Part shown: positions 1-64,000 of the stretch, one piece after another
Layout: the number at the start of each line of letters is the position of its first letter
Position numbering within the stretch: the stretch's first letter is position 1
Assembly (NCBI GenBank): GCA_019913005.1
Contig: JAIOHL010000150.1
Coordinates: 1-64,000 of the forward strand
DNA length: 64,000 nt
From: Anaerolineae bacterium
GTDB taxonomy: Bacteria; Chloroflexota; Anaerolineae; Aggregatilineales; J027
Reading direction: 5' to 3'
Program-made: the position numbers and the translations under genes
The notes under the pieces: generated by a model
What the model saw: only the letters and a program-made list of their open reading frames with translations
Told to the model about the DNA's origin: nothing
The model's database searches: none

Positions 1-58
1 GGTTAAACATGATACAATGCTCCTTAGAGGCTTGTGCCTCAACTTGTTTGGCGAGTGG

Positions 59-93
59 CCCCCGACTTGTTATGTGGACTAGCGGGGGTTTAT
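59..93 (+). terminator. Terminator-like hairpin at left edge
   Basis: Five C and a G at 59-64 pair with C plus five G at 83-88 around an 18-base loop, followed by TTTATT. A smaller perfect hairpin (GAGGC/GCCTC) lies at 27-40. Together they look like the 3' end of a transcript that enters from the left of the window. No gene is visible in 1-290 on either strand, so the transcript is unknown. Confidence 0.35.
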
Positions 94-183
94 TCGTTGG
101 TATATAAAAATTATAGAGCATAATAAGTTTTTGGTCAAGCGGTTTATATCATTTTGCTGCGATCCCCTAAAAATTGGGGGAAC

Positions 184-207
184 AAAAAACCGGGCTTTAA
201 ACCCGGC
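184..207 (-). terminator. Rho-independent terminator of the 291-1250 gene
   Basis: Read on the minus strand, CCGGG pairs with CCCGG around a 7-base loop (positions 206 to 190) and is followed by six T (189-184). It lies about 85 bases past the stop codon of the leftward gene at 291-1250, in the right orientation to end that transcript. Confidence 0.6.
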
Positions 208-238
208 TTCGATATATACTTAATCCACCCCATAGAAG

Positions 239-274
239 CGCCGCTTGTCTGCTTTCTCCCCAGCGGCGTTTTTA
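239..274 (+). terminator. Hairpin with T-run facing right
   Basis: CGCCGC at 239-244 pairs with GCGGCG at 263-268 and is followed by TTTTTATTT. The T-run is on the plus strand, so it would stop transcription coming from the left edge and protect the 3' end of the leftward gene at 291. Confidence 0.45.
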
Positions 275-290
275 TTTCATGATTGTAATG

Positions 291-1250
291 TCAGGGTGTT
301 GGGGCGGCCCCGTGTAATCCCTCTGATTCCGGCGACGGCGTGCGTTTGAAGCCTTCACCCTCTGGTATCGTAGGCGCTAAAGTCGCTGCGGGGGTCAGTG
401 TTTCGAGGAGATCACGGTCTCCACCCCAAATCCGGCTTGTATCCCTCATGCGGAATTCGTTTACGGCGAAGTAATCCAGCAAAATTGCATAAGCCTCAGC
501 AAAAGCCGAGTTTGCTAGTGTAAAGTAGAGGTACGTGCCCGCATCATCGGCTAGAAAGCTATTGAAACCATCTACCGCAAAATCCATTCCGACGACAACG
601 GCGGCTCGCAGGTCTCCCCCTTCTCCGCAATTGATGCTACGTATATCGTTGTCAAAGTCGCGCTTGACTCGGCTCAGTTCCAGAACCAAACCGCTTAAGT
701 CACCGCGCGATGTAGCCGCACCTGTTTCGGCAATGTCTAAGAATTCTTGAATCAATGGCCCGGCGTCATTGTTCCACCAAGTCGTTATTTCCATATTGCA
801 GGCCAAAGTAGGCTCAAAAGTGATGTCGAAGACAGTTGGGGTAAACGTAATGGTCGCCGAAGCAGTTGAAGATGGGGTTGCAGACGGGACGGCGCTGCCA
901 GTTTGAGCCATAACCCCCGCGTATTCCTGCGCTGCCGTCTCGCGTCCATCCTGTTGGCCCTGCTCTTTGCCACTGGATTGACCTGCGAAATACCCGCCCG
1001 CGCCCGCCATTACCAAAAGAATAATCACGGCGACGGCGGCAATTAAAATATTGACGACTCCACTGCCGGATGCTTGGGTCTTTGGTTTTTCGGTTGGTGG
1101 TGATACTTTGCGGGGCGCGATTTCATCTAATTTGGTTAACCACTGCTGTGCCGTTGGATCATTCGGTATAGCTTCAAGGATGGCGCGTGCGGCATCGTAC
1201 TGCTTCCGTTGAATCAAAGTCCTTGCTTCAGCAAGTTTTTCCTTTGACAT
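291..1250 (-). CDS. Membrane-anchored protein of unknown function with TPR-like N-terminus
   Basis: This 319-residue protein is not one I recognise. Residues 1-35 read like a TPR helical pair (repeated Lys/Ala/Leu with REAR-type spacing). A basic, Pro/Lys-rich linker follows, then one strong transmembrane segment at about 67-89. The region after it (about 110-135) is Ser/Thr/Ala-rich, as in an extracytoplasmic linker, and leads to a mostly alpha-helical domain of about 140 residues containing two Cys. The C-terminus is again Pro/Thr-rich. Topology suggests a cytoplasmic TPR motif and an exported helical domain. An AAGGAT ribosome site lies just upstream of the ATG. A minus-strand terminator follows at 184-207. 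Confidence 0.75.
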   Translation of the reverse strand: MSKEKLAEARTLIQRKQYDAARAILEAIPNDPTAQQWLTKLDEIAPRKVSPPTEKPKTQASGSGVVNILIAAVAVIILLVMAGAGGYFAGQSSGKEQGQQDGRETAAQEYAGVMAQTGSAVPSATPSSTASATITFTPTVFDITFEPTLACNMEITTWWNNDAGPLIQEFLDIAETGAATSRGDLSGLVLELSRVKRDFDNDIRSINCGEGGDLRAAVVVGMDFAVDGFNSFLADDAGTYLYFTLANSAFAEAYAILLDYFAVNEFRMRDTSRIWGGDRDLLETLTPAATLAPTIPEGEGFKRTPSPESEGLHGAAPTP

Positions 1251-1340
1251 GAGAGTATCCTTGTGGTTGTATCATAGACACTCTTAGCATATACCCTAGC
1301 GATTATTTTTGGCAAATTTTGACCTTTGTGGAAAAACTTA

Positions 1341-1370
1341 TTGACAAGCATAAACTGTTTGCGCTAGACT
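1341..1370 (+). promoter_or_regulatory. Sigma70-type promoter of the HTH gene
   Basis: A perfect TTGACA at 1341-1346 is followed, after an 18-base spacer, by TAGACT at 1365-1370 (four of six matches to TATAAT). It ends about 34 bases before the ATG at 1404, giving a short leader for the small regulator gene. Confidence 0.6.
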
Positions 1371-1403
1371 GTAGTTATTCACCTGAGAAGACTAGGAGTG
1401 GCA

Positions 1404-1670
1404 ATGATACTGAAGTCTCAGTTTAAGCAACTTCTCTTTGATAAGAGCAAAAAAGAGAATCGTCGCATCACCTATCGAGAAGTCGCCGAGGCCACTGGAT
1501 TGACCGAAGCCACAATTAACCATTGGGCCAACAGCAAGCAACTTACCCAAGTGCGAGATATTGCTGTAATCCCACTGTGTAAATATTTCGGCTGTACAGT
1601 CGGCGACCTGATTGCATTGGGGAGCGCTGAAGACCCCGAAGAGGAAACCCGCTCTGCCAACGCCGCATAA
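1404..1670 (+). CDS. Small XRE/Cro-type helix-turn-helix regulator
   Basis: The product is an 88-residue protein with a helix-turn-helix of the XRE/Cro kind: residues of the form TYREVAEATGLTEATINHW form the helix-turn-recognition helix, followed by a conserved hydrophobic helix ending in CKYFGCTVGDLI. The acidic tail is probably disordered. Such proteins are DNA-binding transcription regulators, often without a separate effector domain. I chose ATG at 1404 because AGGAG at 1394-1398 is five bases upstream; a GTG at 1398 would overlap that ribosome site. A good sigma70-like promoter precedes it. Its target is not evident, and no toxin or phage genes adjoin it. Confidence 0.8.
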   Translation: MILKSQFKQLLFDKSKKENRRITYREVAEATGLTEATINHWANSKQLTQVRDIAVIPLCKYFGCTVGDLIALGSAEDPEEETRSANAA

Positions 1671-1775
1671 CTAACGACAGGCAAAGCGGGTTTAATTGTC
1701 TAAAACTGCTCGTTGATGTGTGGTCAATGAACAGTGAAGCACCTTAACAGCAAAATATATCTCTGAGACGACATA

Positions 1776-1800
1776 CCATTACAGGTTGAACCAGTAATGG
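1776..1800. other. Hairpin downstream of tRNA-Pro
   Basis: CCATTAC and GTAATGG form a 7-bp stem, with GGT/ACC extending it inside, so nearly the whole 25 bases fold. It sits immediately past the 3' end of the leftward tRNA-Pro. There is no T-run, so it may be a processing or rho-dependent end rather than a classic terminator. Nothing else is visible in 1671-1811. Confidence 0.35.
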
Positions 1801-1811
1801 GTCAGGAAGAG

Positions 1812-1884
1812 TCGGGGTGCGCGGGCTCGAACCGCGGACCTCTGCGTCCCAAACACAGCGCGCTACCAACTGCGCCACACCCCG
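1812..1884 (-). tRNA. tRNA-Pro (anticodon TGG)
   Basis: The acceptor strands CGGGGTG (1884 to 1878) and CACCCCG (1819 to 1813) pair perfectly, with discriminator A at 1812. The anticodon arm has loop TTTGGGA with anticodon TGG, and the T arm carries GGTTCGAGCC. The CCA end is not encoded. The arms and loops are all canonical for tRNA-Pro. Confidence 0.95.
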
Positions 1885-1891
1885 AAAAATG

Positions 1892-1916
1892 AAGTATGCC
1901 AAATTATAGCATACTT
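1892..1916 (-). promoter_or_regulatory. tRNA-Pro promoter -10 inside an inverted repeat
   Basis: On the minus strand a perfect TATAAT lies at 1908-1903, 18 bases before the first base of tRNA-Pro. It is the loop of an 8-bp inverted repeat, AAGTATGC (1892-1899) and GCATACTT (1909-1916). I see only a weak -35. The palindrome around the -10 could be an operator, or could be coincidence. Confidence 0.45.
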
Positions 1917-1945
1917 ATTTGGAGATAATTGCTACCCGCCATGCC

Positions 1946-2088
1946 GTGTGATCGCGTGGTTTTGAACCTGCTTTCGCAGGTCGGGGATCGCGCCGGCAAC
2001 TCTGTCGTGACCGAAGTCGGACATTATTCCCGCGATTTAGACCCCCATATGTCAGGGTGTTGGTCCAAAACGTGTTGCGACATCACGC
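1946..2088 (+). ncRNA. Candidate structured RNA, 6S-like rod
   Basis: No convincing protein is encoded between the two tRNAs, but the sequence folds end to end. GTGTGAT (1946-1952) pairs with ATCACGC (2082-2088). Bases 1959-1968 pair with 2062-2071 with one mismatch. GGGG plus ATCGCG (1983-1992) pairs with CGCGAT and CCCC (2031-2045) with a 5-base bulge. An inner CCGGC/GTCGG hairpin sits at 1993-2020. A 6-bp tetraloop hairpin (1966-1981) sits on the 5' side of an asymmetric central bubble and competes with the neighbouring stem. A long rod with a central bubble holding a small hairpin is the shape of 6S RNA. I recognise no conserved 6S sequence, and no clear terminator follows. Confidence 0.4.
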
Positions 2089-2247
2089 ACACAGCAGGTT
2101 ACTGTCGTTTATATCATGGGCCACAAGGGTTTGTAAAGGGTAGGCTGATTAAGGTTTGGTGAAATAGGCATAATCTCACCCTAACAAAATACTGAAATCC
2201 ATCTGGAAAATGTGCATGAAGCGTGGTAACATTGCTACACATGATGT

Positions 2248-2318
2248 GCGGGCATGGTGTAGTGGTAACACAATAGCCTTCCAAGCTCTTGTCACGAGTT
2301 CGAATCTCGTTGCCCGCT
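2248..2318 (+). tRNA. tRNA-Gly (anticodon TCC)
   Basis: Acceptor GCGGGCA (2248-2254) pairs with TGCCCGC (2311-2317), followed by discriminator T, usual for bacterial tRNA-Gly. The D arm has AGTGGTAACA, the anticodon loop is CTTCCAA (anticodon TCC), and the T arm carries GTTCGAATC. The anticodon stem has one T-C mismatch. CCA is not encoded. Confidence 0.93.
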
Positions 2319-2328
2319 TAATATAATG

Positions 2329-2353
2329 ACCTTCCCGCCGGAGGGTTTTTTTT
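2329..2353 (+). terminator. Terminator after tRNA-Gly
   Basis: ACCTTCC (2329-2335) pairs with GGAGGGT (2340-2346) around the loop CGCC, followed by eight T. It begins 11 bases after tRNA-Gly and lies well upstream of the hmgA start, so it ends the tRNA transcript. Confidence 0.75.
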
Positions 2354-2472
2354 ATTTTTCCAACCTGCCAAATTTCATCCCTCTCCAAAAAGACGATATA
2401 ATCCGCTGTTCAGAGTTGGTTTTTCTTAAACTCTTTAAGACAAAGGCCACTTTTGGCGGGAGATTTTTAAGG

Positions 2473-3630
2473 ATGCCCTTTTACTATCGGCTTGGAGAGA
2501 TTCCCCATAAACGCCATACCCAGTTCCGCCGTCCAAACGGTGAACTTTACCGCGAGGAACTAATGGGATTGGAAGGGTTTTCGGGGATGCAGTCCATCGC
2601 GTATCATCACTATCATCCAACACAGCTTCTAAGCGCTGAAAAACTAGCCGATATGACGCCCCACTACACCGAATTTGGGCCGCTGCGTCATCGTCATCTT
2701 TTGACCACCCATTTTCCACGCGGGGGAGATGTGATTTCGGGGCGACGGGTTATGCTGGGCAATCATGATGTCACCATTGGCTTGGCTCTGCCTACCCAGT
2801 CTATGTCCTACTACTATCGCAATGGGCAGGCGTATGAAATGTACTTTGTGCATGATGGCACAGGGACGCTCAAAACCAATCTTGGCAATATCCCGTTTGA
2901 GCCGGGGGACTATCTGATTATTCCTTTTAATGTGACATGGCGAATGGAATTAAACGGCGATCATCACCGCTTTTTGGTGGTCGAATCCCCCACGCCGATT
3001 GTGACACCGCACCGCTATCGCAATCAATTTGGGCAGTTATTAGAACACTCCCCCTTCTGTGAACGGGATTTTCGTCCACCTCACGAGCTAGAAACCTATG
3101 ATGAAAAGGGGGAATTTGAAGTCCGTGTCAAAGCCCGTGATGCACTCCATCGTCATATTTTAGACCACCACCCGTTTGATGTGGTCGGTTGGGACGGCTA
3201 TCTCTATCCCTACGCATTCAATATCGCCGATTTTGAGCCGATTACCGGACGTGTCCATCAACCGCCACCTGTCCATCAAACATGGGAAGGACATAATTTT
3301 GTGGTGTGTTCCTTTGTGCCGCGCCTGTTCGATTATCACCCCCTAGCGATTCCGGCCCCGTATAATCATGCCAACGTTCAAAGCGATGAAGTGTTATATT
3401 ATGTGGAGGGTAATTTTATGAGCCGTAAGGGAGTCGAGCGTGGGAGTTTTACTCTGCACCCCTCTGGCCTGCCACATGGCCCGCATCCGGATACGACGGA
3501 AGCCAGTATCGGCAAAGAGCGCACCGAAGAGTTAGCGGTGATGATTGACACGTTCCGTTCTTTGCATGTGGCGCAAGATGCCCTAGAATTTGATGATCTG
3601 GCCTACGCAACCAGTTGGGTAAACCATTGA
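2473..3630 (+). CDS. hmgA: Homogentisate 1,2-dioxygenase
   Basis: This 385-residue cupin-fold enzyme would open the ring of homogentisate to maleylacetoacetate in the tyrosine and phenylalanine breakdown pathway, using Fe(II) and O2. Expected metal-site motifs are present: YNHANVQSDEVLYY (His299, Asp305/Glu306) and HGPH (335-338). A jelly-roll region lies around residues 110-180. It is of the shorter bacterial type rather than the roughly 445-residue animal form. I chose ATG at 2473, with GGGAG ten bases upstream, because the frame runs open further left but through the tRNA terminator. It overlaps the next gene by one base. No other homogentisate-pathway gene (fumarylacetoacetase, isomerase) is in the window. 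Confidence 0.88.
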   Translation: MPFYYRLGEIPHKRHTQFRRPNGELYREELMGLEGFSGMQSIAYHHYHPTQLLSAEKLADMTPHYTEFGPLRHRHLLTTHFPRGGDVISGRRVMLGNHDVTIGLALPTQSMSYYYRNGQAYEMYFVHDGTGTLKTNLGNIPFEPGDYLIIPFNVTWRMELNGDHHRFLVVESPTPIVTPHRYRNQFGQLLEHSPFCERDFRPPHELETYDEKGEFEVRVKARDALHRHILDHHPFDVVGWDGYLYPYAFNIADFEPITGRVHQPPPVHQTWEGHNFVVCSFVPRLFDYHPLAIPAPYNHANVQSDEVLYYVEGNFMSRKGVERGSFTLHPSGLPHGPHPDTTEASIGKERTEELAVMIDTFRSLHVAQDALEFDDLAYATSWVNH

Positions 3631-4250
3631 TGGAATTTCGTTTCGCCGATTTAAAACATCCAGATCGCTATAAATTGATGATTGGCACAATTCAACCCCG
3701 CCCCATCGCATGGGTGAGTACCCTTAGTCCTGATGGGGTACGGAATCTTGCCCCGTTTAGCTTTTTTACCGCCGTGTGTTCCGAACCGCCGACAATTGTA
3801 TTTTGTCCGGGGGTACGGACTTCGACGGCAGGCGAAAAAGATACCCTGCATAATATCCGCCAGACAGGTGAATTTGTGATTAATGTGGTGTCGGAATCGG
3901 TAGCAGAAGCGATGAACATCACCAGCACCGACCTTCCGCACGACGTAGACGAATTTGAGTTGGCTGGTGTCACCCCCCTGTCGAGTAGCCTTGTGCAGCC
4001 ACCGCGTGTTGCTGAAAGCCCGGTGAGCATGGAATGTAAACTTTCCCAAATCGTCACAATCAGCGAAAATGTAGGTGGGGGCTGGTTGGTCATCGGCGAA
4101 ATTTTAGTCATGCACATTGCTGATGAGGTGTATATTCCCGATTTTAAAACTGATACGCTGAAAATGCAGCCGATTGGACGTTTGGCCGGGGCGGGTTATT
4201 CTCATACCTATGATCTGTTTGAGATGCCGCGCCCCAAACCCCAGATTTAA
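3630..4250 (+). CDS. Flavin reductase-like FMN-binding split-barrel protein
   Basis: The 206-residue product matches the flavin reductase-like (split-barrel) family. RPIAWVSTLSPDG near residue 25 and LAPFSFFTAVCSEPP near 42-56 are the characteristic FMN-contacting strands. Family members bind FMN and act as NAD(P)H:flavin reductases or small oxidoreductases. The ATG shares one base with the TGA of hmgA, so the two are translationally coupled and probably act in the same aromatic-compound process, perhaps as an electron donor. That role is inference. An upstream TTG is in frame at 3615 but lies inside hmgA and has no better ribosome site. Confidence 0.8.
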   Translation: MEFRFADLKHPDRYKLMIGTIQPRPIAWVSTLSPDGVRNLAPFSFFTAVCSEPPTIVFCPGVRTSTAGEKDTLHNIRQTGEFVINVVSESVAEAMNITSTDLPHDVDEFELAGVTPLSSSLVQPPRVAESPVSMECKLSQIVTISENVGGGWLVIGEILVMHIADEVYIPDFKTDTLKMQPIGRLAGAGYSHTYDLFEMPRPKPQI

Positions 4251-4318
4251 TCTGTTGATCCCTAGTGCAGAATGGGGTGTAATTACCCCGTACAGCCACC
4301 AGTTAGAAAGGAATGTTT

Positions 4319-5848
4319 GTGGAAGCACCTGCCCAATTTAACGAACTCAAAAAGCGTCTTGCCGAATATTATGATTTAAATAGTGCGTCGGCTGTTTTAG
4401 GCTGGGATCAGGCGACGTATATGCCACTAGGTGGAGCCGCCGCCCGTGCCCGTCAATTGGGCACACTTGGCAAATTGGCCCAAGAAAAATTGACCGATCC
4501 AGCTATTGGCAAGCTGCTGGATGAACTACGGTCTTATGAGGAAAGCCTTGCCTATGATTCCGACGAGGCCAGTTTCATCCGTGTCGCCCGTCGCAACTAT
4601 CAAATTGCTACACTTATTCCGCCCGCCTTTGTCGAAGAAGTATCGAATCATACCGTCATGGCGTATCAAACATGGGCCTCGGCGCGACCCGAAAATAACT
4701 TTGCAGCGGTACGCGATAATCTGGAAAAGACGCTCGATTACAGCCACCGCTATGCTGAATACCTCCAACCATTGGACAGCAGTTATCAGCATATTATGGA
4801 TGCACTGATTGATTTGCCGGATTATGGAATGCGGGTAGACACTATACAGGGCGTTTTTGCGGAGTTACGCGCCGCCCTTGTGCCATTGGTGAAAGCCATT
4901 AAGGAGTGTGAACCTGTAGACGATTCATTCCTCTATCAACCTTTCCCCGGCGATAAACAAATGGCTTTTGCCAGACAGGTCATCCAGAAGTTTGGCTATG
5001 ATTTTCAGCGCGGACGGCAAGACCCAACCCATCATCCCTTTGCCACCCGTTTTTCGGCAGGCGACGTGCGTATTACAACCCGCGTGGATGATAATCATCT
5101 AGGCGATGGTGTTTTTGCGACCTTTCACGAAGCTGGACATGGGATGTATGAGCAGGGCATCAATGTGGAATTCGACGCCACACCGTTGGGGGGTGGTACA
5201 TCCGCCGGGGTGCATGAAAGCCAATCGCGTACATGGGAAAATATTGTGGGGCGCAGCTATGCCTTCTGGGAGCATTATTATGCCCAACTGCAAAGCATTT
5301 TCCCCGACCAACTGAAAAACATCTCGCTGGAGAAATTTTATCAAGCTATCAATAAAGTCGAGCCATCTCTGATTCGCGTGAAGGCCGATGAAGTGACCTA
5401 TAACCTGCATATCATGGTGCGTTTCGACTTTGAACTAGCCCTTCTCGAAGGCAAATTGGCGGTTAAGGATTTGCCAGAGGCTTGGAATGCGCGTTATCAA
5501 GCGGATTTGGGTGTCACCCCACCTGATAACAAAGATGGCGTCATGCAAGATGTCCATTGGTTTGCCGGATTGATAGGGGGTGTCTTTCAAGGATATACCC
5601 TCGGCAATATTTTGGGAGCACAGTTCTATCAAACCGCTCTGAAAGCCCATCCAGAAATCCCCAGCGAAATCGCGCAGGGCAAGTTTGATACCTTGTATGG
5701 CTGGCTGCGTGGCAATATCTATCAACACGGCAGCAAATACAATGCCCCTGAATTAATTCAGCAAGTGACGGGTGGTCGTTTGGATGTTCAGCCGCTTGTG
5801 AATTACCTATACTCGAAATATGGTGAAATTTACCATCTGAATATGTAA
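4319..5848 (+). CDS. M32 family metallocarboxypeptidase (Taq type)
   Basis: This approximately 509-residue enzyme belongs to peptidase family M32, zinc carboxypeptidases that remove C-terminal residues in the cytoplasm. The zinc motif HEAGH is at about residues 270-274, with the following glutamate-bearing helix (GVHESQSRTWEN) at about 300. The N-terminal LGWDQATYMP is a further family signature. Length fits the family at about 500 residues. The start is uncertain: the GTG at 4319 has AAAGGA six bases upstream, while the in-frame ATG at 4313 is too close to it. It is separated from the preceding gene by 68 bases and followed by a strong terminator. Confidence 0.92.
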   Translation: MEAPAQFNELKKRLAEYYDLNSASAVLGWDQATYMPLGGAAARARQLGTLGKLAQEKLTDPAIGKLLDELRSYEESLAYDSDEASFIRVARRNYQIATLIPPAFVEEVSNHTVMAYQTWASARPENNFAAVRDNLEKTLDYSHRYAEYLQPLDSSYQHIMDALIDLPDYGMRVDTIQGVFAELRAALVPLVKAIKECEPVDDSFLYQPFPGDKQMAFARQVIQKFGYDFQRGRQDPTHHPFATRFSAGDVRITTRVDDNHLGDGVFATFHEAGHGMYEQGINVEFDATPLGGGTSAGVHESQSRTWENIVGRSYAFWEHYYAQLQSIFPDQLKNISLEKFYQAINKVEPSLIRVKADEVTYNLHIMVRFDFELALLEGKLAVKDLPEAWNARYQADLGVTPPDNKDGVMQDVHWFAGLIGGVFQGYTLGNILGAQFYQTALKAHPEIPSEIAQGKFDTLYGWLRGNIYQHGSKYNAPELIQQVTGGRLDVQPLVNYLYSKYGEIYHLNM

Positions 5849-5858
5849 GCAAGTTCTC

Positions 5859-5894
5859 AATGGGGAAGTCCTAGGTTGGGTACTTCCCCATTTT
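5859..5894 (+). terminator. Terminator after the M32 carboxypeptidase
   Basis: An 11-bp perfect stem (5859-5869 with 5882-5892, core TGGGGAAGT/ACTTCCCCA) with a 12-base loop ends in TTTT. It begins 11 bases after the stop codon. Confidence 0.8.
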
Positions 5895-6021
5895 GTGTTA
5901 CCAATGCGTTAAAAAGTCGTTCTAAATTCATACGAAAATGACTCCTTCGCCTTTTTTCCAGCATCAAAGCCCTCCACCCTCTATATAATGAAAATTAAGA
6001 TAAACTTCTCAGGAGGACGTT

Positions 6022-6645
6022 ATGCGTATCAGAAAACTGATTCTTGCCGTTATTATTTGCCTAGCTGTCCTCGCCCTATTCCCTGCACATCATTCGCCTG
6101 CCCAAGCCAGTGGCACATGTAATGGGGTACTGCATACTGTACAACCCGGTGAAAATCTCTACCGCATTTCGCTTGCCTACCATGTGCCAATGGATGTAAT
6201 TGCCAGCGTCAACGGTATCACCAACTATTCTTTGATTTATGCGGGTGCCGTGTTGTGTATTCCGACTGGAACGAGCTATTATCCCTCGACCACCAGCAAC
6301 ACCTATCCCGGCGTCGTAGTGATTCCCGTTACTGTGACCACCTATCCCACCTACCCAACGACGAATTACCCGACCTATCCAACCTACCCCACGTATCCGA
6401 CCTATCCCGGTTATCCAAGCTATCCGACCTACCCAACGGTAACTTATCCAACATCTACTCCCTATTTCCGTCCCTGTATATTAGGACTAGAGTGCCGGCC
6501 CGATCAGACACAGTATATGTATGTAAATGGTCGTGAAATCTGTGTTGCCGCCAAATACACCGCGAATGGCATTGGCTGGGTGGAGACGGATCGTATTTGG
6601 TGCAATTGGATTGATGTGTTCCGTGCTGCCAATCCTGCTCCATGA
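6022..6645 (+). CDS. Secreted LysM-domain protein with Tyr-Pro-Thr repeats
   Basis: This 207-residue protein has a clear signal peptide (about 1-30, cleavage near AQA-S). A single LysM domain at about 37-80 follows (HTVQPGENLYRISLAYHVP then LIYAGAVLCIP); LysM binds peptidoglycan or related glycans. Residues 95-155 are a low-complexity tract of YPTYPT units. The tail of about 50 residues contains four Cys and several Trp, perhaps a small disulfide-bonded domain. A good ribosome site (AGGAGG) precedes ATG, and a TATAAT at 5984-5989 may be its -10. Likely an envelope protein; its specific role is unknown. Confidence 0.85.
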   Translation: MRIRKLILAVIICLAVLALFPAHHSPAQASGTCNGVLHTVQPGENLYRISLAYHVPMDVIASVNGITNYSLIYAGAVLCIPTGTSYYPSTTSNTYPGVVVIPVTVTTYPTYPTTNYPTYPTYPTYPTYPGYPSYPTYPTVTYPTSTPYFRPCILGLECRPDQTQYMYVNGREICVAAKYTANGIGWVETDRIWCNWIDVFRAANPAP

Positions 6646-6700
6646 CTCCCTTTAAGCTATCCCGCTGAAACTGCCATAATGCCAGCTATCTACACCGCTA

Positions 6701-6737
6701 CTACCCTCAGCATCAAAGTTTAGTGACCTGAGGGTAG
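6701..6737. repeat. Perfect 10-bp inverted repeat upstream of the receiver-TadZ gene
   Basis: CTACCCTCAG at 6701-6710 and CTGAGGGTAG at 6728-6737 are perfect complements with a 17-base gap. Neither strand shows a T-run. It lies between the LysM gene and the next start at 6851, so it could be a rho-dependent end or an operator. Confidence 0.5.
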
Positions 6738-6850
6738 GGTGCTTCCAGCGCTGAATTCCTCCGAATGTTACTTGCGTCCTATCCCAAATTTCCCTACAGT
6801 TGTTTAGAATTTGTATGCGTGTGAAAGACCATTCAGCAGGAGGCCATGCC

Positions 6851-8074
6851 ATGCCTGATAAAATTCGTATTATGATTGTGGACGATGTTGAAACCAGCCA
6901 AAAAGGATTGGCACGGCTGCTCTCTTTCGAGCCAGATATGGATGTTATTGGTTTTGCCGGAACGGGGTCTGAGGCCATTGCCAAAGCCCAAATGATGAAA
7001 CCAGATGTCATTTTGATGGATATCAATATGCCGGATATGGATGGCCTTTCGGCAACAGAGGAAATTACCAAGCTGGTGGCGTGCTCGATTGTCATGATCT
7101 CGGTGCAGAGTGACCGTGACTATATGCGACGGGCCATGCAAGCCGGTGCGGTGGATTTTTTGCCCAAACCGCCCTCAGCAGACGAGCTATATGCCACTGT
7201 CCGCAATGCCTATGAGCGCCGCCCTAAGATTGTGGCGGGGTCAGCCCAAACCGATACTACTCAAACAAGCAGCGGCCATATTATCGTCGTTTACAGCCCA
7301 CAAGGGGGTTCTGGTGTAACGACGGTGGCGGTAAATATTGCGGGTTGTCTCTTGAGCCAACAAGATCGCACGGTATTGGTAGATGCCAATCTGCAATTTG
7401 GGGATGCGGCGGTACATCTTGATGTCCGTACCGAACGCAATATTATTACCCTTGTGCAAGCCTCTGGTGATCTCGACCCCGATTTAATTGAAAATGTTCT
7501 TATGACGCATGGTAGCGGTATGCGAATTTTGGCGGCTCCGCGTGGTCCCAGTGAAGCCTCAGAAGTCACCGCCGAACGATTTCTCCAAATCGTTCATACC
7601 CTAGCAAATCAATTTAGGTATGTGGTTGTAGATACATCTACACATTTGGATGGGATCACGATTGGGTTGCTCGAACTTGCCGATGTGGTGGTACTGGTAG
7701 GCGTTCCCACTTTGCCATCGGTCAAGAATATCAAGCTGGTTTTGGAACTCTTTGATGAAAGCCCGGACTTTGATAAGGGCAAAGTTATCTTTGCAATGAA
7801 CAAAATTCCGGTGGACAAAAAATCAGGGGCGTTGAATCCAGAGGAAATCAGCAAGAGCCTGCGCCTGCCTATCAAGAGCGTAATCCCTGCCCTCGAAAAA
7901 CCGTTTTTGGAATCCCTCAATCGGGGTGTGCCCGTGATTGTCAATCCACGCCAATCTCCGGGCCGCGAACTTCAGCAATTGGGCGAGGAAGTCAAAAAAA
8001 TTCTGACTTCGGTGGAGGTTGAAGAGGCCGTTACCGCCGATAAACCCAAGCCTCGTAAGGGCCGTTTTGGATAA
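6851..8074 (+). CDS. Response-regulator receiver fused to a TadZ/CpaE-type ATPase-like domain
   Basis: This 407-residue protein starts with a CheY-like receiver (1-125) carrying the acidic pair at 11-12, phosphoacceptor Asp57 in LMDINMPDMDG and Lys106. Residues 131-395 form a ParA/MinD-like SIMIBI fold: VVYSPQGGSGVTT at the P-loop, LVDANLQFGD, and VVVDTS. This order is that of CpaE/TadZ, which place Tad/Flp pilus machinery or other polar assemblies. Both lysines of the deviant Walker A motif are missing (Gln141 and Val146), so ATP hydrolysis is doubtful. The start at 6851 has AGGAGG eight bases upstream; longer in-frame starts lack this. No pilus genes adjoin it. Confidence 0.85.
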   Translation: MPDKIRIMIVDDVETSQKGLARLLSFEPDMDVIGFAGTGSEAIAKAQMMKPDVILMDINMPDMDGLSATEEITKLVACSIVMISVQSDRDYMRRAMQAGAVDFLPKPPSADELYATVRNAYERRPKIVAGSAQTDTTQTSSGHIIVVYSPQGGSGVTTVAVNIAGCLLSQQDRTVLVDANLQFGDAAVHLDVRTERNIITLVQASGDLDPDLIENVLMTHGSGMRILAAPRGPSEASEVTAERFLQIVHTLANQFRYVVVDTSTHLDGITIGLLELADVVVLVGVPTLPSVKNIKLVLELFDESPDFDKGKVIFAMNKIPVDKKSGALNPEEISKSLRLPIKSVIPALEKPFLESLNRGVPVIVNPRQSPGRELQQLGEEVKKILTSVEVEEAVTADKPKPRKGRFG

Positions 8075-8077
8075 GGC

Positions 8078-8686
8078 CTAGTAGGGAAATTCACGCATAA
8101 AAGTGTCCAAAGATGGGCGGCCCTGTGTGCTGGTTGCGACAAAAATCCATTGTTCGCGTGTCCACGCATAAACAACCCGCCCATCTGATAGTTCATACAA
8201 CGTATAACTGGTGTTCTCATCCAAGAGCAAAAATTCTGGGGGAGTGGTCAGACGTGCGCTTGTCCCCATCTGCTCCACAAATGCCATCGCGCTTGGTTTA
8301 TCAACCGCATAATAAATATTCAAGATAATGGTCGCGTTGTCCGAATCGGTGTAGATGCCAGTAACGCCGGCTGCTGTATTCGCTTGCCCACTCACTGAAG
8401 TCCGCTGAAATTTACCCACCTGCTCAGGGCCAGCGTAGGTATTGGGGTCTTCCGCTGGAAATGGCTTCCCCGGTGAAAAATAGGGGCCGGGATCAACAGC
8501 CGTGCGGGTGGGTTGAGGCCAAAATGTAGGAGTAGCAGGAATCGCTGAGGTCGCATTGCCTGAATTACTGCCGGAAGAATCATCTGTTTTGTTATCGTCT
8601 TTGTCATCCCCACAGGCGCTCAAAATGAAGGAGGTCATCACCAAGAGAACAAGCCACAAAAGAGAATAATAGCGTTTGGAATTCAT
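8078..8686 (-). CDS. Lipoprotein of unknown function
   Basis: The 202-residue product has a lipoprotein signal peptide with lipobox LSAC (lipidated Cys25). An Asp/Lys/Ser/Asn-rich linker of about 30 residues follows, then a domain of about 140 residues rich in beta strands and ending with a Trp-containing core. The linker is like that of the other lipoproteins in this window, which suggests an outer-surface anchored protein. AAAGGG lies just upstream of ATG. It converges with the receiver-TadZ gene, with only 3 bases between the stops. I do not recognise the globular domain. Confidence 0.75.
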   Translation of the reverse strand: MNSKRYYSLLWLVLLVMTSFILSACGDDKDDNKTDDSSGSNSGNATSAIPATPTFWPQPTRTAVDPGPYFSPGKPFPAEDPNTYAGPEQVGKFQRTSVSGQANTAAGVTGIYTDSDNATIILNIYYAVDKPSAMAFVEQMGTSARLTTPPEFLLLDENTSYTLYELSDGRVVYAWTREQWIFVATSTQGRPSLDTFMREFPY

Positions 8687-8725
8687 GCGTGACCCTTTGT
8701 TTCACACAAAATTTACGCTACCATC

Positions 8726-9376
8726 CTACCCTTTTCTGGCACGCTGCACAAATACTTGGAAGGGCATTGCCAAATGGTCTGCCCGTGTCTCATTACGTTT
8801 CAAGGTTTCAGCGTTGGCACGCTCAAAATCATGCAGCAAAGCAATGAGGGTATCTTCTTGGTCAGTGGTTGGTTCGCCATTAAATTCAGTGACAATGGTG
8901 GCAATTTGACCGCGTGCGATGAATATCCAGCACTTAGCCGCGACCTCTACTACCATGATTGGATAGTCTTGATTTTGATTGAATGTCTTTTTCTTAATTT
9001 GGTCAATCAATTTTTCCAGTAGCGCTTTGACTTTGGCACGTTCGGCGGTGATTTCACCCAATGTCTCGATACAAGCACTTGTGCGGTTATGATAAATAAT
9101 CATGCCAACGGCTTTGGCTTGCAGGCGCTTGCGAATCATCTGCGTTTTTTCGCTATCCAAGATTTCTGTCCAGCTAGTAGGATCAGCCTCGGCTAGTAGC
9201 AGTTTTACGCCATTGATTTGCGACTGATAGCGTTCATAAATGACATGGAATTGTTCGCGGTTCAGCTTGCCATCGGCAAAGTCCAAGACCAGTTGCTCCA
9301 TTTTTGAACGGGTTTCGGTAATAAAACCCCGCGCTTTGACCACTGCATTCTGCGAATTATCCACAATGGTATTCAT
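8726..9376 (-). CDS. Conserved-looking cytoplasmic protein, function unknown
   Basis: This 216-residue protein has no signal peptide or membrane segment. The first 125 residues are predicted long helices rich in Glu, Lys and Gln (probable coiled coil around 20-120). Residues 135-180 look like a compact alpha/beta part (PIMVVEVAAKCWIFIARG). The ribosome site is unusual but GGGACGAGG precedes the ATG. It reads away from the unknown gene at 9549 across a 172-base shared upstream region containing an A/T-rich tract, so the two may be co-regulated. I do not assign a function. Confidence 0.7.
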   Translation of the reverse strand: MNTIVDNSQNAVVKARGFITETRSKMEQLVLDFADGKLNREQFHVIYERYQSQINGVKLLLAEADPTSWTEILDSEKTQMIRKRLQAKAVGMIIYHNRTSACIETLGEITAERAKVKALLEKLIDQIKKKTFNQNQDYPIMVVEVAAKCWIFIARGQIATIVTEFNGEPTTDQEDTLIALLHDFERANAETLKRNETRADHLAMPFQVFVQRARKG

Positions 9377-9548
9377 AACCTCGTCCCTTTAACGCCGCAA
9401 ACTTGATACTAGTTTCATCATAACACGGAGAAGAATATATTTAAAATTAATTCACAATAAATTTATAATTTATTCATGGAGTTGGCGAACTGAATGCAGC
9501 ATGTTATTATGGCCTTAGGAATTACCAAAAAAATCGAGGTACAACGAC

Positions 9549-10100
9549 ATGCCCATTTCAGAGGATCGGCTTTATGCTGATGGTAATGCCTACATTTTGG
9601 TAGCCGCTCACCAAACAGTCCGCCATGCCCTATATGAATGGAGTCGAGGTGCAACTCGTTGGGGCACACCCCGTGAGTGGTGGTGGCTGATTATTGAACA
9701 CGAAGACACTCGATTTGCGGCCATTCCCTTTGAACAACTGCGTGATCTACTAAACCAATCAGAAATTACGATGGATACCTGCCTTGCCGATTTGCCAGAG
9801 GCCTTGCAGCAATCGGATAGTTGGCAACTTAACCCCGGTGTCATTCACAGCCGGGTTGTTGATAAAAACACCCTAACGACAGCAGTCGCCTTACAACAGG
9901 CGGAAGAAAGCCCCGGCCAACTTTTGGTCGTAACCGCCCAAGGGCAATGTGTGGGAATCATCAGCAAACGCAGTCGGAGTTTTGCAATGGCAACCTTGTC
10001 CCTCCTTAAAATGATTGAGGAAGATGCAAAAAAACAGTCGAGTTCTACCGTTTCGGCGGATTCTAAGGCGATGCCCGAACAGGACAGCAAGAATAATTAG
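9549..10100 (+). CDS. Unknown soluble protein with CBS-like C-terminal motif
   Basis: The product is 183 residues without export or membrane signals. Trp is clustered in the N-terminal part (TPREWWWLIIEHED). The stretch around 120-140 (LLVVTAQGQCVGIIS) resembles the second half of a CBS motif, and the C-terminal 25 residues are a polar, likely disordered tail. A partial or degenerate CBS pair that senses adenosyl ligands is possible but weakly supported. GAGG lies about ten bases before the ATG. It is divergent from the 8726-9376 gene. A TATAAT at 9464-9469 in the shared region may serve this direction. Confidence 0.68.
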   Translation: MPISEDRLYADGNAYILVAAHQTVRHALYEWSRGATRWGTPREWWWLIIEHEDTRFAAIPFEQLRDLLNQSEITMDTCLADLPEALQQSDSWQLNPGVIHSRVVDKNTLTTAVALQQAEESPGQLLVVTAQGQCVGIISKRSRSFAMATLSLLKMIEEDAKKQSSSTVSADSKAMPEQDSKNN

Positions 10101-10163
10101 CAATAAGGCAAGTTCAACAGGGGGTATAACGGTTTCTGAACAATCCTAAAACCTCCTCACAAC

Positions 10164-10193
10164 TTGACATAGATTGACCACTTTGCATAAAAT
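10164..10193 (+). promoter_or_regulatory. Sigma70-type promoter for the binding-protein/sensor block
   Basis: A perfect TTGACA (10164-10169) and TAAAAT (10188-10193, five of six) are separated by 18 bases. This is the best promoter in the 331-base gap 10101-10431. A second TATAAT lies at 10226-10231 with only a weak -35. Use of the first would leave a leader of about 230 bases before ATG 10432; I see no recognisable riboswitch or terminator in it. Confidence 0.6.
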
Positions 10194-10431
10194 AAAGTTA
10201 GCGTTCCATTGAATCCAATCGTTTATATAATAGTTTCTTAAGGGTTTCCTTTTGATTATTATTATAAGAGGCTTACAATCGCAGTTCATAAGAACTGACA
10301 AAAAGTAGTCATTCGTCACTCATTTTTAGGCGAGACGGCTAAATTGAGTCTAAGTAAAGAATGTAAAATATAATGAATATGCCTCATCAATTTTCTTCGT
10401 TTGTGTGACCATAACTATAAGGAGGGGATTC

Positions 10432-11391
10432 ATGCCCGAGTTTTTGAGACCCAAGTTTAGTAAGCTCGGTTCACTTGTGTTGATTCTCCTACTCCTGCTG
10501 CTTGCTATCACAGGCTGCAATGATGACGACAAAGACGATGATTCCTCGGATTCTAATAACGCGACGCCGCAAACCTTCACGGTTGGACTACTGCTCTCTG
10601 ATTTAAGTAACCCGTTTTTTGTCTCAGTGCAAGAAGGCGCTCAAAGCGCCGCAACCCGCCTCGGCATCACCCTCGTGGTGGAAGACGCCAAGAATGATGT
10701 TGCCACCCAGATTACACAGGTACAGAACTTAATCGCTCAACCCGTCAATGCGCTGCTTATTAATCCAGTGGATGGAGATGGAATTGTTCCTGCCATTCAA
10801 GCCGCCAACGCTGCGGGTATTCCGGTTTTCACAATTGACCGCAGTGCTTCCGGCGGAGATGTCGTCGCCCACATCGCCTCCGATAATGTGGCGGGTGGTT
10901 CTATGGCCGCTGAATATTTGGCGACCAACATTAACAGCGCGGGTAATGTTGTCGAGTTGCAAGGGATTGAAGGCACTTCGGCGGCCCAAGATCGCGGCAG
11001 TGGGTTTAATGATAAAATCGCCACCTATGCCGATATTGATGTTATTGTGCAGCAGACCGCCAATTTCAGCCGAGAGGAAGGTCAGGCCGTTTTTGCCCAA
11101 ATATTGGCTGATAACCCGGATATTGTAGGGGTGTTTGCCCATAATGATGAGATGATTTTAGGTGCGATTGATGCGGCCAAAGAAGCAGGTCGCGCTGCCG
11201 ATATTAAATTTGTGGGCTTTGACGGAACTGAAGGTGCGATTGAGGCGATTGACGCAGGGGATCTTCTGGCAACCATTGCCCAGCAACCTGCTGAAATGGG
11301 CCGTATTGGGGTCGAGACCGCCGACAAGGTACTAAAAGGTGAGACCGTTGAAAGTTATATCCCAGTTGATCTAGCGGTGATTAGTCGCTAG
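10432..11391 (+). CDS. RbsB-type periplasmic sugar-binding lipoprotein
   Basis: This 319-residue lipoprotein (lipobox ITGC, Cys29) is followed by an Asp/Ser-rich linker and a two-lobed substrate-binding protein of the ribose/autoinducer-2 (Peripla_BP_4, SBP class I) type. LSDLSNPFF at the start of lobe 1, VEDAKND, ALLINPVDGD, FTIDR, and lobe-2 FVGFDGTEGA are classical RbsB family positions. Such proteins usually deliver sugars to an ABC importer or to a membrane sensor. There is no permease or ATPase beside it; instead, two sensor genes follow within 45 bases, so a sensory role is the likelier inference. Start is ATG 10432 behind AAGGAGGGG. Confidence 0.88.
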   Translation: MPEFLRPKFSKLGSLVLILLLLLLAITGCNDDDKDDDSSDSNNATPQTFTVGLLLSDLSNPFFVSVQEGAQSAATRLGITLVVEDAKNDVATQITQVQNLIAQPVNALLINPVDGDGIVPAIQAANAAGIPVFTIDRSASGGDVVAHIASDNVAGGSMAAEYLATNINSAGNVVELQGIEGTSAAQDRGSGFNDKIATYADIDVIVQQTANFSREEGQAVFAQILADNPDIVGVFAHNDEMILGAIDAAKEAGRAADIKFVGFDGTEGAIEAIDAGDLLATIAQQPAEMGRIGVETADKVLKGETVESYIPVDLAVISR

Positions 11392-11435
11392 GGGAATCTA
11401 TAAAGCAGTGCAATTCATTTTGTTGGGAGGCAGTA

Positions 11436-12971
11436 ATGCGATTCCGATTTTCAATTAGGCAGCGTATCGCTCTGATTTTCACGTTACTCGTGCTGCTGCT
11501 GCTCGTTACAGGTGCTATTGCCCTGCTTTTTACTCAATCTGCTGAAACTACAGTGGATGACATTCAAAATGGCTCGAATGACATTAATCAAGCCAACAAT
11601 CTGCGTGTCAGTTGGTTGAGTATGGCCTCGACGATTGACCGTTTGTTGTTAACCCGCCAATCCAGCCTGATTGATACCAATCTAGCGGCTAACCGCAGTG
11701 ATTTTGAGGCGCGTTTGGCAAACATCCAAGCTGAGACATTAGGCACGAGCAGCAGTACCCAAGAAGAAAATACCCAACTGACCCAATCTATTGGGGGGTT
11801 GGGGACTGAATTATTGTCCTATGTGGATGAGGTGATTGCTCGCGTTCGAGCGAGTGAGTGGACACGTGCCCAAAGTATTCGCCATACCGATTTGGCATCG
11901 GTAGAGCGTCGTTTTCTTGCCGATGTTGATGAATTGGGAAGCAATGTTTCAACCGACGTGACGGAAGCCATTCAACAGTCCACCGATACCCAAAATCAGT
12001 TCCGCACTTTCGTGATTGCTATCGCGGTGTTTGGGGTCCTCATTGCCCTAATTGTTTCGGTTATCACGACACTCAGTGTAACCCGTCCTTTGGCAAATCT
12101 CATTGCCACCACTCGTGAGATTCAGGCAGGCGATTTTTCTAAACGAGCCAACGTGAGTGGCCGAGATGAATTGAGCAACTTGGCGCAGTCATTCAATAGT
12201 ATGACCGAGCAACTGCAAAGATCGTTCTCTTCGCTCGAGGAGCGCGTCCAAGCCCGCACCCGTGAACTAGAAGCTGTGTTTGCTGTAAACACCCAAGTTG
12301 GTACGATCCTTGAAGTAGATCGTCTGCTGCAAGACGTGACGGACATGATTAAGGAGCGTTTTGACCTCTATCATGCCCATATTTTCCTCTATGACCCCAA
12401 AGCTGAAGCGCTTATTTTGACTGCCGGTGCAGGTCATGTGGGTCGCCAGATGGTCACAGAAGGCCGAGTCATTAGTATCAATAATCTGCGCAGTATCGTG
12501 GCCCGTGCGTCGAGAACTCGTGCAGGGGTAGTGGTCAATAATGTAGCTGAGACTGTGGACTTTTTGCCGCACCCCTTACTCCCCAACACTCGTTCAGAAT
12601 TGGCTGTGCCACTTGTTGCACGTGGTCGTCTATTAGGGGTGCTGGACGTTCAAAGTGATGAATTTGAGCACTTTTCGCCTGAAACACTATCATTAATGGA
12701 AATTCTAGCGACACAAGTGGCGATTGCTTTGAACAATGCGACCTTGTATGAGGTGGCCGAGCGTACCAGCCGCCGTGAACGTACGATTGGTAATATTACG
12801 CAGAAAATTCAGGCCGCTGTGAGCATAGACGAAATTTTACAATCCACGATTCGTGAGCTTGGCAAAGCCTTGCGGGTTCCACATACAGCGATTGAACTTC
12901 GCCTACCCGAAAACATTTCGTTATCGGAGGATGGTGAGGCTTATGGGATGGCGGAGCGAGAAAATGTCTAA
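11436..12971 (+). CDS. Membrane receptor with HAMP and GAF domains, no kinase domain
   Basis: The 511-residue protein has TM1 at about 10-32, an extracytoplasmic helical sensor region (33-188) like the four-helix bundles of chemoreceptors, TM2 at about 190-213, a HAMP domain (213-266), a coiled coil, and one GAF domain (about 285-445) of the same subtype as those in the next gene (LYHAHIFLYD, FLPHPLLPNTRSELAVP, GVLDVQSDEFEHF). About 65 residues of a second GAF-like start follow before the stop. There is no histidine kinase or methyl-accepting region, so it must signal through a partner, probably the giant kinase downstream. GGGAGG precedes ATG. Confidence 0.85.
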   Translation: MRFRFSIRQRIALIFTLLVLLLLVTGAIALLFTQSAETTVDDIQNGSNDINQANNLRVSWLSMASTIDRLLLTRQSSLIDTNLAANRSDFEARLANIQAETLGTSSSTQEENTQLTQSIGGLGTELLSYVDEVIARVRASEWTRAQSIRHTDLASVERRFLADVDELGSNVSTDVTEAIQQSTDTQNQFRTFVIAIAVFGVLIALIVSVITTLSVTRPLANLIATTREIQAGDFSKRANVSGRDELSNLAQSFNSMTEQLQRSFSSLEERVQARTRELEAVFAVNTQVGTILEVDRLLQDVTDMIKERFDLYHAHIFLYDPKAEALILTAGAGHVGRQMVTEGRVISINNLRSIVARASRTRAGVVVNNVAETVDFLPHPLLPNTRSELAVPLVARGRLLGVLDVQSDEFEHFSPETLSLMEILATQVAIALNNATLYEVAERTSRRERTIGNITQKIQAAVSIDEILQSTIRELGKALRVPHTAIELRLPENISLSEDGEAYGMAERENV

Positions 12972-13103
12972 GCGAATGGATTCCGATAGCCGCCGTTATA
13001 GAGGTGACCTCCATAGCGTTTCGGTTGACTATAATCCCCTTATCAATGGAATATATAGCCGTTTGCAGCGTTACAGTCATCAAAATGGGAAAGAAGTAAA
13101 CCT

Positions 13104-16100
13104 ATGAAAGCAATGCGTACTCCAACAGAGACCCAAGATAGGCTCCCACTCTGGCGACAGTTGCGTTGGAGTCTAGTGCTTTCTTTTATCTCGTTGGCGG
13201 TGCTGCCCATCGTAATCATCAGCGCTATCTTGATTCAGCAAGCGAACAACCAAGCCGAAGATCAGATCTTGAGCCAGCTTGAATCGGTTGCGACATTGAA
13301 GGAACAAGAACTGCAACGGTGGCTGGGCAATGGACAGAACGAACTTGAATCCGTGATTGGTGATCCGGTACGGAACCAAACCATACTTCAATTGTTAGCC
13401 GCCCCCGACGATAGCTCCGAATTACAAGTTGCCCTAAATGATGCTTTGTTGGCTGAGAAAAATATTTCCGACCATTTTCGGGAATTTATTCTTTACACTC
13501 CAGATGGCCGCATCGTAGCCGCCTCGGATGACACTCAAATCGGCAAAGTGCTGACGCTGCAACCGTATTATCAGGGTAGCATCACCAATGTAAACTACAT
13601 CCAACCCCCCTATTATGAAATCGGGAGTGGGGAGTTGACGATGTATGAAACAGTCCAGTTGATCAACAATGCTGGCGAATTTGTCGGTGTGATGGCTGCC
13701 CCGCTCAATCTTGACACACTGAACGAGATTATGACGGAGCGTGGTGGTCTGGGGGATACGGGTGAAACATATCTGGTCAGTCTCGAAAATAATTTCCTTC
13801 TCACTGACAGTCGTTTTGAAGGATTTGAGCGTACACGTGCCTATCGCAGCGAAGGTATTGACCAAGCCCTTCAACAAAGCGACGGCTCAGGCCAGTATTC
13901 AGACTACCGCAATGTTGATGTATTTGGTGTTTACCGCTGGATTCCCGAATTACAGGCGGGTTTGCTGGCGGAGCAGGACGTTGAAGAAGCGTTGCAGGCT
14001 TCGCGTGAGTCGCGGAATACCTCGATTTTGATCGGGGTGGCAGCCACCTTGATCGCCGCAGGCACAGGGTTCTTTTTGGCGACGCGCTTGTCCCGCCCCA
14101 TCAGTTACTTGACAGGTGTTGCCAGCCGCTTGGCCTCTGGTCAACTAAACCAACGTTCTCGGATGCCCCAACGAAACGAGGTCGGGATGTTGGGGCGTAC
14201 CTTTGACCAAATGGCCGACCAGCTTGAAGGCTTGATTGGTTCATTGGAAGCCCGCGTATCCGAACGTACTAAAGACATCGCCACCACATTGGAAGTTGGT
14301 CGTTTGGCGACCAGTCTCTATGGCCGTGAGGACTTCTTGCCCAGCATTGTAGACTTTATCCGCGACAGCTTCGACTTGTATTATGTTCAAGTGTATTTGC
14401 TAGATGAAGCCAAACGGTTTGCCATTCTGCGGGCTGGTACGGGAGAGGCCGGTGAACAATTGTTGGCTCGGCGGCATCAACTCGATATGAACGAGACATC
14501 ACTGGTGTCGCGTGCAGTTGCTACCGAACAGCCAGTAGTCGTGACGGATACCCGCAATAATCCTGACCATAAACCCAACCCATTGCTGCCTCTCACCCGA
14601 TCTGAAACTGCTATCCCTCTCATTATTGCCGGCGATATTTTGGGTGTGCTCGACATGCAGTCGGAGGTGGAAGGCACATTCACGGTTGAAAATCTGCCCG
14701 CCTTTGGTGCTATGGCGACGCAATTGGCTGGTATTCTGCGTGCGACTCGCGCGTTGGAAGAAACCCGTGCTGCGGTGAGCCGCGCTGACGATATTAACCG
14801 CCGCCTGACCCGCCAAAACTGGGAAGGGTATCTTGCCAGTGTCGCACGTGGGGACGCGGTTGGTTTTAAGTATAATTTGGAAGAAACCAAACCCTTAGAC
14901 TCTGACGCGGTTCTCACTGAGTCGGTACAAGCTGGCGATGGACAAAGTTATGCCGTGCAACCCATCACCTTGCGTGGCGAAACGATTGGCAATATTCTCG
15001 TCCTCGAAGATCGAGAGCGTGAATGGTCTGAATATGAACTTTCGCTGCTGCGCGAAGTTGCTGACCTCGTTGCCCAAGCCACCGAGCAGTATCGCACGGT
15101 AGATGAGACCGAAAAACGGGCCAATGAATTGGCGATTGTGGCCCAAGTGAGTGCGACGGCGGCTTCCATTCAAGATTTGGACTCCCTCCTCCATACAGTT
15201 GCCGAACTTACCAAGAATGAATTTCGACTCTACCATGCCCATATTTACCTCCTAAGCCCCGACCAAAGTTTCTTGGTCTTGGCGGCAGGCGCAGGTGAAC
15301 CGGGTAAAGTAATGAAAGCGAGTGGTCACCGTATTCCACTCAAACAGGAATTCAGTTTGGTGGCGCGTGCGGCCCGTACCCGTCGTGGGGTGGTATCCAA
15401 CAACGTTGCTGATGCCCCCGACTTTTTGCCGAACCCACTTTTGCCTGCAACCAAATCTGAGTTGGCGATTCCAATGGTCGTTGGCGATACTGTAATCGGG
15501 GTAATGGACGTTCAAGACTCCGTTATCAATCGCTTTACCGACGAAGATGTTCGCGTGTTGACCACACTCGGTGACCAGTTGGCGGTTGCTATCAACAACG
15601 TGCGTCAATTTGAAGCGACACAGCGTCGTTTGAAGGACGCCCAAGCCGTCAATATCATCAACGAGTTCCTACGCTCCACACTAAATGACGAAGAAGCTCT
15701 CGAAAACGTCCTGCGGGTCATGATCGAAATACTTGGCTCGGACAACAGTCTCTATTCGGCTTACAATCGTGAGCGACGGCTGTGGCAGGGTGTGGTAGGT
15801 GCTGGTACTGGGATGACCACCCAATTGGCAAAGAGTTTCCAAGACCCCGCCGAATCCTATCCTCATGGCTTAGAGGCCATCGAAAAACGCAAAGTTGTCA
15901 CGGTGAACAATGCCCGTACCTATCCGAATTTCCCCGTGACAATTTTGGAGGCCCTAGGTGTCAAATCGGTTATGGTCATTCCGCTGGTCATCGGCAATGC
16001 GGCTATCGGCGTGATCTTCCTCAACTATAATGCTAACCTTCACTTCTTCACGGATGAGGAAGTCCTACTCGCCGAAAATATCGCCAACCAACTGTCCTTG

Positions 16101-19100
16101 AGTTTGGAACGGCGCGAGGCTGAAGCCCAAAATCAGTTGATTTACGATACAGGGCGTGCCTTGATTGCTTCTCGCAACGTACAAGAGCTGTTAGAGGCAT
16201 TTGCCCGCCCCATCCTCAAGAATCATCCCGGAAGCTCCAGTCTGCTCTATTTCGACAGCAAAAACCCACAGTTCCTTGATTTGGTGGCCTCGTTCAGCAA
16301 TTCGGAACAATCAACCGCCCTTCCTATAGGAGCGCGACTCAGCCTAGCGGATCTTGGCGCGAACACTACCAATACCAATGCGACACAGTTTATATCAGAT
16401 ATCACCGATCCAAACTTTGGTTTTGCCGCAGATTACATTGAAGCGATGAAATCCTTCAATACCCATGCGTATGCTAGTATCCCCCTCATCTCGGGTCAGC
16501 GCAGTATCGGGATTATTTCACTGGCATGGCCGGAATATCACAGTTTCTCACAGCAAGAAATCCTCTATTACGACGTGTTTCAATCTCAACTGAGCGCGTT
16601 GGTTGAGGTGCGTCGTTTGTTTGAAGAAACACAACGCACCGCCCGCCAGTTGAATACCGTATTGGGCGCGGTGCCCGTTATTCTGTTCTCATATGACCAA
16701 AATGGCATACTCACACTATATGAAGGCTCTGGTGTTCAGCAACAGGGCTTCGCACCGGGTCAATTGGTTGGGACATCGGTATTTGATCTCTACAAGGATA
16801 ATCCCTCTGCGGTAGAAGCTGTTCAACGATCCCTACAAGGTGAGGCATTTGTCGCTACGATTGCAGCGGGAGACACCATTTTTGAAACCCGCTATGCCCC
16901 CATCTATGATGAACAGGGTGCGCTGGCGGGTACGATTGGACTGGCGATTGACACCACCGAGCGTGAGCGGTTGCTGCTCGAAATTGAGCGTAACGCTACT
17001 CTCCTCCGTAGTGTGTTGGACACCACACCCGACTGGATTTTTGTAAAGGATCGTCACTATCGCTTCCTTTTGGTGAACGAAGGGTTTGCGAAGGATCAAG
17101 GAAAGACGATTGAGGAAGTTACCGGGAATGACGATGCCGGAATTGGCGTTCCCGAAGAGTTGATTTATGGCAATCCAGATAAGGGTATTCGTGGCTTCCG
17201 GGCCGATGACGACTATGTGTTGACGACTGGGCAAGCCGTTCATAACCCATACGACGTGGTCATCTTTGCTGATGGCACGACTCATATTATGGATACGCAG
17301 AAATTGGCGCTACTGGACGAAAATGATCAGCCCTTTGCGGTACTTGGTTTCGCCCGCGATATTACGCAGCGTATCCGTACTCAACAACGTGAGCAGTTGG
17401 CGACTGAATTGGGTCAGCAATTGGCGGCCTTGCTCAGTACGGAAGACTTGTTTATCCAGACAGTCACCAGTCTGAGCGAAATGTTGGGCTACTATCACGT
17501 CCACATTTACACCTATGAGCCAGAGACAGACAGCTTAGTAGTAACAGAAGGTCTGGGTGAGGCCGGGGCGTTTATGAAGAATGAGCGCCATCGCATTGGA
17601 ATGGATGCAGAACGCAGTTTGGTAGCTCGTTCGGCACGCGCCCTTGAGCCAATTATCGTCAATGACGTACACGAAGACCCAAATTTCCTACCCAACCCGC
17701 TGCTGCCTTATACCCAAAGTGAAGTGGCAATTCCACTGTATCAAGGCCAATCATTGATTGGGGTTTTGGATGTGCAGCACAACCAGCCCAACGCCTTCAG
17801 CCCTGAAGAAGTCGCCACGCTCTTGATTATTGCGAACCAATTGAGTGTGTCTATCTCGAATGTACGCCAGTTTGAACGTGCTGAAAAACGTGGTAATGAA
17901 CTTGAAGTGGTGTCCGATCTGAGCGCAATCGCTACCACGATCTTGGATCAAACCGAACTGCTGCAAACAGTGGCTGACCTGACCAAAGAGAGCTTCGATC
18001 TCTATCACGCCCACGTCTATCTCTTGGATGATGACCGCCAATATCTCCAATTGGCCGCAGGTGCTGGGGAAGTGGGTCGTATCATGGTGACCGAACGCCG
18101 CCGAATTGCTTTGCAGCATCCACACAGCTTGGTGGCCCTTGCTGCCCGTAGTGCCGAAGGTGTGATTTCCAACGACGTGACCGGAAGCGCCGACTTTTTG
18201 CCCAATCCACTGCTGCCCGATACCCGCTCTGAAATGGCAATCCCTATGATGGTTGCTGGTGAAGTGATCGGGGTGCTAGACGTACAATCTGCCGAAATCA
18301 ACCGCTTCTCCAACGAAGACCTCAATATTCAGACGGCTTTGGCCTCCCAATTGGCGGTTGCTGTGACCAATGCTCGCGCATTTGAGGAACGTCGTCGAGC
18401 GGAGGCATCGCTGGCAAAACGTGCGGCTGAAATTGAAGCGGTGGCACAGGTAGGTATCGCGGCCAGTACAATCTTGGATGTGAGTCAATTGCTATCCACC
18501 GTATCTAATTTGGCAAAGCAGCGGTTCAATCTTTACCATGCCCATATCTACTTGTTAGAGGAGGCCGGTCAAAATCTCGTGCTGGCGGCTGGGGCTGGTG
18601 AAGTCGGTAAACGCATGGTGGCAGAGGGACGTACTATTTCGCTCAATCAATCAACCAGCCTTGTTGCCCGTGCTGCCCGCAGTGCCGAGGCGGTTATTGC
18701 GAACGACGTGATTCTCAATGAAGACTTCTTGCCCAATCCACTGCTGCCTGATACACGTTCCGAGATGGCCCTGCCAATGATCGTCGGCGGTCAGGTCATC
18801 GGCGTGTTGGATGTCCAAAGCGATCAGCTTGACTACTTCAGCCCGGATGACGTGCAGGTGCAGTCTACACTGGCCTCTCAATTGGCAGTCGCGGTTGCGA
18901 ATGCCCGTGCCTTCCAAAGTGCCGACGAACGTGCAAAAGAATTGGCGTTGGTGAACGAACTGGGTGTCGGCATTACCTCGATTCTAGACCCTGAGCAGTT
19001 GATTAACCAAGTCGCTGAGGAGATGGCCCGCTCCTTCGATCTGTATCATATCCACATTTTTGTGGCCGATGAGATGGGGCAGGAATTGACACTAGCAGCT

Positions 19101-21038
19101 ACTCATGGACGTACTACTAGCCAATATACCCGTGAAGGGTATAAGATTCGGCTCGATGAAGAAATGAGTCTTGTCACCCGTGCTGCCATTGAACGCCGCA
19201 GCATGATTGCAAACAATGTCCGCGAAGAACCCTACTTCCTCTCTAGCCCCTTCCTGCCAGAGACGCGCTCCGAGATTTGCTTGCCGATGATCGTCGGTGA
19301 TCAACTGATCGGTGTTATTGACATTCAATCAGATGTCCTAAATCGCTTCAAAGATCAGGACGTGCTGATCTTAGCAACACTGGCCTCCCAGATCGCAACC
19401 GCTATTTCGAATGCACGTGCCTTCCAAAACGTGGAAGCGGCCCGTGCCGAAGTTAGCCGTATCTTTAACCTCTCGGCAGACATGATCGGTAGCGCTGGGT
19501 TTGATGGCTACTTCCGCAGTCTGAATCCGGCATGGACGAGAACTTTGGGTTGGTCTACCGAAGAATTGTTCAGCAAACCGTTTATAGAATTTGTCCATCC
19601 TGAAGACCGCGAACGGACCCAAGATGGCTACACTTCTGAATTGGAGCGAGGCACCTCCACGATTTCATTTGAAAACCGCTATCAATGTAAAGATGGTTCG
19701 TATAAATGGATTTCGTGGAATGCCATTCCAATTTTGGATGAGCAAACGACCTATTTTGTAGCCCGCGATGTGACCGAACAGAAAGTAGCGGAACGCCGCG
19801 AACGTTTGGCAAACGAACTCGGTCAACAATTGAGTGCCTTGCTGCAAGAAGAGGCCCTGCTCAAGGAAACAGTGGAGCAGTTGACCGAAGCGTTCGGATA
19901 TTATCATACCCAGATTTACCTTATGGATGACGAAGGTAAACGCCTTGTTCTCCGCGAAGGTGTGGGGCGTGCGGGTGAGATTATGAAGCAGCAGCAGCAC
20001 AGTCTCCCCTTACGCGCCGAACGCAGTTTGGTGGCACGGGCTGGTCGAACCATGCAACCAGTGGTCGCGGAAGACGTGGCGCTCGACCCGAACTATTTGC
20101 CCAACCCCTTGCTCCCCTATACCCGCGCTGAAGTCGCTATTCCGGTATTCGCCGGGGATCGCCTGATGGGGGTTTTGGACGTACAGCATAACACCCCTAG
20201 CTTCTTTGATCCGGGGCAAGTGCGTACACTGCTTGTGGTCGCAAGCCAGTTGGCCGTCGCGCTCTCGAACGCTGAACTCTATGCCGAGCAGTTGCGTGCA
20301 ACTGAGCAATTGCGTGAACTCGACCGACTAAAGAACGAATTCTTGGCAAGCATGAGCCATGAACTTCGTACCCCGCTAAACTCGATTATCGGGTATGCCG
20401 AAGTCATTTTGGACGGATTGGATGGGCCGCTAAATGATGAAATGGAAGAGGACGTTCATTCCATTCACCAAAGCGGTAAACTCCTGTTGAGCCTCATCAA
20501 TGACATCCTCGACCTTGCCAAGATTGAAGCTGGTCAGATGGAATTGGAATATGAGCCAGTGGACATTCCAGCATTCTTGGCGAAGGCTGTGGAAAGCTCA
20601 CAGATTTTGGTCAAGGATAAACCCGTCGAGATGCGCTCTGAAGTAACTTCTGAAGTGCGTGAACTCGACCAATTTGAGGCCGACCCCATTCGTTTGCAAC
20701 AGATTGTCAACAACCTGCTATCCAACGCTGCTAAGTTTACCGAGCAAGGCTCGATTACCGCCAAAGCGCGGCTTGAAAACGGCTCTGTCATCATCTCGGT
20801 GGCGGATACGGGAATGGGGATCGCTCAAGACAAACTCAATATCATTTTCGAGCGTTTCCGTCAAGCCGACCAATCCTCGACTCGTCGCGCTGGTGGTACG
20901 GGCCTCGGGCTTGCCATCACGCGCCAATTGATTGGGATGCACGGTGGAGATATTTGGGTTGAAAGCGAAATCGGCAAAGGCACAACCTTTAGCTTCAGCA
21001 TCCCGCTGGAACGCCGCAAAGAACCCGCTGGCGATTAA
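13104..21038 (+). CDS. Giant hybrid-sensing histidine kinase with nine GAF and three PAS domains
   Basis: This 2644-residue membrane kinase has TM1 (about 23-45), a Cache-like extracytoplasmic domain (46-305), TM2 (about 311-333) and HAMP (335-390). Approximate domain order follows: GAF1 392-549; degenerate GAF-like 559-666; GAF2 677-838; GAF3 846-1004; GAF4 1009-1172; PAS1 1179-1290; PAS2 1294-1430; GAF5-8 1431-2109; PAS3 2114-2229; GAF9 2233-2394. HisKA has phospho-acceptor His2419 in SHELRTPLNSIIG. The HATPase domain has LLSNAAKFT, DTGMGI and GTGLGL. Most GAFs share FLPNPLLP; GAF6 and GAF7 also match closely at DNA level about 177 codons apart, which suggests recent tandem duplication. There is no receiver domain; the cognate regulator is not adjacent. 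ATG 13104 has a weak GGGAAAG site; ATG 13113 is possible. Confidence 0.92.
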   Translation: MKAMRTPTETQDRLPLWRQLRWSLVLSFISLAVLPIVIISAILIQQANNQAEDQILSQLESVATLKEQELQRWLGNGQNELESVIGDPVRNQTILQLLAAPDDSSELQVALNDALLAEKNISDHFREFILYTPDGRIVAASDDTQIGKVLTLQPYYQGSITNVNYIQPPYYEIGSGELTMYETVQLINNAGEFVGVMAAPLNLDTLNEIMTERGGLGDTGETYLVSLENNFLLTDSRFEGFERTRAYRSEGIDQALQQSDGSGQYSDYRNVDVFGVYRWIPELQAGLLAEQDVEEALQASRESRNTSILIGVAATLIAAGTGFFLATRLSRPISYLTGVASRLASGQLNQRSRMPQRNEVGMLGRTFDQMADQLEGLIGSLEARVSERTKDIATTLEVGRLATSLYGREDFLPSIVDFIRDSFDLYYVQVYLLDEAKRFAILRAGTGEAGEQLLARRHQLDMNETSLVSRAVATEQPVVVTDTRNNPDHKPNPLLPLTRSETAIPLIIAGDILGVLDMQSEVEGTFTVENLPAFGAMATQLAGILRATRALEETRAAVSRADDINRRLTRQNWEGYLASVARGDAVGFKYNLEETKPLDSDAVLTESVQAGDGQSYAVQPITLRGETIGNILVLEDREREWSEYELSLLREVADLVAQATEQYRTVDETEKRANELAIVAQVSATAASIQDLDSLLHTVAELTKNEFRLYHAHIYLLSPDQSFLVLAAGAGEPGKVMKASGHRIPLKQEFSLVARAARTRRGVVSNNVADAPDFLPNPLLPATKSELAIPMVVGDTVIGVMDVQDSVINRFTDEDVRVLTTLGDQLAVAINNVRQFEATQRRLKDAQAVNIINEFLRSTLNDEEALENVLRVMIEILGSDNSLYSAYNRERRLWQGVVGAGTGMTTQLAKSFQDPAESYPHGLEAIEKRKVVTVNNARTYPNFPVTILEALGVKSVMVIPLVIGNAAIGVIFLNYNANLHFFTDEEVLLAENIANQLSLSLERREAEAQNQLIYDTGRALIASRNVQELLEAFARPILKNHPGSSSLLYFDSKNPQFLDLVASFSNSEQSTALPIGARLSLADLGANTTNTNATQFISDITDPNFGFAADYIEAMKSFNTHAYASIPLISGQRSIGIISLAWPEYHSFSQQEILYYDVFQSQLSALVEVRRLFEETQRTARQLNTVLGAVPVILFSYDQNGILTLYEGSGVQQQGFAPGQLVGTSVFDLYKDNPSAVEAVQRSLQGEAFVATIAAGDTIFETRYAPIYDEQGALAGTIGLAIDTTERERLLLEIERNATLLRSVLDTTPDWIFVKDRHYRFLLVNEGFAKDQGKTIEEVTGNDDAGIGVPEELIYGNPDKGIRGFRADDDYVLTTGQAVHNPYDVVIFADGTTHIMDTQKLALLDENDQPFAVLGFARDITQRIRTQQREQLATELGQQLAALLSTEDLFIQTVTSLSEMLGYYHVHIYTYEPETDSLVVTEGLGEAGAFMKNERHRIGMDAERSLVARSARALEPIIVNDVHEDPNFLPNPLLPYTQSEVAIPLYQGQSLIGVLDVQHNQPNAFSPEEVATLLIIANQLSVSISNVRQFERAEKRGNELEVVSDLSAIATTILDQTELLQTVADLTKESFDLYHAHVYLLDDDRQYLQLAAGAGEVGRIMVTERRRIALQHPHSLVALAARSAEGVISNDVTGSADFLPNPLLPDTRSEMAIPMMVAGEVIGVLDVQSAEINRFSNEDLNIQTALASQLAVAVTNARAFEERRRAEASLAKRAAEIEAVAQVGIAASTILDVSQLLSTVSNLAKQRFNLYHAHIYLLEEAGQNLVLAAGAGEVGKRMVAEGRTISLNQSTSLVARAARSAEAVIANDVILNEDFLPNPLLPDTRSEMALPMIVGGQVIGVLDVQSDQLDYFSPDDVQVQSTLASQLAVAVANARAFQSADERAKELALVNELGVGITSILDPEQLINQVAEEMARSFDLYHIHIFVADEMGQELTLAATHGRTTSQYTREGYKIRLDEEMSLVTRAAIERRSMIANNVREEPYFLSSPFLPETRSEICLPMIVGDQLIGVIDIQSDVLNRFKDQDVLILATLASQIATAISNARAFQNVEAARAEVSRIFNLSADMIGSAGFDGYFRSLNPAWTRTLGWSTEELFSKPFIEFVHPEDRERTQDGYTSELERGTSTISFENRYQCKDGSYKWISWNAIPILDEQTTYFVARDVTEQKVAERRERLANELGQQLSALLQEEALLKETVEQLTEAFGYYHTQIYLMDDEGKRLVLREGVGRAGEIMKQQQHSLPLRAERSLVARAGRTMQPVVAEDVALDPNYLPNPLLPYTRAEVAIPVFAGDRLMGVLDVQHNTPSFFDPGQVRTLLVVASQLAVALSNAELYAEQLRATEQLRELDRLKNEFLASMSHELRTPLNSIIGYAEVILDGLDGPLNDEMEEDVHSIHQSGKLLLSLINDILDLAKIEAGQMELEYEPVDIPAFLAKAVESSQILVKDKPVEMRSEVTSEVRELDQFEADPIRLQQIVNNLLSNAAKFTEQGSITAKARLENGSVIISVADTGMGIAQDKLNIIFERFRQADQSSTRRAGGTGLGLAITRQLIGMHGGDIWVESEIGKGTTFSFSIPLERRKEPAGD

Positions 21039-21070
21039 GCCTAGCGATAGCCGATAGATTTAATTTTTAG

Positions 21071-21103
21071 GGGCAGGCAGGACAACACCTGCCCTTGTTG
21101 TTT
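21071..21103 (+). terminator. Terminator after the giant kinase gene
   Basis: GGGCAGG (21071-21077) pairs with CCTGCCC (21088-21094) around a 10-base loop, followed by TTGTTGTTT. It lies between the rightward kinase gene and the leftward deacetylase gene and favours the rightward direction. Confidence 0.6.
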
Positions 21104-21104
21104 C

Positions 21105-22130
21105 TCAGCCCAATTCATGCCTATTCAAAAGCTGTTCTAATAAGTCATTGTCCAGCGGCGGATTTTGTTTGGCTTTGCCGATGGGGTCTTGTATCGTGTC
21201 TCGCCCCAACAGCGCATAGCCGAGATTTAAATTGGCATGACTCAACACTTCAAGGTCATAGCCGCCCTCGGTTACGAAGATAATCCGTCCTTCACACAAC
21301 ACCTGCGCCGTTTGAATTAGCCAGCGCGTCATATTAGCAAACATCGGCAGGGATAACTGCAAATTTGCCAATGGGTCGCGCCAATGAGCATCAAATCCAG
21401 CCGAGATGAACATCAACTCTGGTTGAAAACGGGCCAATGCAGGCAAAACGAGATGTTGATACAAGGTTTCAAAAGCCGCGTCACCAGCACCTGCGGAGAG
21501 TGGAATATTCATCGTAAAACCGTGCCCCGCCCCGCTGCCGATTTCAAGAAGACTGCCAGAACCGGGATAGAGCGGCGATTGATGCGAGGAAATGAAATAA
21601 ACGGAGGGGTCTTCGTAAAAAGCGTCTTGCGTGCCATTGCCATGATGCACATCAAAATCCACGATAGCGACTCGGCCAAATTTCGCTTGGGCATATCGTG
21701 CTGCAATCGCAATGTTGTTCAGCAAGCAAAATCCCATGCCGCGTGTCGGAGTGGCATGATGACCGGGAGGCCGAATCGCTGCATAGCCATTATCGGCCCG
21801 TTTTTCCATCACCGCATCCACTACATTGAGTAATCCCCCGACGGCAATTCGCGCCAGTTCATAAGACTCTGGCAGGACATAGGTATCAGGGTCAAGCCCC
21901 ACCGTGCGTTCTTGTGAGGCGATCCATTGCAACACGTCCAAATACTCAGTCGTATGGACACGCTGAATTTCTTCGGGGGTGGCTTCACGGGGGTCAATCA
22001 ACATAAAATCTGGGATAATGCCAGATTCTTCTAGTCGCTTTTGGATGGCCGTCAAGCGTCCGGCATGTTCAGGGTGTCCGGGTAGGGTATGGTGGGCAAA
22101 GCGGGTATCGGTAAAAAATGCGGTGGTCAT
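21105..22130 (-). CDS. Histone deacetylase/AcuC-family zinc amidohydrolase
   Basis: This 341-residue arginase-fold enzyme belongs to the histone deacetylase superfamily. Catalytic His pair PPGHHA is at 121-126, and zinc ligands are Asp160 and His162 in DFDVHHGNGT and Asp247 in SAGFDAH. Bacterial members deacetylate acetylated proteins (AcuC on acetyl-CoA synthetase), acetylpolyamines or other small amides; the substrate cannot be decided from sequence. Length is typical of bacterial HDAC-like proteins. It is the last gene leftward before the kinase terminator, and its upstream neighbour is tRNA-Met with its own terminator, so it is probably monocistronic. Confidence 0.9.
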   Translation of the reverse strand: MTTAFFTDTRFAHHTLPGHPEHAGRLTAIQKRLEESGIIPDFMLIDPREATPEEIQRVHTTEYLDVLQWIASQERTVGLDPDTYVLPESYELARIAVGGLLNVVDAVMEKRADNGYAAIRPPGHHATPTRGMGFCLLNNIAIAARYAQAKFGRVAIVDFDVHHGNGTQDAFYEDPSVYFISSHQSPLYPGSGSLLEIGSGAGHGFTMNIPLSAGAGDAAFETLYQHLVLPALARFQPELMFISAGFDAHWRDPLANLQLSLPMFANMTRWLIQTAQVLCEGRIIFVTEGGYDLEVLSHANLNLGYALLGRDTIQDPIGKAKQNPPLDNDLLEQLLNRHELG

Positions 22131-22149
22131 AGGGTGGGTGTCCAGAAAA

Positions 22150-22174
22150 CAAAAAACTCGCCGTTGAAGCGAGT
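22150..22174 (-). terminator. Terminator of tRNA-Met
   Basis: On the minus strand ACTCGC and GCGAGT (22174 to 22156) form a 6-bp stem with a 7-base loop, followed by six T. It lies 20 bases past the tRNA 3' end. Confidence 0.75.
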
Positions 22175-22194
22175 GTACATCAATTTATTGAGAG

Positions 22195-22266
22195 TGGCGA
22201 CGACTGGATTTGAACCAGTAACCAACGGCTTATGAGTCCGCTGCTCTGCCATTGAGCTACGTCGCC
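22195..22266 (-). tRNA. tRNA with CAT anticodon, probably elongator tRNA-Met
   Basis: Acceptor GGCGACG (22266 to 22260) pairs with CGTCGCC (22202 to 22196), with discriminator A at 22195. The anticodon loop is CTCATAA (anticodon CAT) and the T arm has GGTTCAAATCC. The first pair is G-C and the body resembles elongator tRNA-Met, but CAT could also be tRNA-Ile with lysidine. The anticodon stem ends in an A-G mismatch next to the loop. CCA is not encoded. Confidence 0.9.
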
Positions 22267-22382
22267 AGTATATTTAATATTATAGCGGAGGGGATGGGGG
22301 TGTCAATGCCTCGCTTTTGTCGAGTGACCTAATTCACTATACTTGTGGAAATTTTGTTTTTTGAGGCATAGGACAAAAAATC

Positions 22383-23054
22383 GTGCGACACTATCCGCGT
22401 ATTTTACTGGGAATAATACTGATTTTCGTTAGCTCGATGGCCTGCTCACTTTCAACCACCAAAGACGATCAAGAGACAGATGTTGAGCCAGCCAGCACCG
22501 ACAATTGGGTCAGCTTCCAAGCTACCAATGTCAGCATCGGCGCACCTCCCAACGATTGGCTATTGGTGCCAACCGTACAAGGTGAGATTGACGCGCTGTT
22601 TACCCAACTAAATGCGTCCGACACCTCGGTAGCCAATGTGTTTTTGGCTTTATCAGGCGTGGCAACAAGCAATGGTTATCATCTGATTTTGATGAAACGC
22701 GATGGGACAGCATGGGCAACCGTTTATTCTGAACCATTGCCGTCTACCTATGAGGTTTTTTTAACGACTACCAAAGAGGATTGGGAGCGACGCGGCATCC
22801 CGATTTTGAGTGAGCGCGAGGTCAATTTGCCAATGGGCAAGGCTGTCCGCCGCGAATTTGAACTTCCGGTTGGGCAAGCAACACGCTGGCAGGATAGTTC
22901 TTCAACAGCGAGTCAGGCGCTTGACCGACAATATCAATATCTTCTCGCAATCGGTAGCGAAGTTTATACCCTGACTTTTGATGCTCAAGCGGCTGACTTT
23001 AATGGCTATAAAGCCATTTTTCAGGCCATGGCGCTTTCTTTTTCGGTTAATTGA
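22383..23054 (+). CDS. Lipoprotein of unknown function
   Basis: A 223-residue protein starting at GTG, with a signal peptide and lipobox SMAC (Cys21), a short acidic linker, then a compact domain of about 170 residues (NWVSFQATNVSIGAPPNDWLL, VRREFELPVGQATRWQD, YLLAIGSEVYTLTFDA). The tail, with phrases such as VYTLTFDAQAADF and a final AMALSFSVN, is typical of PsbP/MOG1-like folds in bacterial lipoproteins, an inference from pattern only. A TATACT -10 lies at 22338-22343. The 40-base leader has no strong ribosome site. Confidence 0.72.
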   Translation: MRHYPRILLGIILIFVSSMACSLSTTKDDQETDVEPASTDNWVSFQATNVSIGAPPNDWLLVPTVQGEIDALFTQLNASDTSVANVFLALSGVATSNGYHLILMKRDGTAWATVYSEPLPSTYEVFLTTTKEDWERRGIPILSEREVNLPMGKAVRREFELPVGQATRWQDSSSTASQALDRQYQYLLAIGSEVYTLTFDAQAADFNGYKAIFQAMALSFSVN

Positions 23055-23157
23055 AAGTGCCTTTCAAAGATTGATTTCACTTGTGTTAGATATACCACCC
23101 CACCTACAATGAATGCTGCAAGTTAACCTTTACGCTACATTCAGAAAGAGATAAGGC

Positions 23158-24705
23158 GTGAAATCCAAATTGACGTTTCGACTGATCTGCTTGAGTTTGT
23201 TATTAGTCATGGCCTTGCCTTCGGCTGTTTTGGCCTCTGAAAATTATCCAACCCATTCGCGCCCCACTCAAGATGGGGGCAATACGCTGACCTATGGAAC
23301 TGAAGTGACGGGCGAAATCACTGCTGAAGCCTTTGAGCAGCTTTGGACATTAGAAGCGCCATCGGCAGATCGCATTGGGGTAGTGGTTGAACGTACTGGA
23401 GGCAATCTCGTGCCAATGGTGTCTATCCTCGATGCATCGGGCACGGAAGTAGCCTATAGCTATGGCCCGAATGACACTCAGTCGGGTTCTCAGATTGACA
23501 GTTTCACTCTCCCCACCGCCGGAAGCTATCAGGTACGAGTTTTTCGTCAATATGAGGACTCTGGGACAACGACTGGCACCTATTCGCTCAATGTCAGCCT
23601 ATTTGCCACTGCGGAGGATTTTGCCAATAATGTGACCCCCGTTGGTGAAGTTACCTATGATGCTCCGGTACAGGGTAATGTGACCCCCAATCGCTGGCGC
23701 AATGTTTATACATTACAAGCGGGCGGAGCCGACGTGATCGGTGTACGGGTTGAACGTACCAGCGGTACGTATGTTCCTTATGTAGAGGTGCTGGATGCCA
23801 ACGGCGGGGTGCTGTCCGGTGGTTATGGCTACAACAATGATGCGTATGATGCCGCCGTCATTCAGGAGACGGAACTGCCGGGACCGGGGCAATATAGTGT
23901 GGTCGTCAGCCGCAATAATGGATTTGATGGCTTGACGGTGGGTGGATATAACCTGACGGTCACTTTGCTTGGCTCTGGTGATGACAATCCGATTTTGTCG
24001 GGCAACACCCCCGGCACAATCACCTACGATGAATCGGTCTCCGGGGAGTTGACCAATGCCATTTGGTATCAAGACTGGGTACTCACGCCGGTTTCAACTG
24101 ATCGCGTGTCCATCACTATGACCCGTACCAGCGGCAATCTCATTCCTCGTTTTGTCATTTTGGGTGGCAGCGGCCAAGAACTGTACACAGCCTATGAAGA
24201 TTATTCCTATGCCAAAGCCACCATCGAAAACTATGCTTTTGATGTGGCAGGGACGTTCACGGTACGTGTGTTCCGTGCCGATGAAAAATTTGGCTCAACC
24301 ACTGGTGGTTATGAAATGGTGGTGGCCTTGCAAGGTGCAGGTGAAGATAGCGAAACCATGCAGGGGTTCACTGGCGCGATTTCCAAAGGTACACCCGTAA
24401 CAGGCTCGGTAACCAACGCACGTTGGGCCGATGCTTGGACATATGAAGGCCTCAGCGGTGAGGTCATTGATGTTACCGTCGAGCGTACTAGTGGCACGCT
24501 CATTCCCTTGCTGGAAATCCGTGATGCCAATGGACAAACCATCACCTCAGCCTATGTGGAGGATACAGGGGATCGGGCCGCGATTACTCGTTTCACCATC
24601 CCCAATAATGGGCAGTATCGGATCGTCGTGGTGCGTAATTCTGAGCAGTCAGGTTACACCACAGGCGAGTACAGTCTGACCATTACGGATTCTGTCGTAC
24701 AATAG
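23158..24705 (+). CDS. Secreted protein of four tandem beta-sandwich (PPC-like) repeats
   Basis: The 515-residue product begins with a signal peptide (1-26, VLA-SEN) and then four repeats of about 115-120 residues, at roughly 40-150, 160-280, 285-395 and 400-512. Each contains (V/E)xGE(I/L)T, a (L/T)RTSGxLxPxxxI core, and ends in YxVRVxRxxxxxGxTTGxYxLxVxL. The pattern matches pre-peptidase C-terminal (PPC)-type domains, which occur on exported proteins and are often carbohydrate or protein interaction modules. No enzyme domain is attached. GTG at 23158 has AAGG close by. A strong terminator follows, so it is transcribed alone or with the lipoprotein 103 bases upstream. Confidence 0.8.
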   Translation: MKSKLTFRLICLSLLLVMALPSAVLASENYPTHSRPTQDGGNTLTYGTEVTGEITAEAFEQLWTLEAPSADRIGVVVERTGGNLVPMVSILDASGTEVAYSYGPNDTQSGSQIDSFTLPTAGSYQVRVFRQYEDSGTTTGTYSLNVSLFATAEDFANNVTPVGEVTYDAPVQGNVTPNRWRNVYTLQAGGADVIGVRVERTSGTYVPYVEVLDANGGVLSGGYGYNNDAYDAAVIQETELPGPGQYSVVVSRNNGFDGLTVGGYNLTVTLLGSGDDNPILSGNTPGTITYDESVSGELTNAIWYQDWVLTPVSTDRVSITMTRTSGNLIPRFVILGGSGQELYTAYEDYSYAKATIENYAFDVAGTFTVRVFRADEKFGSTTGGYEMVVALQGAGEDSETMQGFTGAISKGTPVTGSVTNARWADAWTYEGLSGEVIDVTVERTSGTLIPLLEIRDANGQTITSAYVEDTGDRAAITRFTIPNNGQYRIVVVRNSEQSGYTTGEYSLTITDSVVQ

Positions 24706-24731
24706 CCAAGACCGACAAAAAACGGTATTCT

Positions 24732-24762
24732 ATAGGGGCAACATCTGCCCCTATTTTGTTTT
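24732..24762 (+). terminator. Terminator after the four-repeat protein
   Basis: ATAGGGGCA (24732-24740) and TGCCCCTAT (24746-24754) form a 9-bp stem with a 5-base loop, followed by TTTGTTTT. It lies 27 bases past the stop and before the sbcC start. Confidence 0.8.
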
Positions 24763-24782
24763 ACAGAACACTAAACAGAACC

Positions 24783-27368
24783 ATGCTCCCAACTCGACTC
24801 GAAATCAAAAACTTCTTGGCTTATCGTACCCCTGACCCCATCTTATTTGAGGGCATTCATTTGGCCTGCCTATGTGGACCAAACGGCGCGGGTAAATCCT
24901 CTTTGCTAGATGCCATCACATGGGTGTTGTGGGGCAAGGCACGCGGACGCTCCGATGATGATCTCATCCATCTGGGCCAAGAGGAAATGCAGGTCACGCT
25001 CGAATTTTTGCAGGGGGACACGCGCTATCGGGTCACACGCAAACGCCGCTTGGGGGGAATGCGAAAAGATGGCTCACGCGGGACGGGTACCTCCTCCCTT
25101 GATCTATTTGGCTGGGATGTTGAAGGCAATACCTATCGAGTCATCAATGAGCCATCCATGCGCCAGACCGAAAAGAAAATTGTGGATTTACTGCGCTTGG
25201 ATTACGAGACGTTTGTAAACTCGGCTTTTGTGCAGCAGGGCAAAGCCGATGCCTTCACCACCAAGACCCCCGCCGAACGCAAACGAATTTTGGCCGAAAT
25301 TTTGGGGCTGAATCAATGGGAGATGCTGGAAGACAAGGTCAAAAAGCGCCTACAAGACCTTAACACCGAATTCAATACCATCCAGATGCAATTGGCCGAT
25401 ATGGAACGGGAAATCGCGCAGGAACCGAGGATTATCCAAGAATATGAATTGGCGGATGCTCAACTAGAAGACCTGCGCGAAAAAGTGCGCGAAGCTGAAG
25501 ATCGGTTTATGGAACTGTCGGGGGCGGATGCTGAATTCACCGCAGCACGTTCCGAAAAACGGGCTGTTGAACATCAAATGGAAGAACGGCGACGCAATAT
25601 TGCCGAGGCTGATGACGCCATCCGACGTTCTGAGGAGCGTTTACAGCATTACGAAACGATTCTGGCCCAGCGCGATGAAATTGAGCAGGGCTATACCCGC
25701 CTCAATGAAATCCGCGAAGCTAACCAAGCACTCAGTGATGCCCTGCGGGTTCAACACGATATTGAACAGCGTATCAGCGAACTGACCCTACAAATTCAAC
25801 AGGCTCGCCAGCAAATTGAACTTGAAATCACCTCGGTTGAGACTTCCATTGGCGAAGCACAGCGCACGGTTGAAACAGGTAATGAGGTCTCCGCTGAGTT
25901 GGAAAATATTTTTGGTGAGATTTATTTGCTAGAGCAGTCCGAAAACAGCCGCGACCAAATCCAGCAGGAAATCAGCACCCTAAAAGAAGAACAGGCTGGG
26001 CTTGGCGTAGAAAACAAAGCGCTGCGTACTGAGATGAACGACATCAAAGAACGCATCGAGATTATTGAACACACCACCGAGGCGCTTTGCCCTTTATGCC
26101 GTCAGCCACTTGATGAAACCCACCGTCTGCATCTATTGGAAGATTTGCAGCAAGAGGGTAAGGAAAAAGGAGATTTGTTTCGCGCCAACGATGGCCGCAT
26201 GAAAGAAATCCGTGACGATATTGACGAGAAGCAGCGTTCGATCCAAGAAATTACCCAAATGGTCGCCCAACTACCCTTTCTGCGGAATAAGCGCGGCAGT
26301 CTTGAACAGCAAAATCGTGATGCGGAGCTGGCAAATTTGCGGGTGCAGGAATCTCAAGGCGTCTTGGAAAAATTGCAGGCCCGTCTTGCCAATCAGGATT
26401 ACGCCCATGAACTGCAATCGCAACTTACGGAGGCTCAAGCCGAGCGGGATAAGCTGGCCTATGACCGCGACACCCATGACAATGTACGGGCTATGTTGGA
26501 TGAATTGCAGGGCTACGAAAAACGGGCTACCGAGTTGGAATCGGCCCTGCAAAGTATCCCGTTGATTGAAGACAGCCTACGTGATGCCCAAGAACGCAAA
26601 AATCGCTGGCAGGAGTGGCTGGCCCTTGATGAACAACGCTTGCAAGGTATTGAAGAAAACTTGGTGACGTTACAGACCCGTTTGGATGAAATGCACCGCC
26701 GCGAAAAACTTTGGAAGCAACTTCGCACTGAAGAACGTAATGCGATTGAAAAGCGCACAGGGCTAAAGCAGCGCCTTGCGTCAATTGATGATCTGCGCGA
26801 ACGCCAAAAAACCCTTACACTGCGCCAAACCCACCTGAGTGAACAGCGCGGGGTCTATGAACAGTTGCGCAATGCCTTTGGTAAAAATGGCATCCCAGCC
26901 ATGATTATCGAGGCCGCCATTCCCGAACTCGAAGAATCCACCAATCAACTGCTGCATCGCATGACCGACGGACGGATGACCGTGCGGTTCGATACTCAGC
27001 GTGAGAAAAAGACGGGTGGGGTCGCCGAAACGTTTGACATTTGGATTGGCGACGAACTGGGTCAGCGCGATTACAGCCTGTATAGCGGTGGGGAAGCCTT
27101 CCGCGTGAATTTTGCACTGCGGGTTGCCATCAGTCAGTTATTGGCACGACGGGCCGGAGCACAGCTTCGCACTCTATTTATTGACGAGGGGTTCGGCGCG
27201 TTGGACGATGTGGGCCGCGAACGCTTGGTGGAGGCCATCACCGCTATCCAAGACGATTTCGATTTGGTACTGGTCATTACTCATATTGAGGAACTAAAAG
27301 AGGCGTTCCCGGTACGCCTTGAGATCGAAAAATCGCCACAGGGCAGTCGGATACGCCTCGGTTTGTAG
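24783..27368 (+). CDS. sbcC: SbcC/Rad50-like DNA repair ATPase
   Basis: This 861-residue SMC-type ABC ATPase has a split head and long coiled coil. Walker A GPNGAGKS is at 32-39, a zinc hook CPLC at 436-439 sits at the apex of coiled coils (about 170-430 and 445-680), the ABC signature YSGGEAF is at 767-773, and Walker B LFIDEGFGALDD has DE at 801-802. With SbcD it would form the nuclease complex that trims hairpins and protein-blocked DNA ends. The sbcD nuclease gene, usually adjacent, is not in the window. I chose ATG 24783; the frame is open leftward but across the preceding terminator. It ends 6 bases from the convergent fadD-like gene. Confidence 0.88.
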   Translation: MLPTRLEIKNFLAYRTPDPILFEGIHLACLCGPNGAGKSSLLDAITWVLWGKARGRSDDDLIHLGQEEMQVTLEFLQGDTRYRVTRKRRLGGMRKDGSRGTGTSSLDLFGWDVEGNTYRVINEPSMRQTEKKIVDLLRLDYETFVNSAFVQQGKADAFTTKTPAERKRILAEILGLNQWEMLEDKVKKRLQDLNTEFNTIQMQLADMEREIAQEPRIIQEYELADAQLEDLREKVREAEDRFMELSGADAEFTAARSEKRAVEHQMEERRRNIAEADDAIRRSEERLQHYETILAQRDEIEQGYTRLNEIREANQALSDALRVQHDIEQRISELTLQIQQARQQIELEITSVETSIGEAQRTVETGNEVSAELENIFGEIYLLEQSENSRDQIQQEISTLKEEQAGLGVENKALRTEMNDIKERIEIIEHTTEALCPLCRQPLDETHRLHLLEDLQQEGKEKGDLFRANDGRMKEIRDDIDEKQRSIQEITQMVAQLPFLRNKRGSLEQQNRDAELANLRVQESQGVLEKLQARLANQDYAHELQSQLTEAQAERDKLAYDRDTHDNVRAMLDELQGYEKRATELESALQSIPLIEDSLRDAQERKNRWQEWLALDEQRLQGIEENLVTLQTRLDEMHRREKLWKQLRTEERNAIEKRTGLKQRLASIDDLRERQKTLTLRQTHLSEQRGVYEQLRNAFGKNGIPAMIIEAAIPELEESTNQLLHRMTDGRMTVRFDTQREKKTGGVAETFDIWIGDELGQRDYSLYSGGEAFRVNFALRVAISQLLARRAGAQLRTLFIDEGFGALDDVGRERLVEAITAIQDDFDLVLVITHIEELKEAFPVRLEIEKSPQGSRIRLGL

Positions 27369-27374
27369 ATTGGC

Positions 27375-29141
27375 CTATTTCTCTTGGGCCTGTTTTTCCA
27401 TGCGAGCAATTTCTTGCTGCACCAGTTCGCGCCGCAGAATCTTACCAACGGCGGTACGGGGCAGGGCATCCAAAAATTCAAAACGTGACGGGATTTCATA
27501 ACGGGCCAATTTTTGCGCGGCGAATTCCATCAACTCCTGCTCGGTGATGCTCATCCCCGGCTTGACCACGACCCATGCCTTTAACGCTTCTTGCCCCACT
27601 TTTTCGGGATGGGGGATAACCCCGACAGCAACCTCAGCAACAGCGGGATGGGCGTTTAATACCTGATCCACTTGATTGGGATACACATTAAACCCACCAA
27701 TCAGCGCCATGTCTTTCTTGCGATCCACGATGTAAAAATAACCCTCGTCGTCCATATATCCCAAGTCGCCAGTGAGCAACCAGCGTCGTCCGGTTTCGTC
27801 TTTAATAATAACATTTTGGGTTTCAGTCGGACGTTCATGATAATGCGACATCAATTGTGGGCCGCTGATGGCAATCTCCCCGATTTCTCCGACACCTAAT
27901 TCGCGGTTCGGATCACCCGCATCCACAATTTTGGAGATGGTATCGGGTAGGGGTAATCCCACCGAGCCGACCTTGCCGCCGCTTTGTAAGGGGTTGACGT
28001 GGGTGGCGGTGGGGGCTTCACTCATACCATAGCCCTCGGTCAATTTGCCCCCCGTCAATTTTTCGAAGGTTTCTTTGGTGGGGCGCGGCAGCGGCGCCGA
28101 ACCACTCAGGCAGTGTTTAATCGAGGACACTTTATATTTACCAGAGACTGCTTCCGGATGGGCGTTGATGGCGTTATAGAGAGCGGGTACGCCATGAAAA
28201 ATCTCCGGCTCATAGGTGGTGATGGTATCCAGCATATCATCAATATCACGGGCATTGGGCACGATAATCATCGTGCCGCGTGTGGTCACGGCTGTCGCAA
28301 TCACCGAAATCATGCCAAAAACATGATAGAACGGAATCGCCGCCAGCATCTTGACCCCCGGCGCGGCGGGTTCTGTGCCAACCAGTACCGCATTTTGTTG
28401 GAGTGTATTGGCGACAATCGCGCTGTGGACACCTACTGCTGCCTTGCTGGGGCCAGTCGTGCCGCCTGTATACTGGAAAATCGCCGGGTCATCTTTGGTG
28501 GGGCGGATTTTCGGTTGCTGTCCCGCATATTTTTTTAATAAATCGGGTAGAGCATGGTCGCCGGGTTGAATTTCTACACGATGCCCGCCCTTTTTCTCTT
28601 TGGCAATTCCAAATAAAAAGGCGGCAGCGGGTGGAAACCCCTCTTTGATGTTGGTGACAATGACCTGTTTTAAGGGTGTTTGGTCACGAACCTGACGGAC
28701 GGCATTATAGAACAGGCTGAGGGTGACAATAGCCTTGCAGCCGCTGTCTTGCATCATTTCGGCCAAACGTGCCGGGGGATAGGTCGGGTTCAGCCCTACC
28801 GCGATCATGCCTGCTCCCAATGTAGCGAACCATGCAATTACAAAGGCTGGACAGTTGGGCATCAGTAGCGCGACCCGATCCCCTTTTTGCAGCCCCAAAT
28901 CATACAAGGCTGCTCCCAACGCATCAGCATGTTGTTTCAATTGGGCATAGGTCATGGCTTGGCCTATCCGTCCTACCACAGGCAGTACCGCCGAGGTGAT
29001 GGTAACAGGCGTATTGGGTGCGCTCTCAGCGGCGCGGGTCAAAATATCGGCTACTGTCCAATCGGGATAGGGTTCGAGGGTCTTGGGAACATGGGGATCG
29101 TAATGTTTTAACCAGCGTTTTTCAGCGGCTACCGAACTCAT
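27375..29141 (-). CDS. fadD: Long-chain fatty acid-CoA ligase
   Basis: A 588-residue ANL-superfamily AMP-forming enzyme that activates carboxylic acids to acyl-CoA. Phosphate-binding loop YTGGTTGPSK is at 224-233, A5 GYGMSEAPTATH is at about 373, the A7 region TGDLGYMDDEGYFYIVDRKKD follows, and the C-terminal lysine motif is GKILRREL. The overall type is FadD-like long-chain; exact chain length is not readable. Together with the acyl-CoA mutase gene it suggests acyl-CoA metabolism, but an acetyltransferase gene lies between them. The ATG lacks a strong ribosome site (TAGGAGCAAA is present about 8 bases upstream). Confidence 0.9.
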   Translation of the reverse strand: MSSVAAEKRWLKHYDPHVPKTLEPYPDWTVADILTRAAESAPNTPVTITSAVLPVVGRIGQAMTYAQLKQHADALGAALYDLGLQKGDRVALLMPNCPAFVIAWFATLGAGMIAVGLNPTYPPARLAEMMQDSGCKAIVTLSLFYNAVRQVRDQTPLKQVIVTNIKEGFPPAAAFLFGIAKEKKGGHRVEIQPGDHALPDLLKKYAGQQPKIRPTKDDPAIFQYTGGTTGPSKAAVGVHSAIVANTLQQNAVLVGTEPAAPGVKMLAAIPFYHVFGMISVIATAVTTRGTMIIVPNARDIDDMLDTITTYEPEIFHGVPALYNAINAHPEAVSGKYKVSSIKHCLSGSAPLPRPTKETFEKLTGGKLTEGYGMSEAPTATHVNPLQSGGKVGSVGLPLPDTISKIVDAGDPNRELGVGEIGEIAISGPQLMSHYHERPTETQNVIIKDETGRRWLLTGDLGYMDDEGYFYIVDRKKDMALIGGFNVYPNQVDQVLNAHPAVAEVAVGVIPHPEKVGQEALKAWVVVKPGMSITEQELMEFAAQKLARYEIPSRFEFLDALPRTAVGKILRRELVQQEIARMEKQAQEK

Positions 29142-29185
29142 CTAATTTTGCTCCTAAACTAATTTGGTCTTAATTTATAATAGCA

Positions 29186-30109
29186 TTATTCGGCAGGGAT
29201 CGTTTTGTTATAAACCCGTTCCTCCGCCGTGATTTCCATGCCAGCTTTACGATACAGATGCTGCCCAGCGATATTGTCATGGGTAGTAATCAACATGGCC
29301 TGTGCTGCGCCGTGTGCCCTTAAATGCTGCAATCCCGTTCGCATGAGGGCCAATCCCAATCCCTGCCCCTGATAATCCGCATGGGTTTCGATGTAATCAA
29401 CCCACCCAATTTGCTGCCGACTGCGGAACCATTCTTCGCGGCTAAAGGAACATTCCAGATAGGCCACCATTTTGCCAGCGGGATTTTTGATGACCAGATG
29501 CTGGTACTGTGGGTGATAAATCAGTTCCTTTTGGTGTTCCAACATCACCGCCGCAAATCCGTACAGAGCCTGATATTCCGGGAGTTCACTTTCAGTTAAT
29601 GGCTCAATCTCAAATCCAATCGGCAAGGTGGGCGCTTCGATAGGATTTTCCAGCCCGCACCCCATATAAACATTGTACCCATTTTGGATAAGAGCGAACC
29701 CCCAACTTTCGAGGCGGGCAATATCTTGAGAAGTGTCCTGCTCAAAGGGGGCAATCCCAACGGTCAAAGCCGTATGCTGTTCACGGGCTATTTCTGTTAA
29801 TCGTTGGCTCGACCAATTGAGTATCGCTTCGGCAATTTCGGTGCGGTTTTGGGTAGGGTGGACAACTCGCTCTAAACCATAGGAAGTGCTTTCAATGTGC
29901 CGTTTGGAAAGCATAGCAAAGCCGATAATCTTCCCCGGCTCATCTTCCCATACCGCAGCATCTCGCTCATTCCACAAGCGCGAACTCATCAGCAATTTCA
30001 AACGCCATACCGTTGGATAGCGATTTACATAACCTGCCCCGCGATAAGTAATCAGCAGATGGAGTATCCGTTCAAGGTCATTTTCCTGATAGGGGCGTTG
30101 ACGTATCAT
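29186..30109 (-). CDS. GNAT-family N-acetyltransferase with two GNAT-like halves
   Basis: The product is 307 residues from ATG 30109, chosen because GGAGGAC is 6 bases upstream; the open frame continues 16 codons further without such a site. Residues 1-145 and 155-307 each show GNAT character. The second half holds the acetyl-CoA loop YQGQGLGLALM, with HADYQGQ preceding it and QHLYRKAGME after, as in canonical GNATs. The first half (RPYQENDLERILHLL, GFAMLSKRH) lacks a clear Q/RxxGxG. The acceptor is unknown. It sits 57 bases from the mutase gene and 45 bases from the ligase gene in the same direction, so the three may form one operon. Confidence 0.83.
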   Translation of the reverse strand: MIRQRPYQENDLERILHLLITYRGAGYVNRYPTVWRLKLLMSSRLWNERDAAVWEDEPGKIIGFAMLSKRHIESTSYGLERVVHPTQNRTEIAEAILNWSSQRLTEIAREQHTALTVGIAPFEQDTSQDIARLESWGFALIQNGYNVYMGCGLENPIEAPTLPIGFEIEPLTESELPEYQALYGFAAVMLEHQKELIYHPQYQHLVIKNPAGKMVAYLECSFSREEWFRSRQQIGWVDYIETHADYQGQGLGLALMRTGLQHLRAHGAAQAMLITTHDNIAGQHLYRKAGMEITAEERVYNKTIPAE

Positions 30110-30165
30110 GCGTTGTCCTCCATCATGCAAAGGCGTGCGTAGGTCGTCACGCCCCATCTGGAAAA

Positions 30166-31848
30166 TTAGATAATCTCACGCTCGTGATAGATGCCAAAAA
30201 CCTCGCGCATCACATCCATTGTTTCTTGCAAGGTGGCATAGGCCCGCGCACATTCAATCAGGTAGGGCATGGTGTTTTCCGTACCCAGACATGCCTGCCG
30301 CAAATTCTCAAGCGTTTGACGCACCTGTTCATTATCGCGGGTCTCACGTAGCTGTTTGAGGCGGTTGACTTGGCGATCATGTCCCTGTGGATCCATTTCC
30401 AGAATTGGGATACGCAGTTCGGCGTCAGGGTCGGCATATTCATTCACCCCCACGATAATGCGCTCTTTACGATCCATTTCGCGGGCATGGCGGAAGGCGG
30501 AATCGGCAATCTCCTGTTGAATGTATCCGGCCTCAATCGCGGGCAGCACCCCACCAAATTCCTCGATGCGTCGGAAGTATTCATAGGCTTCGGCTTCCAT
30601 ATCGTTGGTGAGTTTTTCCACAAAATATGAGCCGCCGATGGGGTCAATCGTGTTGGCCGCCCCGGTCTCATGCGCGATGATTTGCTGCGTGCGCAGGGCA
30701 ATGGTTACGGCGTGTTCGGATGGTAGCGCCAACGCCTCATCCATACTGTTGGTGTGCAGTGATTGTGCTCCCCCTAACACAGCGGCAAGGGCTTGCATCG
30801 CCACCCGCGCCACATTGATTTCGGGTTGTTGGGCGGTCAATGAAACGCCTGCGGTTTGGCAGTGGAAACGGCACAACCATGATCGGGGGTCTTTTGCGCC
30901 AAACGTCTCACGCATTTCCCGCGCCCAAATGCGACGGGCCGCCCGCAGTTTGGCAATTTCTTCAAAAAAGTCGTTATGCACATTAAAGAAATACGACAGA
31001 CGCGGCGCGAATTCATCAATATCCAGTCCACGTTTTAATGCCCATTTGACATATTCGATGCCATCCGCCAGCGTAAAGGCGAGTTCTTGGGCGGCGGTGC
31101 TGCCAGCCTCGCGGATGTGGTAGCCGCTGATGCTGACGCTATTCCATTGGGGTAGATGGCGGGTCGCAAATTCAATTGTATCGGTCACCAGTCGCATGGA
31201 GGGTTCGGGTGGGAAGATGTATTCCTTTTGGGCGGTAAATTCTTTGAGAATATCGTTTTGCAGCGTGCCGCGCAGCTTATCCATCGAAACCCCCTGTTTT
31301 TCGGCGGTGACGATGTAATAGGCCCAGATGACGGCGGCGGGGCTGTTGATGGTCATGGAGGTCGAGACTTGATCTAGTGGAATGCCATCAAACAGAATTT
31401 CCATATCTTTGAGTGATGAAACCGCCACCCCGCATTTCCCAAATTCACCCAACGACTCCGGTGCGTCGGTGTCATAGCCCATCAAAGTTGGTAAATCGAA
31501 GGCCACGCTGAGGCCCATATTGCCCTGTTCCAGCAGATACTTAAAGCGCGAGTTGGTTTCTTCGGCGGTACCAAACCCGGCAAACATCCGCATCGTCCAT
31601 AACTTGCCCCGGTGTCCGGTGGCGTGGATGCCGCGTGTAAAGGGATATTCCCCCGGCAGACCCAAATCACGCATGTAGTCAAGTTCACTGACATCGAGCG
31701 GCGTGTACAGACGTTCAATCGGGCGACTGCTTTCGGTGATGAAGGTGTCACGCCGTTCGGGGGCTTTTGCCAACGTCTTATTTAACGTAGTGGCTTCCCA
31801 GCGCTCGGCCTGATTTTGCAATGCGTCTAAAAACAACGAATCAAACAT
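30166..31848 (-). CDS. Acyl-CoA mutase large subunit (methylmalonyl/isobutyryl-CoA mutase family)
   Basis: The 560-residue catalytic subunit is the TIM-barrel half of a coenzyme-B12 acyl-CoA mutase; no cobalamin-binding domain is fused, so a separate small subunit is needed and is absent here. Family motifs include [44 protein letters not shown] and [11 protein letters not shown]. At the place of the MCM tyrosine that contacts substrate (TMY) it has His79 (TGH), and at the MCM arginine that binds the methylmalonyl carboxylate it has Gln207 ([10 protein letters not shown]). Loss of that arginine fits isobutyryl- or hydroxyisobutyryl-type mutases better than methylmalonyl-CoA mutase. Family membership is firm; substrate is inference. 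Confidence 0.87.
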
Positions 31849-31966
31849 GCGTCAATGGCTCCTAAACTCAAATTTCCGCTTCGATTCGGGGGGATTATAA
31901 CATAGGAAATCGGGTATGATTGGAAGGGCATTTTTTATTCCAGCAGTGGTTGGGAGAGTAAACAAC

Positions 31967-32431
31967 ATGCGGGCGGTAGTCCAGCGGGTCACCAAAGGCT
32001 CGGTGACCGTTGAGGGTCAAATTACAGGGGCGATTGAACAAGGTTTTGTGATTTTATTGGGGGTCAAAAATGGCGATACCGAAGCTGAGGCCCGGTGGTT
32101 AGCCAGCAAAATCGCTGGCTTGCGTGTATTTGATGACGACGAAGGCAAAATGAATCGCTCCTTGCTGGATGTCGGCGGTGGTGCGCTGGTTGTATCGCAA
32201 TTCACCCTCTACGCCGATACCCGTCGTGGCAAACGTCCCGGTTTTACGGATGCTGCCCCGCCGGAAATCGCGGAACCGTTAGTCAGTCGTTTTGTCGAAT
32301 TATTGCGCGAATCTGGGGTGCAGCGTGTCGAGACCGGCATTTTCCGCGCCATGATGCTGGTCGAAATTTATAATGATGGCCCGGTCACCATTTTGCTAGA
32401 GCGAGACGCCGGGGAAAAAGAGGGGGCATAA
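31967..32431 (+). CDS. dtd: D-aminoacyl-tRNA deacylase
   Basis: A 154-residue protein of the DTD family, which hydrolyses D-amino acids (and glycine) mischarged on tRNA. The N-terminal MRAVVQRV, the [17 protein letters not shown] active-site segment and the NDGPVT Gly-cisPro motif are all present, and length is standard. ATG 31967 aligns with the family start and has GGGAGA about 9 bases upstream; the open frame extends 17 codons further without support. Its TAA shares one base with the ATG of the methyltransferase gene, so they are co-translated. Confidence 0.95.
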
Positions 32432-33225
32432 TGTCAAACCTAGCCTCACAAATCCCCCTGCCGCCGCCTGAATATCGCCATAATGTCGGGGCAATTGATC
32501 CTAAACGTTATGAAAATCCGAGCGGTGACTTGATCTATCCCACCATCGCGCCGCACTACTATCGTAAGTTTTTTGATTTTGGCTGTGGCTGTGGACGGGT
32601 AGCACGTCAACTGGCCCTCCAAAAAGTCCAGCCTGAAGCCTATCTTGGCATTGATCTCCATGCAGGCATGATTCAATGGTGTCAGGAAAATATCACGCCT
32701 CATGTGCCTCAATTTAGCTTTTTGCACCACGATGTTTTTTATATTGGGTGGAATAAAGAATCTCCAAATAAGGTACTGCCCTTTCCAGTGGATACCCAAG
32801 ATTTTACCCTTGTGAATGCCATTAGTGTTTTCACGCACCTCGAACAAGATTCAGCGGTGTTCTATTTGGCAGAGGTCAATCGTATTTTGGCTGAGGATGG
32901 CATTTTTCATGCGACGTGGTTTTTGTTTGACAAGACTGATTTTCCAATGATGCAGGATTTCCAGAACGCGCTCTATATCAACATCCCCGACCCGGTGAAC
33001 GCTGTGATTTTTGATAAGGCGTGGATGGTCAATGAGGCGCAAAAGAATAACCTAAAAATTATTGCAATCGAGCCGCCTATAGTGCGTGGTGGGCAGTGGG
33101 TGTTGACGATGGCCCGTCCAAGTCACCCCTCTCCGGCCAAAATGATTCCGTCGGCGAATACGACTTCCGGCAAGTCCGCAAGTTGGGTAAAGCGGCTTAG
33201 ATTAAAACTTAGAGGGCATCAATAA
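32431..33225 (+). CDS. Class I SAM-dependent methyltransferase
   Basis: The 264-residue product has the SAM-binding glycine loop FDFGCGCGRVARQ (48-60), followed by the acidic motif YLGIDLHAGMIQW (about 73-85) and the motif-IV region TLVNAISVFTHL. This is the Methyltransf_25/11 pattern seen in small-molecule and lipid or glycan methyltransferases. The acceptor is unknown. The C-terminal 35 residues are basic and Ser/Pro-rich. One-base overlap with dtd gives translational coupling, though no functional tie is known to me. The gap 33226-33347 after it holds no gene and no evident terminator. Confidence 0.85.
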   Translation: MSNLASQIPLPPPEYRHNVGAIDPKRYENPSGDLIYPTIAPHYYRKFFDFGCGCGRVARQLALQKVQPEAYLGIDLHAGMIQWCQENITPHVPQFSFLHHDVFYIGWNKESPNKVLPFPVDTQDFTLVNAISVFTHLEQDSAVFYLAEVNRILAEDGIFHATWFLFDKTDFPMMQDFQNALYINIPDPVNAVIFDKAWMVNEAQKNNLKIIAIEPPIVRGGQWVLTMARPSHPSPAKMIPSANTTSGKSASWVKRLRLKLRGHQ

Positions 33226-33347
33226 CCCCACTCAGCCGCAAAATATTCGATTCCCCTATCTTAGTGAGTTTGAACCTACGAATAGGTGTAGGGATACGCT
33301 AGAATAACAAAACAATTCGATTTTCATTCGAGTGAGCAAAAATCTAC

Positions 33348-34460
33348 ATGCGACGACATAATATCTATCCATTCACAGCCATTGTCGGTCAAGAACCTAT
33401 GAAACGGGCCTTAGTCCTCAACGCCGTCAGCCCGACGATTGGGGGAGTCTTGATTCGTGGGGAACGTGGGACTGCTAAATCCACCGCAGTACGGGCGCTG
33501 GCGGCTCTTTTGCCCGATATTGAGGTTGTGGCTGAATCGCCGTTTAATGATGACCCCAAACGCCCTGACCAGTGGTCTGACCTCGTACATGAATGGAAAG
33601 AGGCCGGACGTGATATTCGCACAACTACCCGGCAGCGCCGATTGGTGGATTTGCCTGTCGGTGCTACCGAAGACCGTGTAGTCGGAACGCTTGATATTGA
33701 AAAAGCCATCAAACTGGGCGAGAAACATTTTGAGCCGGGGGTCTTGGCCGCTGCCAATCGTGGTATTTTGTATGTGGACGAAGTAAACCTGCTGGACGAC
33801 CACTTGGTTGACCTGCTACTTGACTCCGCCGCGATGGGCATTAATGTGGTCGAGCGTGAAGGCATCAGTTTTCAACATCCGGCCCGTTTCATCTTGATTG
33901 GCACGATGAACCCGGAAGAAGGCGAACTACGTCCACAATTGTTGGATCGTTTTGGTCTCTCAGTCGAAGTGCGCGGCCTAAACGACCCGCGTGAACGCCT
34001 TGCCATTTTGGAGCGCCACATCGAATTTGATAACGACGCCAATAAATTCTATCAGGTCTGGATGCCTTACGAGCAGGCCCTGTCTGACCGGATTGGCGCA
34101 GCGACAGAGATCGTCGAGGAAGTAGAATACTCGCGCGAAAATCTCTACACCATCGCTAACCTGACCAGCACTTTGCTGATTGACGGGCATCGCGCTGACT
34201 TGGTGATCCTCAAGACCGCTCGTGCCAATGCCGCTTATGAAGGCCGCCGGAGCATCAATAACCACGACATTTTGTTGGCCGCCGAATTAGCCTTGCCACA
34301 CCGTGTCAAGCGCGGGCCATTCTCGGATGCTGTCCTCAATATGGCGGAACTCGGCAATAAGCTCGACGAAATTTCCGCCGAATATGAGAACAATCCCGAA
34401 GCCCAAGCATCCACTGAAACGGGCGAAAACAACGCTACTAAAAAAAAAGTGACTCGGTAG
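33348..34460 (+). CDS. Magnesium-chelatase-type AAA+ ATPase (ChlI/BchI-like)
   Basis: The 370-residue AAA+ protein matches the ChlI/BchI branch: TAIVGQEPMKRALVLNA at the start, Walker A GERGTAKST (38-46), the chelatase-specific region with ATEDRVVGTLDIEKA, Walker B LYVDEVNLLDD (DE at 144-145), and the arginine-bearing LLDRFGLSVEV. In tetrapyrrole synthesis this subunit drives metal insertion with BchD and BchH, but no BchH or CobN-size subunit is in the window. The gene is followed 29 bases on by a VWA protein and then a macro-domain gene, so it may instead act as a remodelling motor with its VWA partner. Confidence 0.87.
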   Translation: MRRHNIYPFTAIVGQEPMKRALVLNAVSPTIGGVLIRGERGTAKSTAVRALAALLPDIEVVAESPFNDDPKRPDQWSDLVHEWKEAGRDIRTTTRQRRLVDLPVGATEDRVVGTLDIEKAIKLGEKHFEPGVLAAANRGILYVDEVNLLDDHLVDLLLDSAAMGINVVEREGISFQHPARFILIGTMNPEEGELRPQLLDRFGLSVEVRGLNDPRERLAILERHIEFDNDANKFYQVWMPYEQALSDRIGAATEIVEEVEYSRENLYTIANLTSTLLIDGHRADLVILKTARANAAYEGRRSINNHDILLAAELALPHRVKRGPFSDAVLNMAELGNKLDEISAEYENNPEAQASTETGENNATKKKVTR

Positions 34461-34489
34461 ACGGGCAGAGCGGTGAAGAGGTTCAGGAA

Positions 34490-35413
34490 ATGAGTGAGGC
34501 TGAACCCGCACCACAAAACGTCTTCGACACAGGCAGTAATTACTGGTGGGAGGGGGGCAAACAGGTTAAAACGGGTGAGGAATTTGTCGCCCGTAGCCTC
34601 GATACCCCCCTTGACCGCCTGACACGCAAAACCTCTGGACGCCGCAGCCGCACCCATACAGATCGCAAACGGGGTCGTTATATCCAAGCCCGTCCCGCTG
34701 GCAATCGCACCGATGACGTAGCCTTTGATGCGACCCTACGTGCCGCCGCCCCATTCCAAATCGAGCGAACTGAAGAACGCGATACCAGCGATCTGGCCTA
34801 TTCCATCCACATGGAAGACCTTCAGCGCAAAGTCCGCGTAAAAAAATCAGCCAACCTCATTTTGTTCGTGGTGGATGCGAGTTGGAGCATGGCGGTTGCC
34901 GAGCGGATGAAGGCCACCAAAGGCGCGATTATGTCCCTGCTGACGGATGCCTATCAGCGGCGTGACCGGGTGGGCCTGATTGTGTTCCAAAAAGACCGTG
35001 CCCTGATTGTCCTACCCCCAACAAGTTCCGTCACGCTGGCAAAAAAGGCCTTGGTAGATATTCCAGTGGGTGGCAAAACGCCCCTTTCGGCAGGCCTAAA
35101 ACTGGCCTATGAAATTATCCGTCAAGAACAATCCCGCCATCCCGATGTCATGCCGATGATGATTTTGCTGACGGATGGGGCAGGCAATGTAGCGATGACT
35201 GACTTGCCACCACAAGAGGAAGCTCATCGCATCGCTGACCTGTTTGAAGAACACCACATCCGCACTGTAACCATCAACATGGAACACGCGGCTTTCGATC
35301 AGGGCTTGGCGCGAAGATTAGCGGAACGGCTCGGTGGCCCATGCTACACCCTGAGCGAACTCAAAGCCGAAATCCTATATGAGACGGTGAAACAGGAGTT
35401 GAATACCCTATGA
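34490..35413 (+). CDS. VWA-domain protein, BchD C-terminal-like partner of the AAA+ ATPase
   Basis: A 307-residue protein with a basic, low-complexity N-terminus (about 40-75, RRSRTHTDRKRGRY) and a von Willebrand A domain at 120-300. The metal-site motif DASWS is at 129-133, the Thr-bearing GGKTPLSAGL at about 195, and LLTDGAGN at about 222. It corresponds to the C-terminal half of magnesium chelatase subunit D without the AAA+ half. Together with the adjacent ATPase, it reconstitutes a MoxR/chelatase-like AAA+/VWA pair. Its stop overlaps the next start by 4 bases (ATGA), tying the macro-domain gene to it. Confidence 0.87.
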   Translation: MSEAEPAPQNVFDTGSNYWWEGGKQVKTGEEFVARSLDTPLDRLTRKTSGRRSRTHTDRKRGRYIQARPAGNRTDDVAFDATLRAAAPFQIERTEERDTSDLAYSIHMEDLQRKVRVKKSANLILFVVDASWSMAVAERMKATKGAIMSLLTDAYQRRDRVGLIVFQKDRALIVLPPTSSVTLAKKALVDIPVGGKTPLSAGLKLAYEIIRQEQSRHPDVMPMMILLTDGAGNVAMTDLPPQEEAHRIADLFEEHHIRTVTINMEHAAFDQGLARRLAERLGGPCYTLSELKAEILYETVKQELNTL

Positions 35414-36069
35414 CCGCTGACCAAAAGGATGTCGCCAAAGAATTCCGACTCATTCTAATAGACCCCAATCAGGGGTTATGCAATGCGTTCCAAAAGCACT
35501 TTGATGGTTTGCCTAACATAGAAATTATCAAAGGCCGCTTTGAAGAATTGCCGGAATTTGATTGCATGGTCAGCGCCGCCAATTCGTTTGGATTGATGGA
35601 TGGCGGGGTTGATCTGGCGATTTCGCACTTTTTTGGTTGGCAGTTAATGGATCGAGTGCAAGCCAAGATTTTGGAAGAATTTCTGGGCGAACAGTCGGTG
35701 GGTACATCTATCATTGTAGAAACGGGCCATGAAAAACACCCATTTCTGGCCCATACCCCAACCATGCGTGTGCCGATGGAAATCGTGCATACCGATAATG
35801 TCTACAAAGCGATGTGGGCGATGCTCTTGGCGGTGCGACGGCACAATCAAGTCTCGGATAGGCCGATTAAGATCGTTGCTTGTCCGGGACTGGGAACAGG
35901 AGTAGGCCAAGTGCCTTATCCCGAAGCGGCCCGTCAAATGGCAATGGCCTATCGCAACTTTCATTTCCCACCACATCGGATTGACTGGCCGTATGCTTCT
36001 TTTCGTCAAGAGCAAATTCGCTTTGGCGGGGATTATGGGTTTCGGATTCCGCCGGAAACCAATCTTTAG
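35410..36069 (+). CDS. Macro-domain protein
   Basis: The 219-residue product has a macro-domain core: residues 50-68 (FDCMVSAANSFGLMDGGVD) contain the ADP-ribose-binding Ala-Asn and Gly-rich loop, and about 155-170 (VACPGLGTGVGQVPY) corresponds to the second phosphate loop. Macro domains bind ADP-ribose or related nucleotides; some remove ADP-ribose from proteins or nucleic acids. It is larger than a minimal macro domain by about 40 residues at the C-terminus. Overlap of 4 bases with the VWA gene indicates one operon of AAA+, VWA and macro proteins. The catalytic status is uncertain. Confidence 0.8.
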   Translation: MTADQKDVAKEFRLILIDPNQGLCNAFQKHFDGLPNIEIIKGRFEELPEFDCMVSAANSFGLMDGGVDLAISHFFGWQLMDRVQAKILEEFLGEQSVGTSIIVETGHEKHPFLAHTPTMRVPMEIVHTDNVYKAMWAMLLAVRRHNQVSDRPIKIVACPGLGTGVGQVPYPEAARQMAMAYRNFHFPPHRIDWPYASFRQEQIRFGGDYGFRIPPETNL

Positions 36070-36296
36070 GCGGGTCTATCCTTCAGTGGGATGAGGGTCA
36101 GTCCAATCAGGGCCACACCAATTGCAGCCATCAACGCTAATTTTTGGAATGGCCCAAAACTTGATCCCTCGCGCAGCATATCCGCCAGCACAATCGCAAT
36201 TGCCCCTAAGACACCCCCTATTGCACAGGCAATGCCCATCACACGCTTAGTAATGGTGAAATCTTCCGAAAGTACATGTTGAATCCATTGGGTCAT
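36066..36296 (-). CDS. Small two-helix membrane protein
   Basis: Only 76 residues, with two hydrophobic helices at about 20-41 and 50-69 separated by a short loop (MLREGSSFGPFQK) and a short basic tail. I do not recognise a family. It is transcribed toward and overlaps the 3' end of the macro-domain gene by 4 bases on the opposite strand, and lies 9 bases downstream of the GT87-like gene in the same direction, so it may be its co-transcribed partner. The ribosome site is weak. Confidence 0.62.
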   Translation of the reverse strand: MTQWIQHVLSEDFTITKRVMGIACAIGGVLGAIAIVLADMLREGSSFGPFQKLALMAAIGVALIGLTLIPLKDRPA

Positions 36297-36305
36297 AACT
36301 TAAAT

Positions 36306-37811
36306 CTATTCCTTTGCAGGTGGAGTATCTGGCTTGGGTGTTTCGTCAGAGGGAACACCGACAATGGGTAGTTCCGATAATGTTGTCGTATCGGCAGTGG
36401 GTTTAGTCATTGTTTCTTCAACCTTTTCGGCGGACTTGGCTTCGGCGACGCTTTCCGCTTCTGGTTCCGCATAGACGACCTGTGCCTCGCCAGTTGAAAA
36501 CAACCGACGTGGGCCTTTCGTTCGTAAGCCCGGACGGGTCTGCAAAATATCTGCTCGTAGCCACAGTTCTGGTTTGGCATATAACCACCCATAGACCAAG
36601 ATGGGGAACACCACATAGACAATTGGGGCTTCTTTGCCCGCGCCATTTTCATCCACGGGTGGCAGCGTGGTGATGTGCAGCGCCCAATAGCCAATGAGGA
36701 AAAATAAGGTTCCCATAATCAACAAGGTATAACTACCGCGTTTTTCCAAAAGATAGGCCGCCATAAACAGCACCGGATATAGCTCGATGTAGTAGGTGGT
36801 GGCGACACGCGGCGCAATTAATAAAGAGGCACAGGTCGCCAACATCACCCCCCAAAAGAAATTGGTGCTGTCCTGCTTAACAATCGCTTTGTACCAATAG
36901 TGTCCCACTGGAATCAGAATGAGGATTGACAAAATAATCTGCGCAATCAAACCCACCACATCGGGGATTTCATCAAAGGGGTGGCTCAGAATATGCGCGA
37001 CAGGATAGGTTTCGGCATAATTGGAATAATTAAAAACCCGATGCCGCCATTCGCTAAACCATTCGGGTCGCAAAATAAACGAGATACTGGTTAACAAGAT
37101 AAAGGTTGTAAAAAAGCTGGTCACAAGTTGACGGCGATTATTGCGAAAAGCCCAGAGCAGCAGCAGTGGGATGATGATGTAACCCGTTTGAGGCTTGATG
37201 GTTGAAAGGGCCAACATCACACCCGCGAATCCATCTTTGCGATAGGCAATTCCCCAATAGGCCGCGATATGAAACCCGAACGCCAAAAATGCGGGTTGGG
37301 CCAACAGCAACCCGCGCACCGAAAAATAACTGGTGATAACGGTTAATAAAAGCAAGGCGAGTGTAATGGGTTTGGGCAGCCATCCCAATATATCTAATTG
37401 AAGCACCAATGATCCAATCAATAACAGCAGTAAAAATTCCATAAAAATAGCCGCTGCCAGTTGAAACTCCAACAGCGCCAATGGCCCAAACAAAATGATT
37501 AAGTAGAAGGGATAAACAAATTGAAACTCATCTTCATCATCTTTTGCCAGACGGTCATAGATGGCTAATTGGCTTTGAATGCCCACTTCCTCGTCATACG
37601 GGCTAAGGCCGTCCTCCCAGAATAATTTGCCACCCTGCCAAGTGGGATAAATATCTGTCGCGCCTGCCGTCAAATTTTGATATATGGCAATGCTGCTGGC
37701 GACTGCGAAGATATAGACCCCAATCATGAGTAATATCCAACCCTCGAACCTTGAATTCGTGCTATTTGCAGCTTTCACGCCAAATATGCCCTCTCTAAAA
37801 AAGTGAAGCAT
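36306..37811 (-). CDS. Polytopic membrane protein, GT87/DUF2029-like
   Basis: A 501-residue protein with about nine to eleven transmembrane helices from residue 27 to about 405, then a cytoplasmic tail of about 85 residues rich in Glu/Thr/Pro. The first periplasmic-type loop (DIYPTWQGGKLFWEDGLSPYD) and the later segment GVMLALSTIKPQTGY resemble DUF2029/GT87 polyprenyl-phosphate mannosyltransferases (mannose-capping type), in which an acidic residue in the first loop is catalytic. I assign only the family resemblance. The acidic tail is unlike the family core and may be lineage-specific. Confidence 0.72.
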   Translation of the reverse strand: MLHFFREGIFGVKAANSTNSRFEGWILLMIGVYIFAVASSIAIYQNLTAGATDIYPTWQGGKLFWEDGLSPYDEEVGIQSQLAIYDRLAKDDEDEFQFVYPFYLIILFGPLALLEFQLAAAIFMEFLLLLLIGSLVLQLDILGWLPKPITLALLLLTVITSYFSVRGLLLAQPAFLAFGFHIAAYWGIAYRKDGFAGVMLALSTIKPQTGYIIIPLLLLWAFRNNRRQLVTSFFTTFILLTSISFILRPEWFSEWRHRVFNYSNYAETYPVAHILSHPFDEIPDVVGLIAQIILSILILIPVGHYWYKAIVKQDSTNFFWGVMLATCASLLIAPRVATTYYIELYPVLFMAAYLLEKRGSYTLLIMGTLFFLIGYWALHITTLPPVDENGAGKEAPIVYVVFPILVYGWLYAKPELWLRADILQTRPGLRTKGPRRLFSTGEAQVVYAEPEAESVAEAKSAEKVEETMTKPTADTTTLSELPIVGVPSDETPKPDTPPAKE

Positions 37812-37948
37812 TCAATCATATCTCATTCTATAGGATATGCGTTTCAGAATTTTGATGCGAATCGCCTGAAAATTTGGGAAAACAAACTTTCTGCGGCACA
37901 ATTGTTTGCAGTCGGCCTAAATAGGTTGATGAGAGATTTTACAAAGAG

Positions 37949-37977
37949 TTTGCAAAATTTATCACAAGGTGTATAAT
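37949..37977 (+). promoter_or_regulatory. Sigma70-type promoter of the Rieske/cytochrome b operon
   Basis: TTTGCA at 37949-37954 (four of six) and a perfect TATAAT at 37972-37977 are 17 bases apart. They lie in the 345-base gap 37812-38156 and leave a leader of about 170 bases before ATG 38157. The leader has A/T-rich and direct-repeat-like stretches (CACGACA/ACACGAC) but no recognisable riboswitch. No gene is visible in the gap. Confidence 0.62.
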
Positions 37978-38156
37978 CGCATCAATTTTTAGGCCGAAAT
38001 GCCCATGTATTGTCATTCACACACGACAATTGAGTTTATTACGCATCACGACACGACGGCGTATTGGCCGCACGGCGTTGTTGTTTGAATTAATCGGGTT
38101 GTAAATCACAAAGTGCAGTTGGGCTGATCTACATTGGCTCAGGAGGAATACGTTTC

Positions 38157-38753
38157 ATGTCTACGTCTCGTGCGATCAGGCCGACCCCCGCCTCGGCTAA
38201 AACCGAGATTGATACGCCCTCACAAGGGCAGGTTCAAGTTGCTCCCGTTACACGACGAGAGTTTATGTTCTATGTCTGGGGAGCCAGCATGGCACTCCTT
38301 CTTGCTGCCAGTGGTGGCATTATCGTTTGGTTTGCCCTGCCGCGCTTCAAGGCTGGTGAGTTCGGTGGCGTGATTGATATTACCAGCATTCCCAAACCCG
38401 GCGAAGCACCTGTGAAATATCCGGCAGGTAAGTTCTGGATGTCCAATGATGCCGACAAAGGGTTAGTTGCGCTGTACACCGTCTGCACCCATCTCGGCTG
38501 CCTCTATGCGTGGGCACAATCAAACTTCCGCTTTGAATGCCCCTGTCACGGCTCGAAATATACGACGGATGGAACATGGATCGAAGGGCCTGCGCCTCGC
38601 AGCCTTGACCGTTTCCCGATTGTGGTTACGACCAACAATGGTGAACTGACCAACAACGAAGCGGGTGATCCTATCCCCGGTCTGTCCCCCACCAACGTCG
38701 TCAACGTCCGCGTGGATACCGGCAAGCGTATCAAACGTGACGGTCGTGTCTAA
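38157..38753 (+). CDS. qcrA: Rieske [2Fe-2S] protein of a cytochrome bc-type complex
   Basis: The 198-residue iron-sulfur subunit accepts electrons from quinol at the Qo site and passes them to a c-type haem. A single membrane anchor lies at about 37-61. The cluster ligands are clear: Cys110, His112 (CTHLGC) and Cys128, His131 (CPCHG), with Cys115 and Cys130 forming the expected disulfide. AGGAGG lies about 10 bases before ATG. Cytochrome b begins 45 bases downstream and the two c-type cytochromes follow, so this is the first gene of the respiratory operon. A bc1/b6f-type assembly is inferred from the set. Confidence 0.95.
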   Translation: MSTSRAIRPTPASAKTEIDTPSQGQVQVAPVTRREFMFYVWGASMALLLAASGGIIVWFALPRFKAGEFGGVIDITSIPKPGEAPVKYPAGKFWMSNDADKGLVALYTVCTHLGCLYAWAQSNFRFECPCHGSKYTTDGTWIEGPAPRSLDRFPIVVTTNNGELTNNEAGDPIPGLSPTNVVNVRVDTGKRIKRDGRV

Positions 38754-38798
38754 AAGTAGCTTTGGTATGAGCGTTGTTTCGTTTATGAGGAGAATCTG

Positions 38799-40589
38799 AT
38801 GTCGGTACTGCCTGTTCCGTCCATCTTGGACGACATCAAAGAAAAGGGTGTCCGTAAGGCGGTTTATGAAACGCTGGATCGGACGACAGAGCGCGTCACT
38901 GCCGGGATGAACCTTCAGGATATCCGTGAAGCCCTGCGTGGTGACAAACCCTCACGCCGCCCCAACCCCCGCCTCACTCCCCACGCGGATGGGTTCTGGT
39001 TGCATATGCGTCCTTCGTACTATCACACTGCCGTAACTGGGTTATATCCTACCTTCCGTCTGGGATGGCTTTCGACCTTCTTCTTTGCCTTTGAGATTAT
39101 TACGGGCCTCTTCCTGATGATTTTTTATACCCCATCACCGGATGTGGCCTATAACGATATGAAAAACATCCTCGGCAACGTGCCGTTGGGCCAATTGATG
39201 CGTGACCTGCATCGCTTGGGTGCCGAGGGGATGGTAACGGTGGTGGCGCTGCATATGCTCCGTACCTTTGTCACCGGGTCGTATAAAAAACCGCGCCAGT
39301 TTACATGGTTGACGGGTGTTGTGCTGCTGTTAGTCACCTTGTTCCTCAGCTTTTCTGGCTATTTGCTGCCATGGGACCAACTGGCTTTCTGGGCGGTAAC
39401 AATTGGTACATCAATGGCCGAAGCTGCGCCGCCGGAGGTGGTTGGGACCAATGTCAACTTGCTGTTGCGTGGAGCGCCAGACATCGGGGCAGGTGGTTTG
39501 CTGCGTTTCTATCTGCTGCATGTGTTCGCCCTGCCGCTGATTACCACCATATTCCTCGGCGTTCACTACTACAAAGTCGTACTGCATGGTCATAGTCTGC
39601 CGCCGCGTGAAGAAGAAGTCGGCAAGGACACCGCCAAGCGCGTGCCAATGGATCGTCGTACCTATTACATTCCCGACGTCATGTCGAGCGAATTGGCATG
39701 GATTGGGATGTGGGGTTTCATTTTGGTACTGCTGTGTTTGTGGTTCTTCCATGCCCCGCTGGAAAATCATGCTGACCCACAGGTGACACCGCTGCACACC
39801 ACCGCGCCTTGGTACTTCTTATGGTTGCAGGGGATGTTGAAACTCGGTGATAAGGTCATCATGGGTGTGGTGCTGCCTACCGTCATTTTCGGGTTCTTGT
39901 TTGTGCTGCCCTATATAGATTTGACCCCCAGCCGCCGTTATGCCCATCGCCGTATTGCGCTCTCACTGGGTATGCTGACCTGCCTAGTGCTTGTGATTTT
40001 GACCTACATGGGCACGCCCTATTATGGGGTTTCAACCGCCGCCAACGATGAAGTGGCCCAAGAACTCATTCCGATGGAAGGGGTTGGCGAAATTCGCGCC
40101 GTTCCATTCGATGAATTGCAGGCCAATTTGACGGCTACCGAATCCAGTAATGTGATCTGGACGGTTGAGGTAGATACGTGGAAGAATTCAACAACCCCGG
40201 TGGATTTCGATGCCAACGTTTTGGCGCGTGATCCCAATGCCATCGTCATCCGCGAAGATAACCTTGACCAATTGGAAGAACTGTATAAGGAGAATTATCC
40301 TGAACTGTGGAAGGCCATTGAAGAATATCACCATCTGTTGTATGAGGAATTCTCAGACAGCTTGCCCAATGCCACTGGTTATATCAGCATCTCACTCACG
40401 CAGTCCAATTTGGTTCGCTTCTATATTTTGATGACGTGGGATGTTCCACAGGTGGATGATGAAGGCGAAATCGTCATGAATGATGATGACGAACCCAAGC
40501 TGCTGCTGAATGAGGAAGGCGATCCCATTCGCGCCATCTCTGGCAAACAGGTCTATATTCACGAAGAATCTGAGTGGCACGCCCATTGA
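38799..40589 (+). CDS. qcrB: Cytochrome b subunit of the bc-type complex
   Basis: The 596-residue integral membrane subunit carries the two b haems and the quinol sites. Haem ligands are His138 and His251 (13- and 14-residue spacing partners His152 and His266). Core helices run to about 430. The canonical quinol-site PEWY tetrad appears as APWY at 346-349 (TTAPWYFLW). After the last helix a hydrophilic extension of about 160 residues (about 435-596), acidic and with a LEELYKENYPELW helix, is unlike standard cytochrome b. A ribosome site AAGGAG precedes ATG 38799. A 6-bp hairpin (40597-40626) lies in the 98-base gap before the next gene. Confidence 0.94.
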   Translation: MSVLPVPSILDDIKEKGVRKAVYETLDRTTERVTAGMNLQDIREALRGDKPSRRPNPRLTPHADGFWLHMRPSYYHTAVTGLYPTFRLGWLSTFFFAFEIITGLFLMIFYTPSPDVAYNDMKNILGNVPLGQLMRDLHRLGAEGMVTVVALHMLRTFVTGSYKKPRQFTWLTGVVLLLVTLFLSFSGYLLPWDQLAFWAVTIGTSMAEAAPPEVVGTNVNLLLRGAPDIGAGGLLRFYLLHVFALPLITTIFLGVHYYKVVLHGHSLPPREEEVGKDTAKRVPMDRRTYYIPDVMSSELAWIGMWGFILVLLCLWFFHAPLENHADPQVTPLHTTAPWYFLWLQGMLKLGDKVIMGVVLPTVIFGFLFVLPYIDLTPSRRYAHRRIALSLGMLTCLVLVILTYMGTPYYGVSTAANDEVAQELIPMEGVGEIRAVPFDELQANLTATESSNVIWTVEVDTWKNSTTPVDFDANVLARDPNAIVIREDNLDQLEELYKENYPELWKAIEEYHHLLYEEFSDSLPNATGYISISLTQSNLVRFYILMTWDVPQVDDEGEIVMNDDDEPKLLLNEEGDPIRAISGKQVYIHEESEWHAH

Positions 40590-40687
40590 TAAAGTCGGCA
40601 GGTCGGGATGATGGTTCTGGCCTGCCCTATTCCCGAATTTTGGTAACCAGTACGACCATTCGCGCTATACGGCGAAGGAAACATTGA

Positions 40688-42322
40688 ATGGAAACTAATC
40701 AAAAACAACCTTTCATGGAATTTCCGTCCGTTGAGTCTCGCGTGATTGCCGGTATTCTGTTTTTTACCGGAACGCTGATTCTGCTGGCATGGGCGGCAAT
40801 TAATGAACCTGCTCGTATGACTGAATTTACCGAGCGCTTCAATGGGCGTTCGGTTGAAACAGGCGCAATCCTGTTTGAAAACAACTGCTCGACTTGTCAT
40901 GGGGACGAAGGTTATGGGATCGCGGGTCGTGCGCCTGCGCTGAATAACCCCTTCCTCTTGAACCATGACTTTTTTGCGGAACATGACCGCCAAATTGCTT
41001 CTCTAAATGACCAAATTGCGGCAGTAGACGCGGAAAAAGAACCCGAAAAGAAAGCAGAGATTGAAGGCCAACTCGCATTGGTCGAAGCCCAACGCCAAGA
41101 ACTCTATGAAACCCTGCGTTACGACTACAGTGAACAATGGGCCGCTCTCGATGCCCAACTCACGGCCCTTGACAGCCGGATTCAAGAAGAATTGGCGATT
41201 CCTGCCAGCTTGCTTGGGGTCGAAGTCCAAAAACGCAGTGATGAAATTTCAGCACTTGAAGCGGAACTGCTCCCCGTGACCGAACGCATCACCGCCGCCC
41301 AAACCGCAGGCCAAACACCCGATGCCGCCGATGTCCAGCAGCAAACCGACCTACAAACCCAAATTGATGCTAAGAAGGCCGAGTTAAGCCCTTATAGCAC
41401 CCTGAACGACGAACGCACCCCCCTATTGGCAAAAACGGGTCGTTACCGCGCTCTGAAGGACGCGCATGAACAGGTCGAAGCCTTGCGTGTGCAAATCGCT
41501 GAACTGGAAAGCCAACTGGCGGCACTCCCCGAAGGTGACGCAGGTCGCGCGGACATCGAATCGCAATTGGATGCATTGCAAAGTCAACTCTCGACTCAAG
41601 AACAAACTCGTGACGATGCCCTGCAAGCGATGGTGGATGCCAAAGACATTATTGACTTCGACCCCGAAGCTCCCAGCCGGATGACCCAACTGAAATGGAA
41701 TGGCACGCTGGAAGACTTGATATACACCACCTTGCTCAGTGGTCGTCCGGTCAGCGCCGCGTATTGGCCTGCCCCAATGGTCGCGTGGTCACAGGATGCG
41801 GGTGGCCCACTGCGTCGTGACCAAGTTCAAAATCTCACCGACTACGTATTAAATTGGAGTCGTGAATTTACCCTCCAAGATGTACGTCGTATCAATCAAT
41901 TGGCGATTGAACCGAGCGCCTCGGCTGGCCCATCCGTAGACGCCGTTTGCCCCGATATTGAAACAAACCCGGATAGCTGCGTGGTAGATGATATTGTGGC
42001 TCAAATCAGCGCCATTGAGATAATGGATAGCACAGCAGGGCAACAGGCTTATACGGAGAATGCCTGTTCAGGCTGCCACTTCTCTGGTAGTGTGATTGCC
42101 CCCGCACCACAAGGGGTCTTTACACGCGCTCAAGGTTATTCCCAACAAGACCCTGCGACCTTCCCAGATGCCCGTCACTATCTCGTCCAAAGTATTTTAT
42201 ATCCCAATTCGTTTTCATCGGATGGTTTCACCGCTGGGGCGATGCCGACTACCTTTGGCAAGACCTTAGATCTTCAAACCCTTGCCAATATCGTGGCCTA
42301 CTTGGAAAGCCAAGACCAATAA
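40688..42322 (+). CDS. Membrane di-haem cytochrome c split by a long coiled coil
   Basis: The 544-residue protein has one N-terminal anchor (about 18-38) and two CxxCH sites, Cys67-His71 and Cys460-His464, with candidate distal Met364 and Met519. Between the first CxxCH and its apparent Met lies a roughly 225-residue coiled coil (about 99-325, heptads of Leu/Ile with Gln/Glu/Ala), so the first haem domain is interrupted. The coil has internal similarity and could be a stalk or an assembly rod. Position after cytochrome b, in the same direction, suggests it carries electrons from the Rieske protein. The split-domain reading is inference from motif spacing. Confidence 0.85.
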   Translation: METNQKQPFMEFPSVESRVIAGILFFTGTLILLAWAAINEPARMTEFTERFNGRSVETGAILFENNCSTCHGDEGYGIAGRAPALNNPFLLNHDFFAEHDRQIASLNDQIAAVDAEKEPEKKAEIEGQLALVEAQRQELYETLRYDYSEQWAALDAQLTALDSRIQEELAIPASLLGVEVQKRSDEISALEAELLPVTERITAAQTAGQTPDAADVQQQTDLQTQIDAKKAELSPYSTLNDERTPLLAKTGRYRALKDAHEQVEALRVQIAELESQLAALPEGDAGRADIESQLDALQSQLSTQEQTRDDALQAMVDAKDIIDFDPEAPSRMTQLKWNGTLEDLIYTTLLSGRPVSAAYWPAPMVAWSQDAGGPLRRDQVQNLTDYVLNWSREFTLQDVRRINQLAIEPSASAGPSVDAVCPDIETNPDSCVVDDIVAQISAIEIMDSTAGQQAYTENACSGCHFSGSVIAPAPQGVFTRAQGYSQQDPATFPDARHYLVQSILYPNSFSSDGFTAGAMPTTFGKTLDLQTLANIVAYLESQDQ

Positions 42323-42342
42323 GGATTCTCGTTCATGAGTCA

Positions 42343-42380
42343 AAACAGCGTTCCAACAACCGATGGGACGCTGTTTTTAT
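42343..42380 (+). terminator. Terminator after the coiled-coil cytochrome
   Basis: A 12-bp stem (AAACAGCGTTCC at 42343-42354 with GGGACGCTGTTT at 42365-42376, one G-T) with a 10-base loop and a T-run. It ends the Rieske operon before the next cytochrome gene. Confidence 0.8.
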
Positions 42381-42483
42381 TTACGGCAAAGTTCTGAAAC
42401 CAAATTTGCAAATTCTGTGTAAAATCAAGCCAATTGTCATTTGGAAATGTGTGGTTATACTTCCTGTTCAATACAGCGATTGG

Positions 42484-42489
42484 TATAAT
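42484..42489 (+). promoter_or_regulatory. Putative -10 element before the second cytochrome
   Basis: A perfect TATAAT lies 31 bases before GTG 42520, just after the terminator of the previous operon. I see no good -35 at the usual spacing, so it is supported mainly by its place. Confidence 0.4.
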
Positions 42490-42519
42490 AAAATTTATGT
42501 AGATCGGAGGCACAAGTCA

Positions 42520-43326
42520 GTGTCAAAACGTTTAGCCCTACCCGTTGCCAGCATTATTTTTGGCTTCATACTGATTGGGATCGTCGTTTCAAATACACCC
42601 ATCTCGCACGCCCAAGAAGGGGAACAAAACTTGGCTGCGTTGCGTGGGTCGGCTGTGTATGCTGAGTTTTGTGCCGCCTGTCATGGTCCCGAAGGTGAAG
42701 CAATCGGCAGCGCCCCCGGTTTTGTTTCGATTGCCGAATTTGACCCTGCGACTGTCCGAGCGCAAATTGTTAAGGGTTATGACTCGGATGAAAACACCCC
42801 CGTTAAAATGGTCGGTTATGGCATTGAGGCGGGTGGCCCCTTGCAAAGTGGCCCAATAGATGATGTCGTGGCATATATGCTGACATGGCAAACCCCTGAA
42901 GCAGATACGCCAGAATTGCCCGCAGCCAATCTTGAACCCGGTTCGGCGGCTTATACTGGTTCCAGCGACCCAACCGAAGGGGCAATGGTTTATGCCTATT
43001 CTTGTTTGGGCTGTCATGGACGGGACGCCAAAGGCCGAGGGGAGTCGAATTTCCCGCGCTTCAAGATTGATGAAAATTCGGTGCGTGTTGCGGCGACGGG
43101 TGATGGACATGGCTTTGTGGCGGCTTTTGCAGATAATGCGGGTGGCCCATTAACCCCCGTGCAGTTGGATAATTTGGACGCCTATCTCCGTACCATTGAA
43201 GTCGAAGAAGAGGAAGAAGGGCCACAAGGTGTTACAATTTTGTTGATGGTGTTGGGTCTTGGTGCGGTTAGTCTTGTGGGTGGCGTTTATGTCGCTGCTG
43301 TTCGTCAAGGCCGTGCCGCTGGATAA
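42520..43326 (+). CDS. Membrane-bound di-haem cytochrome c
   Basis: The 268-residue protein has a signal peptide (cut near SHA-QEG, about residue 32), two cytochrome c domains with CxxCH at 51-55 and 152-156 (likely Met97 as one distal ligand), and a C-terminal transmembrane anchor (about 237-260). I chose GTG 42520 because GGAGG lies 9 bases upstream; the frame is open for 38 more codons without a signal or ribosome site. It is followed directly by the maturation operon that would attach its haems. It is probably the electron carrier or terminal subunit of the bc-type complex; this is inference from position. Confidence 0.85.
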   Translation: MSKRLALPVASIIFGFILIGIVVSNTPISHAQEGEQNLAALRGSAVYAEFCAACHGPEGEAIGSAPGFVSIAEFDPATVRAQIVKGYDSDENTPVKMVGYGIEAGGPLQSGPIDDVVAYMLTWQTPEADTPELPAANLEPGSAAYTGSSDPTEGAMVYAYSCLGCHGRDAKGRGESNFPRFKIDENSVRVAATGDGHGFVAAFADNAGGPLTPVQLDNLDAYLRTIEVEEEEEGPQGVTILLMVLGLGAVSLVGGVYVAAVRQGRAAG

Positions 43327-43377
43327 TGGTTTAGAGCTATTCATTGAAGGTTGGGTTAGAAACTAAGGAGCATCTTG

Positions 43378-43926
43378 ATGGCAACCAACAGTCCCACATG
43401 GGAGAAAACGCCCGAACTCGCTGCAAAATTAAATTCCCGCTTTGGTCAGCGCCAAATGTATATGCTGATTGGCGGACTTGGTATCTTGGGGATCATCGCC
43501 TATCTCATCTATGGCACCCTGTTTGGCGGGGCCTATTTCAAGACGGTAGATGAATTGGTCAACGATCCTGATATGATCGGCAAGAACGTCCGTATCTCCG
43601 GTGTGGTGATTGGGGACTATCAATTCGATGCCAATACGCAGACCCTGACTTTTGTCGTCGGCAACATCCCGAACGATAACGACACCATCAAGGAACAGGG
43701 TGGTTTATCTAAGGTGCTGTACACAGCGGCTAACGACCCGAATGTCACCAAATTGACAGTCGTTTATCATGATGGGGAGATACCAGACTTGCTAAAGCAT
43801 GAGGCGCAAGCTATCCTCTCTGGAAAGTTGGGAGAAGACGGTATCTTCTACGCTGACAGCCTGCAACTTAAATGCCCAACCCGTTATGAGGATGAAGCCC
43901 CCGATCAGGTGGCAGAAAACCAGTAA
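43378..43926 (+). CDS. ccmE: Cytochrome c maturation haem chaperone CcmE, CxxxY type
   Basis: CcmE carries haem covalently from the CcmC side to the CcmF lyase. This 182-residue protein has an anchor at about 28-46 and an OB-fold domain (60-165). The covalent haem residue of classical CcmE is a histidine near the C-terminus; here the corresponding region reads CPTRY (Cys166 to Tyr170), the CxxxY variant known from some bacteria and archaea. ATG 43378 has AAGGAG 7 bases upstream; TTG 43375 would be too close. It begins the maturation gene run, 51 bases after the cytochrome gene, and a hairpin at 43978-44008 follows it. Confidence 0.88.
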   Translation: MATNSPTWEKTPELAAKLNSRFGQRQMYMLIGGLGILGIIAYLIYGTLFGGAYFKTVDELVNDPDMIGKNVRISGVVIGDYQFDANTQTLTFVVGNIPNDNDTIKEQGGLSKVLYTAANDPNVTKLTVVYHDGEIPDLLKHEAQAILSGKLGEDGIFYADSLQLKCPTRYEDEAPDQVAENQ

Positions 43927-43977
43927 TCTGTTGGATATTGCCCTCAGCACAGGGCGAAACTCTATAGAAATCAGCAG

Positions 43978-44011
43978 GGGGGCTGCAACGTAAACAATTG
44001 CTGCCCCCTTT
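43978..44011 (+). terminator. Leaky terminator or attenuator hairpin between ccmE and ccmF
   Basis: GGGGGCTGCAA (43978-43988) pairs with TTGCTGCCCCC (43998-44008) with one mismatch, followed by TTTG. A smaller GCCCT/AGGGC hairpin precedes it. The T-run is short, so it may reduce rather than stop expression of the later ccm genes. Confidence 0.4.
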
Positions 44012-44065
44012 GATATTCATACAGTTTGTTTACCGTACCGTTAACTTAGTTTGGACAAAGAAGCC

Positions 44066-46411
44066 ATGATCGCTGAACTTGGGATTGTTTCTACTTTTCT
44101 AGGGCTATTGGTCGTGATTAGCGCGACTATGCTCGCATTTTTGAGTGCTATTGGATCAAATGACCGGATGGCCTTTTGGTCGCTAATAGCCCTACTCGTT
44201 TCGCTACCGATTCAATTTGTTGTCGCGCTATTCGGATGGCTTGCGGTTTTGCCATCGCTTTTGATAATCGCCGCGACTTCAACTGTTATCCTCCTTATTT
44301 TGTTGCGCCGATACATCAGCTTTGATGAACGATTCGCCTCAAGTGCCCGCATTGCTCTAATAACGGTTTTTCCTTTACTCACCTTTGCCTGTCTGCTACT
44401 GATTTATGCCCAATGGACGGGTGATTACAGTATAGATTATGTCAACAGTGTGTCTGCCAATCTCCAGCCCGATACCCTAAAAATTACGGCACTTTGGGGC
44501 AGCCAATCCGGGTCGCTACTCTTTTACTCGTGGATGTTGAGTTTATTTAGTGCTGGTGCAGTTTGGTTCAATTGGAAACGCCAGCGTCATCTGATGCCTT
44601 GGGCAATGGTATTTCTAGGGGCGACATTGGCGTTTTTCACCATATTGAACGTTTCTTACGAAAACCCTTTTGCTCGTACATGGATGGATGAAAATGGCAA
44701 TACCCGCACGTTAGAGGTGTCTGTTTTAAAACCATCGGGCAAGGTGGTTGCCTATCCATGGAAGACTGAATTTAATGGGGAAACCTTTAATGATTTCAGT
44801 ACCTCCGACACTATCCCCCCTCAATTCGGAGGTGTTGCGTCGGCGCGGGCCACCGCCGTTTATGACGGACATGGCCTGAATCCTCTGCTGCGTCATCCCG
44901 GCATGGTCATTCATCCCCCCATGCTCTATCTTGGTTTTACCGGATTTGTGATTCCCTTCGCTTTTGCGATGGCCGCCTTGATGCTTGGGCGAATGGACTC
45001 CGATTGGATTCGGGCGGTACGGCGGTGGAGTTTGGTCGCGTGGGTCTTTTTGTCCATTGGCCTTATTTTAGGTGGACGTTGGGCCTATGACGTTTTAGGC
45101 TGGGGCGGCTATTGGGGTTGGGACCCGGTGGAAAATTCCGCGTTCCTGCCGTGGCTGACTGGGACGGCCTTTTTGCATAGCGTCATGATTCAAGAAAAGC
45201 GCGGGATGCTTAAGGGTTGGAATATGGTGATGATTATCGCCACCTACCTCTTGGTGCTGCTTGGCACCGTCGCCACCCGCACCGGCCTTTTGAGCAGTGT
45301 TCACACCTTTGCCGAAAGCCCACTGGCAATTCCGATGGGTGGTTTCCTCCTCATTACGCTGGTCGGCAGCACTGCTGCCTTCCTGTGGCGAAGTCGTCAG
45401 GGATATTTCAGAGGCGACCATGAAATCGAAGGCATTTTCAGCCGCGAAAGCATGTTCATGCTCAACAACTGGGTATTTTTTGCGCTGACCATTGTGGTCT
45501 TTTGGGGCACATGGGCCGAAAAAATCACCGACCTTGCGGTTGGAGTGGGCCTGCGCGAGGATGTTATCACGTTGGGGCCTGAATACTATCGCACCCCCAC
45601 CGCCATTTTGTTTCTCATCATCTATGTTTTGATGGGGGTCGCGCCGTTGGTGGCATGGCGGCGTGCAACGGCTGAAAAGGTAGGGGCGGCCCTGCGAATT
45701 CCAATGGCCCTCACTGCTATTTTGGTGATTGGACTAATTATCGGCGGCATCGGTGTTGGCCCGACTCTCGGTTTTGGTATTGTGGCTTTTGCGGGATTCG
45801 CTACCCTACTTGAAATTTCCAAAGGAGCACATGCCCGCCACAAGACACACGGCGAACCCTATCCGGTTGCCATCTCAAAACTGTTCGCTCGTGACCGCCG
45901 CCGCTATGGAGGATACGTCATTCATCTTGGTATCGTGGTCATCGGCATCGGAATCATTGGTAGCACGATTTTCCAAGAAGTAACCCAACAAACCATTAGC
46001 CCCGGCGATACCATCAGCCTCGGTGGGTATGACATGCGCTTGGATAATTCCTTCCTTGCCCAAGGCGAAGATGACCGTACCATGTCTATTGCCAATGTCA
46101 CCCTACTCCGAGATGGTAATGTCGTTGACCAACTCCGTCCCCGTCGTGACTTTTTCCCATCTGGTTCGCCTATGTCTATCGCGGGGGTTCACAGTAATGT
46201 GAAGGGCGATTTCTATACCTTGCTGATTTTTACCGAAAATGACCAAGTGACCTTCCGTGTCTATTGGAATCCACTGGTCAATTTTGTCTGGTGGGGGGGC
46301 GTTTTGCTCATTATCGGAACGATTATTGCGACATGGCCCGGACGTGAACCTGCCATCATTCGACAGCCACGCCGTTCATCAATCACCGCCACTGCTGCCG
46401 CAGGAGATTAA
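44066..46411 (+). CDS. ccmF: Cytochrome c haem lyase subunit CcmF
   Basis: The 781-residue polytopic membrane protein carries the WWD haem-handling motif WGGYWGWDPVENSAFLPW (about 346-363) and the conserved loops RNPLLRHPGMVIHPPML-like (LNPLLRHPGMVIHPP) and SVHTFAESPLAIP. About 14 hydrophobic helices are visible, and a periplasmic soluble region lies near 630-740. CcmF with CcmH ligates haem from CcmE to CxxCH apocytochromes. ATG 44066 is preferred to TTG 44051, which has no ribosome site. CcmH follows 5 bases after the stop. Confidence 0.95.
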   Translation: MIAELGIVSTFLGLLVVISATMLAFLSAIGSNDRMAFWSLIALLVSLPIQFVVALFGWLAVLPSLLIIAATSTVILLILLRRYISFDERFASSARIALITVFPLLTFACLLLIYAQWTGDYSIDYVNSVSANLQPDTLKITALWGSQSGSLLFYSWMLSLFSAGAVWFNWKRQRHLMPWAMVFLGATLAFFTILNVSYENPFARTWMDENGNTRTLEVSVLKPSGKVVAYPWKTEFNGETFNDFSTSDTIPPQFGGVASARATAVYDGHGLNPLLRHPGMVIHPPMLYLGFTGFVIPFAFAMAALMLGRMDSDWIRAVRRWSLVAWVFLSIGLILGGRWAYDVLGWGGYWGWDPVENSAFLPWLTGTAFLHSVMIQEKRGMLKGWNMVMIIATYLLVLLGTVATRTGLLSSVHTFAESPLAIPMGGFLLITLVGSTAAFLWRSRQGYFRGDHEIEGIFSRESMFMLNNWVFFALTIVVFWGTWAEKITDLAVGVGLREDVITLGPEYYRTPTAILFLIIYVLMGVAPLVAWRRATAEKVGAALRIPMALTAILVIGLIIGGIGVGPTLGFGIVAFAGFATLLEISKGAHARHKTHGEPYPVAISKLFARDRRRYGGYVIHLGIVVIGIGIIGSTIFQEVTQQTISPGDTISLGGYDMRLDNSFLAQGEDDRTMSIANVTLLRDGNVVDQLRPRRDFFPSGSPMSIAGVHSNVKGDFYTLLIFTENDQVTFRVYWNPLVNFVWWGGVLLIIGTIIATWPGREPAIIRQPRRSSITATAAAGD

Positions 46412-46416
46412 GGATT

Positions 46417-46956
46417 ATGAAGGTGTTCACACGAGTTTTGAGTCTTGTTGGAATCTTGATTTTTGTCGGTATGATGGCGTCCAGCCAACCCGTGTCCGCG
46501 CAAGGGGGGGACAAATACCCTCCCGGTGTGACCGCCGATGATGTGTATAAAGTCGCCTCACAAATTTATTGTGATGTGTGTCAGGGCGTATCGGTGGCCT
46601 ATTGCCCCAGTACCCAATGCCAAGCATGGCGGGAAGAAATCGCCGACCTCTTGGCACAGGGCAAGACCGAGGACGAAATTAAGCAGCATTTTGCGGATCG
46701 CTATGGTGAAAAAGTCACGGGTGTCCCTGTGAGTGACGCTAATCGCCGCCTGACCTATGCTATACCAATTACCCTAGCGGTAGTCGCGGGATTGATCGTG
46801 AGTTTCCAAGTTTATCAATGGCGCCGCCGCGAAACCCGTGCCCTCCAAGTCGCTCGTGCGGCTAACCTCAATGAGAACTATGACCGACCCGTACCCGATA
46901 ATGTTGATCCGGCTTACCTCGAACGTTTGATGAAACTATTGGAAGGGAATCAATGA
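46417..46956 (+). CDS. ccmH: Cytochrome c maturation thiol-redox protein CcmH
   Basis: The 179-residue membrane-anchored protein has a signal peptide (about 1-29), the CcmH redox pair YCDVCQG (Cys52, Cys55), an extra Cys63/Cys68 in AYCPSTQC, the TEDEIKQHFADRYGEKV helix, and a TM helix at about 113-135. The canonical LRCxxC reads IYCDVC here. CcmH holds apocytochrome CxxCH thiols for ligation by CcmF. It overlaps ccmG by 4 bases. Confidence 0.92.
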   Translation: MKVFTRVLSLVGILIFVGMMASSQPVSAQGGDKYPPGVTADDVYKVASQIYCDVCQGVSVAYCPSTQCQAWREEIADLLAQGKTEDEIKQHFADRYGEKVTGVPVSDANRRLTYAIPITLAVVAGLIVSFQVYQWRRRETRALQVARAANLNENYDRPVPDNVDPAYLERLMKLLEGNQ

Positions 46957-47582
46957 CCGAAGTTACGCAAAATCAACCGATCTCTGACCCCTATGGCGAT
47001 CAAGAGGTGCTGGATGCCTATGCGGATACCACCGCAGGTAAAGCGCCACCTAGCAAAAACCGTATGATGACGCCGTTTGCCCTTGTGGTAGTGGTGGCCG
47101 TCCTATTGATTTCTGCAATGGTGGTACGGGGTATCTATAAGAACGAACAAGGGCCAGTGAGTGATGGCCCAGCCCCGGATTTTTCCCTCAAAACCTATGA
47201 TGGGCAAAACATCCGCTTATCTGATTATAAAGGCGAAAATGTGGTGGTCATCAATTTCTGGCAAACCAACTGTCCGCCCTGTCATGAAGAAGCCCCCATG
47301 CTGGTTAATGTCTATAACGACTACAAAGCACAAGGGGTAGTTTTTATTGGGGTCAATGCCAAAGACCCGGATAAACTCGCGCTGGATTATATTGCTCAGT
47401 ATGACATTACCTATCTAAACGGCTTGGATGTTGGTGACAAGATTCAGGAAATGTATCGAACCGATGGCTACCCCGAAACCATTGTGGTCAGCCGCGATGG
47501 GGAGGTTTTGGAACATTATATCGGGCAGCCCAATGAAATCGCGTTTCGCCGCCTACTCGATCAGGCACTGGAGCAGTCATGA
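46953..47582 (+). CDS. ccmG: Thioredoxin-like cytochrome c maturation protein CcmG/ResA type
   Basis: The 209-residue protein has an N-terminal cytoplasmic tail of about 40 residues, an anchor at 41-61 and a TlpA/ResA-type thioredoxin domain with CPPC at 107-110, preceded by VVINFWQTN. The domain keeps the cisPro region GYPETIVVS. It reduces the disulfide of CcmH or apocytochromes on the outer face. It overlaps ccmH and the next gene by 4 bases each, so translation is coupled. Confidence 0.92.
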   Translation: MTEVTQNQPISDPYGDQEVLDAYADTTAGKAPPSKNRMMTPFALVVVVAVLLISAMVVRGIYKNEQGPVSDGPAPDFSLKTYDGQNIRLSDYKGENVVVINFWQTNCPPCHEEAPMLVNVYNDYKAQGVVFIGVNAKDPDKLALDYIAQYDITYLNGLDVGDKIQEMYRTDGYPETIVVSRDGEVLEHYIGQPNEIAFRRLLDQALEQS

Positions 47583-47989
47583 CCGCTGGAGCTATCGTAT
47601 TTGGGATTTTTGCGCTCGGACTCATCGCGTTTTTTGTGCTGCGTCCCATTGTTCTTACTGAGAAAACGACCAAGCGCGTGGTTACTGCGACTGAACTGAA
47701 TGCCGAAGAATCTGCCATTCAACTGCGAACACGCCTTGAAGGATTACTTATCAGCATTCGTGACCTCGATTTTGACTATGATACGGGCAAGGTCTCGAAT
47801 CTGGTCTATGCCGAGCAACGCAAATTACTGATTGGTCGTGCCATTAGCACCCTGATTCAACTGGACCAAGCTGAAGCCCATCTGGTTGAGGTAGACGACG
47901 AAATCGAAAAAGCTGTCTCGCAGTATCGGACAGTAGGGTCTGAAAAAGTGGGTTCAAAGCAGAAACAGGCCAAAAGGGTATCCGTCTAA
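47579..47989 (+). CDS. CcmI-like small membrane protein
   Basis: The 136-residue product has an N-terminal TM helix (about 4-23) and a coiled-coil domain (about 45-115) with the phrase LLISIRDLDFDYDTGKVSNLVY, which matches the start of CcmI/CycH cytoplasmic loops. The large periplasmic TPR part of full CcmI is missing. CcmI works in apocytochrome delivery to CcmF/H. It shares one base with the next gene (TAATG). Confidence 0.78.
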   Translation: MTAGAIVFGIFALGLIAFFVLRPIVLTEKTTKRVVTATELNAEESAIQLRTRLEGLLISIRDLDFDYDTGKVSNLVYAEQRKLLIGRAISTLIQLDQAEAHLVEVDDEIEKAVSQYRTVGSEKVGSKQKQAKRVSV

Positions 47990-49098
47990 TGTCGCGTTGC
48001 CTAGTGGCTTGCTGTTTACTTGTCGTAGGGGTGTTGCTGATGGGGTCTACCGTTCTGGCGGTGGCCCAAGACACCCTCACTATACAAGGCCAACTTATGG
48101 TAGGCAGCCTTGATGGATCGCCGATTCTATCAGGGCTATCGGTGGACTTGCAAATGGTCAGTGTGCGGGATGGATTGTTACAAACGCAGTCTATCCCCAC
48201 CAATGCGGATGGTACCTTCGCGTTTGTCAATGTTCCACGTTTTGGCCCGGAGATTTTTTATACCGTCTCGGCTGTGTATGCTGGTCTGCGCCAATCCACC
48301 CCGCCTTTTTCAGCCAATGATGTGGATGAACAGGGCACAATTGAACTGCGCCTGTATGAAACTACTGACCAGTTGAGCAAGCTGGAAATTGCCCAAGCGA
48401 CCACCCAAATTGACTTCACTGATTTACAGCAGGTGGGTCTTAAGATTTTGCTCGAATTGCAGGTTTTTAACCTCGGTGACCGTATCCCGTATTTTGCTAA
48501 TGAAGTAGACCCCACTCGTTTGGTCACATTTCATTTTGAACTCCCTGTCGGTGCCTATAACATTGCACCAGAGGGAGCGTCGGGGGCGCAGCGCTTCATT
48601 ATTCAAGAAGGGGTCATCCCGGTCATTTACGATACCCAGCCGATTTTTCCCGGTTGGCCCACACCCCATGTCATCCGCCTGTCCTATTTTTTACCCTATG
48701 AAGGCAGCGCGATCATTGACCAAATATTCCCCGTCCCCGTCCGTAATTTCTCGGTGTGGGTTCCCGAAAATGAAATTCGGGTCACAGGGGATTTATTTGA
48801 ACGTGCCGATGATCAACAGCCTGAAGGCAGCCGATTGACCTATCATGTCTATCAACAAAAATCGCCTTTGCCCGCCAATGAGAATCTGAAATTTACAGTG
48901 GAGGGTGTTCCAGAAGGGGCCACTACTGCCAAATCGGATGAGGATGAGCAGGGAGGGTCGGCTCTCGTGGCCTTGTTGGTGGTTCTCAGCAGTTTGATAA
49001 TCGGTGGCGCGGTTGGCTATTGGCTTTGGGTATCTCGGCGCAAATCAACACTGGCCCTGATGGATGATCTTTCGCAAGACGATAAGGGCACATCATGA
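47989..49098 (+). CDS. Uncharacterised membrane-anchored beta-domain protein inside the ccm operon
   Basis: The 369-residue protein has a signal peptide (about 1-26), a carboxypeptidase-regulatory-like beta domain (about 30-115: QGQLMVGSLDG, TNADGTFAFVNVP, YTVSAVYAGL), then a second all-beta part of about 200 residues (REHPYFANEVDP-like LGDRIPYFANEVDP, TFHFELPVGAYNI, VIRLSYFLPYEG), a Gly/Asp/Glu-rich linker and a C-terminal TM helix (about 323-345) with a basic cytoplasmic tail. It has no CxxCH or CxxC. One-base and 4-base overlaps with its neighbours tie it tightly to cytochrome c maturation. I do not know a named family for it. Confidence 0.8.
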   Translation: MSRCLVACCLLVVGVLLMGSTVLAVAQDTLTIQGQLMVGSLDGSPILSGLSVDLQMVSVRDGLLQTQSIPTNADGTFAFVNVPRFGPEIFYTVSAVYAGLRQSTPPFSANDVDEQGTIELRLYETTDQLSKLEIAQATTQIDFTDLQQVGLKILLELQVFNLGDRIPYFANEVDPTRLVTFHFELPVGAYNIAPEGASGAQRFIIQEGVIPVIYDTQPIFPGWPTPHVIRLSYFLPYEGSAIIDQIFPVPVRNFSVWVPENEIRVTGDLFERADDQQPEGSRLTYHVYQQKSPLPANENLKFTVEGVPEGATTAKSDEDEQGGSALVALLVVLSSLIIGGAVGYWLWVSRRKSTLALMDDLSQDDKGTS

Positions 49099-49820
49099 TC
49101 GAGGTTGAAAATCTGGTCAAAACCTTTGGGTATTTCCCGGTGCTGCGCGGCGTAGATTTGAAGGTCGAACGTGGTCAGTTTTTGGCCTTTTTGGGGCCAA
49201 ATGGCTCTGGCAAAACCACCATGCTGCGGATTTTACAGGGACTTGCCAAACCGACTTCGGGTCGTGTACTGATCGGGGGGTGGGAAATCCCTAAAGAGAC
49301 GTTTGCCGTGCGTCAACAGCTAGGCGTCGTCAGCCATTTGCCGCTGTTATATGATTCTCTGACCGCCGAAGAAAATCTGCTGTTTTTTGCTCGCCTCTAT
49401 GATGTGCCTGCCGCTGAACGGGGAGATCGGGTTCACACGATGCTCCAACAAGTCGGCTTGGATAAACGGGCCAAAAGCGTGGTACAGACTTTTTCGCGTG
49501 GCATGGTGCAGCGACTGGCAATTGCCCGTGCCCTGCTGCATGACCCGGCGATTTTGCTGCTGGACGAACCCTATACGGGCTTGGATGTGGATGCCGCCGC
49601 CCTGCTCGATCACTTGTTGACCGAAGTGGCTGGCGTCAAGGACGGAATTCGCACCGTCATTATGACCACCCACGATTTAGGCCGCGCCTATCAACACGCG
49701 ACCCATGTTGCGATTCTGAGTCGCGGTAAAATCGGCTATTATGGCCCAACGAGCGCTATGACCACCGATGAACTGCCCCGCATCTATGCTGAAACTGTTG
49801 GGATGGTCACAACCGCATGA
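49095..49820 (+). CDS. ccmA: Haem/cytochrome c maturation ABC transporter ATPase CcmA
   Basis: The 241-residue ATPase has Walker A GPNGSGKTT (34-42), the Q-loop, ABC signature FSRGMVQRL, Walker B ILLLDEPYTGLD and an H-loop TTHD. Signature SRGM is as in CcmA. It powers release of holo-CcmE from CcmC. The stop overlaps ccmB by 4 bases. Confidence 0.9.
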   Translation: MIEVENLVKTFGYFPVLRGVDLKVERGQFLAFLGPNGSGKTTMLRILQGLAKPTSGRVLIGGWEIPKETFAVRQQLGVVSHLPLLYDSLTAEENLLFFARLYDVPAAERGDRVHTMLQQVGLDKRAKSVVQTFSRGMVQRLAIARALLHDPAILLLDEPYTGLDVDAAALLDHLLTEVAGVKDGIRTVIMTTHDLGRAYQHATHVAILSRGKIGYYGPTSAMTTDELPRIYAETVGMVTTA

Positions 49821-50554
49821 GTGTAACGACGACAACCCCCGAAACCACTTCTACCACCCAGCCGAAAAAGCGGCGTCTGCGCACACCCTATTTTCAAGTG
49901 GTGGCGTCGCTGGCATGGAAAGATTTACGGGCCGAGGCACGCGGACGTGAAATGGTCAACGCTATGCTATTGTTCTCGATTATGGCAGTGTTGATTTTTT
50001 CGTTCGCGTTGGAACTTGATCGCCAAGCCCAAGAAGCCACTGTTGGCGGGGTGCTGTGGGTGACAATCGCCTTTGCGGGCACATTGGGTCTAGGACGCTC
50101 ATTAGCCGCCGAAAAAGATAAAGGCAGCCTAGATGCCCTGTTGTTAGCGCCCGTTGAACGTAGCGCCCTTTTTTATGGCAAGATGATTGGTAATTTTCTG
50201 TTTACGCTCGCCGTTGGGTTTTTGCTGGTGTTTTTGCTGACCGTGCTGTTTAACGTCAATTTATTTCGGCCTGTGTTGTGGCTGATTATTGTATTGGGGT
50301 GTTTGGGCTTTGCAACTACCGGCACTTTGGTCGCCAGTATGAGTGTCCATGCCCGTGCGCGTGAAATGCTGCTGCCGATTCTGCTGCTCCCCGTCATCCT
50401 CCCTATCATCATCTCGGCGACTCGTGCCAGCACTGCCTTGCTAACCGAACTCAAAACCGAGGATTGGTTACCTTGGATACAACTGCTGGGTGTGGTAGAT
50501 TTTGTTTTTTTGTTAGCAGGTTTCTTCTTGTTCGATTTCATCGTAGAGGAATAG
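49817..50554 (+). CDS. ccmB: Cytochrome c maturation membrane protein CcmB
   Basis: The 245-residue protein has six hydrophobic helices after a basic N-terminus of about 30 residues. WKDLRAEARGREMVNAMLLFS and the internal LAAEKDKGSLDALLLAP are CcmB family signatures. It forms the membrane part of the CcmAB transporter-like complex. It lies between ccmA (4-base overlap) and ccmC (3-base gap). Confidence 0.92.
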   Translation: MSVTTTTPETTSTTQPKKRRLRTPYFQVVASLAWKDLRAEARGREMVNAMLLFSIMAVLIFSFALELDRQAQEATVGGVLWVTIAFAGTLGLGRSLAAEKDKGSLDALLLAPVERSALFYGKMIGNFLFTLAVGFLLVFLLTVLFNVNLFRPVLWLIIVLGCLGFATTGTLVASMSVHARAREMLLPILLLPVILPIIISATRASTALLTELKTEDWLPWIQLLGVVDFVFLLAGFFLFDFIVEE

Positions 50555-50557
50555 GAT

Positions 50558-51280
50558 ATGCAATATAGTGAATCTCGAACTCGTAATTTGCGCTGGCTCA
50601 CCTATGCCAGCATTGGCTTGTTCATCATCTCGTTTTGGATGATTTTCTCCTACGTCGGGCCAGAGCGGACGCAGGGTGAAGTCCAGCGTATTTTTTATAC
50701 CCATCTCGGTGCGTTTTTTGCCTCATTTGTATTGTTTGTGGTGGCCTTGATTGCGGGTATCCAATATCTTCGCACCCGTCACGAAAAATGGGATGATCTT
50801 GGGCTTTCCGCAATCGAGCTTGGGCTTATATTTTCCCTAATCAATATCGTCACCGGAGCTATTTGGGCACGACCCATCTGGAATACATGGTGGACGTGGG
50901 ATCCGCGTCTGACTACTGTAGCGATTATGTGGTTAGCCTATGCTGCTTATTTGATGCTCCGCGCAGGCATTGAAGACCCCAACCGTCGCCGTCGTTTTGC
51001 GGCAGTCTATTCTATTTTGGCGTTTTCTAGCGTGTTTTTGACGATCATCATCATTCGGGTGCGTCCCGATACCATTCATCCGGTGGTAGCTGGCCCGACT
51101 TCTACGAGTGAGGGTATTGAGGGCGACTTCGCCATGTCAGACCGGATTACGACCACCCTCTTGTTCACGATTTTCACCTATGTGGTGATTAGCATTACTC
51201 TGCTGTGGCATCGCATCCGCTTGGAAAATCGTACCAAGCTCATTCAAGCTCGTAAGATGAAGCTCCTGTTGAACGCTTAA
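50558..51280 (+). CDS. ccmC: Haem delivery protein CcmC
   Basis: The 240-residue six-helix membrane protein carries the WWD motif in WNTWWTWDPRLTT (108-120) and flanking histidines (His49 and the HPVVAG loop after it). It loads haem onto CcmE. The genome thus has the whole A, B, C, E, F, G, H set with I- and D-like parts. CcmC is followed by the ccmD-like gene after 11 bases with an AAGGAG ribosome site. Confidence 0.93.
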   Translation: MQYSESRTRNLRWLTYASIGLFIISFWMIFSYVGPERTQGEVQRIFYTHLGAFFASFVLFVVALIAGIQYLRTRHEKWDDLGLSAIELGLIFSLINIVTGAIWARPIWNTWWTWDPRLTTVAIMWLAYAAYLMLRAGIEDPNRRRRFAAVYSILAFSSVFLTIIIIRVRPDTIHPVVAGPTSTSEGIEGDFAMSDRITTTLLFTIFTYVVISITLLWHRIRLENRTKLIQARKMKLLLNA

Positions 51281-51291
51281 GGAGAGCAACC

Positions 51292-51504
51292 ATGCCCGAT
51301 ACACTTGATTACATGATTCTAGGCTATATTGTCGCGTTTACACTGTTGGGGTTACTGATTGGCAGCATTGTGTGGCGTTATCGTTCTTGTGCCAAAACAG
51401 AGGCTTTGTTAGATCAATTAGAAGCATCCGAACAAACCTCGGCGGCATCAACATCCTCTTCGCCCGCATCCTCAACTGCGACCAACGCTGTACCATCCCG
51501 CTAA
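51292..51504 (+). CDS. ccmD: CcmD-like small membrane protein
   Basis: Only 70 residues: one TM helix (about 7-28), a basic cytoplasmic RYRS stretch, then a Ser/Ala/Thr-rich tail. Size, topology and position after ccmC match CcmD, which stabilises the CcmABC-CcmE complex; sequence conservation in CcmD is low, so the call rests largely on context. A terminator follows. Confidence 0.7.
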   Translation: MPDTLDYMILGYIVAFTLLGLLIGSIVWRYRSCAKTEALLDQLEASEQTSAASTSSSPASSTATNAVPSR

Positions 51505-51511
51505 AGGAATA

Positions 51512-51544
51512 AAAAAGGCTCATCCAGTTGCGGTGAGCCTTTTT
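51512..51544. terminator. Bidirectional terminator after the ccm operon
   Basis: AAAAAGGCTCA (51512-51522) pairs with TGAGCCTTTTT (51534-51544) with an 11-base loop. A- and T-runs flank both sides, so it can serve the rightward ccm operon and the leftward GAF gene. Confidence 0.8.
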
Positions 51545-51575
51545 GTACGCCAGTCTTTTTGACTGTATAGCCGGG

Positions 51576-52487
51576 TTATTTCTCATTACGCTGGTCATCA
51601 TCAACATCAAATTGACGGCGCATATCTTTGGCAAGCGACGAGAGCGTCTGGAAATAATCCGTTTCGGTAATCTCTTTGACTTCTTTGGTTACTTTTTTCT
51701 GGTCAATTTGAATTTGCAGCCGCTGGACTTCGCGTTGGGCTTTATCCAGATCGTCTTTTACCCGCGCGAACAACCGTGCATTTTCGATGGCGATAGCGGC
51801 TTGGCTGCCGAATGCCAGCATCAAGGGTACATTGTCCTGATTAAATAACCCCTGTTCGACGCGATTATCGGCGTACAACACGCCTACGATCCGCCCATGC
51901 AATACCAGCGGGATACATAGAATTGAACGCAGCGCATTACTGACGACGCTTTGCATCCCCTGAAACCGGTCATCGGCTTGGGCATTAGTGGTGATGATTG
52001 GCTCACCTTGTGCAATCGCGGTGTTGACGATGCTGCGGCTAAAGATGGCATCTTCCTGCGCCAGTGACTCCCGATCCCAGTTGCGTGCTGCCCGGATGGT
52101 CAATTCATCCGTAGCTTGGTCGCGCAGCATCAAATAGGCTCGTTCGGCGCGGGTCAATGAAATAATCGTGTCCATCACTTCATGCAGCACTTGATCCAGA
52201 TCGAGCGAGGAGGTGATCAAAGCCGAGGTGCGTACCAGTTGTTGAAATTCACCTAACTCGGTAAAGACACTGCGGCTGGCCCGTTCCACATTTTCGACAT
52301 CTTGGCGGACGGTTGCCATAATCCCCGTCACATCCACCGACAGCTTAATGCCATTTTTCTCAAGGGCTTGCATGGTGCGAGTCAACACTGAATCAAGGCG
52401 TTCGGCGTCGCTTGTCAATTGGTGCAGGCTTTCCAAAAAACGGGCCGCATTCAAGTTCGTTCGGTCTGTCATAGGGTATTTTCTCAT
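51576..52487 (-). CDS. GAF-domain protein, soluble
   Basis: The 303-residue cytoplasmic protein has a helical N-terminus (about 15-85) and one GAF domain (about 85-245: ALITSSLDLDQVLHEVMDTII, AYLMLRDQ, RSILCIPLVLHGRIVGVLYADN), then a charged coiled-coil tail. This is the Anaerolineae adenylate-cyclase-like GAF type, but no output domain is present; it may be a cofactor or regulator. Start is uncertain: ATG 52487 or ATG 52472 lie 5 codons apart with no strong ribosome site. It is divergent from the ABC transporter genes, with about 195 bases between them. Confidence 0.82.
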   Translation of the reverse strand: MRKYPMTDRTNLNAARFLESLHQLTSDAERLDSVLTRTMQALEKNGIKLSVDVTGIMATVRQDVENVERASRSVFTELGEFQQLVRTSALITSSLDLDQVLHEVMDTIISLTRAERAYLMLRDQATDELTIRAARNWDRESLAQEDAIFSRSIVNTAIAQGEPIITTNAQADDRFQGMQSVVSNALRSILCIPLVLHGRIVGVLYADNRVEQGLFNQDNVPLMLAFGSQAAIAIENARLFARVKDDLDKAQREVQRLQIQIDQKKVTKEVKEITETDYFQTLSSLAKDMRRQFDVDDDQRNEK

Positions 52488-52683
52488 CCATCGGCTCGGC
52501 TTAGTTGTGCTAATAATACCAGATTCAGCCTTAAAATGCAGATAGGAATTGCGTTATAGTTTTAGTCGTTTCCATTATATACGGTGTGTACTTCGTTTTT
52601 TCGCCCTTTGACACGCCCTAACCCCAATTGTATAATGTTTAAGTGAGATTTCGTATCAATAAGACTGATTGAGCACCTGCCCC

Positions 52684-53559
52684 ATGAAACCCGCCATTGC
52701 CCCCGAAGAAGTCTACCCCGAACTGGCAGTTTACAGTGATCCCATCACCACGATTGAATCTTTGCCGATGGTGGTGTCTGAGGATGTAACGCCTGCCATT
52801 GAAGTTGTGAACCTCACCGTGCGTTACGGGCAAGTTCCCGGCTGCGAGGCCATTCATTTTAGTGCCTTCCCCGGTGAGCGTATTGCAGTGATTGGCCCAA
52901 ACGGGGCGGGCAAATCCACTCTGTTTAAGGCAATGGTTGGTCTGCTGCCCATGTATTCCGGCTCGATTTCAGTGGGGGGTGAATCCTGTGCCGCCAGTCA
53001 TTTTAGGGTGAGTTATGTGCCCCAACATGAATCCGTAGACTGGAAGTTTCCGGCAAACGTGTGGGATGTCGTTATGATGTCCCGTACCCGTCATATCGGT
53101 TATTTCCGCGCTCCTCGTAAGGCTGACCGTCAAGCCGTGCGGGATGCTCTCGAAAAAGTGGAAATGTGGCATCTGCGCCATCGCCAAATTGGACAACTAT
53201 CGGGTGGACAGCGCCGACGGGTGTTTATTGCGCGTGCCCTTGCCCAAAAAGCAGCCGTATTGCTGATGGACGAACCATTCGCTGGGGTGGATGCCTCCGC
53301 CGAAGCTGAGATTATGGGCGTATTGGATACCCTGCGCGAACTCAAAGTCACGATTATCGTCTCCACCCACAATCTGGGCCAAGCCGCCCATCATTATGAC
53401 AAAGTGCTGATGATGAATCGTCAGCAAATCGCTTTTGGCCCCACCGCCGAAGTGTTTAATGCCAAAAATCTAAGCCGCACCTTTGGTGGCTTTTTAACGG
53501 TTTGGCAGGATCAATCCCCTTATACCGTAATTGCCGACGACTCGTGTCACGAATGTTAA
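52684..53559 (+). CDS. ABC transporter ATPase, manganese/zinc (ZnuC/MntA) type
   Basis: The 291-residue ATPase has an N-terminal extension of about 38 residues before the ABC core. Walker A GPNGAGKST, the Q-loop region SYVPQHESVDWKFP (a zinc/manganese-type phrase), signature LSGGQRRR, Walker B LLMDEPFAGVD and switch histidine THN are all seen. The permease follows in the same direction, with a 4-base gap. ATG 52684 is chosen; no strong ribosome site is visible. No solute-binding protein or Fur/MntR-type regulator is adjacent. Confidence 0.9.
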   Translation: MKPAIAPEEVYPELAVYSDPITTIESLPMVVSEDVTPAIEVVNLTVRYGQVPGCEAIHFSAFPGERIAVIGPNGAGKSTLFKAMVGLLPMYSGSISVGGESCAASHFRVSYVPQHESVDWKFPANVWDVVMMSRTRHIGYFRAPRKADRQAVRDALEKVEMWHLRHRQIGQLSGGQRRRVFIARALAQKAAVLLMDEPFAGVDASAEAEIMGVLDTLRELKVTIIVSTHNLGQAAHHYDKVLMMNRQQIAFGPTAEVFNAKNLSRTFGGFLTVWQDQSPYTVIADDSCHEC

Positions 53560-53563
53560 GTGT

Positions 53564-54553
53564 ATGATAAATGTACTGGCAACCCTCTCCCTTTGGGAAC
53601 TCATTCAGCGCGGGTGGGATGTTCTTCTGCGGGACTATCATTGGTTTATCACCAAGCCCCTTGAAATCGCCCTGTTGCAACGCTCCCTTGAAGCCGCCAT
53701 TTTGGTCGGGGTGTTATCGGGCGTGGTTGGCAGTTTGGTAGTGGTGCGCGGCATGTCGTTTTTTGCCGATGCCCTATCCCACAGCATCCTGCCCGGTGTG
53801 GCGATTATGTATCAGCGCAGCCGTGCCGGGGATGTGCCGGATATTCCCGGTGTGCGTGATGCCAATCCCTTGTTATGGGGTGCATTGGGAGCAGGAATAG
53901 TCAGTACCTTTTTGATTGGCTTTTTGACCCGCCATGAACGTCTCCGCAGCGATACCGCCATCGGCATTGTGTTTGCGGGCATGTTCGCGTTGGGGATTGC
54001 GATGGTGTCACGGGTGGAAAGTTATGCAGGGGATTTAACCCATATTCTCTTTGGACAAATTTTAGGTATCGGCCCGCAGGATTTAAACATCATCATCGGC
54101 TTCAGCATGGTCGTGCTGTTGGTTGTCATCATCTTCTACAAAGAATTTATGCTGATTTCCTTCGACCCCCTACTTGCCAAAACCCTGCGCCTACCTACCG
54201 AATTTTTCCGCTATCTACTGCTGCTGTTGATTGCGACCACCATTGTTGTCTCGCTGCAAATTGTCGGCATCTCGTTGATGCTGGCCCTTTTGATTACCCC
54301 GGCGGCGACGGCTTCCCTGATTACCCATCGGTTGCATTGGATGATGATTCTAGCGGCACTGATGGGGTCGGCGTCCAGCATTATCGGCTTTTATGCCAGC
54401 TATCATTTGGATGTCGCCACCGGACCAGCGATTGTGTTAGTCGCGACGGGCATGTTTGGCGTGGTGTTCCTCGAACAAACCCTGCAAAATCAGGTGAGGT
54501 GGGGACTCTATCGCCTGCGTCAAACACAGGAAACCAGCCCCACTAATACCTAA
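53564..54553 (+). CDS. ABC transporter permease, manganese/zinc (ZnuB/MntB) type
   Basis: The 330-residue permease has about eight to nine TM helices and the ABC-3 family phrases VVRGMSFFADALSHSILPG and LLITPAATASLIT. With the ATPase gene before it, it should import Mn(II) or Zn(II). I place the start at ATG 53564, 4 bases after the ATPase stop, since the upstream TTG in frame would overlap that gene. The C-terminus has a loosely basic tail of about 25 residues. Confidence 0.9.
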   Translation: MINVLATLSLWELIQRGWDVLLRDYHWFITKPLEIALLQRSLEAAILVGVLSGVVGSLVVVRGMSFFADALSHSILPGVAIMYQRSRAGDVPDIPGVRDANPLLWGALGAGIVSTFLIGFLTRHERLRSDTAIGIVFAGMFALGIAMVSRVESYAGDLTHILFGQILGIGPQDLNIIIGFSMVVLLVVIIFYKEFMLISFDPLLAKTLRLPTEFFRYLLLLLIATTIVVSLQIVGISLMLALLITPAATASLITHRLHWMMILAALMGSASSIIGFYASYHLDVATGPAIVLVATGMFGVVFLEQTLQNQVRWGLYRLRQTQETSPTNT

Positions 54554-54639
54554 ACAGAAACTCGAAAATCTCTAATCAACCACTGGCCTTACGGATAACG
54601 TTTTATTAGCCTAAATTGAGCGCGGTGGCTTGTCAAAAC

Positions 54640-55725
54640 CTACTCTTCGTCTTGTTTATCTTTGCGGCGGAATTTCGGCACAAACATCTGCCCGATACCA
54701 AACCCCGGTTGCACGGTGCGGACATCTGCCGAACCCGTATCATAATCCCAGTGGTTCTTTTCACGCCGTACTTCCCATTCCCCCATCGCATCCAAAACGC
54801 CGCTGGCATAGGTGGGGAAAATCATTTCATCACTGTCCACCAGCATTTGTTTGATGTTTTCTAACGTGGCAATGACTTGATCCAGATGTTGGCGCAGGCT
54901 AACACGGTTGGGTTGGGTCATCATGGCAAGGTCTTGCGGGGTCAAATCATGCAGCGAATGGACACTTCCCCCAAAGTTGAAATTGGCCGCCCGTAAAAAG
55001 TCACTTTTACTTGGCGAACGCGCAATCACGCTCATGAGCGCCAGTGCCAGCAACGCGGGCATTCCTTCGGTAATCCCGGTCAGCGCATCATGTTCACCGG
55101 GGTCCATAAAACGCGGTGTCATGTTCAGAAAATCGGCTATATCGGTCACAACCTTGACCGCTTCACTCGGTACGGTGGCATCTGGCGCAATCAGGATGTC
55201 GCTGTTGCGGAACAAAAATTCTTTGGCGTTCTCTACCGAGTTGTCCACTGTATAGAGGGCATCATAGCCAACCAGTGGAGTCGCCCCTACCAAATAGGCC
55301 GTCGGTTTGTCGTGCATGTCTCGCGGGAAGAAGCGTTTCGCCAATGCGACCCCCGGTTGTTTCAGCGGCGACAGGTCAATCACCACCGCTCCCGGTTTCA
55401 AAGTTTCACCGAGCCGCGCAAACACTTCTTCATGTTGACCCATCGGTGTGTTCAAAAAAATCATATCCGCATCGCCGACGACTTGGGCATAATTTTTATT
55501 GAAATTATCAATTGCGCCTTTTTGTTGGGCCAAACGCATCGTGTCGTTGTCATCATCCCGTCCAAGCACGGTAAATAAAACCGCGCTGTTAGGCCGATTG
55601 CTATATTCATGCAGCGCCAACCCCAGCGAGGCCGTCACACGGTTCAACCCTAGCAGCGCTACCTTGACCTGTATCGCATCTTTTTTGTGCTGACGGAGCG
55701 CGGTGTTACTAACCTGATTGCTCAT
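54640..55725 (-). CDS. Prephenate/arogenate-dehydrogenase-like NAD(P) protein
   Basis: The 361-residue product resembles the PDH/TyrA fold: an N-terminal Rossmann domain (about 18-170), where the dinucleotide loop is GLNRVTASLG rather than GxGxxG, and a helical C-terminal domain with GEHDALTGITEGMPALLALALM, typical of the dehydrogenase dimer. It also has VILNTP-like IFLNTPMGQHEEV and DLSPLKQPG. Changed loop residues and an extra tail of about 40 residues after the core make the substrate uncertain. It converges with the permease gene, with about 87 bases of A/T-rich sequence between. Confidence 0.78.
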   Translation of the reverse strand: MSNQVSNTALRQHKKDAIQVKVALLGLNRVTASLGLALHEYSNRPNSAVLFTVLGRDDDNDTMRLAQQKGAIDNFNKNYAQVVGDADMIFLNTPMGQHEEVFARLGETLKPGAVVIDLSPLKQPGVALAKRFFPRDMHDKPTAYLVGATPLVGYDALYTVDNSVENAKEFLFRNSDILIAPDATVPSEAVKVVTDIADFLNMTPRFMDPGEHDALTGITEGMPALLALALMSVIARSPSKSDFLRAANFNFGGSVHSLHDLTPQDLAMMTQPNRVSLRQHLDQVIATLENIKQMLVDSDEMIFPTYASGVLDAMGEWEVRREKNHWDYDTGSADVRTVQPGFGIGQMFVPKFRRKDKQDEE

Positions 55726-55781
55726 AGTTGCTCTCTCAAATTCCCGCTAATTGCTGATCTATCTAATATGCCCGCAATGGC

Positions 55782-56492
55782 CTATTGGGGTTCAATTTGA
55801 CGGGCCAAAGCGAACTCTACCGCCGCCTGTGCATGGAGCAGCGTTGTATCAAACGTCGGCAAGATGCTGTGTTCAGGTTTAATCAACAGACCGATTTCAG
55901 TACACCCCAAAATTACGGCCTGCGCTCCCTGTGCCGCCAAATCTGCGATAATTTCCTGATACCGTACCCGTGATTCTGGCCTAATCACCCCAACCACTAA
56001 TTCTTCAAAAATGATACGGTGGACATCCTTGCGTTGGGCTTGGTCAGGGATGAGGACATTGAGGCTATACTTTTCGCGCAACCGCCCTGTATAAAAATCC
56101 TGTTCCATCGTATACCCGGTTGCCAGTAGCGCCACTGTCGAAAAACCCCGCGCTCGGATGGCCTCCGCCGTTGGGTCAACAATATGTAACAGCGGTATGG
56201 AAACGGCTTGTTCAACTGCCCCCGCCATTTTGTGCATCGTATTGGAGCAGATAATGATAAAATCCGCCCCACCCTGTTCCAATTGTCGGGCCGCCGCAAT
56301 CATGCGCTGGGTGACAGACTCCCATTCCCCACGCTGCATGAAGGCTTCGATTTCCGCAAAATCAACCGAGTACATCAGGCATTGAGCGGAATGCAGACCT
56401 CCCAATTTTTCGCGCACCGTTTGGTTGATAATGCGATAATATTCAACTGACGATTCCCAACTGAGTCCGCCAATGAGTCCAATCGTTTTCAA
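55782..56492 (-). CDS. Aspartate/glutamate racemase family protein
   Basis: The 236-residue enzyme has both racemase cysteines: Cys82 in ICSNTMH and Cys197 in LGCTEIG, the pair that abstracts and returns the alpha proton without a cofactor. The start MKTIGLIGGLSWESSVEYYRIIN is the YgeA-like aspartate/glutamate racemase signature. The amino acid cannot be told from sequence. It is 56 bases from the next gene upstream-wise and transcribed with the HD and M50 genes. Confidence 0.9.
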   Translation of the reverse strand: MKTIGLIGGLSWESSVEYYRIINQTVREKLGGLHSAQCLMYSVDFAEIEAFMQRGEWESVTQRMIAAARQLEQGGADFIIICSNTMHKMAGAVEQAVSIPLLHIVDPTAEAIRARGFSTVALLATGYTMEQDFYTGRLREKYSLNVLIPDQAQRKDVHRIIFEELVVGVIRPESRVRYQEIIADLAAQGAQAVILGCTEIGLLIKPEHSILPTFDTTLLHAQAAVEFALARQIEPQ

Positions 56493-56507
56493 GAGACCCT
56501 CGCTTTT

Positions 56508-57020
56508 CTAGCTCACATCATCGCTGGCTTGTAATGCCACCAATAAATTTTCAAATTCGTTCATCGGGGGATGGTCAAGGCGAATTTGGTGTTGTCGAAT
56601 CAATTCCACCGCCATCGCGTCGCCGCCTGCCGTCGCTACCATTTCCGCGCCCCATTCAGGATGTTTGGCGCTCATGACAAACGGCTGTCGCCATCCATTG
56701 GCCTCGCCATTGGCCCACATCTCAAACTGTCGGGGTAAAAACTTTTTGACCAGCACCGCCAAGATGCGCTCGATAATCGTAAATCGAGCGCGAGTCTTGC
56801 CTACATCGTGCAGCAGGGCCGCTGTCATCAGGGCTGGATGATTCTGGCCCTTTTTTAACAGTTTTTCCAATACCCGCAGATGATGTTGGCGTTCGCTGCG
56901 TCGCATGGTCTTAAATAGGGCGAATTGGGCTTCATTCAGATAGGACTTGGCGCACTGTTCGTCCAATGGCAGCACCCATGCAAATGTCGCCTGTAGGGTT
57001 TGTCGGACGCGACCAATCAT
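56508..57020 (-). CDS. HD-domain phosphohydrolase-like protein
   Basis: The 170-residue protein has the HD motif LLHDVGKTRA (His71, Asp72), with further His/Asp around 45-46 and RQHQIRLDHPP near 145. HD proteins hydrolyse nucleotide or nucleotide-like phosphates with divalent metals; no specific substrate is indicated. It overlaps the upstream M50 gene by 4 bases, so both are co-translated. Confidence 0.85.
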   Translation of the reverse strand: MIGRVRQTLQATFAWVLPLDEQCAKSYLNEAQFALFKTMRRSERQHHLRVLEKLLKKGQNHPALMTAALLHDVGKTRARFTIIERILAVLVKKFLPRQFEMWANGEANGWRQPFVMSAKHPEWGAEMVATAGGDAMAVELIRQHQIRLDHPPMNEFENLLVALQASDDVS

Positions 57021-57676
57021 AGACCTGTCATCAGAGAATACACGGCACTAATGGGACCCCCAATGAGTTCCCCGATAATATTTATTTGCGGGATGAAATA
57101 GCCAGCAAAGATAATCATGATTAGGGCAAAATTCGACTCTTGTTCGTACTTTTGCAGCGCAATCGCCTGTTCAATCGGCAAAAGGCCCAGTAGCACTTTC
57201 CATCCATCCAATGGGGCCAGCGGGATGAGATTAAAGAAAAACAGGGTGATGTTGAAAAAAATCACCGTCAGCCAGATTCTAAAAAGTAGGCGCGTAAACC
57301 ATCCCTCATAAATATCGTTGACATCCACCGCCAGCAAAAGCAACCGCACAGGCAGGCTTAACACAGCGGCAATCACCAAGTTCATCAATGGCCCAGCGGC
57401 AGCGACAATTAATAACCCCCGCCGCTCATTGGGATAGAAGGCACGCGGATTGACGGGAACAGGTTTGGCCCACCCAAATCCGGTCAAAATTGCCATCACA
57501 ATGCCCCATACCTCAATATGGCTGCGCGGGTCAAGTGTGAGACGCCCCTGAAAACGTGGGGTGCTGTCACCCATACGATCCGCCGTCCATGCATGGGCAA
57601 ATTCATGAAATGAAAAGCCGATAATCAATCCCAATATGCGTCCGATGAGTCTCCACGGGACTAGAATATCAAGCAC
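57017..57676 (-). CDS. Site-2 protease family (M50) membrane metalloprotease
   Basis: The 219-residue protein has about five TM helices and the zinc motif HEFAH (His24, His28) inside the first one, plus the third ligand region LAPLDGWKVLLG (Asp of the LDG motif) in a later helix. It is of the short S2P type without PDZ domain, as in many Chloroflexota and archaea. Substrate unknown; such enzymes cut membrane proteins within the bilayer. Confidence 0.9.
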   Translation of the reverse strand: MLDILVPWRLIGRILGLIIGFSFHEFAHAWTADRMGDSTPRFQGRLTLDPRSHIEVWGIVMAILTGFGWAKPVPVNPRAFYPNERRGLLIVAAAGPLMNLVIAAVLSLPVRLLLLAVDVNDIYEGWFTRLLFRIWLTVIFFNITLFFFNLIPLAPLDGWKVLLGLLPIEQAIALQKYEQESNFALIMIIFAGYFIPQINIIGELIGGPISAVYSLMTGL

Positions 57677-57732
57677 GTAGCAGTCCTTCCGATGCTTCTA
57701 TGAAAACTATTGATTGCAAGCTAGAAATGCCA

Positions 57733-58935
57733 TTACCATACCCGACACACCAACCCCTTTAAATATTCGCCTTCCGGGAAGGTTAAGGCGATGGGGTGAT
57801 CGGGTGCGGCGTGAAGATGCTGTACAATTTGCGCCTCACGCTTGGAATCTTCCAACGCCCCAAATACGATTTTTTGGAACAGGTCAGGATGAATCGCATT
57901 CGAGCAGGAAAATGTCCACAGCCATCCACCGGGGTTCAATAACTGAAACGCCAGCAGATTTATATCTTTATACCCGCGTGCGGCCCGTTCTACTTGTTTG
58001 GCACTCTGGGCAAATTTCGGTGGGTCGAGGATGATAACGTCAAATTTTAGTCCCTGCTCCCGATACTGACGCAGCACCGCGAACACATCGCCCTCGACAA
58101 AATCGGCGTCATCTATTGCCAATCCATTCAGCCGATAGTTTTCCTTTGCGATCTCTAGTGCGTCCGCCGAAGAATCGAGCGAAATGGCGCGACCAGCCCC
58201 GGCGACCCGTGCCGCCACACTAAAAGCACCCGTATAACTAAACGTATTTAATACGGTCAATTCAGCCCGATTGGGTTGATGGGCTATCCATTCCGCCAGC
58301 ATAGCCCGATTGACCTGCTGATCGAGATAAAAGCCCGTTTTGTGTCCGTGCTGAATATCCACCAACAGGCGCAGGCCATTTTCTTCAATTTCGACGGTGC
58401 TGGGGGGTGTCTCGCCCCATAACACGCCCGACCTTTCATCAAGGCCCTCACGTTTCCGCACATCCACGTCACTGCGTTCATAGACGCCTTTGGGCTGAAG
58501 TATCTCGACCAATAGCTCGGTGATGAGTGTTTTGCGCCGTTCGATACCAAGTGTCAGGGCTTGCAGCACCAACCATTCACCATAACGATCTACCACTAGC
58601 CCCGGCAAAAAATCATTTTCAGCGTTGACCAGTCGGCAGCCTTTGGTAGTGTCTTTGGCAAAGGGGCGGCTTTCAATAGCCCGCAGCAGTCGCTTGTGCC
58701 AAAAATGATGGTCAATCAGTTCCTCTTCGTCCCACGACAGCACCCGCACCTGAATTTGCGATTTACTGTTCCAATAACCCCGCCCCAAAAATTGGTCATT
58801 GTTGGTGACCAATTTCAGAATATCGCCATCTTCGGGATTGCCTTTAACCGTCTTAATCGCCCCCGAAAAAATCCAAGGGTGGCGGCGGCTGATGCTTTTC
58901 AGCACCCCTTCATTTAATATCGCTTTAGCGCTCAT
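57733..58935 (-). CDS. rlmI: 23S rRNA cytosine-5 methyltransferase RlmI-like
   Basis: The 400-residue protein has an N-terminal PUA domain (about 1-75; SISRRHPWIFSGAI), a central RlmI-like EEHD region and a Rossmann SAM domain: GFYLDQQ (191-197), LNTFSYTGAFSV (219-230) and DPPKF (294-298). It would methylate C1962 of 23S rRNA (E. coli number), from family knowledge. The stop is followed by the M50 gene. The ATG lies 13 bases from ligA in the same direction. Confidence 0.9.
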   Translation of the reverse strand: MSAKAILNEGVLKSISRRHPWIFSGAIKTVKGNPEDGDILKLVTNNDQFLGRGYWNSKSQIQVRVLSWDEEELIDHHFWHKRLLRAIESRPFAKDTTKGCRLVNAENDFLPGLVVDRYGEWLVLQALTLGIERRKTLITELLVEILQPKGVYERSDVDVRKREGLDERSGVLWGETPPSTVEIEENGLRLLVDIQHGHKTGFYLDQQVNRAMLAEWIAHQPNRAELTVLNTFSYTGAFSVAARVAGAGRAISLDSSADALEIAKENYRLNGLAIDDADFVEGDVFAVLRQYREQGLKFDVIILDPPKFAQSAKQVERAARGYKDINLLAFQLLNPGGWLWTFSCSNAIHPDLFQKIVFGALEDSKREAQIVQHLHAAPDHPIALTFPEGEYLKGLVCRVW

Positions 58936-58948
58936 TCATTCCTAATTT

Positions 58949-60976
58949 CTATGGTTCATCGTTAAGCAAGGCCAGCAGTCCGGCCTCATCTAAAATCGGC
59001 ACTCCCAATGATTGGGCTTTAGTCAATTTGCTGCCGGGGGATTCGCCTGCCACGACATAGCTCGTCTTTTTGCTGACACTGCCTATCACCTTGCCGCCAT
59101 GCTGCATAATCATAGCCTCGGCTTCTTCGCGTTTTAGCGTTGGCAGCGTCCCGGTCATCACAAACGTCAGGCCCGTCAGTTTGTCGCTGTGGAGTTCTTG
59201 GGCTTCTTCATGCAGACGTAGCCCCACCATCCGCAGTTTTTCAATCAACTGACGGTTACGCGGTTGGGCAAACCACTCGACAATCGCCCCGGCGAGATTT
59301 GGCCCAATCCCATCATTGGTCTGCAATTCATCTTCGCTGAGAGATGCAATCGTGTCTAGGGTGTGATAGCGCTTGACGAGCAAATCCGCCGTGACACCGC
59401 CTACTCCGCGTATACCCAATGCGCCAACCAATCGTGCAAGGGGGCGATCTTTGGCGGCCCGAATGCTGTCGAGCAGATTTTGCACCTTCTTTTCGGCAAA
59501 TCCCTCAAGACCCATTAAATCCTCGGCTTTAAGGGTAAACAAATCGGCTTCATCAGCGATCAGGCCTTTTTCCAACAATAATCGCACGCCGCGCTCCCCT
59601 AGGCCCACAATATCGAGCGCCCCCCGCGAAACAAAATATTCAATATTGCGGGCAATACGTTCTGGGCAGGCTGGATTGGTGCAGTAATATGCAACTTCAC
59701 CCTCATCGCGTGCAATAGGGGATCCGCAGGTCGGGCAGGTGGCGGGTGGCAAAATGGGCAGTTCATCCCCGGTACGTGCCGCAACGACTGGCCCAATGAC
59801 ATAGGGAATGACATCCCCAGAGCGTTTGACAACGACTCGATCCCCAATCCGAATATCTTTCTCGGCGATGAGGTCATAGTTGTGCAAACTGGCCTGTTTG
59901 ACCGTGACCCCACTCAAAAACACAGGCTCTAACACAGCCGTGGGAGTCAAGACGCCCGTCCGCCCTACAAAGGATTCCACGCCCAACAATTTCGTGGTGG
60001 CTTCTTGAGATGGGAATTTAAAGGCCGTTGCGCCGCGTGGGTCTTTGCCAACGACGCCTAGTTCATCAAATACCAGCTTGGAATTGACCTTCACCACCAA
60101 ACCGTCAATTTCATAGGGCAGGCTGTCGCGTCTTTCCACAAACCCCGCCAGATATTCGGTCATCGCCTCAAAATTATCAAAATGGCGTGATTCCTCGGAC
60201 ACCAAAAATCCCATCTCCCGCAGGTAATTCAGCGTCGCCCACTGCGTTTGGGGAACTTGCCCCTCGGCGCTGACAATGGAATAGATAAACGTGGTCAGGG
60301 GGCGTTCGGCGGTGATACGCGGGTCTTTTTGTTTAAGTGACCCCGACGCCGTATTGCGAGCGTTGACGTAACGCGGTAGGCCTAACTCGATCTGCTTTTC
60401 ATTAACTGACTTGAAGTCGTCTTTCAGAAATAGAATCTCGCCCCGCACTACCAAGCGTTTAGGGGGTTTGGGGCCATCAGGATGGATCGGAATCCGATTG
60501 GGGATGGTTTTAACGGTGCGGACGTTCTGGGTGACATCATCACCGTAATCCCCGTTGCCGCGAGTTGCTCCCAATGTCAAAACGCCATGTTCATAGGTTA
60601 GCACGAGTGTCAGGCCATCAAATTTTGGCTCGACCACATAATCAAGGCGCGTATCCGGCGGCAGGAGTTTAGCAATGCGATCCCGCCATGCCCAAACTTC
60701 CTCAATCGTAAAGGCGTTGCTCAGGCTCAGGATGGGGGCAGCATGTCGGATTTTTGGCAGGTCACTGGACAGTTCCCCTCCAACCTGCTGAGTAGGTGAA
60801 TCTGGCGTGCGGAGTTCAGGGTGTTCATTTTCCAGCGCTGCCAACTCAAAAAACAACCGATCATATTCCACATCGGTGATAATCGGCTCGCCCAATACAT
60901 GGTAACGATAGTTGTGTTCGCGGATTTGCACACGCAGTTCAGCGGCGCGTGCTGCCAATTCAGAAGGGTTGCTCAT
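58949..60976 (-). CDS. ligA: NAD-dependent DNA ligase
   Basis: The 675-residue enzyme has the Ia domain, adenylation motif EPKFDGL (Lys118), the OB fold, a four-Cys zinc finger (CPTCGSP and YYCTNPACPERI), the HhH region (GIRGVGGVTADLL) and a C-terminal BRCT domain (GLTFVMTGTLPTLKREEAE). Length is standard. It seals nicks in DNA replication and repair. It begins 13 bases after the SH3-like gene and reads on to rlmI, so they form one run. Confidence 0.97.
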   Translation of the reverse strand: MSNPSELAARAAELRVQIREHNYRYHVLGEPIITDVEYDRLFFELAALENEHPELRTPDSPTQQVGGELSSDLPKIRHAAPILSLSNAFTIEEVWAWRDRIAKLLPPDTRLDYVVEPKFDGLTLVLTYEHGVLTLGATRGNGDYGDDVTQNVRTVKTIPNRIPIHPDGPKPPKRLVVRGEILFLKDDFKSVNEKQIELGLPRYVNARNTASGSLKQKDPRITAERPLTTFIYSIVSAEGQVPQTQWATLNYLREMGFLVSEESRHFDNFEAMTEYLAGFVERRDSLPYEIDGLVVKVNSKLVFDELGVVGKDPRGATAFKFPSQEATTKLLGVESFVGRTGVLTPTAVLEPVFLSGVTVKQASLHNYDLIAEKDIRIGDRVVVKRSGDVIPYVIGPVVAARTGDELPILPPATCPTCGSPIARDEGEVAYYCTNPACPERIARNIEYFVSRGALDIVGLGERGVRLLLEKGLIADEADLFTLKAEDLMGLEGFAEKKVQNLLDSIRAAKDRPLARLVGALGIRGVGGVTADLLVKRYHTLDTIASLSEDELQTNDGIGPNLAGAIVEWFAQPRNRQLIEKLRMVGLRLHEEAQELHSDKLTGLTFVMTGTLPTLKREEAEAMIMQHGGKVIGSVSKKTSYVVAGESPGSKLTKAQSLGVPILDEAGLLALLNDEP

Positions 60977-60988
60977 TGCGGTGCTGCT

Positions 60989-61834
60989 CTATTGATTGAC
61001 TTCGGCTAAGTATTGGCGGGCGGCCCAACCTTGACGGTTTGGATTGGTAATCCCTTCGACCTGACAAAATTCAAGGCTCGTCCCATCTACGGCGACACTG
61101 GTCTGTGGCCCTCCAACAATCGTGAATTGCTCACCATCGGGGGCGACTGAAAGGATATTTTGTCCCTGCTGTGGTTCGCTGCGGATGCTGAGACCTGTTG
61201 GCGCAGTTCCGACCACTTCGACAAGTGCCCCAAGCGGACAACCTGTGGTTACTCCCGGAATACCAGTTTGGGTTGGCTGCGCGGTGGGTACGGGTGTATT
61301 GATGGCTTGGGCAGTAGGTGGCACACTTCCCGGTGTCGTGGCAGGTTGCACATTTGTGTTATTGGTTGGTTGCCCAACCGTATTGCCTGTCAGCGCATTG
61401 GTAACGACAATGACCTGCGGCGTTTGGTCGCCTAGAATGAAATTTTCACCTGCATTCAGCGCGAATGCCAACAACAAAACCGCACCCCCACCGACAACGA
61501 GAATCAACACGACCAACGACCACCATGGCAAATAGAGGCCGCTGTCTTTTTTGCTGCGCGGGGCTTTAGGAACACGCACAGGTGCGGCTTCGACAGGTCG
61601 TTGCCCTCCTGTATAGCGCGATGGGCCAAGTGGTGGCGGCGCAGCAGGGGGTGGCGAACTCGGCGGCGGGTAGGGTTCGGAATATTGGGGCGGTGGCGGA
61701 CTCATGCGGCGCTGGCTTTCATAACCGCGACGTGGCATCCGTTCCGGCAGAGGTAGTTTCTCTTCTGGACGGGTCGAATCAAACATACGGGTGGGGTCTT
61801 CGGACGGGTCGATAGGAGGGGGTTGGTTGCTCAT
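60989..61834 (-). CDS. Proline-rich membrane protein with extracytoplasmic SH3-like domain
   Basis: The 281-residue product has a Pro-rich cytoplasmic N-terminus (about 45-75), a basic cluster, one TM helix at about 105-127, a Thr/Gln/Pro/Asn-rich linker (about 135-200), and a C-terminal domain (about 203-281) that reads as a bacterial SH3-like domain (GLSIRSEPQQGQNILSVAPDGEQFTIVGG and GWAARQYLAEV). Such domains often bind cell wall or glycans. It precedes ligA by 12 bases with no known function link. Confidence 0.8.
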   Translation of the reverse strand: MSNQPPPIDPSEDPTRMFDSTRPEEKLPLPERMPRRGYESQRRMSPPPPQYSEPYPPPSSPPPAAPPPLGPSRYTGGQRPVEAAPVRVPKAPRSKKDSGLYLPWWSLVVLILVVGGGAVLLLAFALNAGENFILGDQTPQVIVVTNALTGNTVGQPTNNTNVQPATTPGSVPPTAQAINTPVPTAQPTQTGIPGVTTGCPLGALVEVVGTAPTGLSIRSEPQQGQNILSVAPDGEQFTIVGGPQTSVAVDGTSLEFCQVEGITNPNRQGWAARQYLAEVNQ

Positions 61835-61858
61835 AGGGTTATTTTCCTTATCCCTTCA

Positions 61859-63598
61859 TCACTGACCGCGTGATCGCAGCCAATCCAATAATTGCCCCGT
61901 TGTCCATGTATTGATAACATTTTCGGGCTGAATCCACCCTCGACGGGCCGTTGCGACTCCGTAATGGGTCAAATCCAACTCACCAGCGCTATGTGCATCG
62001 GTGTTGATGGCGAGCTTAATTCCCAATTCTTGGGCACGGCGGGCATGGCTGTCATCCAAATCTAAGCGGCGCGGATTCGCGTTAATTTCCATCACGGTGC
62101 CATGCTCACGGGCGGCTGTAAATACTGTATCCATATCTAAATCGGCGGGTTCGCGTTCGGGGATGAGTTGACCACGCGGGTGCCCAATGATGTCCACATG
62201 CGGATTACGAATAGCATTCAATAATCGCTGTGTAATTTCCTCACGCGGTTGGCGCAAACTGGTATGTAATGAAGCGATCACCAAATCGAGTTGCGCCAAT
62301 ACCTCGTCGGGGTAATCCAGCGTACCATCCGACTTGATTTCCATTTCCGTCCCATGCAGCACCGTGAAATCCGGCCCCATTTCAGCGTCCACCCCACGGA
62401 TCGCCTTTCGCTGTTCCATCAGGCGCTCAATGCTGAGGCCATTGGCAATGCCTAGACTCCGCGAATGGTCGGTGATGACGATATGGCTTAGTCCGCGCTG
62501 GCGGGCTGCTTCTGCCATCTCACGTATCGAAAGATGGCCGTCGCTCCATGTCGTGTGAATATGCAAATCGCCACGAATATCTGCCAATTCAATCAGATGG
62601 GTTAAATTGCCAGCCTGCGCTGCCTCAACCTCGCCTCGATCCTCGCGCAGTTCTGGCGGGACGTAGGGCAGGCCCAGTGTTTTATAAACTTCTTCCTCCG
62701 TCGCGCACAAAACTACTTCTTCGTTAGTCTCTGCATTTGAAAAAGCGGTTTCGTTTAAACTCAACCCTTGTTTTAGGGCGATTTCGCGCAGCCGGACATT
62801 ATGATCTTTCGACCCGGTGAAATAGGAGAGGGCCGTACCATAACGCGCCGCTGGCAAAACACGCACATCCACCTGTAGCCCTTGCAGCAGTTCCACCGAA
62901 CTTTTGGTCGGGCCATGACCCAAAATTCGCGCAACATCAGGCCGATTGACAAAGGCATCCATAATGGGCGCGGCGTCATCCGACACAATCAAAATATCCA
63001 CATCCCCGATGGTGGATTTATAGCGCCGCAGACTGCCTGCAATATCGCCATATTGGGCCTGTGGGAGCTTCAGCAGATCACTTAAGATGGATTGGGCAAT
63101 GGGCAGAACGATTCCAATCGAGAGGCGGTTGGTGCGCCGTTTGAGGGCTTCAATTCCCTCTAAAATCTTCTGTTCGCTTTTCGCCCCCATCCCGCTCATT
63201 CCGCGCAATTTACCTTCGCGTGCAGCACTTTCCAAGTCAGGCAGCGTGAGAATACCTAATTCTTGCCAGAAGCGTTTTACCTTTTTTGGCCCAACGCCGT
63301 TGACATGTAGAATTTCGACCAGACTCAACGGGATTTCCGCTGTAATCCGCGTGTAAAATTGCAGTTCACCCGTCGTCAGCATTTCCTCAATTTTGTCGGC
63401 CAGCGTCTCCCCGATATTAGGTAGTTCGGTCAGCTTGCCTTCAGCATGGATGGCAGTGAGATCGCGTGGCAAATCCCGAATGGTCTGTGCGCCTTCACGA
63501 TAAGCCAAGACCCGGAAAACGCTCTCACCTTTGATTTCGAGGAGATCGGCAATGTTTTCGAAAATTTCTGCAATGTCGCGGTTGGTTAGCCGTGCCAA
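61859..63598 (-). CDS. polX: DNA polymerase/3'-5' exonuclease PolX
   Basis: The 579-residue protein joins a family X polymerase (HhH8 1-80; fingers; GSLRR at 178-182; catalytic DVD at 189-191) with a C-terminal PHP domain (GDLHIHTTWSDG near 338, and HPRGQLIPER, NANPRRLD). It fills gaps in base-excision repair; PHP gives exonuclease activity. I chose TTG 63598: GAGGAC is 6 bases upstream and the size matches bacterial PolX (about 570). Upstream frame of 37 codons looks non-coding. Its end is 24 bases from the SH3-like gene. Confidence 0.9.
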   Translation of the reverse strand: MARLTNRDIAEIFENIADLLEIKGESVFRVLAYREGAQTIRDLPRDLTAIHAEGKLTELPNIGETLADKIEEMLTTGELQFYTRITAEIPLSLVEILHVNGVGPKKVKRFWQELGILTLPDLESAAREGKLRGMSGMGAKSEQKILEGIEALKRRTNRLSIGIVLPIAQSILSDLLKLPQAQYGDIAGSLRRYKSTIGDVDILIVSDDAAPIMDAFVNRPDVARILGHGPTKSSVELLQGLQVDVRVLPAARYGTALSYFTGSKDHNVRLREIALKQGLSLNETAFSNAETNEEVVLCATEEEVYKTLGLPYVPPELREDRGEVEAAQAGNLTHLIELADIRGDLHIHTTWSDGHLSIREMAEAARQRGLSHIVITDHSRSLGIANGLSIERLMEQRKAIRGVDAEMGPDFTVLHGTEMEIKSDGTLDYPDEVLAQLDLVIASLHTSLRQPREEITQRLLNAIRNPHVDIIGHPRGQLIPEREPADLDMDTVFTAAREHGTVMEINANPRRLDLDDSHARRAQELGIKLAINTDAHSAGELDLTHYGVATARRGWIQPENVINTWTTGQLLDWLRSRGQ

Positions 63599-63697
63599 TG
63601 GACAGTCCTCTGTTGCTGGCGATTCAATTTCTAAAGTAAGTATAGCGCAAGCGTATGGCCTTTGCAGGTCGCATCCTGCACGCTCGGCCACCCTCCA

Positions 63698-63726
63698 AAT
63701 ATAGCACATTTATTCTGTTTTTTGAA
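63698..63726 (-). promoter_or_regulatory. Putative promoter of polX
   Basis: On the minus strand TTCAAA (63726-63721, four of six) and TATATT (63703-63698, five of six) are 17 bases apart, giving a leader of about 90 bases before TTG 63598. The rest of 63599-63920 (322 bases) holds no gene that I can support; the right half is A/T-rich and should contain the promoter of the zinc-ribbon gene. Confidence 0.45.
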
Positions 63727-63920
63727 CCCGTATAGAAGACCGTATGAGATTGGTTATATTTGCGCTACAATCACCCCTTGTGAACAATTTAAGGTAAAAT
63801 AGTGGATGAATTTAGGCTTGATGCAAAAATTCATTTTTTAAGGTAGAAGACTTACATATTATTAGAAAAATTATCTCGGACGCAATGATTATCTACTACA
63901 CGGATTGATGCGGGGGAACT

Positions 63921-64000
63921 ATGCAGAAATGCCCAACCTGCGGTCACACGAACCGCCCCGGTGTTGTTTTTTGTGAGAACTGCGGTACCAATCTCATCGC
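63921..64000 (+). CDS. Zinc-ribbon protein, 5' part only
   Basis: A rightward reading frame opens at ATG 63921 behind GGGGGAACT and runs off the window. The 26 visible residues contain two CxxC knuckles, CPTCG (4-8) and CENCG (18-22), forming an N-terminal double-Cys zinc ribbon (DUF-type zinc_ribbon_2). In many bacteria this ribbon heads a membrane or FHA/regulator protein. The function is unknown until the rest is seen. Confidence 0.7.
   Translation, partial: MQKCPTCGHTNRPGVVFCENCGTNLI

Follow-up and report, generated by a model that had tools for sequence, protein, structure and literature searches.

Sensory binding proteins are a known kind of protein, and several systems resemble the locus under study. 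XylFII-LytS(-YesN) of Clostridium combines a sugar-binding protein without transporter and a sensor with a four-helix bundle. LytS itself is a kinase. In Escherichia coli the ribose-binding protein RbsB, which also serves a transporter, docks on the TarH-type four-helix bundle of the chemoreceptor Trg. The Trg sensor was joined to the cytoplasmic part of EnvZ in the engineered hybrid Trz1 (PMC5557919). GlnH-GlnX-PknG of Corynebacterium glutamicum leads from a lipoprotein via a four-helix-bundle membrane receptor to a separate kinase (PMC9769921), and CuaD-CuaS-CuaR of Ruminiclostridium cellulolyticum includes a second, sensory sugar-binding lipoprotein encoded in an operon with a two-component system (PMC10384115). 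Finally, LuxP of Vibrio is a binding protein of the Peripla_BP_4 family (PMC12268683) and acts with a membrane kinase, LuxQ, that has a cache-type domain. Our literature search on ribose chemoreceptors returned nothing, and the matches listed for Chloroflexi sensors contained nothing on the present system. New in comparison with the described systems are the ribose-type cassette, the kinase-less receptor and the apparent grafting onto a conserved operon with an enzyme-receiver protein as its putative output.

The locus is located within a stretch of 64,000 nucleotides, in the following termed the window, which is contig C48 of the draft genome G000 (7.6 Mb, 365 contigs). A sequence-only reading had described an RbsB-type lipoprotein without permease or ATPase, a HAMP-GAF membrane receptor and a giant histidine kinase, all encoded in one direction behind a good promoter, and these assignments were confirmed, for receptor and kinase by their Pfam domains. 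The following features were identified (window positions):

10164..10193, plus strand: sigma-70-type promoter TTGACA-18-TAAAAT, scoring 11/12; both hexamers and the 18-bp spacing kept in 5/5 genus members, spacer divergent in G002
10432..11391, plus strand: RbsB-type lipoprotein P0001, putatively sensory (ORF listed from GTG 10405); 10/10 pocket residues, member of the paired clade (99/99)
11436..12971, plus strand: kinase-less receptor P0002, composed of TM1, four-helix bundle (TarH-like), TM2, HAMP, GAF and a truncated-GAF-like tail
13014..13060, plus strand: probable 3' remnant of a deleted gene for an NMT1/THI5-type binding lipoprotein, seen by alignment; gene intact in G002 and G003
13104..21038, plus strand: giant histidine kinase P0003, composed of dCache, HAMP, about 10 GAF and 2-3 PAS domains, HisKA and HATPase_c, without receiver domain
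21076..21093, plus strand: intrinsic-terminator-like stem followed by a T-rich tail; stem kept in 5/5 genus members

For P0001 the GTG at 10405 is probably the wrong start and ATG 10432 the best one, because AAGGAGG stands before the latter; position 10432 had already been given as the start in the sequence-only reading. The lipobox ITGC ends at Cys38 counted from the GTG (Cys29 from the ATG). The spacing of "within 45 bases" stated earlier applies to lipoprotein and receptor, whose genes are separated by 44 bp, but not to receptor and kinase, with a gap of 132 bp. A terminator between the genes had been named as an argument against a common unit, and no terminator-like site was found in either gap (P0001-P0002, P0002-P0003). 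The three genes follow each other uninterrupted in 3/5 genus genomes (G000, G001, G004), and G002 and G003 carry an additional lipoprotein gene in the receptor-kinase gap. Neither a permease nor an ATPase adjoins P0001 among the ten flanking genes scanned (291-10100 and 21105-23054), and RbsA and RbsC are thus not encoded with the RbsB-type gene in the window.

The leader of approximately 230 nt (window 10194-10431) contains blocks conserved in all five genus members. Upstream of P0001 no leader RNA element matched Rfam at gathering thresholds, the sole match at these thresholds being a tRNA at 22195-22266. The region is flanked by genes for a homogentisate-dioxygenase-like cupin protein (window 2326-3630, plus strand) and a histone-deacetylase-family protein (21105-22130, minus strand). 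At 6800-8074 (plus strand) a receiver domain is fused to a ParA-like ATPase, a protein which we take to be CpaE/TadZ-like; in G007 (L066) the gene for a close homolog immediately precedes that for a kinase-less receptor.

P0001 belongs to the Peripla_BP_4 fold family (221.6 bits, Pfam cut-off 35.1). Ribose-binding proteins are its best solved relatives, with 49-50% identity to RbsB of E. coli, and it is identical to the latter at all ten pocket positions (N13, F15, F16, D89, R90, R141, F164, N190, D215, Q235). R90 is presumably a pocket position as well; for most of the ten, PMC5557919 assigns the residue to the pocket, the cleft or the binding of ribose. Among the 32 Peripla_BP_4 matches in G000, a few of which are interrupted by contig ends, P0001 is the only one with a complete pocket, and the others reach at most 7/10. 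Three far paired loci (G427, G397, G417) show 9/10, and with one pocket residue different the ligand may therefore not be ribose everywhere. With 299.1 bits, P0001 scored below the cut-off of 337 of the NCBIfam RbsB equivalog. Some RbsB-type proteins bind AI-2, which is therefore conceivable as a ligand of P0001, too; P0001 reached 45.5 bits against the LsrB model, whose cut-off is 384.

The extracytoplasmic domain of P0002 (residues 1-190) was used as query to establish how regularly such a lipoprotein gene accompanies this type of sensor. The domain is rare and was detected in 11/396 sampled genomes of the class, and its closest named relatives are Anaerolineae/Chloroflexi metagenome bins. 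Together with five order relatives found in the P0002 search and one named genome (L156), a total of 17 loci was available. Sixteen of them have an RbsB-type gene immediately upstream, in the same orientation and at a distance of 1 to 175 bp (one of these loci, G058, is interrupted by a contig end). A binding-protein gene beside a membrane sensor without transporter is also the arrangement of binding-protein-dependent sensor systems such as XylFII-LytS, TorT-TorS and CuaDSR. The exception is a receptor in G365 without upstream RbsB-type gene, and its congener G161 has one. As control we used 15 receptors with a similar GAF part and other sensor domains, of which one at a contig start was left out; none of the remaining 14 was preceded by an RbsB-type gene, and seven had another, PF04392-like family upstream. 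The near-obligate pairing (16/17 vs. 0/14) corresponds to a Fisher p of 6e-8, or 7e-7 when the genus is counted once (12/13). After removal of five distant paralog rows, all 16 paired lipoproteins grouped in a single clade (99/99), the sister group of which consists of tandem RbsBs (95/90) from rbs-type transport operons; the other genes of these operons were named by size and position. In the first tree, which included the five paralogs, the paired clade was not recovered (label changes 2) and not rejected (AU p 0.34), and paralog C288 joined the paired set on a long branch. The incomplete tandem copy tran_G046_n was left out of both trees. Because of the pairing and the separate clade, the sensory use of P0001 is well supported, and a sensory unit, not a transporter remnant, is the best explanation of the three genes.

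P0001 might nevertheless serve an ABC importer whose genes are located elsewhere, its position beside a receptor being incidental. Its ordinary RbsB sequence would fit this explanation, as would the 31 BPD_transp_2 matches in G000. A CUT2 operon with the order RbsA-RbsC-binding protein-RbsD is indeed present, split over contigs C26 and C69 and followed by transketolase- and sugar-kinase-like genes (named from sequence alone). The end of C26 and the start of C69 hold pieces of what looks like one binding-protein gene, with the contig break seemingly inside. The intact copy (G001:C10:37271-38737) encodes a tandem binding protein of two near-identical halves with 9/10 pocket residues in each half, and the pieces in G000 are 33-38% identical to P0001. 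This operon is the one found in G000 whose binding protein has a ribose-like pocket, as read from the G001 copy. G000 thus possesses a pentose-type importer that does not need P0001, since the operon carries its own tandem binding protein; a matching transporter elsewhere had been another objection raised in advance. At those other paired loci viewed with RbsA/RbsC seeds, neither gene adjoins the paired lipoprotein; the remaining loci were viewed without these seeds. The pairing with one sensor domain and the separate clade of the nearest transporter RbsBs also speak against an importer. After examination of all 32 Peripla_BP_4 matches and of the RbsD-bearing operon, we judged a transporter in trans to be unlikely.

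The partner suggested by the pairing is the extracytoplasmic domain of P0002. The receptor matched HAMP (55.7 bits), GAF_2 (62.8 bits) and, with a narrow pass, TarH (26.9 bits, cut-off 25.2), and its Pfam matches include neither HisKA nor HATPase nor an MCP signaling domain. Compared by sequence with solved structures, the sensor domain gave nothing significant (best E 0.037). It was modeled as a four-helix bundle (AlphaFold2, pLDDT 87.8, 7 sequences), and Foldseek and VIA-align matched this model to histidine-kinase and chemoreceptor bundles, with a VIA-align Z of 16.2 for 4k0d and, for LytS in the XylFII-LytS complex, a Z of 15.6 (rmsd 1.9, 121/122 residues); as four-helix bundles match each other readily, these Z-scores show the fold and are weak evidence of a shared mode or partner.

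The locus shares with XylFII-LytS the transporter-less sugar-binding protein and the four-helix-bundle sensor, to which P0001 is predicted to dock. Unlike LytS, P0002 is a HAMP-GAF protein without kinase, and a separate giant kinase is encoded; a kinase that would itself meet the binding protein is found in the relatives of family f4 and in G052. With RbsB-Trg it has in common an RbsB with conserved pocket and a TarH-type bundle, whereas the signaling domain of Trg was not found in P0002. GlnH-GlnX-PknG resembles it in the sequence of binding lipoprotein, membrane receptor with four-helix bundles and separate kinase, but PknG is a cytoplasmic Ser/Thr kinase and P0003 a membrane histidine kinase that has a sensor domain of its own. 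CuaDSR differs in its binding protein and its conventional kinase-regulator pair.

The two parts of P0002 have different affinities. Residues 1-190 match all 12 other paired-type receptors and none of 15 kinase-less receptors. The GAF domain, by contrast, is 43-59% identical to kinase-less receptors vs. 35-45% to the paired type, and the tail 51-72% vs. 28-45% or no match. In the HAMP-GAF tree the genus groups with the kinase-less receptors (96/90; 98/97 for the inner set), although the HAMP domain itself is nearer to the paired type. The identity switches over at about residues 265-285, after HAMP. Judged from these comparisons, P0002 is a chimera, in which an RbsB-paired sensor with HAMP is joined to the GAF-tail part that belongs to the kinase-less receptor of an order-wide operon. 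Given the position of the switchover and the affinities of sensor and tail, the lipoprotein gene was apparently acquired jointly with the sensor-TM-HAMP part, and nature seems to have made a join like that of Trz1. We considered a pseudogene or a truncated receptor and rejected both, because the tail is kept in 5/5 genus members (90-100%) and in 15/15 kinase-less receptors of other genera (51-72%). In G052 the kinase itself carries the same cassette, in the place taken in relatives by an NMT1-type binding protein and a dCache domain. In family f4 the cassette comes with a kinase of its own, behind which receiver proteins are encoded. Lipoprotein and sensor thus seem to move between signaling operons as a plug-in input module. 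Long receptor arrays were seen in other families (L138, L140, L141, L142), in which RbsB, NMT1 and PF04392 binding proteins stand amid kinase-less HAMP-GAF receptors, pointing to many inputs and one output.

The kinase P0003 comprises 2644 amino acids with dCache_1 (77.8 bits), HisKA (77.0 bits), HATPase_c (105.3 bits), HAMP, PAS and 9-10 GAF stretches in Pfam. Its H, N and G boxes are intact (HELRTP at 2419, N box at 2536, G boxes at 2568 and 2598). A hydrophobic peak is located at residue 955. The histidine kinase domain falls within the operon-kinase clade of 17 rows (100/99), which also contains the G052 kinase, and when G000 was searched with the corresponding domain of the operon in G019, P0003 ranked first among 112 matches (304 vs. 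237 bits). On this comparative basis P0003 is the ortholog of the kinase of the order-wide operon. The dCache kinase of relatives is usually preceded, without a gene in between, by one for an NMT1/THI5-type binding protein, as is the case in G002 and G003. Only an apparent 3' end of this lipoprotein gene is left in the window, G001 and G004, and no ortholog was found elsewhere in G000 (best 42%). The kinase was apparently once preceded by an NMT1-type lipoprotein, the putative partner of the P0003 cache domain, which this lineage has lost.

These observations bear on the proposal that the lipoprotein presents its ligand to the receptor or the kinase in the manner of LuxP and LuxQ. P0001 could signal directly to the cache domain of P0003, with P0002 as an accessory: P0003 has a dCache_1 domain, both genes lie in one presumed operon and LuxQ uses a PDC-type domain (PMC8534201). 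The usual upstream partner of the dCache kinases, however, is the NMT1/THI5-type protein, also in G002 and G003, and kinases directly following an RbsB-type gene (G052, f4) carry a four-helix bundle instead of the cache domain, which makes direct signaling to the cache domain very unlikely. Of the earlier proposal, the sensory use can thus be retained, with the four-helix bundle of the receptor as the putative partner in place of the kinase cache. The analogy to LuxP/LuxQ and AI-2 was not upheld, as the pocket matches ribose-binding protein, the partner domain is a four-helix bundle and the receptor is devoid of a kinase. LuxP-LuxQ shares the binding-protein family and the cache-type domain of its membrane kinase, and differs in the inferred partner domain and ligand; P0003 reached 208.1 bits against the LuxQ model, confined to the histidine kinase part, at a cut-off of 1200. 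In view of domain content, the LuxQ score and the ribose pocket, LuxPQ/AI-2 was rejected as closest match.

The preferred reading, in which P0001 acts via the P0002 bundle, requires that P0002 addresses P0003. The sensory pair might be real and P0002 might instead act on another partner or respond to its GAF ligand, as it has no kinase and the genome offers 112 matches to a histidine kinase domain. Against this, several genera encode kinase-less receptors of the same cytoplasmic type upstream of either the orthologous kinase or the gene for its cache domain, and no further signaling gene was seen to be common to these loci. We therefore consider a partner other than P0003 unlikely, and note that P0003, having its own cache domain, could ignore P0002.

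A candidate for the output is encoded downstream of the kinase in seven fetched operons: a PLP enzyme that resembles threonine synthase and is fused to two receiver domains (PALP-REC-REC, about 705-731 amino acids). In G000 this gene is not adjacent to P0003; an ortholog accompanied by a lone receiver, with no kinase nearby, was found at G000:C198:35810-37939 (L107:9795-11933, minus strand). Two motifs of a threonine synthase with solved structure, SFKDR and ASTGN, are retained in it and presumably hold PLP. At E <= 1e-60 the PALP-receiver family, in two types, was seen in 52/61 relatives, and at E <= 1e-100 in 34/301 genomes of the phylum; the literature matches listed contained nothing on point for such fusions. 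The second type, PALP with one receiver, is encoded at G000:C21:42687-44627 (L109) with a giant GAF histidine kinase on one side and a receiver-HK protein on the other, and L122 and L123 show a similar gene order.

The gene structure, pocket identity, near-obligate pairing, single clade, chimeric receptor and kinase orthology were computed here, and the steps of the following mechanism up to the pairing rest on this comparative evidence. P0001, anchored outside the membrane, would bind a ribose-type sugar, most likely D-ribose, and in its closed form would dock on the four-helix bundle of P0002, as in the pairs RbsB-Trg and XylFII-LytS. The signal would pass through TM2 and HAMP to the kinase-less GAF-tail stub and from there in trans to P0003, the cytoplasmic part of which is predicted to form a rod of GAF and PAS domains and which would also take input from its own extracytoplasmic cache. 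P0003 would probably phosphorylate the receiver domains of PALP-REC-REC and of the lone receiver, both of which adjoin the kinase in relatives and are encoded on another contig in G000. We regard this course, from sugar sensing by P0001 via the P0002 bundle and P0003 to PALP-REC-REC, as probable. A more far-reaching interpretation is speculative and rather doubtful at present: Anaerolineae may possess a portable cassette of RbsB-type lipoprotein gene and four-helix-bundle-TM-HAMP that recombination has placed on two or more different proteins of a single conserved operon, namely on the kinase-less receptor in the present genus and on the kinase in G052, so that two lipoprotein-fed sensors would converge on one giant histidine kinase, whose output would be phosphorylation of the threonine-synthase-like two-receiver enzyme rather than transcription, with outside ribose directly setting an amino-acid enzyme.

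The findings suggest a natural and repeatedly rewired exchange of sensor modules, with binding protein and sensor domain moving as a pair. For genomes with a hundred kinases this offers a strong comparative means of assigning binding proteins to their receptors, and it predicts the ligand (ribose), the docking partner, a kinase-less co-receptor acting in trans and an enzymatic output. If true, an extracellular sugar would act on an enzyme of amino-acid metabolism via phosphorylation and without transcription.

Follow-up and report, generated by a model that had tools for sequence, protein, structure and literature searches.

Organization of the locus

The window, a 64,000-nt stretch of a contig from an Anaerolineae bacterium, carries on its forward strand genes for a Rieske subunit, a cytochrome b subunit and two dihaem cytochromes c (Table 1). 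The third of these genes, an open reading frame with two CxxCH motifs, is the subject of this study. Its placement in a Rieske/cytochrome b operon, as originally predicted, agrees with both the Pfam calls and the neighbourhoods of relatives. The Rieske gene is the operon's first in nearly all relatives whose stretch reaches that far, the dihaem cytochrome gene lies directly 3′ of the cytochrome b gene, and the order Rieske, cytochrome b, dihaem cytochrome c is kept with or without the coiled coil described below in the neighbourhoods long enough to compare. The nearest named relatives are the Chloroflexi/Anaerolineae metagenome-assembled genomes CFX5, CFX10 and DTUCFX7. The second dihaem cytochrome gene, whose listed TTG probably lies upstream of the true start, is also the next gene in several loci of the window's own family (f1), in all f5 loci and in one f3 locus. 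It is missing beside f8 loci, in which the Rieske, cytochrome b and dihaem cytochrome genes are present and ccm genes are not adjacent. In the window the genes that follow the second dihaem cytochrome appear from their translations to be ccm genes for cytochrome c maturation.

Table 1. Positions in the window of the operon genes and of the parts of the coil-bearing dihaem cytochrome c
Feature	Position	Strand	Basis or remark
Rieske [2Fe-2S] subunit	38157..38753	+	Pfam PF00355, E 1.5e-10
Cytochrome b subunit, 596 aa	38799..40589	+	Pfam PF00033, E 3.1e-40; PF00032, E 1.6e-11
Dihaem cytochrome c subunit with coiled-coil insertion, 544 aa	40688..42322	+	Third operon gene, ATG start
N-terminal hydrophobic helix, residues 17-38	40736..40801	+	Sequence SRVIAGILFFTGTLILLAWAAI
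Haem domain 1, first half, residues 46-91, with APALNNPxL loop	40823..40960	+	Alignment to coil-less orthologues
First CxxCH, residues 67-71	40886-40900	+	
Coiled-coil insertion, residues 92-329, five predicted helices	40961..41674	+	Missing from coil-less orthologues; AF2
Haem domain 1, second half, residues 330-400	41675..41887	+	
Met364, probable axial ligand	41777-41779	+	Within PAPMVAWSQDAGGPLRRDQVQNLTDYVLNW
Haem domain 2, residues 446-541	42023..42310	+	Invariant in alignment A4; PDB profile matches to small cytochromes c
Haem domain 2 ligands, CxxCH 460-464 and Met519	42065-42079; 42242-42244	+	
Second dihaem cytochrome c with C-terminal hydrophobic segment	42406..43326	+	Pfam PF13442, E 4.6e-12; PF00034, E 1.7e-11

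The cytochrome b frame continues for about 190 aa past the Pfam cytochrome b domains, which stop at residue 406 (C-terminal extension, window 40017-40586). Coil-less and coil-bearing relatives alike have frames of like length (551-660 aa), and cytochrome b length therefore shows no connection with the coil. A second bc-type set, consisting of cytochrome b, Rieske and a tetrahaem cytochrome c, is encoded elsewhere in the same genome (L002; G000:C168:124363-127590); its tetrahaem cytochrome is a 434-aa frame with four CxxCH motifs and no coil.

The hydrophobic N-terminal segment of the dihaem cytochrome is probably a membrane anchor, judging by its composition, and a helix at residues 15-39 appears in the full-length AF2 model at low confidence. 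Pfam Cytochrom_C matches the protein in two separate stretches. The linker between the haem domains contains two extra cysteines (residues 421 and 431; window 41948-41980; VCPDIETNPDSCVV) that are kept in the genus, are matched by a cysteine pair in L012 and possibly form a disulfide.

A coiled coil within haem domain 1

The distance from the start of the first CxxCH to Met364, 297 residues, is due to the insertion of about 238 residues between them. A long insert ahead of this Met had been predicted and is real, although the coil was then put at 225 residues. The insertion is best seen against orthologues that lack it, which are encoded directly after cytochrome b in families f5 and f3 of the same order and across the class. 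In these proteins APALNNPRLF runs straight into NGERLQEMKWAGGL, followed by YWPEAMPTW, so that the two halves of haem domain 1 are joined directly. Two earlier proposals, that the CxxCH and Met flanks belong to a single interrupted haem domain and that the coil emerges from one of its loops, are both borne out by these orthologues, which occupy the same operon position without the coil. Insert lengths were taken from the distance between CxxCH and Met rather than from HMM domain borders, since the first HMM match extends into the coil. This distance is 54-81 residues in coil-less proteins versus 121-315 residues in coil-bearing ones.

The alignment comprised 94 rows, three of which proved to be the neighbouring cytochrome, leaving 91 that were kept as orthologues. 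Of these 91 rows, 86 have a Met at model position 121, among them every coil-bearing row. The other five are all coil-less f11 proteins, of which two have their Met five columns earlier and three have none there. The original prediction had contemplated coil-less homologues that use a different Met; coil-less homologues do exist, and their Met is the same one. Since the halves are contiguous and the Met is shared in the coil-less orthologues, Met364 is very probably the axial ligand of haem 1. The coil-less form of haem domain 1 also matches the PetJ, CcoP and SoxX models from CxxCH to past the Met, with scores below the naming cut-offs, and the CcoP structure 9g83, to whose Met-Pro Met364 is aligned.

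From these comparisons, the residues flanking the coil are predicted to form one class I cytochrome c domain with the coil inserted in one loop. Packing of the two halves is argued from homology because AF2, run on the full-length protein, modelled the coil well and haem domain 1 below pLDDT 50 (with five near-identical sequences, the four relatives being 83-97% identical). Alignment to horse cytochrome c matched the W/Y of the 60s helix and was ambiguous in the preceding loop; we therefore infer, rather than read from the alignment, that the loop before the 60s helix is the insertion site. The poorly modelled haem domain is the sole point in favour of a different anatomy, in which the first CxxCH would make up, with some other ligand, a whole haem domain ahead of the coil and residues 330-400 would be a separate domain. 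The coil begins only about 20 residues after the CxxCH, however, and the coil-less orthologues unite the halves and retain the Met, so this arrangement is scarcely credible. We have little doubt that the anatomy is that of an interrupted haem domain with an inserted coil.

Distribution and constraint of the insertion

A tree of 83 proteins was built with the coil columns left out, by a method that infers no root. All coil-bearing rows fall on one side of a 100/99 branch, and one change between coil-less and coil-bearing forms suffices. The coil-less group nearest to the coil-bearing clade is f5. Every row from other orders and classes is coil-less, which makes a single gain the simple reading of this unrooted tree; the coil was apparently acquired once. 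No loss is seen among the 43 coil-bearing tree rows. The homologue comparison, suggested originally as a check on conservation across Chloroflexota, found the coil in only one clade of one order of that phylum. Viral contigs, searched in order to deepen the alignment, contained no homologues.

Insert lengths fall into classes of none, 61-64, 73-75, 92-116, 178-188 and 224-255 residues, and at least three transitions between the long forms (178-255) and short ones are required. Lengths are nonetheless stable locally: each of the nine f8 proteins, which come from five genera, has an insert of 106-107 residues, and in the window's genus the spacing exceeds that of the coil-less form by 237 residues in five of five proteins. 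The 544-aa length recurs with zero indels in four further genomes of this genus. Within the genus, dN/dS of the coil is 0.03-0.06, similar to the haem 1 halves, and haem domain 2 has a value above that of the coil (0.13-0.15) in the most distant species comparisons. The constant length and low dN/dS argue against a frame or assembly artefact, and they indicate that the coil is constrained rather than a drifting spacer.

Several length changes across the order could also be expected of a near-neutral insertion, that is, a tolerated loop expansion shifted in length by slippage or duplication and with no function beyond folding. Fixed lengths within families, a dN/dS that resembles that of the haem 1 halves and falls below that of haem domain 2 in the more distant pairs, and the lack of any loss among the coil-bearing tree rows all speak against such an origin, which we regard as highly improbable. 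A separate feature of the gene emerged in comparison with CFX10 (L034 6001-7632), where dS rises from about 0.1 over codons 1-91 to 0.87 in the coil, a jump that suggests a recombination breakpoint inside the gene.

Predicted shape of the coil

A, L, E, Q and D are abundant in the coil, which has a net charge of -29. When residues 85-338 were modelled alone, AF2 predicted helices at 88-116, 119-168, 173-206, 213-279 and 285-317 with a mean pLDDT of 84.8 and a pTM of 0.62. Large hydrophobic residues recur every 3.4-3.7 residues, exceeding shuffles for most segments: none of 500 shuffles reaches the repeat of 95-170, 213-279 or 255-318, and only 173-206 is not above shuffles (11%). Pfam returned only marginal coiled-coil matches for the coil, below cut-off, and Foldseek searches of the PDB with the full-length and coil models returned nothing below E 0.1. 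With VIA-align, residues ~157-255 align to the two-helix stalks of dynein, SMC and ABC exporters, a likeness of shape only, and both ends of the coil align to one three-helix bundle, PspA 2pms, over 106 residues at 3.2 Å. The Z scores of 7.6-9.5 in these alignments likewise measure shape, as helical models reach such values without kinship.

The model is consistent with an antiparallel rod made of a three-helix base beside the haem domain and a two-helix hairpin, the path being a predicted one. The predicted hairpin would have arms of about 45-60 residues each (~7-9 nm) and a tip near residues 207-212; the position of the tip is suggested by the structural matches, and the helices and repeat come from AF2 and the periodicity.

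Possible roles of the coil

In the arrangement that we favour, the protein would be the cytochrome c subunit of an Anaerolineae-type bc complex, with a membrane helix at its N-terminus and a pair of class I haem domains on the outer side. The insertion would sit just before the helix leading to the Met ligand of haem domain 1, and the coil would project from the loop before the 60s helix with the haem fold left intact. Since both halves of haem domain 1 are conserved, the haem site should remain intact. As c-type cytochromes acquire their haem on the outer face of the membrane, the arm would be extracytoplasmic. Such a rigid outer-side arm might dock the complex to a partner or space it from one, the partner being perhaps the caa3 oxidase or another protein. 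Repeated length change suggests a mechanical or docking role, and docking or spacing as the function of the coil is a tentative proposal to which we give at most an even chance. The statement as a whole, joining the interrupted-domain anatomy to an outer-side arm for docking or spacing, could equally well be right or wrong.

A more specific form of this proposal is that the coil is a dedicated tether, holding the bc complex at a set distance from the terminal oxidase or another acceptor and organizing a supercomplex, with its length tuned in each lineage. In actinobacteria a dihaem cyt cc subunit joins complex III directly to complex IV (PMC8361435), so a bridging role is conceivable here. The window's genome has one copy of COX1, and the adjoining CoxII has a C-terminal CxxCH and appears from its translation to end in a cytochrome c domain, as in oxidases of the caa3 type; this is the only haem-copper oxidase found in the genome. 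COX1 is common in coil-less relatives too, and its presence was rejected as an explanation for the coil, as it occurs with and without one. The neighbourhoods compared contained no gene found only beside coil-bearing copies. As there is neither a coil-specific neighbour gene nor a COX1 confined to coil-bearing relatives, no docking partner is indicated. The roughly fourfold range of coil length across families sits badly with a single fixed distance, and we consider a dedicated tether doubtful, if credible. The length of COX1 itself varies: within the window's family, genera g1 and g4 have frames of 655-686 aa (L133/L134, G000:C340, and relatives), longer than the roughly 550-610 aa of most other relatives.

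Self-association offers another use for a rod of this kind, in which the coils of the two bc-dimer protomers, or of neighbouring dimers, would pair and so arrange the complexes within the membrane. In shape the coil model is like elongated antiparallel bundles of the BAR type (non-significant matches, Foldseek E above 0.1), and many such bundles dimerise. Complex III, moreover, is an obligate homodimer (PMC8361435). Against pairing stand the great variation in coil length across lineages and the net negative charge, which is unfavourable to like-like packing, and we consider this role unlikely. The weak structural matches also include EmrA and HlyD, whose long alpha-hairpins cross the periplasm; together with the lack of any coil-specific respiratory partner gene, they would fit a coil that fixes the cytochrome to the cell wall or surface layer, or spaces it from them, setting its height and making no contact with another respiratory complex. 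The coil contains no recognised wall-binding motif or domain, however, and a wall anchor is improbable. Of these roles we continue to favour docking or spacing by an outer-side arm.

Relation to known cytochromes c

The closest counterparts are the coil-less dihaem cytochromes c of Anaerolineae bc operons (L038, L041), which are orthologous and share the operon position and the positions of CxxCH and Met, but are without the 61-255-residue insertion of the coil-bearing forms. QcrC of the actinobacterial bcc complex likewise has two class I haem domains per subunit and is encoded with Rieske and cytochrome b, and it provides the top-ranked PDB matches of the haem 1 profile. The score against the QcrC model NF050122 is nevertheless only 25 bits (cut-off 200), and the hydrophobic anchor is here at the N-terminus; we know of no coiled-coil insertion in QcrC. 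CcoP of cbb3 oxidases also has two class I haem domains, and its W.G.L, GR and MPxW region aligns across haem domain 1. It differs in lacking a coil, the score against TIGR00782 is 32.8 bits (cut-off 179.95), and the gene here lies in a Rieske and cytochrome b operon. As for the rod, periplasmic adaptor alpha-hairpins, SMC/Rad50 arms and the dynein stalk are likewise long antiparallel two-helix arms extending from a globular domain, as predicted here, but they have no sequence relation to the coil and their Z scores are below the level of kinship.

The suggestion that the protein might be a new type of bc-complex subunit is not upheld, as its counterparts are a standard dihaem cytochrome c found across the class, usually of about 300 aa and without the coil. 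The subunit is thus, by its orthologues, of the ordinary dihaem type; the kind of subunit was already known, and only the inserted coil is new. Few protein folds are as compact or as well studied as the cytochrome c domain. A search of the open-access literature found no precedent for a coiled-coil insertion in cytochromes c, which is weak evidence with most subscription journals outside the search. A 240-residue rod in one loop, apparently gained once and then changed stepwise in length under strong purifying selection, constitutes a natural experiment in respiratory complex architecture, and because a graded length series and a coil-less sister group exist in the same operon, the function of the coil is directly testable.

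Further variation in gene content was seen in family f2. There the dihaem cytochrome gene is often followed by one for a monohaem cytochrome similar to haem domain 2 (L024 2400-3113; also L013, L029, L032 and L026), apparently a duplicate of that domain. In L104 and L108, of f2 genus g24, the coil-bearing dihaem cytochrome itself is present in two adjacent copies, a tandem duplication.
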